Shown here: positions 1 through 37,948 of the stretch, piece by piece
Position numbering within the stretch: position 1 is the first letter of the stretch
How the letters are laid out: every line of letters begins with the position of its first letter
From: a virus
Length of the DNA: 37,948 nucleotides
Strand: one strand, 5' to 3'
Virus record (IMG/VR): IMGVR_UViG_3300030104_004863
Span: 1 to 37,948 of that record
Program-made: the position numbers and the translations under genes
Notes under the pieces: model-generated
The model's database searches: none
Told to the model about the DNA's origin: nothing
Seen by the model: the letters and a program-made list of their open reading frames with translations, nothing else

Positions 1-165
1 TTAGCTTTTCCTAGTGTTGCTACGCCAAAATGGATTAATAAGGTGCATATGGAAGCGTGGAAGAAAGGTATTAAAACTTTGTATTATATGCGTACAGAAT
101 CTGTACTAAGGGGGGATATTGCTAATCAAGCTATGGATGAAAATTGCTTAGCTTGCGACGGATAA
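1..165 (+). CDS. nrdA: Ribonucleotide reductase large (alpha) subunit, 3' end only
   Basis: This is the last 54 codons of a plus-strand gene whose body lies left of the window; it ends with TAA at 163-165. The visible part reads like the end of a class I ribonucleoside-diphosphate reductase alpha chain: a helix leading into G-I-K-T-L-Y-Y-M-R, then a flexible tail ending C-L-A-C-D-G. In this family the paired C-terminal cysteines pass electrons from thioredoxin or glutaredoxin to the active site, so the phage would be making deoxynucleotides for its own replication. It is the only plus-strand gene in the window and converges on the late block. A class II enzyme is not fully excluded from so short a piece. 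I see no sign of damage in the visible part. Confidence 0.85.
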   Translation, partial: LAFPSVATPKWINKVHMEAWKKGIKTLYYMRTESVLRGDIANQAMDENCLACDG

Positions 166-225
166 CTAACGTTCGCTGGGTTGATCACCAGCGGAGGAAA
201 TGAGTGGTTGGTGGGAGTTAGTTAT
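162..225 (+). other. Nested inverted repeat, possible structured RNA after nrdA
   Basis: A perfect 9-bp outer stem (162-170 with 217-225, ATAACTAAC/GTTAGTTAT) encloses a perfect 6-bp inner stem (174-179 with 188-193, CGCTGG/CCAGCG). The inner loop contains the palindrome TGATCA. The outer stem starts inside the last codons of the reductase gene, so on the plus strand this would fold in the 3' end of that mRNA, just before the terminator. I do not recognise a known riboswitch or ribozyme. It may be a transcript-end stabiliser or only a chance fold. Confidence 0.45.
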
Positions 226-231
226 AATAAG

Positions 232-261
232 AAAGGGGATTCGTAATGATCCCCTTTTTTT
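232..261. terminator. Bidirectional rho-independent terminator between convergent genes
   Basis: A perfect 9-bp stem AAAGGGGAT (232-240) and ATCCCCTTT (249-257) with an 8-nt loop is followed on the plus strand by a T run reaching 261. Read on the minus strand, the same stem is preceded by A residues and followed by a shorter T stretch. It lies between the convergent ends of the reductase gene and the late block and touches the stop codon of the minus-strand gene at 260-262. It probably ends both transcripts, more strongly on the plus strand. Confidence 0.85.
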
Positions 262-610
262 ATTCTGTTCCTGCTCTTTTAAATCCTTTTGATTCAAATA
301 ATATAACATTTATTCGTTGTTGTATTTCTTCTTTCGTAGCGGATATTTTAAAATTTAAACCTCCAGTCCATTGACCTCTTGGTTTTCCAAATTTATCTAA
401 TAAGATAATTGTTGGAACAGATTTTATACCGTCTTTTATTGATTGTTTTTGCTCTTCTAAAAAAGCTTTTTGAACTTTAACATTTTTTAAACCTCTTAAT
501 TCAAAATCGTTTGATTGATTCCATTTAGCATTAATGTGCAATAATGTTAAGTCTTGTGCGTTTGCTGTAAAAGCAAACATTACCAATATAATTTTAATTA
601 AATTTTTCAT
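260..610 (-). CDS. Exported thioredoxin-fold protein lacking the CxxC motif
   Basis: The 116-residue product starts with a short basic N-terminus, a hydrophobic stretch and a small-residue cleavage region (A-N-A-Q-D), a typical signal peptide of about 19 residues. The mature part looks like a small thioredoxin fold: a strand with L-L-H-I-N-A-K-W, and later S-V-P-T-I-I-L-L-D-K-F-G, which matches the cis-proline loop and following strands. Where thioredoxins carry W-C-x-x-C, this protein has W-N-Q-S-N-D, and it has no cysteine at all, so redox activity is not expected. It is the last gene of the lysis-side block and overlaps the upstream gene by 4 bp. A role in the periplasm or at the envelope is inferred from the signal peptide and neighbours only. 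Confidence 0.6.
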   Translation of the reverse strand: MKNLIKIILVMFAFTANAQDLTLLHINAKWNQSNDFELRGLKNVKVQKAFLEEQKQSIKDGIKSVPTIILLDKFGKPRGQWTGGLNFKISATKEEIQQRINVILFESKGFKRAGTE

Positions 611-912
611 CTTGTTATTTCATATAATTTATCAGTGTTCTTTTCTATTTGTTTTTTGTTTTCTTCTATGTCTTCTTTCAAATCTTTAGTAGCATCTTCT
701 ATTTGTATAATGGTAGATCTTATTAACTCATCTTTTAATTGAAATTCCATTCTCTTAACAAACTCTTCAGGCGCTACTTGATTCTTAAGACTGTCAATAT
801 CGTTTTGTAAAGTAAACCACATACTTGCCAAAGCAATAGCTCCTCCAACGATCATACCAATCGTTTTAAGGTCTAATTGTACTTGAGTATCTTCTCCTAT
901 TTGTGTTGCCAT
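607..912 (-). CDS. Small membrane-anchored coiled-coil protein (holin or spanin candidate)
   Basis: The 101-residue product has one predicted membrane segment at about residues 16-35 (rich in I, V, G, A, L), followed by a long charged helical region with heptad-like spacing (K-D-L-K-E-D-I-E-E-N-K-K-Q-I-E). The layout is a short N-terminal arm, one membrane helix and a soluble coiled coil. It sits between an endolysin/lipoprotein pair and an exported thioredoxin-fold gene, which fits an inner-membrane lysis protein such as an i-spanin or pinholin-like protein; this is inferred from context. It resembles the adjacent upstream gene around L-D-L-K-T-I...V-G-G, so the two may be tandem duplicates. 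It overlaps the next gene by 4 bp. Confidence 0.6.
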   Translation of the reverse strand: MATQIGEDTQVQLDLKTIGMIVGGAIALASMWFTLQNDIDSLKNQVAPEEFVKRMEFQLKDELIRSTIIQIEDATKDLKEDIEENKKQIEKNTDKLYEITR

Positions 913-915
913 TTA

Positions 916-1215
916 TTATCTTTTATATATTTTATCTTCTATTTTATCCAATCTTTTATCGTGATTTTCGTGTACGTCTTTTATCATTTTTTCCAGATAT
1001 ATAAGTTTTTGATCTATTATCTCATGAGATTCTTGTGGTGGTAATTTTTTAGCTTCTTCAATTTGAACTTTATTTTCTTCAATTTGAGAAGTTAAAGCAG
1101 AATAAGTCATAGTTAATGATATTATTCCACCAACAACCATAATAATAGTTTTTAAATCTAAATTTAAATCTGGTTTCCCGTCACTATCAATATCAATTCC
1201 AATCTTATCCTTCAT
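916..1215 (-). CDS. Small membrane-anchored coiled-coil protein, paralogue of its neighbour
   Basis: The 99-residue product has an acidic start containing D-I-D-S-D-G-K-P-D (a calcium-loop-like string), then L-D-L-K-T-I-I-M-V-V-G-G leading into one membrane helix at about residues 22-40. A charged coiled coil follows, ending in D-K-R-L-D-K-I-E-D-K. The membrane-entry motif and overall layout match the neighbouring gene at 607-912, with 3 bp between them. It directly follows the lipoprotein gene, so an endolysin, outer-membrane lipoprotein and inner-membrane coiled-coil protein lie in a row, as in Gram-negative phage lysis cassettes. The precise role (i-spanin, holin or other) cannot be decided from sequence alone. 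Confidence 0.6.
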   Translation of the reverse strand: MKDKIGIDIDSDGKPDLNLDLKTIIMVVGGIISLTMTYSALTSQIEENKVQIEEAKKLPPQESHEIIDQKLIYLEKMIKDVHENHDKRLDKIEDKIYKR

Positions 1216-1218
1216 AAA

Positions 1219-1596
1219 TTAATTTTTAGTTTTTAAAAGCGTTTTACCCGAAGGTCTACCATCCGTATTGTCTCTTGGAACAATCTTATTACTATTATTA
1301 TTATTATTATTATTTGATGATTTACCTAATCCTTTACCAGGAACATATATAGGTTTATAATTATAATGGCTAGGATAATAATTTCCGTAAGACCAATTAC
1401 TGTAATATCTATTGGGGTATGATATAATGTTATAATAAACATTAGGCTTAATCATGCTAATAGGCAATCGTAATGTATCACCCTGTTCAGTAACAGCTAG
1501 TACATGGGTTATTTGTATTTTAGGTTGTTGCTGTTGTATAGAACAACTAGTGGCAAAAACAATTATTGCAAAAAGGACAATTTTCCATAATCTCAT
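1219..1596 (-). CDS. Outer-membrane-type lipoprotein, possible spanin partner
   Basis: The 125-residue product begins with a lipoprotein signal: basic start, hydrophobic core and lipobox A-T-S-C, with the lipidated cysteine near residue 18. The mature part is rich in Tyr, Asn and Pro (Y-Y-S-N-W-S-Y-G-N-Y-Y-P), then has a run of seven asparagines and a basic tail. It overlaps the endolysin by 4 bp and precedes two membrane coiled-coil proteins, which fits the outer-membrane half of a two-component spanin. Spanin lipoproteins are usually short and proline-rich, so this is plausible but unproven. A phage lipoprotein for superinfection exclusion is an alternative. Confidence 0.6.
   Translation of the reverse strand: MRLWKIVLFAIIVFATSCSIQQQQPKIQITHVLAVTEQGDTLRLPISMIKPNVYYNIISYPNRYYSNWSYGNYYPSHYNYKPIYVPGKGLGKSSNNNNNNNSNKIVPRDNTDGRPSGKTLLKTKN
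1293..1314 (-). repeat. AAT trinucleotide microsatellite (poly-Asn tract)
   Basis: About seven uninterrupted AAT codons on the minus strand encode a seven-Asn run in the lipoprotein gene. Slippage here would change length in whole codons, so the tract can vary without breaking the frame. It lies in a low-complexity linker before the basic tail. Confidence 0.8.
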
Positions 1597-2057
1597 ATAG
1601 TTTTATATTTTGTTTTATTATTTTCATCTTTATATGCTAATAAACATCTATTTCTGTTTGAGTCTTCATTAACGTAACTTACATGAACCCAATCAGGGTT
1701 ATCAGAATTTCCGAATTCCCATATCATTTGATCGAATGATAAATTTTTTCTTATGTATTCAAACATTTCTGCATTAGTCATATAACCATAATTATCGTCA
1801 ATATCCATTGCTCTGCCTTCGCAATGCTGTGATTTACTTGACCCGCCGATCGCTTTATTTAATTCTGGTCCACGATAAAATGAATTTATTTTTATTGGGC
1901 CATTAGCAGCTTTTCTTAAAGGTTCAAATATCTTTTCTGCTAATAATTCCATGTTGCTTAAATGCGTTTTTGTAGGATCATTATTTAAACCTAATCTTAA
2001 AGCAGTTATGCTATACACACCCTCTTTATATGTAACGTGTTCACTTATGTTTTTCAT
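1593..2057 (-). CDS. Endolysin, M15-type zinc peptidase
   Basis: The 154-residue product matches the D,D-carboxypeptidase / L-Ala-D-Glu endopeptidase M15 fold that cuts peptidoglycan stem peptides. The zinc site is visible: S-K-S-Q-H-C-E-G-R-A-M-D-I-D gives H78 and D85, and W-V-H gives H125. The W-E-F just before (E114) is at the usual place of the catalytic base. The N-terminus (M-K-N-I-S-E-H-V-T-Y-K-E) and F-Y-R-G-P-E-L-N-K-A-I-G-G are typical of this phage family. There is no signal peptide, so export needs a holin or similar; a holin-like gene is at 33953-34414. The gene ends in a 4-bp overlap with the lipoprotein gene. Length is normal for a single-domain enzyme. Confidence 0.9.
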   Translation of the reverse strand: MKNISEHVTYKEGVYSITALRLGLNNDPTKTHLSNMELLAEKIFEPLRKAANGPIKINSFYRGPELNKAIGGSSKSQHCEGRAMDIDDNYGYMTNAEMFEYIRKNLSFDQMIWEFGNSDNPDWVHVSYVNEDSNRNRCLLAYKDENNKTKYKTI

Positions 2058-2070
2058 TATATATATTTAC

Positions 2071-2349
2071 CTATTTTTTCCTTCTTTTAACGTTTTTAAC
2101 CCTTCTAGGTTTACCCGCTGGTTGCCCTAATCTTTTCTTTTCTCTTATCTTAGCAGCTTTCTCAGAAGCAGACATTTCGCTTGCTGTTTTAGGGGTTTTA
2201 CTAGATACTCTTTTGCTCGGCCTACAGTATGGTGTTCCTCTACCCTCACCAGCGCGTCTACCGCAAGGTTTACCAGTTCTTACATCTATCCATTTTTCTT
2301 TAAACCAACGTTTAAGAGCTAATCCTTTTTTAGTTTTTCTTACTGCCAT
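2071..2349 (-). CDS. Small basic phage protein, DUF5872-like
   Basis: The 92-residue product is very rich in Lys and Arg. It carries the pattern L-K-R-W-F-K-E-K-W-I-D-V...G-K-P-C-G-R, then Y-C-R-P-S-K-R-V-S-S-K-T-P-K-T, which I recognise as the DUF5872-type family found in marine phages and some large DNA viruses. Two conserved Cys and the W-x-D/C-G-R core suggest a small fold. The function is unknown; strong basicity and a place among other tiny basic late proteins suggest nucleic-acid binding, possibly in the virion. Its start overlaps the previous gene by 20 bp. Confidence 0.75.
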   Translation of the reverse strand: MAVRKTKKGLALKRWFKEKWIDVRTGKPCGRRAGEGRGTPYCRPSKRVSSKTPKTASEMSASEKAAKIREKKRLGQPAGKPRRVKNVKRRKK

Positions 2350-2581
2350 TTAATAATTTTTTTACTTTATTTCTAGTACAAACCATTTTCTTAGCATAGC
2401 TAGGGTTCTTTTTTCTATTAAAAACAAACTGTTGATTTAAACTACCAACAATTTTTCTCATATCACCTTTTCTTGATTTAATCATCCATTTAGCTAATTC
2501 ACCGCAGGATAAATTTTTAAACTTACCTTCAGCATCGGGTGCATCAGAATCTTTAAATGTAGGTCTTTTACTTTTTGCCAT
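2330..2581 (-). CDS. Small basic conserved phage protein
   Basis: The 83-residue product begins M-A-K-S-K-R-P-T-F-K-D-S-D-A-P-D-A and continues as a compact helical protein with L-A-K-W-M-I-K-S-R-K-G-D and S-L-N-Q-Q-F-V-F-N-R. I recall similar proteins in marine metagenomic phages but no assigned function. The net charge is strongly positive. It overlaps both neighbours (14 and 20 bp), which argues for translational coupling in the cluster of tiny basic late proteins. The C-terminal part (A-K-K-M-V-C-T-R-N-K-V-K-K) looks like an amphipathic helix. Confidence 0.75.
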   Translation of the reverse strand: MAKSKRPTFKDSDAPDAEGKFKNLSCGELAKWMIKSRKGDMRKIVGSLNQQFVFNRKKNPSYAKKMVCTRNKVKKLLNGSKKN

Positions 2582-2849
2582 GTTTTCTTCTAACTTTATT
2601 TTTACAAGCTGTAGCTATTTTAGATTGTCTAGGCTTCTTACCATACCTAGCTCTTTGCTCCATTACTGTTAATATTTGTATTTTTCTAGCAAAAGATTTA
2701 CTAGAACCCATAACCTTAGAGCAAGTAGCATTAGCGTCTTTAACGGTAGCATATTTTATACGCATAGTATCTTTTGGATTCTCATCCGTATACAAACGCC
2801 TGCTACTGCCTTTAGGTTTTTTACCTGTGCCTTTTACAGGATCAGCCAT
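2568..2849 (-). CDS. Small basic conserved phage protein
   Basis: I place the start at the ATG at 2849 (M-A-D-P-V-K-G-T-G-K-K-P-K-G), giving 93 residues. A longer reading from 2879 would add ten residues but run into the upstream gene; the inner start makes a TAATG junction with that gene's stop, the rule in this block. The product is strongly basic, with D-E-N-P-K-D-T-M-R-I-K-Y-A-T-V-K-D-A and S-F-A-R-K-I-Q-I-L-T-V-M-E-Q-R-A. The second motif looks familiar from small proteins of marine phages. Function is unknown. It overlaps the next gene by 14 bp. Confidence 0.75.
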   Translation of the reverse strand: MADPVKGTGKKPKGSSRRLYTDENPKDTMRIKYATVKDANATCSKVMGSSKSFARKIQILTVMEQRARYGKKPRQSKIATACKNKVRRKHGKK

Positions 2850-3010
2850 TATTTTTTCTTTATAGGCGTGTGACCACAACCCATTTTTTTAAACATTAAA
2901 TGTTGTTCAAAAGTATTTGCCATATTAGTTGCTTTTGCTTTTCCAGATTTAACAACTTTTGCTGGACAATACATTTTATGTGGTTTAAACTTTTTATCCA
3001 TTTCTTTCAT
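2849..3010 (-). CDS. Tiny basic Cys-containing phage protein (53 aa)
   Basis: This small frame runs from ATG at 3010 to TAA at 2849-2851, encoding 53 residues that begin M-K-E-M-D-K-K-F-K-P-H-K-M-Y-C-P and end G-C-G-H-T-P-I-K-K-K. It fills an otherwise empty interval and joins the next gene by TAATG, which supports it as real. It has two Cys (residues 15 and 45) and two nearby His (11 and 47), a possible small metal site though no classic zinc-finger spacing. The product is basic, like its neighbours. I do not recognise a function. Confidence 0.7.
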   Translation of the reverse strand: MKEMDKKFKPHKMYCPAKVVKSGKAKATNMANTFEQHLMFKKMGCGHTPIKKK

Positions 3011-3019
3011 AACTATTTT

Positions 3020-3151
3020 TTATTTTTTTGATGATTTTCCGTAATTTGCGGCACCCACTTTCCTGCATTTTGCGATAGCCCCGCTAGCGTATGCAGAAGG
3101 AAATACTTTGTACCTTGCCTTTACTTTATAATAACATGCGTCTTTTGGCAT
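3020..3151 (-). CDS. Tiny basic phage protein, KARYKV...PSAYASGA family (43 aa)
   Basis: The frame from ATG at 3151 to TAA at 3020-3022 encodes 43 residues with the core K-A-R-Y-K-V-F-P-S-A-Y-A-S-G-A followed by K-C-R-K-V-G-A. I recognise this pattern from very short proteins common in marine phages, cyanophages included, where it sits in late or structural regions; the function is not established. It fills the gap between the giant internal protein gene and the small basic cluster, 6 bp after the giant gene's stop. The strong motif makes a chance frame unlikely. Confidence 0.8.
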   Translation of the reverse strand: MPKDACYYKVKARYKVFPSAYASGAIAKCRKVGAANYGKSSKK

Positions 3152-3157
3152 AATTTA

Positions 3158-6100
3158 TTAATTAAAAATTTTACTTTTTTTCTTGTTAAATATATTTTGT
3201 TTTTTATTAAATATACTTTTAGGTTTTTTCTTTTTTGGGTTTTTACTTTTTTCTTTTTCCATGCCTAATTCCCAAGTTGACCAACCAAGCAGCAATGCTA
3301 CTCTTTGCCACGCTTCAGTATCTTCTGCTACTGCCGCTTTAGTATTATCATATAATCTTAATACTCTATCTAATGGAACATTTGTTGTTGCAGATATTGT
3401 TTGGGCTATAGCCATATTAGCAGGGTTGTCTAAACTTAATCCTTTATCTAAAATTTCATCTTTTTCTTTCCCAATAACATAACCAGCAGATCTTAATTTG
3501 CTTACCTTAGAATCAAGAGGTGGTGATATATCCAAAAGTTTCCAAGCGGAATCTTGAAAATTAGGTCTTGATCTTTTTGCTCTTTTAGCAACATCTACAG
3601 CAATATTTTTAGCAGTCATAACAGCTGCTCCACCAACTCCAGTTCCTCTTAAAACAGAATCCACCATGCCATTTGCAATACTAGAATATTTTTCTTTTTT
3701 CTTTTCATCTTCTTCATCATCAAACCCTAAGGCAAATAAAGCTTGCTGCATTGCATTAAATATAAAGTTTTGTACAAATCCATAGTACATTATTTTAGAC
3801 ATATTTGTTTTCCAATCACCTCTACCTGCAGCTAAATCTTGAGCACCTCTTTTCATTAAACGAGTATATTGCATGGGTGTATTAGCAAAAGCTAATATAA
3901 CACGGCCTAATGCTGATGATTGTTGCATGGAAATTCTATCTGGCCTAGAAGACTGCTGGGCCTCTTCTGTCAACTCTCTAAAGTCTTTGAATGCTTTTTC
4001 TTCAGCTTCTTTTTGTGATAAGCCTTGTTTTATATATGAATTAATTCTATTTCTATATAAGGCCGCCCCTCCGTTTGCAATAGCGAAGCTATCAGCTGCT
4101 CTTGTTAAAACAAAACCTTTATTTAATAAATAGCTTATTGCACCTCTTACACCTTTTTCTTTTGCTTGGTCTGCTATTTCGCTTTCGCTTACATTTAATT
4201 TTAACCCCCCTCTTCTTTCTTTAAGAAAATCAGAATTAAATAATGTTGAAAAATCTTTCCAAAATTGAGGTTGATTTGCATAGGCTTTAGCTGCTTTTAA
4301 AGGATTGTTATCATGCCAATTTATATAATTAACTGTTGATATGGTTTGCAGCACTGCTGATCTAACATTTAAAAACATTATCGCACCAACTGAATTATTT
4401 AACCATTCTAACCATGCATTAACTTGCTTATTACCCCCTCCTGGTGCATTTCTTCCTGATTTCATTCTGCTTAAAATGTTTTTTAATGCAGAAACATATG
4501 CCTCGCCTTTGGCCGCTTGTAATTTATTAAAATTTTCTTCCGTAAATATAGCATCTATATTTGATTGCCACTTAGTTAAATGCTTTTGTCTAACATTCTT
4601 ATTTAAGCTTTCATAAAGATCAGTAGTTATTGTTCCAGAATCCCAACTAGCACCAGGAGAAGGATAACCATGCTCCTTGTTAATGCCTATTAATTGATTA
4701 GCAAAATTTAATAATTCAGTATCATTTTTTATGTAACCTGATAAAGTTTTTTTATCTGTTGCTGTTAAACCAGGAATATCAATATTTTGTTTATCCCAAA
4801 TAAAAACTCGTATTGCCTGTTCATAAGTAAAATCACCATCAGGCGTTTTTGTTGGTAATAATTTAGGAACATCTTTTATATTTTTTTTCAAAGCTTTCCA
4901 ATTATTCATTAAAGCCATTCGCTCTCTGCTTATATTTTCCATTGCAACTCCATATGGCCTAAATAAATTTTGCCTCATCCATTCCATAGCTTTATTTCCT
5001 TCTTTGCCTTTAGGTAATATAGAATACATTAAACCTTGAAAGTCTTCTGCACTGTGTGGTATGAAAAAATTAAACATTCCCTTGCCCATACCTCTTCTTT
5101 TAGCTTTTACTTTACTAAATCTAGCTTCCGATAATATACCGGTTTTTTGTTCAATAATATTATTAAATTCAGTATCTAATTTATTTTCTCTGCTAAATTG
5201 TAATTCACTTAATGGTTTGCCATCAAGTAATTTAGAAGCTTTTTCAATATTTAAATATGCTCTAAATGTTAATGTTCTAGTTTTTTCATTAGAACTAGTA
5301 CTATAAAAACCAGCATTAATTAAAGTATTAGCATTCATATCACTAAAATTATCTAATGCTGCGTCTGTAGGATTTTGTCCCATTAAATATGCACCCTTGT
5401 CTAATGTAATCATTAAATTTATGTCGCCTTTATTATAATGATCAATAATAGGGTTTAAGCCTGGTACTATAATTTTTGTTGTTCTTACTGGTAATTTTTT
5501 TAAATCAACATCTCTAGGTATTTCGTATGGAAAAGCTCTTTCACCTTTTTTATTTGTTGGATAACTACCAGTTAATTTTTTATAAGCTTCATCCCATTTA
5601 TTTACATTTTCTTGGACTTCCTCTTTTATTTTATTTATAACATCTTGTGTTAAATTTACGCCTGAAGCTATAGTTAAATTATTTACAGGGCCTGTAAAAG
5701 AAACACTACCTAATTTACTTTTTATTGAATCTTTTACTTCAACAGTTCCTTTATATATTGTTCCTCCTTTATCAATTTCTATTTCAATATCTGCGCCTGT
5801 ATCGCCAGTTGCTAAAGTAGATAATTCTTTAAGATTAGTAATTTTTAAACCAGGTATTTTTAAGTTTGTAAGTTGTTTTGCTACATAATATTCAACAGCT
5901 TGACCTTTTAATTTTTTTGTACCTATTTCTTGTTTAGCTGCAAGCTTTGTAAATGTATTCCAAAATGTTGAAAAATCTGATTCTAAATATTCAAATTCTA
6001 AATTTTCTAATAACCTGCTAATTTCAGCCCCGTCTTCTTTGCTAAATTGAAAATCAGTACCTCTATCTATTTCTTTTGCAACTTGCGATAAATAATTATC

Positions 6101-9100
6101 AGGTATAGAATAGCCTTGAGATTCAGCTATAGCATTTATTTTTTCTTGCACTTCCGGTTGTTTGATAACATCTAGGGTAGCATCAAAAGCGATTTCTTCC
6201 GCTAATGCTTCTGCTAATGTTGTTTTTCTGGCTCCTTTAGTGGATGCACCAACATTGTCACCTATAAAATAATCTACAAACTCTTGTTTTGTAATGCTTT
6301 TCTTTTTAAATATACTATTACCTTGTGCTGTTTTTTCTCTTTTTTGTTTGCCATTTTCGTCAAGAACAGGTTCAGCAAACGGTTTGAATCTTTTATTTAT
6401 AGTTGATTGTGGTAAAATATCATATATTAATTTAAAATTATCATTTAAAAAATTTTCATAAGATTTTTGTTTACCTAAAAATTTTGTAATTACAGGTTTC
6501 AAAAATGTTCTATAATTTTTTTGTAATTGTTTTTTAAATTGTGCAGATGTAATTTCTGGTAACTTAGTGCCAAAGCTTTTAACTACACTATTTTTTACAC
6601 GCTCTACTATATTATCATTTAATTTAAATGATAATCTTAAACTTTTTCTTTCTTGAATATTTTGTTGCGACTCTGTATCATCAGTAGCTTTTTGATCTGT
6701 TTCTGTTACTCCTTTAGCCTCTGTTATATCGGATTTAAATTTAGTATCTAATACTCTATTTGCAGCTTCTATAGCCCTAGATGATAAAAATTTATTTATA
6801 TAAGCCGCTAAAGGGACTCCCGATCCCGGGCTATATGTTTTAACCAAATCAATAACGCCTCTTTGACCAGTTAATATTTCATCAACTAATAAATCAGAAT
6901 TAGTAATAAAGCCAGGCACATCTCTAAATCTTTGCGCCTGTTTATTTGCCATTCCCCTGTATTTTTCTATTATTTCAAAAGCACCACTAAATCCTTTTTC
7001 ATTATATATATCTTGTATTTCATCAGATACTTTTGATTTTTGCATTTCATTTTCTAATGCTCCTATTTCTTTTATAGCATCTTTATCTAAAACACTTAAT
7101 ATCTCTTCGCTTAATTTATTTTCTTTTATACTTTTATCATAAGCTTTCATAAAATTATAAACTCCTTGTCCAGATTTAAAGTCTATATTTTCATATCCTT
7201 TTCCTTTATATAAATTTGTTACCCAATCTTTAATTTGTTCTCCAAAATTTAAATCAAATGAAATTCTATTTTTTACTAAACCTTCAGAAAATACATTCAA
7301 ATATTCAGTATAAAATTCTGTGGTGCCTTCTCTTTTGCCTTGTCTTTTCATTTCACCATCGGTCCATGCTTTCTGTCTAGAGGTCAGGGTATCCCGAAAC
7401 TCTTGTACTATTTTTTCTTGCATGGAAGCATCGCCTACCATAGCATTTAATATTGGGTGTAATACTTCGTGAGAGCCAACCCCTACGGCTCCAAGTTTTA
7501 AAGCAGATTGTTCATTAATTATTATTTGGCCTTTACCAATAAATACACCATTTACGCCACTAGAATCTTTTATAGTTTTACCACTTAATTTTTTAACTAA
7601 TTTATTAAATTCAGATGTAGATTTAGCTACAGTTGTTTTTAAGCCTAATTGTTTTGATGCTATTTCAGCAAAAGTAACATTTTCGCCATATTTTTGTTTT
7701 AAAGCACTATCAAATATTTCGTTATTTCTTTTTGATAATTTATCTATTTCTTTTTTATCGGATTTACTAATATCACTAATATTTTTAGCTTCCCCAATAA
7801 GAGCATTAATAGAGTCTATATTACTAGCATATTCTTGTAAATTGTCCCCTGTAATATTATCTATTGCTAATCTATTTATATTTTGTAATTGTCTAAATTT
7901 TTTAGCAGCTTTTGTGTTTAGCCCTAATAAAACACGGGCTCGCTGATTACCTTCTTTAGTCTTTTTTGCTAAAGCTTTAGCTATTTCTTTTTTTCTTTCA
8001 GCATGCTCTTTTTGAATATTATTTAATTGTTTTTTTACAATACCAGATGTTAACAATCTTTCAGCTCTTTCTTTAAGAACATTATTATTTTGTACAGCGC
8101 TTGCAACTGTTGAAAATCCTCCACCACTAAAAGTACCTATGATACCTTCGTCTATTATACTATAAGCGTCTTTTAATATACTTTTTGTTAATCTACCTTG
8201 TTTAACGCCAGGTATAAGCCCCTGTTGGTCTGTACTGTCAATTTCAAAAAATCCACCACCTTGTGAAAAAACATCGTCAGAATCAAACCAAAGCTTATCA
8301 TTTATTCTAGTTGATATTGCTTGGCCTATTTCTGTTAAACCCTCTTTGCCGGCAATGCCAATAATATCTAAAATTTTATCACTAATACCTTTATTCATCT
8401 GCTTAACAACTTTTTCTACAGACTCTTTTTTGCCTCCTCCTAGCAAATTAGCGCTTCTAAACATTCTTCTTGTTAAATAAGCGTCTGCCATTTCTATACC
8501 TCCAGTTGTTATAGCATTGCCATATAATTGCCAATAAGTTTTATCAGGGTTTTTTCTAACCTCTTCAGTAAATTTATCACCTGCAATACCTATACCTAAA
8601 GCGGCAGCCGTATAAGGATTCATAGAAGCAAGAGTGTAAGGCACGCTGCTTAAGCCATCGGTAACTATTCTTCTAGCTATTTGTTCAATATCTGCATCAG
8701 CCCCTTTTGCAATTTCTTCCGTTATTGTGTTTCCGTATTTAGCTCTTTCCTTTTCAATAACTTCTTTAAAAGGAGCACGCATTTCTTCTATTTCTTTTCT
8801 GCTTGTTAAAAAAGCTGTTGTACCAGTAGGCAATAAAGCTTTTACAAATGCGCCTGCACCATTTGAAAAAAAATCATCTTTTACAGCTATTAAAGCTCTT
8901 GCTATTTCCGCGTCTTTATCTTTTGTTTTGTTTGGTTCTAGCGAAAGAGCAGATGCTTTTGCTATTCCAACTAAATCAATACCACCAAAACTGGAGGCTA
9001 TATTTTTAGCTATTTGCATAGATTTACCAGGAGCTCTTAAGGCAGAAATAGCTCTAGTTGCTATAGATTCTTCTACATCTTTTAAATTATCTAAGGATAT

Positions 9101-9442
9101 TTCTATTGATGCGTCTCCTAATCCAGCTAAACCGGGTATTACACCACCTCTACCACCTCTAAATATTTTTGATCCTATATTTGTAGCGGTTGTAGCAAGA
9201 CTCATAGGCGCTACAATGCTTTTAGCAACTTTAAAAAATGGTGATTCCAAAAAACCATTTTCCGATTTGGATTCCATATCGGGCGCTACAGTTTCCTCCA
9301 CAACCGCACCCGGTGTTGTGGGAGTTTGAAAATCCTGTTGCATGCTTTTTTGCTCTTTAGCATTAGGATATTTTTGTAAAAATAATTCCTTGTCTTTAGG
9401 GTCAACTTCAACAACTTGACCATTTACTATATATTCTAACAT
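3158..9442 (-). CDS. Giant multidomain internal virion protein (ejected, polyvalent type)
   Basis: At 2094 residues this is the largest gene. It is probably packed in the capsid and ejected with the DNA, as inferred from its size, its place last in the virion module and its likeness to giant proteins of marine phages. Visible parts in order: a short N-terminal V-N-G-Q-V-V-E-V-D motif; hydrophobic Ala/Gly-rich stretches at about 65-120 and 260-290; an HExxH zinc-protease motif (H658-E659-V-L-H662) with E713 or E720 as a possible third ligand; a sigma-region-2-like stretch at about 854-895; a conserved helical domain at about 950-1110; a PD-(D/E)xK-like core (D1218, E1235-V-K1237); and a long conserved C-terminal part containing S-R-P-D-R-I-S-M-Q-Q-S-S and a basic tail of I-F-N-K-K repeats. 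Three F-S-(K/R) linkers may be processing sites. Activities are inferred. Confidence 0.8.
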   Translation of the reverse strand: MLEYIVNGQVVEVDPKDKELFLQKYPNAKEQKSMQQDFQTPTTPGAVVEETVAPDMESKSENGFLESPFFKVAKSIVAPMSLATTATNIGSKIFRGGRGGVIPGLAGLGDASIEISLDNLKDVEESIATRAISALRAPGKSMQIAKNIASSFGGIDLVGIAKASALSLEPNKTKDKDAEIARALIAVKDDFFSNGAGAFVKALLPTGTTAFLTSRKEIEEMRAPFKEVIEKERAKYGNTITEEIAKGADADIEQIARRIVTDGLSSVPYTLASMNPYTAAALGIGIAGDKFTEEVRKNPDKTYWQLYGNAITTGGIEMADAYLTRRMFRSANLLGGGKKESVEKVVKQMNKGISDKILDIIGIAGKEGLTEIGQAISTRINDKLWFDSDDVFSQGGGFFEIDSTDQQGLIPGVKQGRLTKSILKDAYSIIDEGIIGTFSGGGFSTVASAVQNNNVLKERAERLLTSGIVKKQLNNIQKEHAERKKEIAKALAKKTKEGNQRARVLLGLNTKAAKKFRQLQNINRLAIDNITGDNLQEYASNIDSINALIGEAKNISDISKSDKKEIDKLSKRNNEIFDSALKQKYGENVTFAEIASKQLGLKTTVAKSTSEFNKLVKKLSGKTIKDSSGVNGVFIGKGQIIINEQSALKLGAVGVGSHEVLHPILNAMVGDASMQEKIVQEFRDTLTSRQKAWTDGEMKRQGKREGTTEFYTEYLNVFSEGLVKNRISFDLNFGEQIKDWVTNLYKGKGYENIDFKSGQGVYNFMKAYDKSIKENKLSEEILSVLDKDAIKEIGALENEMQKSKVSDEIQDIYNEKGFSGAFEIIEKYRGMANKQAQRFRDVPGFITNSDLLVDEILTGQRGVIDLVKTYSPGSGVPLAAYINKFLSSRAIEAANRVLDTKFKSDITEAKGVTETDQKATDDTESQQNIQERKSLRLSFKLNDNIVERVKNSVVKSFGTKLPEITSAQFKKQLQKNYRTFLKPVITKFLGKQKSYENFLNDNFKLIYDILPQSTINKRFKPFAEPVLDENGKQKREKTAQGNSIFKKKSITKQEFVDYFIGDNVGASTKGARKTTLAEALAEEIAFDATLDVIKQPEVQEKINAIAESQGYSIPDNYLSQVAKEIDRGTDFQFSKEDGAEISRLLENLEFEYLESDFSTFWNTFTKLAAKQEIGTKKLKGQAVEYYVAKQLTNLKIPGLKITNLKELSTLATGDTGADIEIEIDKGGTIYKGTVEVKDSIKSKLGSVSFTGPVNNLTIASGVNLTQDVINKIKEEVQENVNKWDEAYKKLTGSYPTNKKGERAFPYEIPRDVDLKKLPVRTTKIIVPGLNPIIDHYNKGDINLMITLDKGAYLMGQNPTDAALDNFSDMNANTLINAGFYSTSSNEKTRTLTFRAYLNIEKASKLLDGKPLSELQFSRENKLDTEFNNIIEQKTGILSEARFSKVKAKRRGMGKGMFNFFIPHSAEDFQGLMYSILPKGKEGNKAMEWMRQNLFRPYGVAMENISRERMALMNNWKALKKNIKDVPKLLPTKTPDGDFTYEQAIRVFIWDKQNIDIPGLTATDKKTLSGYIKNDTELLNFANQLIGINKEHGYPSPGASWDSGTITTDLYESLNKNVRQKHLTKWQSNIDAIFTEENFNKLQAAKGEAYVSALKNILSRMKSGRNAPGGGNKQVNAWLEWLNNSVGAIMFLNVRSAVLQTISTVNYINWHDNNPLKAAKAYANQPQFWKDFSTLFNSDFLKERRGGLKLNVSESEIADQAKEKGVRGAISYLLNKGFVLTRAADSFAIANGGAALYRNRINSYIKQGLSQKEAEEKAFKDFRELTEEAQQSSRPDRISMQQSSALGRVILAFANTPMQYTRLMKRGAQDLAAGRGDWKTNMSKIMYYGFVQNFIFNAMQQALFALGFDDEEDEKKKEKYSSIANGMVDSVLRGTGVGGAAVMTAKNIAVDVAKRAKRSRPNFQDSAWKLLDISPPLDSKVSKLRSAGYVIGKEKDEILDKGLSLDNPANMAIAQTISATTNVPLDRVLRLYDNTKAAVAEDTEAWQRVALLLGWSTWELGMEKEKSKNPKKKKPKSIFNKKQNIFNKKKSKIFN

Positions 9443-9457
9443 AATTTAACTTTTATT

Positions 9458-10951
9458 TTATCTTCCAGCTCTTATGCCAGGAATCATTTTTAATTGTTGT
9501 AAAAATGGAACATCCATTTCAAGCGCTTTTTCTACATTATTTTTTTCTTCAATTTCTCCTGTTTTAGGATTAAATTTAACTGTAGTATTTTTAATTTGTT
9601 TCATAAAATTATCATATGCCTGATCAATATTGAATTGTCCTAATTGTTCAGTAATACCTTGTGATCCACCATAAAATTTTCTTAAATCATTTTTCATTTG
9701 TTGCCCAACAATAAATCGCCACGTTTCTTTGTTCGTAAAATCTATTTCGTATGATTCAGAAACATCCTTATCATTTTCATCTTTAAATTTTTTAGTTATA
9801 ACAATGCTACCAGGTTTTGCGCCATCTTTTATTTCATCCCCGAATTCAAGTTTTTTATCTATAAAATAATTTTTAAGACCGTTAATATCACTGGTGTATG
9901 ATTTATAATCATTTTCTGCAGATTCTAAATTAATTTTATCTTTACTTTGTTTATTAACAGTAGCAGTTATATCTTTTCTATCAAATTCTAAATTTATAAG
10001 TTTATTTTTTATTTCATTAGAAAGAGCATTGTATATTTCTTGGTCTTGTTCTTCAGAGCCTGTATATTCACCCATTACTTTTTCTTTAATGCTATCTTCA
10101 AAATAAGCTGCTTTTTGTTCTTTACTCAATGCGCCTAAAATTAAATCTTTATTAAGATTATCCGCTAAATAAGGATCAATATTTTCAGATTTAATTTTAC
10201 CATATTCAAAAACTTTACCCCCTATGGATCTTCTTTTATAAGTTATAGCTTCATTGCCTTGTTTCGAATTTTTAATATTTGATAATAAGCTATTGGCTAT
10301 AGGGGTGGCATCGAAAGTAAATTTTGTTTGAGGAGTGTATAACCTGCTATCAGATAACAAATTTTTTGCTGAAATGTTTTTTATTTGAAAATCTTTAGGA
10401 TTTTTTGTTGGTAGTGATAAAATAAGACTATCTCCTTTTTCGCCTGCAGACAAAATAAAATTTTCTTTTAATAGCCCGCTTCGGACCATGTTACTAGTAA
10501 AATTATCCGGCCCAAATCTAACATCTTCTAAACTTACTTCTGGATTTTTAGAATTACTAATGTTTTCAATCAAACCTCTGATTCCTTGAGCCTCAAATAA
10601 TATGTTATTATATCCGTCCATTTTACTAGAGTATTCGTCTAAACTTATTCTGCCTAATTTATATTGTTTTACAATATTACCCACATTTTCTTTGAGACTT
10701 GTAATAAATTGTCTATTTTGAGCCGAAGCATTGCCCAGCCGCTCTCGTAATTCTTTTTGATATTTTTCACTAACCATATATGCCTGCTCTTCGGCTGCTT
10801 TTAATTTTTGTTTACCCTTTGCAATTCCTTTTGCAAATTGTATAGCTCCCTGAGCTAAACCCTCTCCTAAACCGCCTTTATATCTTATAGCCGTGGGGCT
10901 TGCATATTGTCCGTAATTATAATTTCCGTATGTTACTTTTGGTAATGCCAT
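9458..10951 (-). CDS. Internal virion / ejection protein, unknown family
   Basis: The 497-residue product starts M-A-L-P-K-V-T-Y-G-N-Y-N-Y-G-Q-Y, then has a Gly/Ala-rich amphipathic stretch (about 27-50) and a long charged coiled-coil-like region to about 130. The rest is mixed and rich in Lys, Asp and Asn with no catalytic motif that I can see. It lies between a small Gln/Ala-rich virion protein and the giant internal protein, the place where short-tailed phages keep internal core proteins that form the ejection channel. That position is the main support for the call. It starts 15 nt downstream of the possible frameshifted end of its upstream neighbour. Confidence 0.55.
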   Translation of the reverse strand: MALPKVTYGNYNYGQYASPTAIRYKGGLGEGLAQGAIQFAKGIAKGKQKLKAAEEQAYMVSEKYQKELRERLGNASAQNRQFITSLKENVGNIVKQYKLGRISLDEYSSKMDGYNNILFEAQGIRGLIENISNSKNPEVSLEDVRFGPDNFTSNMVRSGLLKENFILSAGEKGDSLILSLPTKNPKDFQIKNISAKNLLSDSRLYTPQTKFTFDATPIANSLLSNIKNSKQGNEAITYKRRSIGGKVFEYGKIKSENIDPYLADNLNKDLILGALSKEQKAAYFEDSIKEKVMGEYTGSEEQDQEIYNALSNEIKNKLINLEFDRKDITATVNKQSKDKINLESAENDYKSYTSDINGLKNYFIDKKLEFGDEIKDGAKPGSIVITKKFKDENDKDVSESYEIDFTNKETWRFIVGQQMKNDLRKFYGGSQGITEQLGQFNIDQAYDNFMKQIKNTTVKFNPKTGEIEEKNNVEKALEMDVPFLQQLKMIPGIRAGR

Positions 10952-10966
10952 AATTTATTATATTTT

Positions 10967-11079
10967 TTATAATCCTGTTCTGCTTGGTGAATTAGTGAAA
11001 TAAGGATTAGTAACAGCAAAAGCTGAAGTTAAATCACTATTGCTTGGTCTAGTTTGAGGGCTTACCGATGATCGTGCCC
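10967..11079 (-). other. Open -1 frame continuing the upstream virion gene
   Basis: After the stop at 11080-11082 the -1 reading frame stays open to TAA at 10967-10969. It encodes about 38 further residues of protein-like sequence (S-S-V-S-P-Q-T-R-P-S-N-S-D, then A-V-T-N-P-Y-F-T-N-S). The frame is also open upstream of the stop, so a -1 shift near 11083-11100 would join it to the upstream gene. Otherwise this would be a 128-bp gap in a block where gaps are usually under 30 bp. I see no classic slippery heptamer, so a base missing or added in the assembly, or a natural frameshift mutation, is as likely as programmed shifting. Confidence 0.45.
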
Positions 11080-11688
11080 CTACTTTGACCCTAACCCTTC
11101 GCCGAATCCTCCAGCTAAAGAAGCAAGAACTACACCTGTATTAGCGCCCATAGCACCCAAAGCATCAGATCTTTGTTGTCCGTATTGTTGAACCATTGCT
11201 GCACTTCTTGATATATCTGCAATATCCCTGCTTTCTCGTGCTTGAAACTGAAATGTTCTGCCTAATATATCTGCCTGTTGTAGTCTTTGAGCTTCTGCCA
11301 TTCTTCTTTGTTCAGCCTGTTGCTGACCTTGTGCTCTTAGCCTTGTGTTTTGCGCTTCCTGTTGTTGTATGGTTGCAGCCACACCTCTTTTACTTTGTAA
11401 AGCAGCTTGTGCCAATGCGGTAGCCCCTGCGGCCCCAGCCCCTGTAGATCTCAAAGTATCTAATGTATTAGCTAAAGATATGTCCGCCTGCTCTGCTTGC
11501 ATTTCAGCCGCAGCAGTAGAAACTTGTAAATTAGCAAAAGGATTACTAATCATGCCGCTTAAATCTGATACGTTTTCATATGGATTTATTATATCTTGTC
11601 TCCCCGCTATTTGTTGGTCTAATTTTTCTTGAGCTGAAATTTGTTGCTTTCTAGCTTTTCGAGCTGCTATTGCACTAAATACTGCCAT
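11080..11688 (-). CDS. Ala/Gln-rich internal virion protein (gp14-like position)
   Basis: The 202-residue product is almost all helical: a basic start (A-A-R-K-A-R-K-Q-Q), the pattern I-N-P-Y-E-N...I-S-N-P-F-A-N-L-Q-V, then a long Ala/Gln/Arg-rich region (A-L-A-Q-A-A-L-Q-S-K-R-G-V-A) with strong coiled-coil character. The I-N-P-F/Y-x-N-L-x-V and S-L-A-N-T-L-D-T-L-R-x-T-G-A-G motifs are familiar from short-tailed marine phages, where the gene sits beside large internal virion proteins. By position it corresponds to the small internal core protein of T7-like virions, without clear sequence homology. The C-terminus may continue in the -1 frame to 10967. It starts 3 bp after the acetyltransferase-like gene. 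Confidence 0.65.
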   Translation of the reverse strand: MAVFSAIAARKARKQQISAQEKLDQQIAGRQDIINPYENVSDLSGMISNPFANLQVSTAAAEMQAEQADISLANTLDTLRSTGAGAAGATALAQAALQSKRGVAATIQQQEAQNTRLRAQGQQQAEQRRMAEAQRLQQADILGRTFQFQARESRDIADISRSAAMVQQYGQQRSDALGAMGANTGVVLASLAGGFGEGLGSK

Positions 11689-11691
11689 TGT

Positions 11692-12090
11692 TTATAAATT
11701 TTTTATTATTTCATATGATGGTTTTTTATCAACATTCCATCCTAATTTTTTATGTGTTTCTATTAGATTTTTATGTCTACCAATAGAAAATATATATTTT
11801 ATTCCTTGATCTTTTAAAACGCGCTCTACGGCTTGAATTAAGAGTATTATCGCGTCTTTTCTGTCACTTTCTCTATATTTTGGATTAGATATAATCCATT
11901 CAAGTAAAGCTGCTTTAGAATTAGTCATATAAACAAATCCTGCAACTATACTTATATTGTTTTTTTCAACTATAAATCCGGTATCAGGCAAAAAATCTTT
12001 TGCCACAGGCGGCCATTTCCATGCTTTCCACCATTGTGATAGCATTTTATAGTCTAACTCTTTATTGAGTCTGCGTATATTAAATTTCAT
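11692..12090 (-). CDS. GNAT-like acetyltransferase in the tail module
   Basis: The 132-residue product resembles a short GNAT N-acetyltransferase. It has an N-terminal W-W-K-A-W-K-W-P-P segment, the strand pair L-P-D-T-G-F-I-V and I-V-A-G-F-V-Y, a central strand L-L-E-W-I-I-S-N-P-K-Y-R, a helix, and a C-terminal strand Y-I-F-S-I followed by H-K-K-L-G-W, a usual end of the fold. The acetyl-CoA loop (normally Q/R-x-x-G-x-G/A) is not clear; R-E-S-D-R-K-D-A holds that place, so activity is uncertain. Such genes recur inside virion modules of marine phages. It begins immediately after the stop of the nozzle B gene, so it is co-expressed with tail genes. Confidence 0.7.
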   Translation of the reverse strand: MKFNIRRLNKELDYKMLSQWWKAWKWPPVAKDFLPDTGFIVEKNNISIVAGFVYMTNSKAALLEWIISNPKYRESDRKDAIILLIQAVERVLKDQGIKYIFSIGRHKNLIETHKKLGWNVDKKPSYEIIKNL

Positions 12091-13335
12091 TTAACTTGAT
12101 TTTACTATATTGTGAGATACAGAAAATAATTCTACATCACTTGTAGTTGTGTCATGAGACATCTTAACGGTAGATATAAATCCTTTTAATCCCGAAGCAT
12201 CTACTCCAACTATTTGATTTGCAACTGTGCTACCTGCTTTAGCCCTAAGAGGTGCATAATATTTATCTTCTTTCTTTATAAATTTAATCGGTATTACACC
12301 AGCATTAGCTGTGTTGGTATTTGACAACACTTTAAAAGCTTCATTATTCAAATCTGTTATTGCGGAGTCCATTATCCAACCAGAACTGCCCTCATAGTTA
12401 ATTGTATTATAATTTTTAACTGTAGAAGGATTTTGATTTACTACAAAAGTAATATTGCTTGGTGAATAACTATCATAAAAAGTATTTTTTATATTAGTAG
12501 AATCAGAATAATGTTCCCATATATCAGAATCTTTAAATGTAAAAAATCTTTTATTTATACTAACTCCCGCTTCAGGATTAAAGCTATAAAAACTTACCCA
12601 TCCTTTTACTGATTCATCATAAGATAGAGTTTGAAAAGTGTCACCATCTAAATTAGTTGTAGAAAACTTTTTAGTGTTGAGCACATAAGTATCAGAAACA
12701 TCGTCATACATACCAACTATTTCACTTGCTTCTTTTAAATTATCTTTAAAAAAATCACGCATTCCTGCTTGAGATATTTCAGTTATGCCGTCTCTTGATA
12801 ATCTTAATACAGCTCCTCGATTTACATCAGTAAAATATTTTCTATTACCTTTAAAAGCAAAGCTTTCAGGGTTTTTACTTATACCATACTTTCCAAGATA
12901 AGGAACTATTTGTCCAATAATTTTAGCGCCAGATGCAGTTAAATTACCACCCTCTGCAGTAAATATTGCGTCTTTGTCTATAAGAGCGTAACTAACTTTA
13001 CTTTCTTGAAATATATTTAAGTTAGTGTCTTCAGCATGTAATTTTTGTATACTTCCATTTATAGGATCTACAGCTCTTGTAATTTTTTCGCCAGCGCTAA
13101 ATACATTAGTTTGATTTATATCTGTTCTTGAATTATAAATACCAGAATATATTAAAGCATTGCTTCTTCTGTTTTCTTCATAATTTTCATTTGTAATGTA
13201 CGCTTTTGGGCCTAATCCAGCTGATAAACTATTAAAATCGCCTTTTATTCTAGACTCTTCTACAAAAACTTTATTATTTGTAGCACTTCTAAGAATAAAT
13301 GTATTAAAAAATTGTATATCAATTACGTATGCCAT
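12091..13335 (-). CDS. Tail nozzle protein, distal propeller part (nozzle B)
   Basis: The 414-residue product is beta-rich and looks like part of a beta-propeller tail tip. Its core runs E-E-S-R-I-K-G-D-F-N (27-35), N-R-R-S-N-A-L-I-Y-S-G-I-Y-N-S (55-69), G-S-I-Q-K-L-H-A-E-D-T-N-L (94-106), K-Y-G-I-S-K-N-P-E-S-F-A (149-160) and L-R-L-S-R-D-G-I-T-E-I-S (177-188). I recognise this ordered motif series from structural proteins of Bacteroidetes and marine short-tailed phages, where I recall it as the C-terminal part of a longer tail protein. Here it is its own gene, 32 bp after the gene for the proximal part. There is no signal or membrane segment. The nozzle assignment is by similarity and position. 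Confidence 0.7.
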   Translation of the reverse strand: MAYVIDIQFFNTFILRSATNNKVFVEESRIKGDFNSLSAGLGPKAYITNENYEENRRSNALIYSGIYNSRTDINQTNVFSAGEKITRAVDPINGSIQKLHAEDTNLNIFQESKVSYALIDKDAIFTAEGGNLTASGAKIIGQIVPYLGKYGISKNPESFAFKGNRKYFTDVNRGAVLRLSRDGITEISQAGMRDFFKDNLKEASEIVGMYDDVSDTYVLNTKKFSTTNLDGDTFQTLSYDESVKGWVSFYSFNPEAGVSINKRFFTFKDSDIWEHYSDSTNIKNTFYDSYSPSNITFVVNQNPSTVKNYNTINYEGSSGWIMDSAITDLNNEAFKVLSNTNTANAGVIPIKFIKKEDKYYAPLRAKAGSTVANQIVGVDASGLKGFISTVKMSHDTTTSDVELFSVSHNIVKSS

Positions 13336-13367
13336 ATTTTAATATTATTACATTTTTTATAGTTATT

Positions 13368-16300
13368 TTAAGCAAGTTGTTTATCTGTAACAACACCATT
13401 GCTACTTGTTTTAAATGTAAACAAAGCATTTCCAGCGCTAGCAAAACCAGGTCCGTTCATAGAATGGAATAATCCTCCAGTACCATCTGCGGCTGATCCA
13501 GTGCTAAAAGGCGTAGTAGCAGAAGAATCGGAAAATACTGTATCACCTTCATCAGGCGTTGCTTGAGTTCCGCTTGGTGATCCTGTTCTTCTAAAATAAG
13601 CTAAAACACCAGTTTCATTATCTCCAGCTTGAGATTGAGATTGTTGTCCATTTGCTGATCTATAAAAAGGAACTACAACTACACCTGAAGCTAAAATTCT
13701 TAAAGTTGTATTAGGGCTATCTAAACCGCTGCCATTTAAATCTGTAACTTTTAAAGTTAAGGTATCGTCCATACCATTACTTAAATTAACTCCCGCGCTT
13801 ATTATACCCGTGCTAGAATTTATGGTATATCTTCCTGCATTTGTTTGTGATACTATAGAAAAACTAAGAGCTCTTGTTGCATCTGCTAAACCTCCGTTTA
13901 TACCCGTCATTTGTAATCCAGTGGATTGTCCAGCTGTTACAGAAGTTATAGTTCTACCTGTTGTATTATTAGTATTATTAGCTTGCCCTATAGGACCAAC
14001 GTTTATACTTGGCGCCACATTAGTTATATTTATAGTATGTGAAAATGTTTTAGAATCTGAAGTTCCAACTTTAGTTGTTATTAAAGTTATAGTATAGTTA
14101 TCTGATGAGTTTGATTTAAAATCAAACGTAGAAGCTGTTACTATGTTTTGTCCAACAATAGTAAATGTTCCTGTTCTGTCGACGCTGTTACCATCCACAA
14201 TGGCATCTATATCATGTTCAACACTATTATTATTAGCGGAGTTCATCGTTACTCCATTGCCATTGGTAGTAGTTAAAGCCCCTACTGTTGTGCCAGAAGT
14301 GGCAGACTCCGCTACAGTATTAGCACTTAATGTTTGACTTACAGGGACATCTCCTGAACTATTATCAATTTGATCATTTAAATCAACCACTAAACCACAA
14401 GAAGATGTTTCATAATATATATCTATAGAAGATATAAAGGGAAAAGTTTCAAAAACATTAAAACTAAAACCTGGCCTGCTCGGAGTTGATGCAACGGCGC
14501 TTTTAAAATTAGTATAAACGGCACCAATTCCAGTTCCGCTTGTGTTGGATGGGGTGGAAGAGCTAGGGTATTTTTGAGGAAGCTCTGCTAATAAAGGATT
14601 GTTTTTAGATTTAAATATTTCTTCTAATACATCATCAGAGCTGTCACCATCTATATCATTTGTAAGATTAAATTCTCTAGCGGTGCCAATTGAGCCTACA
14701 TTTATAAACTCAGGGAATCTATTTACAGATAAGCCATCAAACCTATCAGCTGCCGCTTTATTAACGTCTTCGTCAATAATTACAGGCAATAATCTTGCGC
14801 TTGAACCGGCTATACCTGTTTCGGTGCTACTTTCGTTTACATCTCTAGGAACTTTATTTATATTATCTCCGTTTAAATAAACATATGTTTTTTCAGGAAA
14901 AAGAGCTTGACTTGCTCTAATAACTTGAGGGGTGTAAACATTATAATAATCTTGTTCAGTTTGTTTTATAACAATCCTATAAGAATACCAGCCTAAAGGA
15001 TTATAATTAGCGCTTGAAATATCATTATTATATTCGTCATTTATTGTTTCGCTAAAACTAAGTCTTAAACAATTATGTTTCCAAGAATTAGAACCATTTG
15101 TAACCACGTCGTTATGTGCTTTTCTTTCTGAAAAAGTTGTAGAGTTGGAGGGTAGTATTACTGGCGACTGCCTTCCATATCTATCAGATAAAACAATTCC
15201 AACAGAATATGTTCTCCCAGATTTTATAGAAGATAATAAATATTGTTTATTTTGCTCTGCCTGTTCACTATTACTTACTTCCATTTTTGAAGTATTTAAA
15301 ACTCCATCAATGGATCTGTTTTGTAAAAAGTTACCATAAATAATCCTATTACCCGATACTTCTTGAGTTTTTGCTTTTATTGGTATAACATCAGAAACTC
15401 TAATTATATCAGCCTCTGGTAAAGTTTTTAATGGTTTTGTTGATTTATATGTATACTGATGTTTATATCTTAATCTTGCAACCGTAGAGCTTATAACTTC
15501 TATTGTAGGTTTAACCGAAAAATTACTATTAGTAATTTTAATTGTATCTACAACCTTAATAGCTGTACTATCAGATTCAGAATAAAGTATTTCTATTTCT
15601 TTTATATTTAATTTATTTTCCCAAGAAAATTGTGGCGCGGCACTAATATTAAAAAAATATAAATTTGTATTATCAGCAATATTTGGGCTTATAGCAGTAG
15701 TCGTATCAAAATCAGTAGAAGTTATGCTGCCTGTTACTGTATATAAGTCGTCATTGGCAGTTAGCACTATGTTATTTGCTGCTATTGTTCCAGAAACAGT
15801 ATCGATGGCGTGATTTGTACTACCACTCAAACCTGAACCATTATTTACAGCCGCACTAGCATGATTTGCTATAGTATCATCAAATGGTAAATCAATATCT
15901 AAAACTATTTTATTAGCCTTATTAACCATATTTTCAACAACACTTTCCTTTACAGCATTTTCCATGTCTTCATTGGTCATAATACCTGCCATGCTATTTA
16001 TATTATTAGTTCCTGAAGTATCAAATGTTCCGTCGTTAAAAGGTTGTGTAGGCTTGCCAGGGTGAAAACAATGTTGAGTAAATGGTGATATTAAAGAATA
16101 TTCGTTATTATCATATTTAAATCTATATGCAAACTTAACGAATTCTTCCTCTATATGTTTACTTTTTATAGTTGCGTCGTAACTCATTGTTACTTTTGGT
16201 GAAGTATAAGGCGCATATTGTGCAACACTTATTTTATCTTCTAAATATATATCATCGGTATATGGGTTTGTTTCTGTTGTAGATGCAAGTTTCCAATTTA

Positions 16301-17108
16301 TTCTTCTAGGTTGATTGTAGTTGTCAGTCCAAAATAATAAATCATCAATTCTGTTTATATTATTTATTTTATGTAAGGTGCTAAAATTTAATCTATGAGA
16401 ATCTATTATAGCCTTTGGGGCTTCTGAATTATTTATGTTTTTATAATATACTCTACAAATATGTGTATTATCTGCAAATCGTATTGAATTTTGTGTATTT
16501 GGTTTTAAACTAGAATCATCATTTACATTTGTTGGCGTAAAGTTTGTTACAAAATAAAAAACATCACCTGTTATAGAATCCGCATAATAACCTATTACTT
16601 TAGTGTTGAAAGAAAAGAATACTCTATCTCCGGCTTGAGCCGTTCCATTAGCAGCGGTGTTTCCTACAGAATTAAAACCAGTAGGCGTAACATTTACTGT
16701 AGTATGACCTGAACCTAATAAATTAACAGCGGTAACTCTTCTTGTTTCATATTTAATCTCTACATTGCCTTGGCCTATTGTAGAAGAATTTCTAAGGCCT
16801 CTAACAAACATATTTGGTTTTATAACCGGCGTAAGTTGATTTGCACCAGAACCTGTATGATTACCAAAAATACTAATTAAACCTGCTGCAGATGTATATG
16901 TTGCAAAACCTATTTCACCTAAACCTAAAGACACATCATAACCAGCATACTCATTACCTTTAATATTTTGAACAGTTCCCACATCTGAATTTTCAGATTT
17001 TGAAACTGTTATATTATTTGCGTCTCTATATTGTCCATTAGGCAATATTCTATCATCAAGGTCTTTATTCATTTTACCTTGAATAAAATTGTTTTTGATT
17101 TCTGGCAT
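13368..17108 (-). CDS. Tail nozzle protein, proximal part with Ig/cadherin-like C-terminus (nozzle A)
   Basis: The 1246-residue product opens with N-N-F-I-Q-G-K-M-N-K-D-L-D-D-R-I-L-P-N-G and Y-R-D-A-N-N-I, the recognisable start of a large tail nozzle or tubular-type protein of marine podoviruses. Up to about residue 900 it is beta-rich with repeated blade-like segments, including D-D-L-L-F-W-T-D-N-Y-N-Q-P-R-R-I-N-W and I-S-S-I-D-I-Y-Y-E-T. From about 910 to 1165 the composition changes to Asn/Thr/Ser-rich modules resembling Ig or cadherin folds (around 1076-1125: F-S-I-V...Y-T-I-N-S-S-T-G-I-I-S, then L-T-L-K-V-T-D-L-N-G), likely surface-exposed. The final 80 residues are Gly/Ser-rich. It follows the ring protein gene by 5 bp. 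I infer that it joins head and tail tip. Confidence 0.7.
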   Translation of the reverse strand: MPEIKNNFIQGKMNKDLDDRILPNGQYRDANNITVSKSENSDVGTVQNIKGNEYAGYDVSLGLGEIGFATYTSAAGLISIFGNHTGSGANQLTPVIKPNMFVRGLRNSSTIGQGNVEIKYETRRVTAVNLLGSGHTTVNVTPTGFNSVGNTAANGTAQAGDRVFFSFNTKVIGYYADSITGDVFYFVTNFTPTNVNDDSSLKPNTQNSIRFADNTHICRVYYKNINNSEAPKAIIDSHRLNFSTLHKINNINRIDDLLFWTDNYNQPRRINWKLASTTETNPYTDDIYLEDKISVAQYAPYTSPKVTMSYDATIKSKHIEEEFVKFAYRFKYDNNEYSLISPFTQHCFHPGKPTQPFNDGTFDTSGTNNINSMAGIMTNEDMENAVKESVVENMVNKANKIVLDIDLPFDDTIANHASAAVNNGSGLSGSTNHAIDTVSGTIAANNIVLTANDDLYTVTGSITSTDFDTTTAISPNIADNTNLYFFNISAAPQFSWENKLNIKEIEILYSESDSTAIKVVDTIKITNSNFSVKPTIEVISSTVARLRYKHQYTYKSTKPLKTLPEADIIRVSDVIPIKAKTQEVSGNRIIYGNFLQNRSIDGVLNTSKMEVSNSEQAEQNKQYLLSSIKSGRTYSVGIVLSDRYGRQSPVILPSNSTTFSERKAHNDVVTNGSNSWKHNCLRLSFSETINDEYNNDISSANYNPLGWYSYRIVIKQTEQDYYNVYTPQVIRASQALFPEKTYVYLNGDNINKVPRDVNESSTETGIAGSSARLLPVIIDEDVNKAAADRFDGLSVNRFPEFINVGSIGTAREFNLTNDIDGDSSDDVLEEIFKSKNNPLLAELPQKYPSSSTPSNTSGTGIGAVYTNFKSAVASTPSRPGFSFNVFETFPFISSIDIYYETSSCGLVVDLNDQIDNSSGDVPVSQTLSANTVAESATSGTTVGALTTTNGNGVTMNSANNNSVEHDIDAIVDGNSVDRTGTFTIVGQNIVTASTFDFKSNSSDNYTITLITTKVGTSDSKTFSHTINITNVAPSINVGPIGQANNTNNTTGRTITSVTAGQSTGLQMTGINGGLADATRALSFSIVSQTNAGRYTINSSTGIISAGVNLSNGMDDTLTLKVTDLNGSGLDSPNTTLRILASGVVVVPFYRSANGQQSQSQAGDNETGVLAYFRRTGSPSGTQATPDEGDTVFSDSSATTPFSTGSAADGTGGLFHSMNGPGFASAGNALFTFKTSSNGVVTDKQLA

Positions 17109-17113
17109 TGGTA

Positions 17114-18259
17114 TTATTTAATTCGTTTTGACTTACCTCTCATTACTTGCGTAAATTCATCTAATTTTAAACTTGATAATCTTAGTTTAGCGTTACGCAT
17201 TGCTGCTCTTCTTTCTCTTCTAAATCTATTAATTATAAATTCTGGAAAATTTGCTTTGGCAGACGCAATAGCATGTGTAATATATTTATACATCGCGTCT
17301 TCCGCAAACTTATGAACTTGCATTTCATCATCCGTGCCAAGTCCATCGGATATATATTTTATTGTAATTATTTTATCTGCTAGATCGCTTGAAAAACTTA
17401 TTTTACCATTTAATTCATCAATTATAAAAACCCCATTATTTTGAGAAACTTCTGGATCTAACCCGTATCTTCCGCCAAGCATGTGCAACCTATCTATAGC
17501 GTCGTCTTTATCATAATTGGTATTAGAGTTTATATCGTTACCAGTTAATTTATTAATATCAAAATCTTTGAATCTATCATTAATAACAGGCGTACCTTTT
17601 AATAAACTTCCATCAGAATCAAATAAATAGTTATAATCATCATCTTGCAATATAGATTCTGAAGGCCTAGATGTGTATCTTGCGGGATATATTATGTTTT
17701 CAATTCCAGCATCATCAACATAAGAAAATCTAACGTAATGTACATAATCTTGAGGCATTGGCATTGATAAGCTTGTGCCTAATTGTATTTCTTGTATTTT
17801 TTCAATTCTAGAAATATCGTAACTAAATTCTTGAATACCTCTTTTAGCATGAAACAATACTTCAGTTCTTTTAGCGTTGTTTATAAGTTTACCATCACCA
17901 ATATAAGCATATATATAATTGTTTACTAAATTGGTTAATGATATATATCTATAGTTACCAAATCTTTCAGATTTTAAAAACTCTTTAACTTCAACTGTTA
18001 AACCAGCTTTAGGGGCCCCAGTGTTTTCTAATATATCTGCATTTTGTGAATTTCCCGTAAAAGTTACATTAGGTGAAGAATAATTATAATTAGCAGTATT
18101 TACTTCTTTACCATTTACAAATATTTGTATTTGACTTTTTGCGGTTGGCAAAGTTGGAAAAGCAGTTGTTGTTAAGGTAAACTGTGTAGCACTTCCATTG
18201 CCGGTAAAACTTTGTGATTGGCTATAATAAGCCTGTTGTGTTACGTTTATTAGCCCCAT
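17114..18259 (-). CDS. Connector/ring protein with an inserted N-terminal beta domain
   Basis: The 381-residue product has two pieces of a conserved phage structural protein separated by extra sequence. The family's start (M-G-L-I-N-V-T-Q-Q-A-Y-Y) is followed at about 13-98 by a beta-rich insert (F-T-G-N-G-S-A-T-Q-F-T-L, then I-Q-I-F-V-N-G-K-E-V) like modules in viral tail fibres. The core resumes at F-G-N-Y-R-Y-I-S-L-T-N-L, with V-L-F-H-A-K-R-G-I-Q-E, S-M-P-M-P-Q-D-Y-V-H-Y-V-R and a basic C-terminus R-G-K-S-K-R-I-K. As I recall the family, homologues go straight from the start to the core. By position, between another connector and the nozzle, it should form part of the head-tail neck. The connector role is inferred from order. 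Confidence 0.7.
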   Translation of the reverse strand: MGLINVTQQAYYSQSQSFTGNGSATQFTLTTTAFPTLPTAKSQIQIFVNGKEVNTANYNYSSPNVTFTGNSQNADILENTGAPKAGLTVEVKEFLKSERFGNYRYISLTNLVNNYIYAYIGDGKLINNAKRTEVLFHAKRGIQEFSYDISRIEKIQEIQLGTSLSMPMPQDYVHYVRFSYVDDAGIENIIYPARYTSRPSESILQDDDYNYLFDSDGSLLKGTPVINDRFKDFDINKLTGNDINSNTNYDKDDAIDRLHMLGGRYGLDPEVSQNNGVFIIDELNGKISFSSDLADKIITIKYISDGLGTDDEMQVHKFAEDAMYKYITHAIASAKANFPEFIINRFRRERRAAMRNAKLRLSSLKLDEFTQVMRGKSKRIK

Positions 18260-18265
18260 TTATTA

Positions 18266-18979
18266 TTAATTTTGTAATTGTATTGTTTTATTTTCTTCTG
18301 CTGCAGCCGCTTGTATAACAGTTGGATCAGCAATTATTAATCCTGCATATTTTAATACACCTAATACTAATTCAACTTGATCTGATTGATGCAATGTAAA
18401 GTCTGTTGAGCCTGAAGCATTATAAGTTAAAGCACCATTACCATCAGCTGTGCTATTCCAAACAGGTTCAGATGGTACTTTTATATATTCAATAAGTAAA
18501 TTACCTAATGCCCAACTGCCGTCTGATAAAGCGGGTTCAACAATAATATCTGTTGCTCTCTGATAATAAACAGGGAATGATGTGGTTGGCTTTGTTAAAG
18601 GTGAAGATAATAAGTAAGATAAATTTTTCTTATTAACTTTTTCTAATTGAATAGTTCTATTAGTTATACTAATGTTTATTGTTTTATATAAATCAGTTGG
18701 CAATGTTCCGATACCATTTGTTAAAGTAATATCGGCTTGCGCAAAAAACGGATCTATTTTTTGTTCCAGTTTTTCTGGTATGTTACCATAATCTTCTACA
18801 GCGCCTCTAGCGTTTTGCTTTAATACTGCACGATTATAATCATGAAAATTTTTGTCTAGTATATCTAGTTGAACTTGTGTTCCAACTCTTTTAAATTCGT
18901 CGGGCGTTAAAAAACCTCTTCCTTCTTTATTTAATATTGATAGTACTGTTTGATATACGGTATTTACATTAATTGCCAT
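18266..18979 (-). CDS. Head-tail connector/ring protein
   Basis: The 237-residue product begins M-A-I-N-V-N-T-V-Y-Q-T-V-L-S-I-L-N-K-E-G and continues F-L-T-P-D-E-F, a start I recognise in neck or ring proteins of marine and Bacteroidetes short-tailed phages. The N-terminal third is helical, the middle a beta region (Q-A-D-I-T-L-T-N-G-I-G-T-L-P), and the C-terminus helical again (V-E-L-V-L-G-V-L-K-Y-A-G), as expected of an adaptor packing under the portal. It is 6 bp upstream of the second ring protein. A small hairpin lies in the leader before its start. Confidence 0.7.
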   Translation of the reverse strand: MAINVNTVYQTVLSILNKEGRGFLTPDEFKRVGTQVQLDILDKNFHDYNRAVLKQNARGAVEDYGNIPEKLEQKIDPFFAQADITLTNGIGTLPTDLYKTINISITNRTIQLEKVNKKNLSYLLSSPLTKPTTSFPVYYQRATDIIVEPALSDGSWALGNLLIEYIKVPSEPVWNSTADGNGALTYNASGSTDFTLHQSDQVELVLGVLKYAGLIIADPTVIQAAAAEENKTIQLQN

Positions 18980-19000
18980 AATTTTTGTTTATAATGATTA

Positions 19001-19018
19001 AGCCGCATATAGCGGCCT
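19001..19018 (-). promoter_or_regulatory. Hairpin in the leader between head and ring genes
   Basis: GCCGC (19002-19006) and GCGGC (19012-19016) form a perfect 5-bp GC stem with a 5-nt ATATA loop. On the minus strand one G-T pair and one A-T pair can extend it to about 7 bp. No T run follows, so it is not a normal terminator. It sits in a 54-bp gap between the 258-residue head protein gene and the ring protein gene and may be an RNA processing or pausing site; it could also be chance. Confidence 0.35.
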
Positions 19019-19033
19019 AACCACTATATTAAC

Positions 19034-19810
19034 TTATTTAAGTTTTTTTTCAATTGTTTGATAAACCTCAACACCTTCATCTGTTTTAAACCACGCAGCT
19101 AATGCTGAATATGGGTTTTCATCAAATGGAACTGTTATAAGTTTTCTTCCTGTCGATGCCCACATAAATGTTCTTTGATCGTTAGAAAGATTAATAATAT
19201 TATTTTCTACAGCTTTTATACCAAGATTTCTAATATTAATATTTTCGTCATTAGCTAATTCTAAGAATAGCCTAGGGTTATTTTTAGCAAATAACAGCAA
19301 ATCTCTTTTAAGCTCCTTAGAAGTCATCTTAGATACCTCATTTCCTAGTTCTGATCGTAATATTGCTTCTGCATGATCAACATCAATTTTTTGAGCAGTA
19401 TTAAGAGCTTCAATTTCTAATTCAAGAACTGTTAAATCATCTTCAGCAATTTTAACGGGATTATGTTCTTGAAACTTTCTCCCATTTTCCGGGTGCAGAG
19501 CAAGAAATCTTTGTAATATTTGTTTTTCTTTTGGAACGTAAAGTTTGCCATCTCTAAAAGAAATATGAGATAATCTTTGCACACCTTTCATTTCATCCGC
19601 AAATACTGTTTTTTGATTTTCACAGTATTTTATTTCTCTTTCATACCCCTTTTCTTTGTCAAACCATAATATACCTTTGCTTTTTAATATATATACAATA
19701 GGTGTTTCATTTATGGTTAATTCGTATAATTTATCTTTTATTTGTGATTTTACAACCACTTTTTGTTTAGGTTGTTTTTTTACAACCTTTTTTTCTTTTG
19801 TATTTGTCAT
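19034..19810 (-). CDS. Conserved head-module protein of unknown function
   Basis: The 258-residue product has a very basic N-terminus (about 25 residues of K, V, Q), a beta segment with T-P-I-V-Y-I-L-K-S-K-G-I-L-W-F-D, then a largely helical part with L-H-P-E-N-G-R-K-F and many Glu/Leu helices (L-E-L-E-I-E-A-L-N-T-A). The C-terminal part has M-W-A-S-T-G-R-K-L-I-T-V-P. It has no enzyme motif I can name. It lies directly after the capsid protein gene behind a terminator-like hairpin, so it may be a minor head or head-completion protein needed in lower amounts than capsid protein. I recall similar genes in this position in marine phages but no proven role. Confidence 0.55.
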   Translation of the reverse strand: MTNTKEKKVVKKQPKQKVVVKSQIKDKLYELTINETPIVYILKSKGILWFDKEKGYEREIKYCENQKTVFADEMKGVQRLSHISFRDGKLYVPKEKQILQRFLALHPENGRKFQEHNPVKIAEDDLTVLELEIEALNTAQKIDVDHAEAILRSELGNEVSKMTSKELKRDLLLFAKNNPRLFLELANDENINIRNLGIKAVENNIINLSNDQRTFMWASTGRKLITVPFDENPYSALAAWFKTDEGVEVYQTIEKKLK

Positions 19811-19831
19811 GATATAATATAATAAAAATGT

Positions 19832-19871
19832 TAAAAATAAAGGCTAGGGTGCCGAAGCACCCGTTACCTTT
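19832..19871 (-). terminator. UUCG-capped terminator-like hairpin after the capsid gene
   Basis: On the minus strand GGGTGC-TTCG-GCACCC (19862-19847) is a perfect 6-bp stem closed by a C(UUCG)G tetraloop, one of the most stable RNA loops. An outer 5-bp stem AAAGG/CCTTT (19871-19867 with 19843-19839) adds to it, and the sequence after it is ATTTTTAA. It starts a few bases after the major capsid stop. It probably ends a fraction of transcripts or protects the capsid mRNA 3' end, keeping capsid output above the downstream connector genes. Confidence 0.75.
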
Positions 19872-19879
19872 AATAAATA

Positions 19880-21301
19880 TTAAGAGTCAAATCTGATAAA
19901 GTTGTTAGCAGCTTGAACTACTAAACATCTTTCTGATAGATAGTGTACTTCCATCTTGTCAGTTCCAGAAGCAGTTGCCCCACCTACTGAACCTGTAATC
20001 CAAGTTTTCATTTTTCTATCATCAGCTTCAGAAGCTCTGTATCTTACGTGTAAGAATGGTCTTTTTACATTTTGACCAAGATTTTGATCATACACAGAAG
20101 ATGTACCTGCTGGTACTAATACTCCTTCTAAGCCTCCAACTAATCCTCTAGTAGACTTGTTGTTTAAATATTTCCAGTCAGTTTTGTAGAAGTCATAAGA
20201 ACCTCTTCTAAATCCTGAAAATCCTAAATTTAAAGCCATGTCTTGAGAATTGTTAAATACTCCAAAAGATGTACCACCAGAGAAATTAGCATTTACAGCT
20301 CCTAGCATGTCATCAATACCTATATTTGCAGCTCTATCTAAGAATAACATATTTTCTTCAATAGCACCTTGCTCATCTAAGTTTGCTAACAATGTGTCAA
20401 AACTTGCTAATACCGGATCAGATGCGTCATCAAAAAATCCAGTACCAACAATACCTCTAGAACCAATTGCAGCTAAAAGACCTTCAGATCCTGCGGGAGC
20501 ATTTGTTACACTAGAAAATACGTTACCACCGGCAGATTTTTCAGCCTCAACCATTGCCATTTCTAAATAGTCTTCAAATCTCTTGGCAGTATCTCCTTGA
20601 GATTTTAAGTACCATAAATAACCATTTTGTCCACCTTCTCCAGAAACTTCAACCCACCCTATTTGAGCACTATCAGAACCGCTAATTTCAAAATGATCTT
20701 TAAGGATCATAGGAGCGTTAGTTAGTGACAAAAAGTTTGGCTCTATAGAATCAGTCATAGAATCAGTTCCTTTTTTAAATTCAGAACCGTAAACAAAAAA
20801 CTTTATAGCTGCATTACCAGCAGAAATACCAGATAGGTCATCTACGTGCTCAGCCGCATAAGGTCTAATTGTTAATTGTGATGTTGATGCTTCAGCACCC
20901 GCTGTTACAAGAGCTTTAAATACAACACCTGATACAACAGCTACTACAGTGGCTCCTTTTCTTACAGCGTGAGCTTCAGTTGCGCCTGAATCAATACCTG
21001 TAATTGAAGAAACTACACCCGTTGCTGTAGCACATGTGCCTTCGTAAGCTAAATGTAATCTTCCTTGCTCAGACCAAATAACTTGATCAGAAGCCATAGG
21101 CATTTCAGCGCCTAACATTTGAATGAATCCAGAAATAGATCTGTCTCCATATTTTTCCACCTCAGATTCGTATAACTCAGGTAGATATTGTTGTGCCCAT
21201 CCATTATTTCTTATGTCCAAATAAGAACCAATAGTGGTCATCTTTGATGCAGCTGGAGTGACTAACCCGCCAGTTCCAACCGCGAAACTTGTACTTGCCA
21301 T
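19880..21301 (-). CDS. Major capsid protein
   Basis: The 473-residue product is placed after portal and scaffold genes and has the features of a HK97-fold capsid protein of this phage group. The N-terminus is S-T-S-F-A-V-G-T-G-G-L-V-T-P-A, then S-Y-L-D-I-R-N-N-G-W-A-Q-Q-Y-L-P-E-L-Y-E-S-E. An E-loop-like early part is followed by mixed alpha/beta segments and a C-terminus with Y-L-S-E-R-C-L-V-V-Q-A-A-N-N-F-I-R-F-D-S. Length is normal for the fold. The DNA here looks less AT-rich than its neighbours, common for highly expressed capsid genes. A strong terminator-like hairpin follows. No cleavage site for a prohead protease is obvious. Confidence comes from order and family resemblance. Confidence 0.85.
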   Translation of the reverse strand: MASTSFAVGTGGLVTPAASKMTTIGSYLDIRNNGWAQQYLPELYESEVEKYGDRSISGFIQMLGAEMPMASDQVIWSEQGRLHLAYEGTCATATGVVSSITGIDSGATEAHAVRKGATVVAVVSGVVFKALVTAGAEASTSQLTIRPYAAEHVDDLSGISAGNAAIKFFVYGSEFKKGTDSMTDSIEPNFLSLTNAPMILKDHFEISGSDSAQIGWVEVSGEGGQNGYLWYLKSQGDTAKRFEDYLEMAMVEAEKSAGGNVFSSVTNAPAGSEGLLAAIGSRGIVGTGFFDDASDPVLASFDTLLANLDEQGAIEENMLFLDRAANIGIDDMLGAVNANFSGGTSFGVFNNSQDMALNLGFSGFRRGSYDFYKTDWKYLNNKSTRGLVGGLEGVLVPAGTSSVYDQNLGQNVKRPFLHVRYRASEADDRKMKTWITGSVGGATASGTDKMEVHYLSERCLVVQAANNFIRFDS

Positions 21302-21323
21302 AGTTTAATTATTTTTTTAAGTT

Positions 21324-22574
21324 TTAGTAATTTTTTAATTTTATTTTTAGCCCAGAATTATTATCTCCTGATATGGCTTTTACTTTTAATCCGCTGGTTT
21401 CAACATAACCGTCTGCAGTTTTTCTAGGATCCATATTAATGTTCTTAGCTTCTGCAGCCATTTGCTTTATAGCATCTGCCTTACCTTGCTCATAAAAGTG
21501 GTTAGCTATAGAATCAGGATTAGAAGCAACAAATAAAGATTTGTGAAAATCACCGGCATTGTTAAGAAGATTATTATCTCCAACATATTTATCAAAAACA
21601 TTTGATAAATTCTGTGATTTAACTTTATTTACATCTTTTACATTAAACCTGTATTTTTTATCTCCGACTTTAAAATTAAAACCTTTAAAATTATTATCGA
21701 AAATTTTACTTGTTTCTTGTTCAAAATGTTTTGTTTGCTTTGCTAATAATTCATTAGCTGATTTTTGCTCTTCAGTGTATCTGTTAAAAAATTCTACGGC
21801 TTTTTGTTGTTCAGGAGCTAACTTAGAACCCAACTTGACTTCTTTGTAATATTGATCCTTGAGACCAGTTAAAAAGTTCTTAGCATTTGCAACTTCTTCT
21901 TTAAGAGCTAATTTTTTTCTTTTTATTTCTATTTGCTCATCTATTTCACTATCAAATGAAAATTTATCTTCCATAAGGAATTGTATTTCATCGTAGCTAA
22001 GATGGGGTTTTGTTTGCTTGTAATATTCTACTAGCAATGTATTTTCATCGACATCAGCATAATCCGCATTTAATCTTACATAGTCTTCCAGCGTACCACC
22101 TGTTTCATTCATGAATTTAACTAAATCCATTACATTTTCAGGATAATCTATAACTGGCTCTTGTGTTTTTTCTTCCGATAATACTTCTTTTTGTTCCGGT
22201 GCGGTGTTGGTAGCTTCAACGCTTCCGTCCATTCCGCTCTCGTTAACTGTATTTGTTTCATCTTCTGTTACTTCTTCTATTATCGGTGTTTCTGTTTTTA
22301 CTTCCTCTTCCTCTTTTTTTTCTCCGGAAGATTCTTTAGTTTCCTCTTCGACGTTTTCTTTTTGAATTTCTTCGCTAGCTTTGGGTTCGTCGCGTACAGG
22401 AATCTCATCTGTGCTTTGCTTTGAAACGGCATCTGTTTCTTCTTTTTTAGTTTCGCTTAAATTTACTTTATATACTCCATCTTCATCAAAATTAGATTTT
22501 TTTTGAAGAGTTTGTTCTTTTTCTTGTATAGACTTTTCTTCAGTCTCTACAACTTTTGCTTTAATTTCTGCCAT
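21324..22574 (-). CDS. Capsid assembly scaffolding protein
   Basis: The 416-residue product has a strongly acidic, low-complexity N-terminal half rich in Glu, Lys, Thr and Val (for example E-E-K-S-I-Q-E-K-E-Q-T, and several E-E-E runs up to about 140). A helical middle follows (Y-P-E-N-V-M-D-L-V-K-F-M-N-E-T-G-G) and a basic-tipped C-terminus ends S-G-L-K-I-K-L-K-N-Y. Acidic disordered start plus helical body plus basic tail is the usual design of scaffolds that template prohead assembly. It lies exactly between portal and capsid genes, the standard place. No protease motif is visible, so it is unlikely to be a protease-scaffold fusion. Confidence 0.8.
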   Translation of the reverse strand: MAEIKAKVVETEEKSIQEKEQTLQKKSNFDEDGVYKVNLSETKKEETDAVSKQSTDEIPVRDEPKASEEIQKENVEEETKESSGEKKEEEEVKTETPIIEEVTEDETNTVNESGMDGSVEATNTAPEQKEVLSEEKTQEPVIDYPENVMDLVKFMNETGGTLEDYVRLNADYADVDENTLLVEYYKQTKPHLSYDEIQFLMEDKFSFDSEIDEQIEIKRKKLALKEEVANAKNFLTGLKDQYYKEVKLGSKLAPEQQKAVEFFNRYTEEQKSANELLAKQTKHFEQETSKIFDNNFKGFNFKVGDKKYRFNVKDVNKVKSQNLSNVFDKYVGDNNLLNNAGDFHKSLFVASNPDSIANHFYEQGKADAIKQMAAEAKNINMDPRKTADGYVETSGLKVKAISGDNNSGLKIKLKNY

Positions 22575-22602
22575 AATAAAATATTATATAATTGTTTAAA
22601 AT

Positions 22603-25020
22603 TTATCTTGGATCAAATTGCTCTAATCCAAAGCCACCTAAATTATCAAATCCTGCTGATTCAAAATCTTTAGGAGGTGCGCCAGATTTTCTCTGGTCTA
22701 TTAATTCACTTTGCTGTGTAGCTTGAATTTTTGTTCTTTCGTCTTTACGATCTTCTTTATATTTGTCTTTACTTTTAACAACATCTGCTTCAGCTTCTCT
22801 TAATTTCATATTTAACTGAAACTCAAATTCCATTAATTCTTTTTTAATTGCAGCCTCTCTTTCAAGTTTTGCAATATCAAACTGCGATTGTGCTTGCGCT
22901 ATTTGAACTTTGCTTTCAGCAACGCCTTGTTGTTTTTGCATATCAGCCGCTGCCGCTGCTTGCGCCGATTGAGCATTTGATTGAGATTGAGCTTGTATAT
23001 TTTCTAATTGTACTTGTCTATCTCTTTCAAACTTTTGTTTTCTTCTAAGCTTTAATAATTGATTAGCTAATTTTAGATTTTTTATTTCTCTTACATCAAT
23101 AGCATCATCTAATTCAATTTGTTTTTGACCTATGGCTATTTGAATGTTATTTTCTAATACTTGCTTTTCTTCATCATCGGGAGCTAGTTCTAAAAATATA
23201 CCAAAATCATGTATATGTAATTCTGATATTTCTGCTAATGTAGCCATATCAAATTTACCTAATGATTGTATGAAAGATTTTTTAGTATTAGAGTATTCTA
23301 AAACATCTGCAATTCTTAAAGACACTGCTTCAGCTGTTTTCAAAGTTAAAAATAAACCTGCTTGCATTATATGCCTAGTAGCGGTATTACTATTAGCGGC
23401 TGCTAATTTTTGTAAACCAACTAAAGCATTTTTATCAGGAGTACTTCCATCTCTAGCTTCATTTAGCCCGGTCACATCTCTAATCAGCTGCAAATAATAA
23501 TTGTAGCTATTTATTAAACTAGATATTTTTGTATTACCAGCACCGGTTCTTAATTCTTGTATAGGTACTCTACCATTATTAAATTCACCATCTTGAGTCA
23601 TTGATCTACCAATAACACTACCAGTTTGGAAATACATATTTAAAGCCTCTTGCGGATTGTAATTTGTTCCATTACCTAAATCCACTTCAGCAATGCCGTC
23701 CGCATCTAAAAATACCCCGTCAGGAACCATACGAGATAGCACTTGTTGCAATTTAAGATGCGTTATTTGAATCATATCTGCGAAGGAGGTCATTCTACTT
23801 ACTAACGATTCAGGCTTACCTTTATAAATTCTTGGAGCAACAATGTTATAGCTCATCTGAACTTTTGTAATATCAGATTTAGGTCTAGTCATATTCATGG
23901 CTTTTTGCCATTTTAATATTTTTCCAAGACCAACAATTTTTGCGCCTTCATATAAACATTCTATAGATCTATTTACTCTTTCAAATCTAGTTCTAGAATC
24001 CTTAGGCGGGTTAAAAGTATCATCTTTTTTTAATGCTTTTTCAGCGCCCGAAGAAGTTTCTTTTATTTTATAAACTTGATTTTGAAAAGTTTTATATTCA
24101 AAATATAATACATATACATAATTTTTATCTTGATTATCTCCTGAATAAGATTTATTATATAGTTTTGCATTACCAGATCCATAACCTTCAATATCTTCAA
24201 TATCTTCTTGCGTTAATTCTGGAAATTGTTTTTTCAATTCAACTATAGAAATTCTTCTTACTTCTCCTACATAATATATATCATCAAAATATGGTGATTC
24301 AGTGTAAGAGTAAACTAAATCCGATGGATCAACATATTCTAATTTAATCCCTTCAGCCGTATTAAAGCTATTTTTAATGCAACCCATACCTAAAACAGCT
24401 ATATCATAATCAACTCTCTTTTTTAATAAATGATATTTATTTAATTCTAAAACATTATTTATGGCTTGCTCTTGAGCTATTTCAATAGATTGTTTATAAT
24501 TTAACTGCATATGAAGATTTAATTCTTCTTCATTTTCAGGTATATCTTTTTCTTCATTATATAAAGTATTTATACCTAAAGTATCTTTAATTTTTTTAGC
24601 AAAATCCGCAGCATACATGTCATTTAACATATTTTCTACAAACTCTGTTCTTTTTTTACTAGCTATAGGGTCTACAGAAAATGCTTTTAAATCATAAGTT
24701 CTTTCTGAAATACCATTTACTACTATGTCTACAAACTTAGGTATTATTGGCACCGGTTTCCAATCTAAATTTAAATATGATAAATCACCATTTATAGACA
24801 ATTCATCTTTATATTTTTGTATACTTTGTTCGCCTCTTGCATATAATCTTAACCTATGAAAGTTATCTCTATTTGCGAAGTAGCGCATGTTTCCCGAATC
24901 TTTTTTAAACCATTCTGATTCTATAGCCTTAGCGATTTGCAATCCATATTTTGGATCCATTTTCTCATTGTCGCTTACTGCTTGACTCGGAAAAATACCT
25001 TTTGTTAGTACTTGTGCCAT
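22603..25020 (-). CDS. Portal protein
   Basis: The 805-residue product starts right after the terminase stop (TAG then ATG). Its N-terminal part has N-R-D-N-F-H-R-L-R-L-Y-A-R-G-E-Q-S and L-D-W-K-P-V-P-I-I-P-K-F-V-D-I-V-V, typical of large portal proteins from short-tailed Bacteroidetes and marine phages. The middle has V-D-P-S-D-L-V-Y-S-Y-T-E-S-P-Y and the stem/crown region D-V-T-G-L-N-E-A-R-D-G-S-T-P. The last 170 residues form a long Gln/Ala-rich coiled coil (about 650-760), a barrel-like extension into the capsid. The portal ring is the channel for packaging and ejection. The size is normal for this lineage and large compared with siphophages. Confidence 0.88.
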   Translation of the reverse strand: MAQVLTKGIFPSQAVSDNEKMDPKYGLQIAKAIESEWFKKDSGNMRYFANRDNFHRLRLYARGEQSIQKYKDELSINGDLSYLNLDWKPVPIIPKFVDIVVNGISERTYDLKAFSVDPIASKKRTEFVENMLNDMYAADFAKKIKDTLGINTLYNEEKDIPENEEELNLHMQLNYKQSIEIAQEQAINNVLELNKYHLLKKRVDYDIAVLGMGCIKNSFNTAEGIKLEYVDPSDLVYSYTESPYFDDIYYVGEVRRISIVELKKQFPELTQEDIEDIEGYGSGNAKLYNKSYSGDNQDKNYVYVLYFEYKTFQNQVYKIKETSSGAEKALKKDDTFNPPKDSRTRFERVNRSIECLYEGAKIVGLGKILKWQKAMNMTRPKSDITKVQMSYNIVAPRIYKGKPESLVSRMTSFADMIQITHLKLQQVLSRMVPDGVFLDADGIAEVDLGNGTNYNPQEALNMYFQTGSVIGRSMTQDGEFNNGRVPIQELRTGAGNTKISSLINSYNYYLQLIRDVTGLNEARDGSTPDKNALVGLQKLAAANSNTATRHIMQAGLFLTLKTAEAVSLRIADVLEYSNTKKSFIQSLGKFDMATLAEISELHIHDFGIFLELAPDDEEKQVLENNIQIAIGQKQIELDDAIDVREIKNLKLANQLLKLRRKQKFERDRQVQLENIQAQSQSNAQSAQAAAAADMQKQQGVAESKVQIAQAQSQFDIAKLEREAAIKKELMEFEFQLNMKLREAEADVVKSKDKYKEDRKDERTKIQATQQSELIDQRKSGAPPKDFESAGFDNLGGFGLEQFDPR

Positions 25021-27231
25021 CTATTGTATTATTTTTGAAAAATTGCCTTTGTTATCATATTTAGCAAAACTAAAATTTAGTTTATTATTTAATTTATTAA
25101 CAGGTTTTGGTGTATATAAATTTTTATTACAAGCCATAATGGCTAATCCAGAACTTATAGCTGCATCAAATTTAGTTCTTTTATTTATATCAAACTTAGC
25201 CCAATCATTTAATGTTTCATTAAAGTATAAATCACCGTGACTACCGTCATCTTTTATTCCAACATGAAGATTTATATAACTTTCAATTGCAGCCGCATGA
25301 GCTTGTCTTATATCTTCACTTGAGTTAGGTATACCACCTATTTCTTTTTCGGCAGTGGATAATTTATTCCAAACTTTATCGGGTCTATTCATTGAATATC
25401 CCCTATAGCCTCTTCGCTTTAAATAATATAATAATCTAGGTTTATTATTTTCAGCTAATAGTGGCATGCCATAAAATTGAAGAGCCATTAATATATCTTC
25501 AAAAAATATTTCTGCCGTTTGAGGTCTTGCTATATATTCTAAAAAAAATCTATTTGTTGGAACTTCTTCCATACTGAATTTAGTAAGGCCATGTAATGAT
25601 CCTTTAGATCCTTTACCGTCAGTAGTTCCTGATATATCATAACTATCGCAGCCAAATGCACCGATATGTTCATTTCCTGGATATTTATTTCCATTTTTTA
25701 TTATTACTTTATTTTGTAATCCTCTTTTAGGTACCCAACTAACATTAAATCTACCAGTATTGTTAGGTATAAACTCTACTTCTGTATCTTTGATTCCGTT
25801 TTTCCATTGAAAACTGCCACGAGTGACAAGAGCAGAGTATCTAGCTTCTTCATTAAAATCAATCTGTTCGTAAATCTTAGCAAGATTAAATATGCTATTT
25901 TTAGTTTCATCACGGAAAGCGTGTTCTTCAGTTCTCGGAAATTGTCTATAAAATTCATTTAATGCGTCTTGATCTCCTTTTAATCCTTCAACTTCGTTTT
26001 CCCAGTGTTCAATAACTCCCACATCAATAATGTCTCCTTGGTTGTCTTTAGCTGGTTCTTGCGGCGTGTTAAATACAGGTAATCCATTAAAATCAATGAA
26101 TCCCTCGAAGTTCCATTCCATAGGTATGAACAAACTATATAATCCTGAGCGAGTCTGCCCATTGCGGTTTCTTTTTGTAACGTCTGAATCATTATATAGT
26201 TTTTTAAAGTTTTCGCCGCCTTTATCTAATGAGTTGCTTGTTGAACCCATCATACATTTGCCTATAACTCTAGAACCTAATCTTAATGTGGTTTTTGTTA
26301 CACGCCAGTTATTTAAAATATTTTCTGGTCTTTCCCATTTACCCGCTTCATCATGTACTAATAAAGCTAGCTTTTCTCCGTCATAACTATTATCACCTGT
26401 ATTTTTCCAATCAATAGTTGTATCTAATCCAGCAAGCTCTTGTGCTTTTTCATTAGCGATAATTTTTCTTCTTGTAAACTTAGAAGCTGGTACTCTATAA
26501 GCCAATTCTGTTTTAGGCCTATCCATTCCATCTTGTATTGGTTTAAAGAAAAACGGATAGTTAACGGATATAGGTACAACTTTATCGGTAAACATTTTTT
26601 TTGCGTCAGCACCTGATTTTGATAATATACCAAACCTAGAGTCTGAAGAGATGGTTGCTTGGTTAACGGTTTCGGATGATGCCATAAATGAAAAACCACT
26701 TCGTCTGTTTTTAAGGTAACACATTCCGTAACATCTTGAATCTGCTTTGCAAGCTTCCCAGAATATATAGAATAATCTGTTTGCTTCCCTAAAATCTGGT
26801 TTCCCAACATCAATTTTGGTCCACTGCAAGTACATATAATGAGTGCCAGTGATATAAGTATCAACGCCTTTATTTTTAAACCAATAGCCTTGTTCTCTTT
26901 TGGTAAATTCTTCATCTATATATTCGTGCCATTTATTTTGAAAATCTAAAGGTAAATCTTTCCAATCAAAAATACTTTTAATTCTTTTTAAATCTTTTGG
27001 ATATTCTTGAACCTCCCATTTATCATTACCTTTGAAAACATTCTTAGCTTTAGGTAATGCTATTTTTAAATTTTGTATATTATAAATATCTCCTATCTCT
27101 CCGGTTTTACTAATAACAATTATATCGTGTTCTTTATTATAACCGTATTTCCACTTTTTTGATTTATTTAGCCTTTTAATAGTATTTATTTTTACAGGCT
27201 CTATAATCTTATATAAAGTTTGATTATACAT
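25021..27231 (-). CDS. terL: Terminase large subunit
   Basis: The 736-residue product is the packaging ATPase-nuclease. A deviant Walker A lies at K174-N-R-R-S-G-F-S181, with the R-R-x-G-x-S form seen in this terminase branch, and Walker B at L-L-V-H-D294-E295. The C-terminal RNase H-like nuclease has G-C-D529-S-Y-D532-I-S-G as its first acidic site. The N-terminal 120 residues carry F-D-W-K-D-L-P-L-D-F-Q-N-K-W-H-E, probably the small-subunit-binding or lid area. The product is at the long end for the family, as is common in crAss-like and related marine podoviruses. It overlaps the upstream small gene by 1 bp and abuts the portal gene. Confidence 0.9.
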   Translation of the reverse strand: MYNQTLYKIIEPVKINTIKRLNKSKKWKYGYNKEHDIIVISKTGEIGDIYNIQNLKIALPKAKNVFKGNDKWEVQEYPKDLKRIKSIFDWKDLPLDFQNKWHEYIDEEFTKREQGYWFKNKGVDTYITGTHYMYLQWTKIDVGKPDFREANRLFYIFWEACKADSRCYGMCYLKNRRSGFSFMASSETVNQATISSDSRFGILSKSGADAKKMFTDKVVPISVNYPFFFKPIQDGMDRPKTELAYRVPASKFTRRKIIANEKAQELAGLDTTIDWKNTGDNSYDGEKLALLVHDEAGKWERPENILNNWRVTKTTLRLGSRVIGKCMMGSTSNSLDKGGENFKKLYNDSDVTKRNRNGQTRSGLYSLFIPMEWNFEGFIDFNGLPVFNTPQEPAKDNQGDIIDVGVIEHWENEVEGLKGDQDALNEFYRQFPRTEEHAFRDETKNSIFNLAKIYEQIDFNEEARYSALVTRGSFQWKNGIKDTEVEFIPNNTGRFNVSWVPKRGLQNKVIIKNGNKYPGNEHIGAFGCDSYDISGTTDGKGSKGSLHGLTKFSMEEVPTNRFFLEYIARPQTAEIFFEDILMALQFYGMPLLAENNKPRLLYYLKRRGYRGYSMNRPDKVWNKLSTAEKEIGGIPNSSEDIRQAHAAAIESYINLHVGIKDDGSHGDLYFNETLNDWAKFDINKRTKFDAAISSGLAIMACNKNLYTPKPVNKLNNKLNFSFAKYDNKGNFSKIIQ

Positions 27232-27503
27232 TATTTAGATCTTCTTTCTGCAAACCCTTTAAAAGTATCTACTTTTTTTTCTAATGGTTTGTTTTCTAAT
27301 AAAGCTTTTTCTTCTTCTATGCGATTAAGTATTTCAAAAGCATCAAATATTGCAAGCTTTTTTGTGGCTGCTGCATTCTTTAATCTATCAGCAGAAACAT
27401 CGTCGTCAGTTTCAACAATAGGCTCTTTAGCTACTTTTATTAATTCATTAACTGCTCTTTGCCCAGCCTGGATTATATTCTTTTTCGTTTCCTTGACGTT
27501 CAT
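27231..27503 (-). CDS. Possible terminase small subunit
   Basis: The 90-residue product is helical: M-N-V-K-E-T-K-K-N-I-I-Q-A-G-Q-R-A-V-N-E-L, then an acidic loop (V-E-T-D-D-D-V), then D-R-L-K-N-A-A-A-T-K-K-L-A-I-F-D-A-F-E-I-L and a basic end. It lies immediately before the large terminase with a 1-bp overlap, the usual place of the small subunit, and I recall similar short proteins there in marine phages. It is shorter than most small terminases and has no clear HTH, so the role is inferred from position. Its start overlaps the end of the GroES-like gene by 56 bp; no later ATG would preserve the helical N-terminus. Confidence 0.55.
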   Translation of the reverse strand: MNVKETKKNIIQAGQRAVNELIKVAKEPIVETDDDVSADRLKNAAATKKLAIFDAFEILNRIEEEKALLENKPLEKKVDTFKGFAERRSK

Positions 27504-28047
27504 ACTTAATAGTTATAAATTTGCTTAAAACTCTATATAGTCTTTCATTATCAATAATAAATTCATATTTACTACTAGGTGCAAATCCAACTAAATCATT
27601 TTTTTTAATATCATCAAGGTCTTTATCAATATATTTTATAATTCCTTTAAAGGGAACTTCTTTTTCATTTAATAATATATTATTAGATATAATTGGTTTT
27701 ACAAAACAATAGCCTTTTAAAGAATGCCATTTATTATTTCTTTTGTATAAAAATATTTGATCTGTATTTACAAAATATTTATCCTCTTTATAATAGCTTC
27801 TGCTATTTTTTTCTTTGCCTCTTCCGTCATACCATCTTCTAAAAATATTATGATGTACTATTACTTCATCACCTATTTTTATTTCTGTTTGTTCTGCCTT
27901 AGGCACTGCCGTCACTATTCCAATACGACTAATATACCGATGGTCAGATATTTCTGTATTTAACAACAGCTCTTTACCATCAATATATTTTTTATTATCG
28001 TATCTTTCGTTTTTAGGTTTAACTATAAAGCTAAATAAACTTTGCAT
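27448..28047 (-). CDS. Two-domain GroES-like protein
   Basis: The 199-residue product appears to hold two GroES-like beta barrels. The first (about 41-100) has R-I-G-I-V-T-A-V-P...I-K-I-G-D-E-V-I-V-H-H-N-I-F-R and ends F-V-N-T-D-Q-I-F-L-Y. The second (about 112-180) has F-K-G-I-I-K-Y-I-D...I-K-K-N-D-L-V-G-F-A and Y-E-F-I-I-D-N-E-R-L-Y-R-V, echoing the GroES pattern G-x-V...G-D-x-V-x-F...I-D-x-E-x-x-x-x-V. A long charged insert (71-90) follows the first GD-V motif. It is distinct from the short GroES at 35541-35798. It sits just upstream of the terminase genes, so it may serve packaging or head assembly rather than being a plain cochaperonin. The fold call is by motif only. Confidence 0.65.
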   Translation of the reverse strand: MQSLFSFIVKPKNERYDNKKYIDGKELLLNTEISDHRYISRIGIVTAVPKAEQTEIKIGDEVIVHHNIFRRWYDGRGKEKNSRSYYKEDKYFVNTDQIFLYKRNNKWHSLKGYCFVKPIISNNILLNEKEVPFKGIIKYIDKDLDDIKKNDLVGFAPSSKYEFIIDNERLYRVLSKFITIKYERQGNEKEYNPGWAKSS

Positions 28048-28265
28048 TAATATTCTAAATTATATTCAACTGCTATAGCCATATTTTTATTGAAATCCTT
28101 CCATGGTAATACTTCTTTTCCTTTTTTAATATAAATAGAAAATTTTTCAGACTCTTCAATAATATCGCATATCTTATGCCCGCCATATACTTCTTGGCCT
28201 ACGGCATAGTGCATAGCGTCATTTTTATAGTCTCTACCTATACTAATTTTTCTTACCAATGACAT
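28047..28265 (-). CDS. Small conserved phage protein
   Basis: The 72-residue product begins M-S-L-V-R-K-I-S-I-G-R-D-Y-K-N-D-A-M-H-Y-A-V-G-Q and has I-Y-I-K-K-G-K-E-V-L-P-W-K-D-F. I recognise this as a small single-domain protein common near the terminase in marine Bacteroidetes-type phages; its role is unknown. The likely fold is a short beta barrel. It overlaps the GroES-like gene by 1 bp (TAATG), so the two are probably translated together. Confidence 0.7.
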   Translation of the reverse strand: MSLVRKISIGRDYKNDAMHYAVGQEVYGGHKICDIIEESEKFSIYIKKGKEVLPWKDFNKNMAIAVEYNLEY

Positions 28266-28268
28266 GAC

Positions 28269-28529
28269 CTACTCTTTTTCTTCTGGTTTTTCTGTGTTTT
28301 CTTCTATAGGTGTGTAGGTACCGTCTTGAATATTGATTTGTACTTTACCGTACTTTTCTTCAAGCTTGGCCTGAAATTTGTTTAAATCAGATTGAATTTC
28401 AGTTGTAGCATGGTTAATTCTATGCTTTTGTAATTCAAGGTTTCCAATTTGATTTGCAGCATTATTTAGTTTACCTACATAACCTTGCAATTCTTCTAAT
28501 TGTTCTTGGGTAATTTTGTTTTCACTCAT
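28269..28529 (-). CDS. Small coiled-coil phage protein
   Basis: The 86-residue product is mostly one helix pair (Q-E-Q-L-E-E-L-Q-G-Y-V-G-K-L-N-N-A, then I-G-N-L-E-L-Q-K-H-R-I), followed by a short strand segment (V-Q-I-N-I-Q-D-G-T-Y) and an acidic disordered tail. It resembles short coiled-coil proteins found beside terminase genes in marine phages. It may assemble as an oligomer; no function is known to me. It is 3 bp from the next gene, within the same operon. Confidence 0.65.
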   Translation of the reverse strand: MSENKITQEQLEELQGYVGKLNNAANQIGNLELQKHRINHATTEIQSDLNKFQAKLEEKYGKVQINIQDGTYTPIEENTEKPEEKE

Positions 28530-28602
28530 GGTTTTAAAATTAAATTATTATTTATATTTTACTTATTTATTATTATCACTTGTTTTGCTTAATTTCTAAT
28601 TA

Positions 28603-28938
28603 TTATTCAGCAGGAGTAGCAAAAGGTGCTGAAAATGTTTTATCTGTTGGGTTTTTTTGTAATTCAATTTGGTTATCTAAATTAGTTTTCATTGCCTCAA
28701 CGTCTATACCTGCTTCTAACCAGCCTATAACATCAGATTCTTTTAAATCCGCATAAGCTTTGAAGTTGTCTGCGTCATATTGTACCCCATGTGTACCTAT
28801 TGAGCTAGCTATTATTGGTTTTTCTGAATCATCTGTTGCCGTATAACTCCAATGTATTGTGTGTACAACATTATCTTTGCTATCTTGTGAAATTTTAGCT
28901 TCTAATGTGTTAATATTCCATTTATATGTATTTGCCAT
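28603..28938 (-). CDS. Small conserved phage protein, DUF7936-like
   Basis: The 111-residue product is beta-rich at the start: Y-K-W-N-I-N-T-L-E-A-K, V-V-H-T-I-H-W-S-Y-T-A-T-D, then Y-A-D-L-K-E-S-D-V-I-G-W-L-E-A. This pattern of a tryptophan strand, H-W-S-Y-x-x-T-D and V-I-G-W-L-E matches a small family common next to phage tail-fibre genes (the one I know as DUF7936). Lying 3 bp after the S74 fibre gene, it may be a fibre-associated or capsid-decorating protein; evidence for that is positional. The 73 bp after it hold no gene and no clear hairpin. Confidence 0.7.
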   Translation of the reverse strand: MANTYKWNINTLEAKISQDSKDNVVHTIHWSYTATDDSEKPIIASSIGTHGVQYDADNFKAYADLKESDVIGWLEAGIDVEAMKTNLDNQIELQKNPTDKTFSAPFATPAE

Positions 28939-28941
28939 TTT

Positions 28942-31900
28942 TTAATTATTTATTTGTGTTTTTAAAGTTTCTATTTCTGCTTTTAGTTCTTGTATTGCTT
29001 TTAATAAAACAGGTGTTAATTTAGAATAATCTACTCCCTGCATAATTTCCCCATCTTTTTCGCCTGTAACAACGTTAGGTAATATTTCTTTTAATTCATG
29101 TGCTACAAAACCATAATCTCTTTGATCAGCATCTTTCCATTTGTAATCATATGCTTTTATGTTATTTATTAAGTTTAAAGCATTAAAGTCTTTTAAATCT
29201 TCTTTTAGCCTATAGTCAGAACCTGTATTAAAAGAAACAGAGTTAGCAGAACCATTTCTTGTGATTGAGCCCATTGAAAAAACACTAGGCCTGTTAAAAA
29301 CTAAAAAAGCTGCTCCGCTAGCATTAGATGTGTCTTCAAATATAGAAACATTATTACTACTTTTTACATGAAGTTTATACGTAGGAGAAGTTTCTCCAAT
29401 TCCCACTTTACCTCCAGATGTTATCCGCATTTTTTCTGTTAGATTCCCTCCATTTGCTCTAGTCATAAAAAACAAATCAGTGTTTTTATCATCAGCATCC
29501 TGAAACTGTGCGCCTATTCTAGCTGTTACAAATGTTGAGTTATTCCTAAAATCAATAACACCCAAACACCCATCAGTATTGCTTGTATTATTTAAGAAAA
29601 GACGACAATTTGTACCTGCTGATGCATTAGTTTCTGTGTCAGCAACTTTTATTTCAACATTGTTAAAAAAATCTGTTTCACCAGAACTATTTATTTCCAT
29701 TCTAGCTGTGCTACCAGTTATAAAATCAATACTAGTAGGCGAGCTTAATTGTAAAGCAACTCCAGAGTTTGAAAATACTTGTAATTGAGTTGAACTAGCA
29801 AACATTCCGCCACCACCGCCACCGCTTGCAAGACAATCAACTCTGCCAATTGATGTTCCGTTTATAGTTAAAGACCTTTGATTTGTAAAACCAACAGGCG
29901 AAGCTGTCCCAATTCCTACGTTTCCAGAAGTATCTATTGTTAATCTTGTGTTTGTACCTATATCTCCAAGACCTGAAGCTATTTTAAATTTATCACTATC
30001 GCTTCCATCAACACCTATATTAAATCCAAAAGGGCTAGTTGTTGTTTGAAAATCAATAGAAGCATCGCCTGTTCCCTCTTGTCTTAATGTTAATATTGCA
30101 GCAGTTCCTGTATCATTTCTTCTTACATCAAGAGGTGTAGCAGGATTTGTTGCAGAAATTCCTACGTTTCCTGTAGTTCGTTGCATTGTCATTACAGTAC
30201 TTGGGGTTGTACCAAAACTAAATTGTAAATCATCATTTTGATATATCTCCCAAGTTTCAACTGCATCTTGTAATATAATACTACAATCTTGTAAATTAGA
30301 TTTACCAATTTTTAAAAACCTATCAGCACTATTGGGTGAAGTACCAGATGTATCGCCAATAATTACGTTTCCTGCAACTGTTGCGTTATCATCTATTGTA
30401 ACTGCTCCATTGAAATAACTTGTTCCATTGTTATATAAATCAAAATTAAAATTTGCAGCTGTTCCAAAACTGCCACGCCTTGCAAATAAATTTCCTGGAA
30501 AAGTTGCGGATTTATCATGTGCTAACGTTAATGCTAGACCTACCGATGTGTCGGCAGTTTTAAATTCTAATCTAGCGTGTCTTTCTGATACGTCCGTCCA
30601 TTTACTTAATATTTGAGAGCCAGTAGATGCGCTTGTTCCTGAAAAATATCCACCAAAGTTTATAAAACCATGAACATCTTCATCTGCTGGAGAAGTTGTA
30701 TAATGGAATAAATCCATTTGAGCGCCCCCCACTCCAGTATTAGTTGACTCAACTCTTATTGCATCACCAGTACCACTTATATGCAATCTCGCAGCAGGAT
30801 CAGTTACACCAATTCCTACATCACCAGTAGAACCTTCAATAATCATCGCATTATCTTTTGTTCCTGCATCAAACCTGACATTTCCATTATTAAATAATAT
30901 CATTCTTGTGTCTTCGCCATCATCCGCGAGCACAGCGCCTGCTGCTCCACCTCTTATGTAAAGAAAATCGTTACTAGCATGCTTAATACTATTTGCATTT
31001 CTATTACTGTCCGCCCCTTTTATAAAAGTTGTATTACCATCACTTGTTATACGTATTCTTTCTGAAGCGTCAGTGCCGAATCGCATATAATTTGAATTAT
31101 GATTATATTCTATAAAACCAATTGAAGTATTTGCAGCATCTCCAAATCTTATAGAAGCAGCAGCGGTTGAGATTAAAGTAATTCCTGATTCACTTGCTCC
31201 TTTGTCTATAACTAAATCATCTGCGTTTGTTGATGGTGTACCAGTTGTTGAAGTTCCTATTTTTACATTTCCTGCAAAAGTTGATGAACCATCTGCGTTT
31301 AATGTTAACCTAGTACCACCAACAGAACCATTAGAAGATGAACCAATAAATTCTAAAATACCCGCTGTTGATGTATCAGCACCATAAAATCTTAATTGGG
31401 ATTTTGTAGTATCTTCTTGACTTATTTTTAATTGGCTTGTTCCATGGCTTACGTTTTGTCCTTTAACAACAAGTATTTTATCTGTTGTTACAATTCCTGT
31501 AAAAGTACCCCCTCCAACCGGAACAAAAGCTCCTGCCCCAGTTAAACTGCCATCTATTTGTACATCACCTGTAAAAGTTGAGTTTCCTGAACTATCAATA
31601 GTTAATCGTGTTGTAGCACTTGTTTCAAAACGAATATCACCTGCTTCTTTGTTTTGTATAAATAAATGTGGGTTATCAAATGCCATATAAGCACCATCAG
31701 TATTTGCTGTTCCTGATGCTGTATCTGTTAAGTGAACCCCTGCTGCTACTCCGTGTATATGTACAATTTTTCCTGCTACTAAAGTGGGTGTGTCTATTCC
31801 AATCCCTAAGTTTCCTGCAAAATTTGCACTTCCATCTGAATTAAATATTCTTAATCTCTGTGTTCCGAGAGCATCAGGAGCAGTACCACCTGTAAAAAAT

Positions 31901-32064
31901 ATAATATCATTAGCAGAACTTAAATTTAAATTTTCGCCTGAAGATGATTGTAAAAGCAAATTGTCAAAACTATCATCTCCAATAAAATGACTATCCCCAA
32001 CTGTTATATTGCCTGAAAAGCTAGCTGCGCCAGCTTCGATATTTGAAAGAAATTTTTGAGACAT
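28942..32064 (-). CDS. Tail fibre/spike with C-terminal S74 intramolecular chaperone
   Basis: The 1040-residue product is a long repetitive beta structure: about 20 repeats of the form T-x-L-T-I-D-S-S-G-N and G-N-V-G-I-G-T-x-x-P, the mark of trimeric fibres. The last 92 residues are a self-cleaving S74 chaperone of the endosialidase type: S949-D-Y-R-L-K954, D-Y-G-F-V-A-H989-E, and a terminal leucine-rich coiled coil (I-Q-E-L-K-A-E-I-E-T-L). Ser949 and Lys954 have the same spacing as the known catalytic Ser-Lys pair. The domain folds the trimer and then cuts itself off. The N-terminus (M-S-Q-K-F-L-S-N-I-E) probably attaches to the tail or a linker protein. It should contribute to host recognition. 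Confidence 0.88.
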   Translation of the reverse strand: MSQKFLSNIEAGAASFSGNITVGDSHFIGDDSFDNLLLQSSSGENLNLSSANDIIFFTGGTAPDALGTQRLRIFNSDGSANFAGNLGIGIDTPTLVAGKIVHIHGVAAGVHLTDTASGTANTDGAYMAFDNPHLFIQNKEAGDIRFETSATTRLTIDSSGNSTFTGDVQIDGSLTGAGAFVPVGGGTFTGIVTTDKILVVKGQNVSHGTSQLKISQEDTTKSQLRFYGADTSTAGILEFIGSSSNGSVGGTRLTLNADGSSTFAGNVKIGTSTTGTPSTNADDLVIDKGASESGITLISTAAASIRFGDAANTSIGFIEYNHNSNYMRFGTDASERIRITSDGNTTFIKGADSNRNANSIKHASNDFLYIRGGAAGAVLADDGEDTRMILFNNGNVRFDAGTKDNAMIIEGSTGDVGIGVTDPAARLHISGTGDAIRVESTNTGVGGAQMDLFHYTTSPADEDVHGFINFGGYFSGTSASTGSQILSKWTDVSERHARLEFKTADTSVGLALTLAHDKSATFPGNLFARRGSFGTAANFNFDLYNNGTSYFNGAVTIDDNATVAGNVIIGDTSGTSPNSADRFLKIGKSNLQDCSIILQDAVETWEIYQNDDLQFSFGTTPSTVMTMQRTTGNVGISATNPATPLDVRRNDTGTAAILTLRQEGTGDASIDFQTTTSPFGFNIGVDGSDSDKFKIASGLGDIGTNTRLTIDTSGNVGIGTASPVGFTNQRSLTINGTSIGRVDCLASGGGGGGMFASSTQLQVFSNSGVALQLSSPTSIDFITGSTARMEINSSGETDFFNNVEIKVADTETNASAGTNCRLFLNNTSNTDGCLGVIDFRNNSTFVTARIGAQFQDADDKNTDLFFMTRANGGNLTEKMRITSGGKVGIGETSPTYKLHVKSSNNVSIFEDTSNASGAAFLVFNRPSVFSMGSITRNGSANSVSFNTGSDYRLKEDLKDFNALNLINNIKAYDYKWKDADQRDYGFVAHELKEILPNVVTGEKDGEIMQGVDYSKLTPVLLKAIQELKAEIETLKTQINN

Positions 32065-32075
32065 TAAATTTTATT

Positions 32076-33242
32076 TTAACCTATTTTACTAATAAGAACT
32101 CTAATATCATTTGTGGTGGGTGCGGAAGCAAAACCTATAGTTACTACATCAGCATCAGTTCTTACTACATCAGCGTAGACTGTATCGTATGAGCTAGCGT
32201 CATATAGCTGCACAATAACATCTCTAGACCCTAAATTATGGGTAACGGTATAACTTGTTGCGCTGCCATCACCAATACTAGCCGCGAACGTGCTTTCTTG
32301 TATGCTTTGTATAGTTTTAAAGTTTGAACCATCTTTTGTATATTCCCATATATCACTTCCTTCATTCCATCTTAAAGATACATTTGTAGAATCGCCTCTT
32401 TCAACTTCAATACCAGCATTTTCGCTCGGAGTTCCTGTTGCATTACTATTTAAAGTAATTATATTGTCAGCAAGATTTATTGTTTCTGTATTAACTGTTG
32501 TTGTGGTTCCTGAAACAGTTAAATTACCTGAAATAATTAAGTTACCACCAACGGTTACATTATTAGGTAAACCAATTTGTATTTGATTATTACTTACTGT
32601 AGTTTCAATTTCGTTTGTTGTGCCTGCAAATGTTAAAGTATCTGTTCCAACAGTTACAACGTCATTTGAACCTGAATCTGCAGCTATTGTTAAGCTTGAG
32701 CTTATTGCCGCTGTGCTAGCAGCCGTTATCTGCCCTTGGGCATTTACCGATAAAACAGGTATTGCAGTTGATGAACCATAATCAGCAGCAGTAACGCCTG
32801 TATCGGATATATTAAAAGTTCTATTAGCTGTTATATCTCCACCTCCTGATAATCCTGTACCAGCCGTTAAAGTTACACCACTGTGATCTATATGCTCATT
32901 TGCTACAAATCCACTTAAGTTGTCATGGCTTATTTCGCTATCGTTAGTTGCTATAGAATCTGCGCTTACTGTTATACCGGTTCCAGCACCAATATTTAAA
33001 GTTACAGCTCCAGTTGCCCCACCTCCTGTTAAACCAGACCCTGCCGTAACTTCTGAAATGTCACCGGACATGTTTATAAAAGCTGAGCCATTATAAAAAT
33101 ATATTGATTTATCTCCTGCTGTGGAATCATAATATATTTGTCCTTCCACAGGTGAACTAGGCGCGGTGCCTAAATTTTGAATTACAGCATTTTGTAATTC
33201 ATTTTTATTTAAATTAATATCTGTTAAGTATGATAGTGCCAT
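32076..33242 (-). CDS. Tail fibre-like repeat protein
   Basis: The 388-residue product is Ser/Thr/Gly-rich with repeats such as A-G-S-G-L-T-G-G-G-A-T-G and G-T-G-I-T-V, then N-V-T-V-G-G-N-L-I-I-S-G-N-L-T-V-S-G-T. A widely seen fibre segment follows (T-I-N-L-A-D-N-I-I-T-L-N-S-N). The C-terminus (V-T-H-N-L-G-S-R-D-V-I-V-Q-L-Y-D) is a typical receptor-tip or capping domain of phage fibres. The start (Y-Y-D-S-T-A-G-D-K-S-I-Y-F-Y-N-G) is also common in appendage proteins. It is 11 bp upstream of the S74 fibre, suggesting that the two are parts of one appendage. Confidence 0.75.
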   Translation of the reverse strand: MALSYLTDINLNKNELQNAVIQNLGTAPSSPVEGQIYYDSTAGDKSIYFYNGSAFINMSGDISEVTAGSGLTGGGATGAVTLNIGAGTGITVSADSIATNDSEISHDNLSGFVANEHIDHSGVTLTAGTGLSGGGDITANRTFNISDTGVTAADYGSSTAIPVLSVNAQGQITAASTAAISSSLTIAADSGSNDVVTVGTDTLTFAGTTNEIETTVSNNQIQIGLPNNVTVGGNLIISGNLTVSGTTTTVNTETINLADNIITLNSNATGTPSENAGIEVERGDSTNVSLRWNEGSDIWEYTKDGSNFKTIQSIQESTFAASIGDGSATSYTVTHNLGSRDVIVQLYDASSYDTVYADVVRTDADVVTIGFASAPTTNDIRVLISKIG

Positions 33243-33248
33243 AATTTT

Positions 33249-33947
33249 TTAGTTTACATGTACTTTTCCTGTGAAGGAAGACGTAAATGTTATTTTGAAT
33301 GAGTTTATATTTATATGTTGAATATCGCCAAATACTTCATTTCCTGCCGAATCTACTGTTGTAACAGAAGGAAATTTATTTAAGTTATGTGCTATTGTTT
33401 GTGCGGAGTCGGCTGAAAATGTAATAGTATTAGATACAAAGTTTTTATCTGAACCTCCTTTACGAGATACCGATAAAGAATAATGCTTGTCCGCTACAAT
33501 AGTTCCATTGCCTTCTCTGAATGATACAGTAAATGTTGCAAAATTTTCGCCACTGCCTCCAGCGGTAATATTACTTACCGCGTAAATACCAAAATTATTT
33601 GGATTGTCTGTTTGTGAAATAACTATATCATTACCCGATAAAGAGGTTAAATAGGTTTGTACTGATTGACTATTGGTGTTTAAATAAGAAAAAACTAAAG
33701 AGCTAATAGCGCTAAAAGCACTAGCTCCTCCTCCGCTTATATTAAACTCTCCTGTATTGGGTGCTGATTTATCTTTAAATTTATAAGATATTTGGCCATT
33801 AACACTTAATAAACTAGAATTATTTAAAAACCCTGCAATATCTTCTAGTTTAAAATTTTTAGTACCGTTCCCTGAAGAATCTGTGCCTATAATTTTATCA
33901 GTTTTAGACACGTTGCCGTCTAAATCGTAAGTACTAATTTTTGCCAT
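33249..33947 (-). CDS. Tail appendage protein with fibre-type N-terminus
   Basis: The 232-residue product begins M-A-K-I-S-T-Y-D-L-D-G-N-V-S-K-T-D-K-I-I and then G-T-D-S-S-G-N-G-T-K-N-F, a usual virion-binding start of fibre proteins from marine phages. The body is beta-rich, and the end has I-A-H-N-L-N-K-F-P-S-V-T-T-V-D-S-A-G-N, a fibre-tip module related to the one ending the neighbouring 388-residue protein. It may be the adaptor between tail and long fibre, or a short fibre. It is separated from its neighbours by 5-6 bp. Confidence 0.7.
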   Translation of the reverse strand: MAKISTYDLDGNVSKTDKIIGTDSSGNGTKNFKLEDIAGFLNNSSLLSVNGQISYKFKDKSAPNTGEFNISGGGASAFSAISSLVFSYLNTNSQSVQTYLTSLSGNDIVISQTDNPNNFGIYAVSNITAGGSGENFATFTVSFREGNGTIVADKHYSLSVSRKGGSDKNFVSNTITFSADSAQTIAHNLNKFPSVTTVDSAGNEVFGDIQHININSFKITFTSSFTGKVHVN

Positions 33948-33952
33948 TTAAT

Positions 33953-34414
33953 TTATTTTTTAAATATACTTGTAACCTTTTCCCCACTCCTTCCACCAAA
34001 ATATGCTAAAACAACAGACATCATAACTTTTTCAAAAGTATCATTCCATGTTTCACCTATGTGGAAAGGTATCGTATCTACACTATCAAGTAGTCCAGCT
34101 AAAGAAAAAACAACAATACACCATACTAAAACTAATGGACGTACATTCTTCGAAAGCCACGAATCTGAAGCGGCATCCGCCTGCCAACGATTTGTTATAG
34201 CTTCCATTTCTTTGTTTTGTTGTTCGTATATTAATTGTTGTAATTTTATTTTATCTTCGCTACTTGCGTCAGATTTTCCTATTGCAGCAATAGCTTCAGC
34301 AGGTGAAGTTACACCTTTAAGTATATTACCTAATGTTGGGTTTGCTATAGAAGCAGCACCAAACAAAAGTTTACCTACAGTAGTTTCTGCAAATTTCTTT
34401 TTTGGCTTAGACAT
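33953..34414 (-). CDS. Holin-like membrane protein (GTA/3TM type)
   Basis: The 153-residue product has a weakly hydrophobic region at about 14-45, the hallmark R-W-Q-A-D-A-A-S-D-S-W-L-S-K-N-V-R-P-L just before a strong membrane helix (about 93-110), and a second helix at 128-140 ending in a Gly/basic stretch (Y-F-G-G-R-S-G-E-K). This layout matches the holin family known as three-TM holins of gene transfer agents. The endolysin lacks a signal peptide, so a holin is needed and this is the best candidate, although it is about 32 kb away at the other end of the block. It overlaps the upstream gene by 1 bp (TAATG). Confidence 0.75.
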   Translation of the reverse strand: MSKPKKKFAETTVGKLLFGAASIANPTLGNILKGVTSPAEAIAAIGKSDASSEDKIKLQQLIYEQQNKEMEAITNRWQADAASDSWLSKNVRPLVLVWCIVVFSLAGLLDSVDTIPFHIGETWNDTFEKVMMSVVLAYFGGRSGEKVTSIFKK

Positions 34415-34587
34415 TATTTCTTTAATTTAAATTGTTTTTTATAAGGAACTAAATTATTTAGAGCCTGTCTTCTACCCTCACAACCACATGGAATATTAAG
34501 CCCATTAGAAACTTTATCTACCATTGCTTTTATACCAGTTGCTGTGGTGAATTTATGTATTGTGTCGCCTAATCCTCTTGATTTCAT
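34414..34587 (-). CDS. Tiny conserved phage protein, GLGDTI family (57 aa)
   Basis: This frame runs from ATG at 34587 to TAA at 34414-34416, giving 57 residues: G-L-G-D-T-I-H-K-F-T-T-A-T-G-I-K, then C-G-C-E-G-R-R-Q-A-L-N-N-L-V-P-Y. I recognise this motif pair (GLGDTI...TGI, then CGC.RR...L) from very short proteins widespread in phages of Bacteroidetes and marine hosts. The Cys-x-Cys pair and basic character may indicate metal or nucleic-acid contact. It joins the holin gene by TAATG and follows the upstream gene by 1 bp. No function is known to me. Confidence 0.8.
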   Translation of the reverse strand: MKSRGLGDTIHKFTTATGIKAMVDKVSNGLNIPCGCEGRRQALNNLVPYKKQFKLKK

Positions 34588-34588
34588 A

Positions 34589-34876
34589 TTAACAATTCCA
34601 TTTTCTTCTTGCAGCTAAACCTCTTTCGCTTGTCCAACTTTTAGATCTAGCACAAAATGCTTTTCTTCTTTTATAAGCTTTACTACCTTTTTTTAATTTA
34701 GAAGGCGGTGTTGTAACAGCTGTTTTTAATTTACTCCCAGGGTTGTCTCTTCTGTATTTAGCAACGCCTTTAGCAGTCATACCACCACCTGCTTTTTTAC
34801 CAGTGCCTCTGCCTTTTTTAACTTTAGCGTAGTAACCTTTTGATTTTTTTCTCGACGGTGCGTTTTTACTTGGCAT
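34589..34876 (-). CDS. Small basic phage protein, DUF6321-like
   Basis: The 95-residue product is extremely basic and has M-T-A-K-G-V-A-K-Y-R-R-D-N-P-G-S-K-L-K-T, then P-S-K-L-K-K-G-S-K-A-Y-K-R-R-K-A-F-C, and ends R-R-K-W-N-C. This is a well-marked family (I know it as DUF6321) found in marine phages and other viruses. Conserved cysteines at the F-C-A-R and the terminal W-N-C could pair or bind metal. DNA compaction or virion packaging is a reasonable guess from charge only. It lies in the second cluster of tiny basic late proteins. Confidence 0.8.
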   Translation of the reverse strand: MPSKNAPSRKKSKGYYAKVKKGRGTGKKAGGGMTAKGVAKYRRDNPGSKLKTAVTTPPSKLKKGSKAYKRRKAFCARSKSWTSERGLAARRKWNC

Positions 34877-34879
34877 GAC

Positions 34880-34972
34880 CTATATTCTTTTAATTTTTTT
34901 CATTGATCTAAGCTTCTTAAAATCGGCACCTGTTATTTTATTAAAAGGCTTAGCCATTCTAGCTATTTTCAT
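34880..34972 (-). CDS. Tiny basic phage protein, KITGADFKKLR family (30+ aa)
   Basis: From ATG at 34972 to TAG at 34880-34882 the frame gives 30 residues: M-K-I-A-R-M-A-K-P-F-N-K-I-T-G-A-D-F-K-K, then L-R-S-M-K-K. The K-I-T-x-A-D-F-K-x-L-R motif is familiar from tiny phage proteins near holin genes. Such proteins usually have a few more residues before this. An upstream ATG at 34997 followed by K-K-L-S is one base out of frame, so the N-terminus may be lost through a one-base change in the T/A runs at 34977-34984. The function is unknown. Confidence 0.55.
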   Translation of the reverse strand: MKIARMAKPFNKITGADFKKLRSMKKIKRI

Positions 34973-35006
34973 TTGTTTTAAAGAAAGTTTTTTCATCTTA
35001 ATATCT

Positions 35007-35084
35007 CATTTTTCTTTTAGATGTTGTTTTTTTCTTTTTTTTTAAGACTTTTTTAGTTGTTGGGGATTTTTTTCCGTAAGGCAT
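35007..35084 (-). CDS. Tiny Lys-rich protein, possible frameshift gene
   Basis: The frame from ATG at 35084 reads M-P-Y-G-K-K-S-P-T-T-K-K-V-L and ends at TGA 35007-35009 after 25 residues. A -1 shift in the run of eight A residues (35043-35036 on the minus strand) would instead give a 28-residue Lys-rich protein ending K-R-K-M-R-Y, with TAA at 34999-35001, one base before the next ATG at 34997. That tight junction is typical of this block, so the shifted end may be the real one. Short M-P-Y-G-K-K-type basic proteins are common in phages. The function is unknown. Confidence 0.45.
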
Positions 35085-35103
35085 AATTTTAATTTTTAAA
35101 AGT

Positions 35104-35544
35104 TTAACGATTTTTATCTTTAATCATATCATCTATAGCTTTATTATAAACTTTATCTGTATATGATTTATTTTTATAAAACTTACTTCTTTCGCTTGTT
35201 GGTAAATCTTCTTCAGCTAACATTATTCTATATATTCTAGAAATTAACTGTGAACATTTAAAAGAAGTTTTATATATACTATATTTAATTGTAGTTCGAT
35301 TGCGATGTCTCCATACGTCTATCCAACCTTGTTTTCTTAATCTTTCCCATCTGTTTTTATCCCATGAATACGTATAAGTACCATCTATAAAATCATTACG
35401 TGTAAATCTTTTTTTACAATCAAGATATATTAGCAGCTCAAGATCAGCGTCATTTAGGCTATAAGTTTTACAGGCCCATTTACGAATGAGCCTATAATAT
35501 TTTAATAAATTTAAATCCCGTATGTCAATAGCGCTTAGCTTCAT
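35104..35544 (-). CDS. Winged-helix-like conserved phage protein
   Basis: The 146-residue product has L-L-K-Y-Y-R-L-I-R-K-W-A-C-K-T-Y, then L-N-D-A-D-L-E-L-L-I-Y-L-D, a wing-like segment T-Y-T-Y-S-W-D-K-N-R-W-E-R-L-R-K and W-R-H-R-N-R-T-T-I-K-Y. The A-D-L-E-L-L-I-Y-L start and R-L-R-K-Q-G-W-I-D-V-W-R wing resemble MarR-type winged helices, and I recall this protein as conserved in marine Bacteroidetes phages. It may be a DNA-binding late regulator or a structural adaptor; the sequence cannot decide. It overlaps groES by 4 bp, so all three are likely co-translated. Confidence 0.65.
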   Translation of the reverse strand: MKLSAIDIRDLNLLKYYRLIRKWACKTYSLNDADLELLIYLDCKKRFTRNDFIDGTYTYSWDKNRWERLRKQGWIDVWRHRNRTTIKYSIYKTSFKCSQLISRIYRIMLAEEDLPTSERSKFYKNKSYTDKVYNKAIDDMIKDKNR

Positions 35545-35798
35545 TCCACTAAAACTATATCACCGAGTTTTAATACATAATATAATTTTTCATTACATTC
35601 AACACCGTGACCCGCGTGTTTGTCGTAATAAACTATATCATTTTCTTTTAACATATCTGCTAAATGCCCAGCAGAAATAACTTTACCTTTTAAATATCTA
35701 ACATCAGTATTTTGATCTTCTGTTAATTCAAGTCCAGCAATTTTCTTAGGCTCTTCTTTTATTTTTTCTACAACGACAAAGTAATTAATTGCTTTCAT
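35541..35798 (-). CDS. groES: Cochaperonin GroES
   Basis: The 85-residue product shows the GroES barrel: an N-terminal strand Y-F-V-V-V-E-K-I-K-E-E, a mobile loop with K-K-I-A-G-L-E-L-T-E (equivalent of G-G-I-V-L), then K-G-K-V-I-S-A-G, N-D-I-V-Y-Y-D-K-H-A-G-H-G-V, and the closing V-L-K-L-G-D-I-V-L-V. The hydrophobic L-E-L would contact the GroEL apical domain. It is about ten residues shorter than bacterial GroES, with the roof loop reduced. Its start overlaps the groEL end by 14 bp, so the pair is coupled, but in the order groEL then groES, opposite to bacteria. It presumably caps the phage GroEL next door; use with the host chaperonin is also possible. Confidence 0.85.
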   Translation of the reverse strand: MKAINYFVVVEKIKEEPKKIAGLELTEDQNTDVRYLKGKVISAGHLADMLKENDIVYYDKHAGHGVECNEKLYYVLKLGDIVLVE

Positions 35799-37347
35799 AA
35801 TCTCTTACATTATTAATTACACAATCAGCAGAAAATATTGTATTAACAACACTAACTGCATTTTTTAAAGCCGTTTTAGTTACTAGTACTGGATCAATAA
35901 TTCCAGCCTTAACCATATTTACTTCTTTATTATTTACAACATCGATTCCAAATCCACGTTTTTTAGATTCTACATACTCTAAAGCCGCATTATCTAATAT
36001 AGTTGCATATGGCGATTTTATTGCTTCTAATAATATTTCTTCATATTCGTTTTCAGGTGCAATAGAAAAAGCTGCATCTAATAGTGCAACACCTCCACCG
36101 GCAACAATACCCTCTTGTAATGCTGCTTTTGTAGCATATATTGCGTCTTCAACTCTATCTTTTTTTTCTTTCATTTCAACTTTAGAATCAGCACCAACTT
36201 TTATCATTGCTACTTGGCCATTTAACATAGCTAATCTTTCTTGAAGTCTTTTCTTAAAGTAAGGATTTTTTTCTTCTTTTATTTGTTTTTCTACTACCTC
36301 TATTCTTTCATTTAAAACAACACCTTGATCTATTGTTTGCAATACGGTGTGGTTATCATCAGTTACTGATTGAATAGCATTACCTAAAACATCGGGTGAT
36401 ATTAAATCTAAATCATCACCTAATTCTTCATTTATAACTTTAGCCCCGGTAAGTATCGCAAGATCTTCAATAGTATTTTGTTTAGTTGGACCAAATCCAG
36501 GCAAATCTACAACATTTACTTTAATATTACCTTTGACTTTATTTGCTAGCAATGCCGCCATAGGTTGTTGTTCTACGCCTGCTATGATCAACAGACTTCT
36601 TTTTGATTTTATTACAAACTCCAAAACACTTTGTATTTTACGGATATTAGGTATTGGCGAAGATACTATGAGTACGTACGGATTTTCTAGCACTGCTTTA
36701 CCTTTATCCTTGTCTGTCATAAAATGTGGCGATTTGAGTCCGCAATCTATTCGTGTGCCCTCTACGAATTTAACGTATGTGTCTGGGGTCTCAGACTCTT
36801 CCATAAGGACGACACCATCCTTACCTACCTTTGAATAAGCTTGCGATATGACTTTACCTAAAGCTTTATCATTATTACAACTAATTTCTGCAACGCTTTG
36901 CAGCATTCCATCCTTTACTTCAACTGCTTTTTTATCAAGATATTTATTTACTTTTTCAAGCCCTGATAATATACCTTCTTTAATAGGCCTTACAGTTTGA
37001 GCGTATTTTTTTTCATTAGCTAAATGCAATAATGAATGAGCGAGAACGGTTGCTGTTGTGGTTCCGTCCCCCGCTTCTTTTACTGTGTTTCTAGCCGCTT
37101 CTTTAATTAAAGTTGCACCTATATTTTCAACCGGATCATATAAGACTACGGATTCTGCTACCGTTACACCATCTTTTGTAATCACCGGTTTACCTAACGC
37201 GTCTTCATATATGACGCATTTTCCTGAAGCACCTAGCGTAGATTTAACTGCATTAGTTAATTTATCTACGCCGTGCATTATTTTTTCTCTAGCGTTTATC
37301 CCGAAGGATAAATCTTTTACTATCTCACTTGGGTTATGATATTCCAT
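35785..37347 (-). CDS. groEL: Chaperonin GroEL (phage-encoded)
   Basis: The 520-residue product covers equatorial, intermediate and apical domains. ATP-site residues are kept: I-T-K-D59-G-V-T-V, E-A-G-D94-G-T-T-T-A-T, R-V-E-D401-A and A-G-G-G419. The apical domain aligns throughout, but substrate/GroES-contact positions differ from E. coli: Y199 and Y203 correspond to L204 and H208, L234 to Q239, and V264 to A268. The C-terminal Gly-Gly-Met tail is missing; the protein ends V-R-D-Y-E-S-N. The protein should form a folding ring, perhaps tuned to capsid or fibre proteins, as chaperonins are for several phage heads. It follows the 102-residue gene by 24 bp and overlaps groES by 14 bp. Base usage matches its neighbours, so acquisition is not recent. 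Confidence 0.95.
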   Translation of the reverse strand: MEYHNPSEIVKDLSFGINAREKIMHGVDKLTNAVKSTLGASGKCVIYEDALGKPVITKDGVTVAESVVLYDPVENIGATLIKEAARNTVKEAGDGTTTATVLAHSLLHLANEKKYAQTVRPIKEGILSGLEKVNKYLDKKAVEVKDGMLQSVAEISCNNDKALGKVISQAYSKVGKDGVVLMEESETPDTYVKFVEGTRIDCGLKSPHFMTDKDKGKAVLENPYVLIVSSPIPNIRKIQSVLEFVIKSKRSLLIIAGVEQQPMAALLANKVKGNIKVNVVDLPGFGPTKQNTIEDLAILTGAKVINEELGDDLDLISPDVLGNAIQSVTDDNHTVLQTIDQGVVLNERIEVVEKQIKEEKNPYFKKRLQERLAMLNGQVAMIKVGADSKVEMKEKKDRVEDAIYATKAALQEGIVAGGGVALLDAAFSIAPENEYEEILLEAIKSPYATILDNAALEYVESKKRGFGIDVVNNKEVNMVKAGIIDPVLVTKTALKNAVSVVNTIFSADCVINNVRDYESN

Positions 37348-37371
37348 TAAATTAAATTTATAAAGTGGTTA

Positions 37372-37680
37372 TTATTTGAAAGTTTTGACTACTTTAGGCC
37401 CTTTAGCAAACTCTAATCTTTTATTATAATGTTCAATACTTCCATCGATTGCGGCTTCTGCCGATTCGATTGTTTCCCTCCTGGTTACGTCATGCCATTC
37501 ATCAATTGGTTTGCCGTTAGCATCTAAGCTCTTGCATTCCGTTTGATAAAAGCCATTAGGTAATTGTACAATTCTCCAGTTTTTTTTGTCTGCAAAGAAT
37601 TCCCAGGTTTTTCGGGTTTCTTCGGATATTCCTTGGTTACTATTGTTCGCCCAGGAATAGGTTTTATAAAAAAATGTCAT
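37372..37680 (-). CDS. Small conserved phage protein
   Basis: The 102-residue product has W-R-I-V-Q-L-P-N-G-F-Y-Q-T-E-C-K-S, then W-H-D-V-T-R-R-E-T-I-E-S-A-E-A-A-I-D, and ends L-E-F-A-K-G-P-K-V-V-K-T-F-K. I recall this combination (LPNGxYQTE, DVTRRETIE, then I-x-H-Y) from small proteins next to fibre genes in marine phages. No catalytic site is evident; it looks like a compact alpha/beta domain. It lies between the truncated S74 fibre and groEL, so it is part of the late block. The function is unknown. Confidence 0.65.
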   Translation of the reverse strand: MTFFYKTYSWANNSNQGISEETRKTWEFFADKKNWRIVQLPNGFYQTECKSLDANGKPIDEWHDVTRRETIESAEAAIDGSIEHYNKRLEFAKGPKVVKTFK

Positions 37681-37715
37681 TGGTTTTGGTTTTATTATTT
37701 ATATAATTACACGGT

Positions 37716-37948
37716 TTAATTATTTTCTAATATTTCTATTCTAGCTTTTAAACTATCGTTATTTGCTTTAAGTTCTTGTATTGATTTAATTAATGGTGCT
37801 ATTAGCGCTTGATAATTAACCCCCTCGACTTGTAAACCTTTAGATTCATCTTCCATATCAATTTGAGAATATGTAACAAACCTATTATCAATCATATCTT
37901 CAGCAATTAATCCAACACTTTCCGCATCATCTTCTTTCATTTTAAACT
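37716..37948 (-). CDS. Tail fibre 3' end with S74 chaperone domain, truncated by window
   Basis: The frame stays open to the right edge, so the true start lies outside the window; the internal ATG at 37940 should not be taken as the start. The visible 77 residues are the second half of an S74 intramolecular chaperone: V-G-L-I-A-E-D-M-I, then G-V-N-Y-Q-A-L-I-A-P-L-I-K-S-I-Q-E-L-K and a terminal coiled coil (L-K-A-R-I-E-I-L-E). The S-D-x-R-x-K cleavage site would lie just outside. It is the second S74 fibre in this genome and differs in sequence from the one at 28942-32064, so they are not recent duplicates. Confidence 0.8.
   Translation of the reverse strand, partial: FKMKEDDAESVGLIAEDMIDNRFVTYSQIDMEDESKGLQVEGVNYQALIAPLIKSIQELKANNDSLKARIEILENN

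What the first reader, a model, noticed from the sequence alone, without database searches (positions are those of the whole stretch)
35541..37347. Phage groEL-groES pair in reverse order
The virus carries its own full-length GroEL and a short GroES, overlapping by 14 bp. Cellular operons run groES then groEL; this one runs groEL then groES, with a coupled winged-helix-like gene after. Phage-encoded GroEL is known but uncommon, and a paired GroES next to it is rarer. It suggests a self-sufficient folding machine for late virion proteins.
Basis: partly seen in the sequence, partly recalled or inferred. Interest (0 to 1): 0.75.

Follow-up and report, generated by a model that had tools for sequence, protein, structure and literature searches.

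The report
Phage chaperonin with two GroES lids

Summary
In detail: groEL (35785-37347, minus strand, 520 aa) and groES (35541-35798, 85 aa) overlap by 14 bp, in the order groEL then groES, followed after a 4-bp overlap by a MarR-like winged-helix gene. "Uncommon" is wrong. At least 598 IMG/VR contigs encode relatives, all 160 groEL loci examined have groES downstream, and Flavobacterium Elemovirus isolates show the same order. Marine et al. 2017 had already linked viral GroEL/GroES gene order to GroEL phylogeny (from memory; paper not held).

The pair is an old phage lineage, not a recent capture: nearest cellular GroEL 44% identity, phage clade outside the sampled bacteria. Catalytic residues are intact. 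The E. coli-type inter-ring contacts, allosteric salt bridges and GGM tail are lost. GroES keeps its mobile loop but lacks the roof hairpin, like T4 gp31.

Its AlphaFold model best matches chloroplast Cpn20 over its whole length. It co-occurs with groEL in 31 of 31 large contigs. Most likely the phage runs its own chaperonin with two lid types to fold late virion proteins. Partnership, substrates and ring number are inference.

The parts
35785..37347 (-). groEL: group I chaperonin subunit, 520 aa, phage-specific lineage
   Evidence: Pfam PF00118 E=2.3e-48, phrog_5725 E=2.5e-133; ATP-site residues conserved in 77/77 family members
35541..35798 (-). groES: single-domain co-chaperonin, 85 aa, mobile loop kept, roof hairpin absent
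   Evidence: Pfam PF00166 33.4 bits vs cut-off 21.1; loop and roof counted over 133 relatives
35785..35798 (-). 14-bp groEL/groES overlap
   Evidence: ORF coordinates; overlapping or very closely spaced in nearly all relatives
35104..35544 (-). 146-aa MarR-like winged-helix protein, 4-bp overlap with groES
   Evidence: AlphaFold pLDDT 87.3; Foldseek best hits MarR family; found in 79 of 80 relatives' loci
27448..28047 (-). tandem-domain (Cpn20-like) co-chaperonin, 199 aa
   Evidence: phrog_13932 'co-chaperonin GroES' E=1.8e-19; AlphaFold pLDDT 85.7; Foldseek best PDB hit 7ekq_R (Cpn20) E=3.8e-5 over about the whole length
28047..28265 (-). 72-aa conserved ORF directly upstream of the tandem co-chaperonin
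   Evidence: same position in all 80 tandem-gene loci; function unknown
27231..27503 (-). 90-aa ORF between tandem co-chaperonin and terminase
   Evidence: same position in all 80 loci; function unknown
25021..27231 (-). terminase large subunit (context)
   Evidence: phrog_6681 E=1.1e-165
22603..25020 (-). portal protein (context)
   Evidence: phrog_6547 E=3.3e-156
19880..21301 (-). virion structural protein, 473 aa, likely major capsid and candidate chaperonin substrate
   Evidence: phrog_13704 virion structural protein E=1.3e-95; capsid identity and substrate role inferred from position

Best explanation
The phage encodes a complete group I chaperonin system of its own, transcribed with its late genes. 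GroEL subunits form a ring, bind unfolded phage proteins at the apical domains and hydrolyse ATP. The 85-aa GroES caps the ring through its mobile loop (Gly-hydrophobic-x-hydrophobic-Thr); having no roof hairpin, it leaves a wider dome, as T4 gp31 does. A second, Cpn20-like co-chaperonin with two fused GroES folds, made from the head/packaging gene block, is a second lid type for the same GroEL, alone or mixed with the single-domain GroES, and most likely serves head or packaging proteins such as the 473-aa capsid candidate. Shown: gene content, order, conservation, homology, intact ATPase residues, the tandem fold by prediction. Inferred: ring assembly (possibly single rings), the lid partnership, the substrates.
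For: Homology. ATP-site residues D52, D87, T89-T91, D398, D495 identical in 77/77 relatives. GroES mobile-loop hydrophobics at E. coli I25 and L27 kept in 133/133; roof residues 48-55 missing in 133/133. gp31 also lacks the roof loops and folds the 56-kDa gp23 (PMC6318259). The apical groove is altered consistently in the family: L234 is Gln in 76/77, Y199 and Y203 are mostly Leu and His, as expected of a GroEL matched to its own lid. Tandem gene: PHROG GroES family in 48/48 members; AlphaFold pLDDT 85.7, pTM 0.79; best PDB fold match chloroplast Cpn20, then 7ekq_Q and GroES/Cpn10 chains; relatives phi18:3 gp096 and phi38:1 gp089 hit Pfam Cpn10 above cut-off in domain 2. Co-occurrence: 31/31 contigs of 50 kb or more carry one GroEL and one tandem gene, with small GroES in all. 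All 77 annotated records with the tandem gene belong to host groups matching the groEL hits record for record in number. GroEL of phi38:1, which has the same three-gene set, was detected by mass spectrometry in infected cells and in virion preparations (PMC13288928).
Against: No biochemical data for any of the three proteins. The tandem protein's first domain is GroES-like mainly by fold; its sequence support is weak, and the window copy alone gives no Pfam or PDB sequence hit. Whole-length TM-score to Cpn20 is only 0.53 (rmsd 6.5 A, domains differ in orientation). phi18:3 has both co-chaperonin genes but no detectable GroEL, so these lids need not depend on a phage GroEL.
Confidence: 0.68

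Rival explanations
1. The groEL/groES pair is a functional phage chaperonin, but the terminase-adjacent tandem protein has been co-opted for something else, e.g. a packaging or head-assembly factor (in the place of a small terminase) or an adaptor for another ring such as ClpP.
For: Fixed neighbourhood 72-aa ORF / tandem gene / 90-aa ORF / terminase in 80/80 loci, and next to the terminase in phi38:1, elemo, Panino, MW202828 and phi18:3. It lies apart from groEL (about 5-16 kb). The Cpn20 chain matched, 7ekq, comes from a ClpP complex. In Panino, elemo and phi38:1 no 90-aa gene separates it from the terminase.
Against: A loop in domain 1 ([LF]-[IL]-L-N-T-E, residues 27-32) is among the most conserved stretches, as expected of a mobile loop that docks on GroEL. 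In phi18:3 virion proteomics labels many structural proteins in the record but not gp096. It always co-occurs with a small GroES.
Confidence: 0.25
2. The phage GroEL does not replace host GroEL but joins it, or the two phage co-chaperonins mainly steer the host GroEL (gp31-like) while the phage GroEL has a narrower job.
For: phi18:3 carries both co-chaperonins without a GroEL. Several phages carry only GroES (PMC7185714).
Against: Apical groove and inter-subunit salt-bridge residues of the phage GroEL differ from bacterial ones (R197 and E386 mostly replaced, D83 and K327 lost in 77/77), arguing against mixed rings with host GroEL. groEL and groES are adjacent and usually overlapping in all relatives.
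Confidence: 0.25
3. Recent capture of a host operon, rearranged on entry.
For: Bacteroidota GroELs are the closest cellular ones.
Against: Best cellular identity 44% against 55-89% among phages. The family is one side of a branch (SH-aLRT 99) outside all sampled bacteria, unlike Vibrio, Bacteroides and MT835992 phage GroELs, which fall inside bacterial clades.
Confidence: 0.03

Closest known systems
Elemovirus groEL-groES pair (Flavobacterium phages elemoA-F, e.g. NC_062741)
   Same: groEL then groES, overlapping; a 180-aa GroES-annotated gene beside the terminase; 60-kb podovirus
   Different: GroEL only about 35% identical; different gene neighbourhood around the pair
Viral chaperonins of Marine et al. 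2017 (virioplankton)
   Same: divergent viral GroEL/GroES, widespread in seawater; gene order linked to phylogeny (abstract from memory, paper not held)
   Different: whether the tandem gene was noticed there could not be checked
Callevirus phi38:1 (Pervagoviridae)
   Same: GroEL, single-domain Cpn10 and terminase-adjacent 194-aa co-chaperonin in one genome; GroEL seen by mass spectrometry (PMC13288928)
   Different: order groES, small gene, groEL, among replication genes
Chloroplast Cpn20 (with Cpn10)
   Same: [quoted passage not shown] best fold match
   Different: no sequence similarity detectable in the window copy; viral; probably independent fusion; function untested
T4 gp31
   Same: phage co-chaperonin with mobile loop and no roof (PMC6318259)
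   Different: gp31 works with host GroEL and has a longer mobile loop; here a cognate phage GroEL is encoded
Phage EL / OBP / AR9 chaperonins
   Same: phage-encoded GroEL homologues, some single-ring
   Different: reported as working without a co-chaperonin (PMC5934643); EL shares only 22% identity with GroEL (PMC7185714)

Membership tests
Group I chaperonin (GroEL/Cpn60) | Cpn60 profile over the full length | tested here: met
   PF00118 165.5 bits, profile 1-488 of 490
Group I chaperonin (GroEL/Cpn60) | ATP-binding and catalytic residues | tested here: met
   D52, D87, T89-91, D398, D495 equivalents present, 77/77 relatives
Group I chaperonin (GroEL/Cpn60) | partner GroES encoded or used | tested here: met
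   groES overlaps groEL; 160/160 relatives; physical partnership untested
Group I chaperonin (GroEL/Cpn60) | double heptameric ring with bacterial-type inter-ring contacts | tested here: inconclusive
   contact residues R452, A109, S463, V464 replaced and a nearby segment deleted; ring number itself not testable
GroES/Cpn10 | Cpn10 domain | tested here: met
   PF00166 33.4 bits vs 21.1
GroES/Cpn10 | mobile loop with hydrophobic tripeptide | tested here: met
   positions 25 and 27 hydrophobic in 133/133; middle position often Glu
GroES/Cpn10 | roof hairpin (a GroES feature, absent in gp31) | tested here: not met
   E. coli residues 48-55 missing in 133/133; this argues for a gp31-like dome, not against Cpn10 membership
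Cpn20 (tandem co-chaperonin) | two GroES-like domains head to tail | tested here: met
   by predicted fold; by sequence only partly: domain 2 in phi18:3 and phi38:1 above Pfam cut-off, domain 1 weak
Cpn20 (tandem co-chaperonin) | common descent with plastid Cpn20 | tested here: not met
   no sequence hit to Cpn20 for window protein or profile; filed as Cpn20-like in build only
Cpn20 (tandem co-chaperonin) | acts as lid on a Cpn60 ring | not testable with these tools
   needs biochemistry
Phage EL-type co-chaperonin-independent chaperonin | no GroES partner | tested here: not met
   adjacent groES plus second co-chaperonin gene
MarR-family regulator | MarR winged-helix fold | tested here: inconclusive
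   Foldseek prob 1.00 but E 0.008, TM about 0.45; no Pfam hit; DNA binding untested

The most novel reading that the evidence does not exclude
A large lineage of Bacteroidota podoviruses runs a divergent GroEL, possibly as single rings, closed by mixed lids built from single-domain and tandem GroES subunits, a viral counterpart of the chloroplast Cpn10/Cpn20 lid that arose independently and is dedicated to capsid or packaging proteins.
Probability: 0.3. Interest if true: 0.72.

Novelty: new variant of a known kind. Interest (0 to 1): 0.5.

Why it matters
Phage GroEL/GroES pairs are known, and their reversed order is shared by a whole lineage. What stands out is a small (about 60-kb) phage keeping three chaperonin genes: a GroEL, a roofless GroES and a two-domain GroES. 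Tandem co-chaperonins raise the question, still debated for chloroplasts, of how an even number of lid domains fits a seven-fold ring. A phage system with cultured relatives (phi38:1, Elemovirus, Panino), one of which (phi18:3) lacks GroEL, makes this testable by gene deletion and reconstitution. It also offers a natural series from host-GroEL-dependent lids to a phage-owned machine.

Tried and rejected
Rarity of the pair: rejected by IMG/VR scans. Recent host capture: rejected by identity and tree. Sequence search of the 85-aa GroES in annotated phages by single-sequence tblastn found nothing, although annotation and profiles show homologues; a sensitivity failure. Pfam and PDB sequence searches of the tandem protein were negative; the fold search and relatives decided it. 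Profile comparison of the tandem protein's domain 1 alone with bacterial GroES failed; a comparison with a more diverse alignment matched domain 2 (E 5.6e-7). Rfam search of the region: nothing. Promoter and terminator scan: near chance level. Literature searches for tandem GroES in phages found none, in open-licence papers only; Marine et al. 2017 was not held. Considered and dropped: co-evolution of the GroEL and GroES trees, because shared descent would give the same signal.

Full report
OBSERVATION. The window is bases 1-37948 of a 59,280-base IMG/VR virus record. On the minus strand lie groEL (35785-37347, 520 aa), groES (35541-35798, 85 aa, 14-bp overlap) and a 146-aa ORF (35104-35544, 4-bp overlap). 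Pfam and PHROGs name the first two Cpn60/GroEL and Cpn10/GroES, well above cut-offs. The 146-aa protein has no family hit, but its confident AlphaFold model (pLDDT 87.3) matches MarR-type regulators best.

HOW COMMON. In the 80 best loci, 68-89% identical, every one has groES next to groEL in the same order. With a second, profile-based scan the count is 160 of 160 loci (some contigs occur in both scans). Among 80 cellular loci, GroES was found in 75, always upstream of groEL. Isolates with groEL then groES exist: Flavobacterium phages of genus Elemovirus, MW202828, and Maribacter phage Panino, where groES was annotated hypothetical. Phages phi38:1 and immuto have groES upstream. Marine et al. 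2017 (ISME J, 10.1038/ismej.2017.102) reported prevalent viral chaperonins and, as I recall its abstract, gene order linked to GroEL phylogeny; the paper was not held. PMC7185714 cites it for phages with both genes.

ORIGIN. The best cellular GroEL is 44% identical (Zobellia). In a 75-row tree the window's family is one side of a branch (SH-aLRT 99), next to Elemovirus, MW202828 and Panino (94). phi38:1 and Calle_1 join only weakly. All sampled bacteria lie elsewhere. GroELs of Vibrio, Bacteroides and MT835992 phages fall inside bacterial clades, so the method does detect captures. Long branches are flagged and the root is only a midpoint. A GroES tree was not built. The groEL gene's G+C is 34%, the window's 32%.

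ANATOMY OF GROEL. Compared with E. coli numbering over 77 relatives and 62 bacteria: the ATP-site residues are identical in 77/77. R452, a ring-ring contact kept as Arg in 56/62 bacteria, is Ala here and varied in the family. A109 (Ala in 58/62 bacteria), S463 and V464 are replaced, and a segment just after them is missing. The intra-ring bridges that hold E. coli GroEL in its resting state (D83-K327, R197-E386) are gone in most or all. Apical L234 is Gln in 76/77. The Gly-Gly-Met tail is absent in 77/77. From established knowledge of single-ring mutants and mitochondrial Hsp60, loss of these contacts makes a single-ring or loosely paired machine plausible; that is inference.

ANATOMY OF GROES. 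In 133 distinct relatives the mobile loop keeps hydrophobic residues at positions equivalent to I25 and L27, while the middle residue is often Glu. The roof hairpin (E. coli 48-55) is missing in all. T4 gp31 also lacks the roof loops, which is thought to let it fold the 56-kDa capsid protein gp23 (PMC6318259).

THE SECOND CO-CHAPERONIN. PHROG annotation of the rest of the window found a further GroES-family gene, 27448-28047, 199 aa, upstream of the terminase (E=1.8e-19). All 48 aligned members hit the same family. The AlphaFold model (pLDDT 85.7, pTM 0.79) shows two beta-rich domains. Its best PDB match is 7ekq chain R, E=3.8e-5 over about 206 columns; one search names that sequence as the Cpn20 co-chaperonin subunit. 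Then come 7ekq chain Q and GroES/Cpn10 chains. [quoted passage not shown]). Viral fold matches include phi18:3 'chaperonin cpn10'. By sequence, domain 2 of the phi18:3 and phi38:1 homologues passes the Pfam Cpn10 cut-off; domain 1 gives only weak hits. Domain 1 has a strongly conserved [LF]-[IL]-L-N-T-E stretch at 27-32, a candidate GroEL-binding loop. RefSeq labels some relatives 'co-chaperonin GroES', so the family is not new; I found no paper describing its tandem nature in phages.

CO-OCCURRENCE. The gene sits between a 72-aa and a 90-aa ORF before the terminase in 80/80 loci, and beside or just before the terminase in Elemovirus, phi38:1, Panino, MW202828 and phi18:3. All 31 contigs of 50 kb or more tested carry one GroEL and one tandem gene. 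Of these, 27 were chosen for groEL and 4 for the tandem gene; the small GroES is present in all. Among annotated phages, the 77 tandem-gene records (68 BAL314, 7 Cellulophaga, Panino, MW202828) match in number the groEL hits of the same hosts. phi18:3 carries a small GroES and a tandem one but no GroEL by profile search of the whole genome. So in that lineage both lids presumably serve the host GroEL.

CONTEXT AND HOST. The minus-strand block runs tail fibre, groEL, groES, MarR-like gene, holin, fibres, tandem co-chaperonin, terminase, portal, likely capsid: the late region. Start codons lack Shine-Dalgarno sequences and have A/T-rich leaders. With cultured relatives on Flavobacterium, Cellulophaga and Maribacter, a Flavobacteriia host is likely but unproven.

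MECHANISM AND VERDICT. Most likely: a phage-owned chaperonin with two kinds of lid for late virion proteins. GroEL of phi38:1, with the same three genes, is made during infection and also detected in virion preparations (PMC13288928), which shows expression in a relative. Not shown: ring assembly, lid binding, substrates. The pair alone is known biology. The tandem lid next to it makes a new variant of a known kind, interest 0.5.

Noticed in passing
27448-28047 (-): Second, tandem-domain GroES-like gene beside the terminase, outside the given coordinates; became the main result.
   Followed up: yes
NC_021794 (phi18:3), L422 7459-8061 and L424 31108-31362: Relative with both a small and a tandem GroES but no GroEL in the complete genome: a natural test of whether the lids can use host GroEL.
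   Followed up: partly
37716-37946 and L082 43-3855: Tail fibre ends in a sequence like the C-terminal parts of known tail spikes and fibres. The gene looks split by a run of N just beyond the window end, so the two ORFs are probably one protein.
   Followed up: no
L082 10945-11709 (+): 254-aa protein with weak sigma-70 region 2 and region 4 matches, below Pfam cut-offs: a possible phage sigma factor in the early strand, which could switch on the late block.
   Followed up: partly
3158-9442 (-): 2094-aa protein in the virion gene block with no Pfam or PHROG hit.
   Followed up: no
9458-10951 (-): 497-aa protein among virion genes with a weak methyltransferase-like match, below cut-off.
   Followed up: no
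L168 3982-4248 (Maribacter phage Panino): Annotated hypothetical, but a GroES homologue (29% identity) just after groEL and a 44-aa ORF, the same order as in the window.
   Followed up: yes
27231-27503 and 28047-28265 (-): 90-aa and 72-aa ORFs flanking the tandem co-chaperonin, invariant in position in 80 of 80 loci, functions unknown; the 90-aa one is a candidate small terminase by position only.
   Followed up: no
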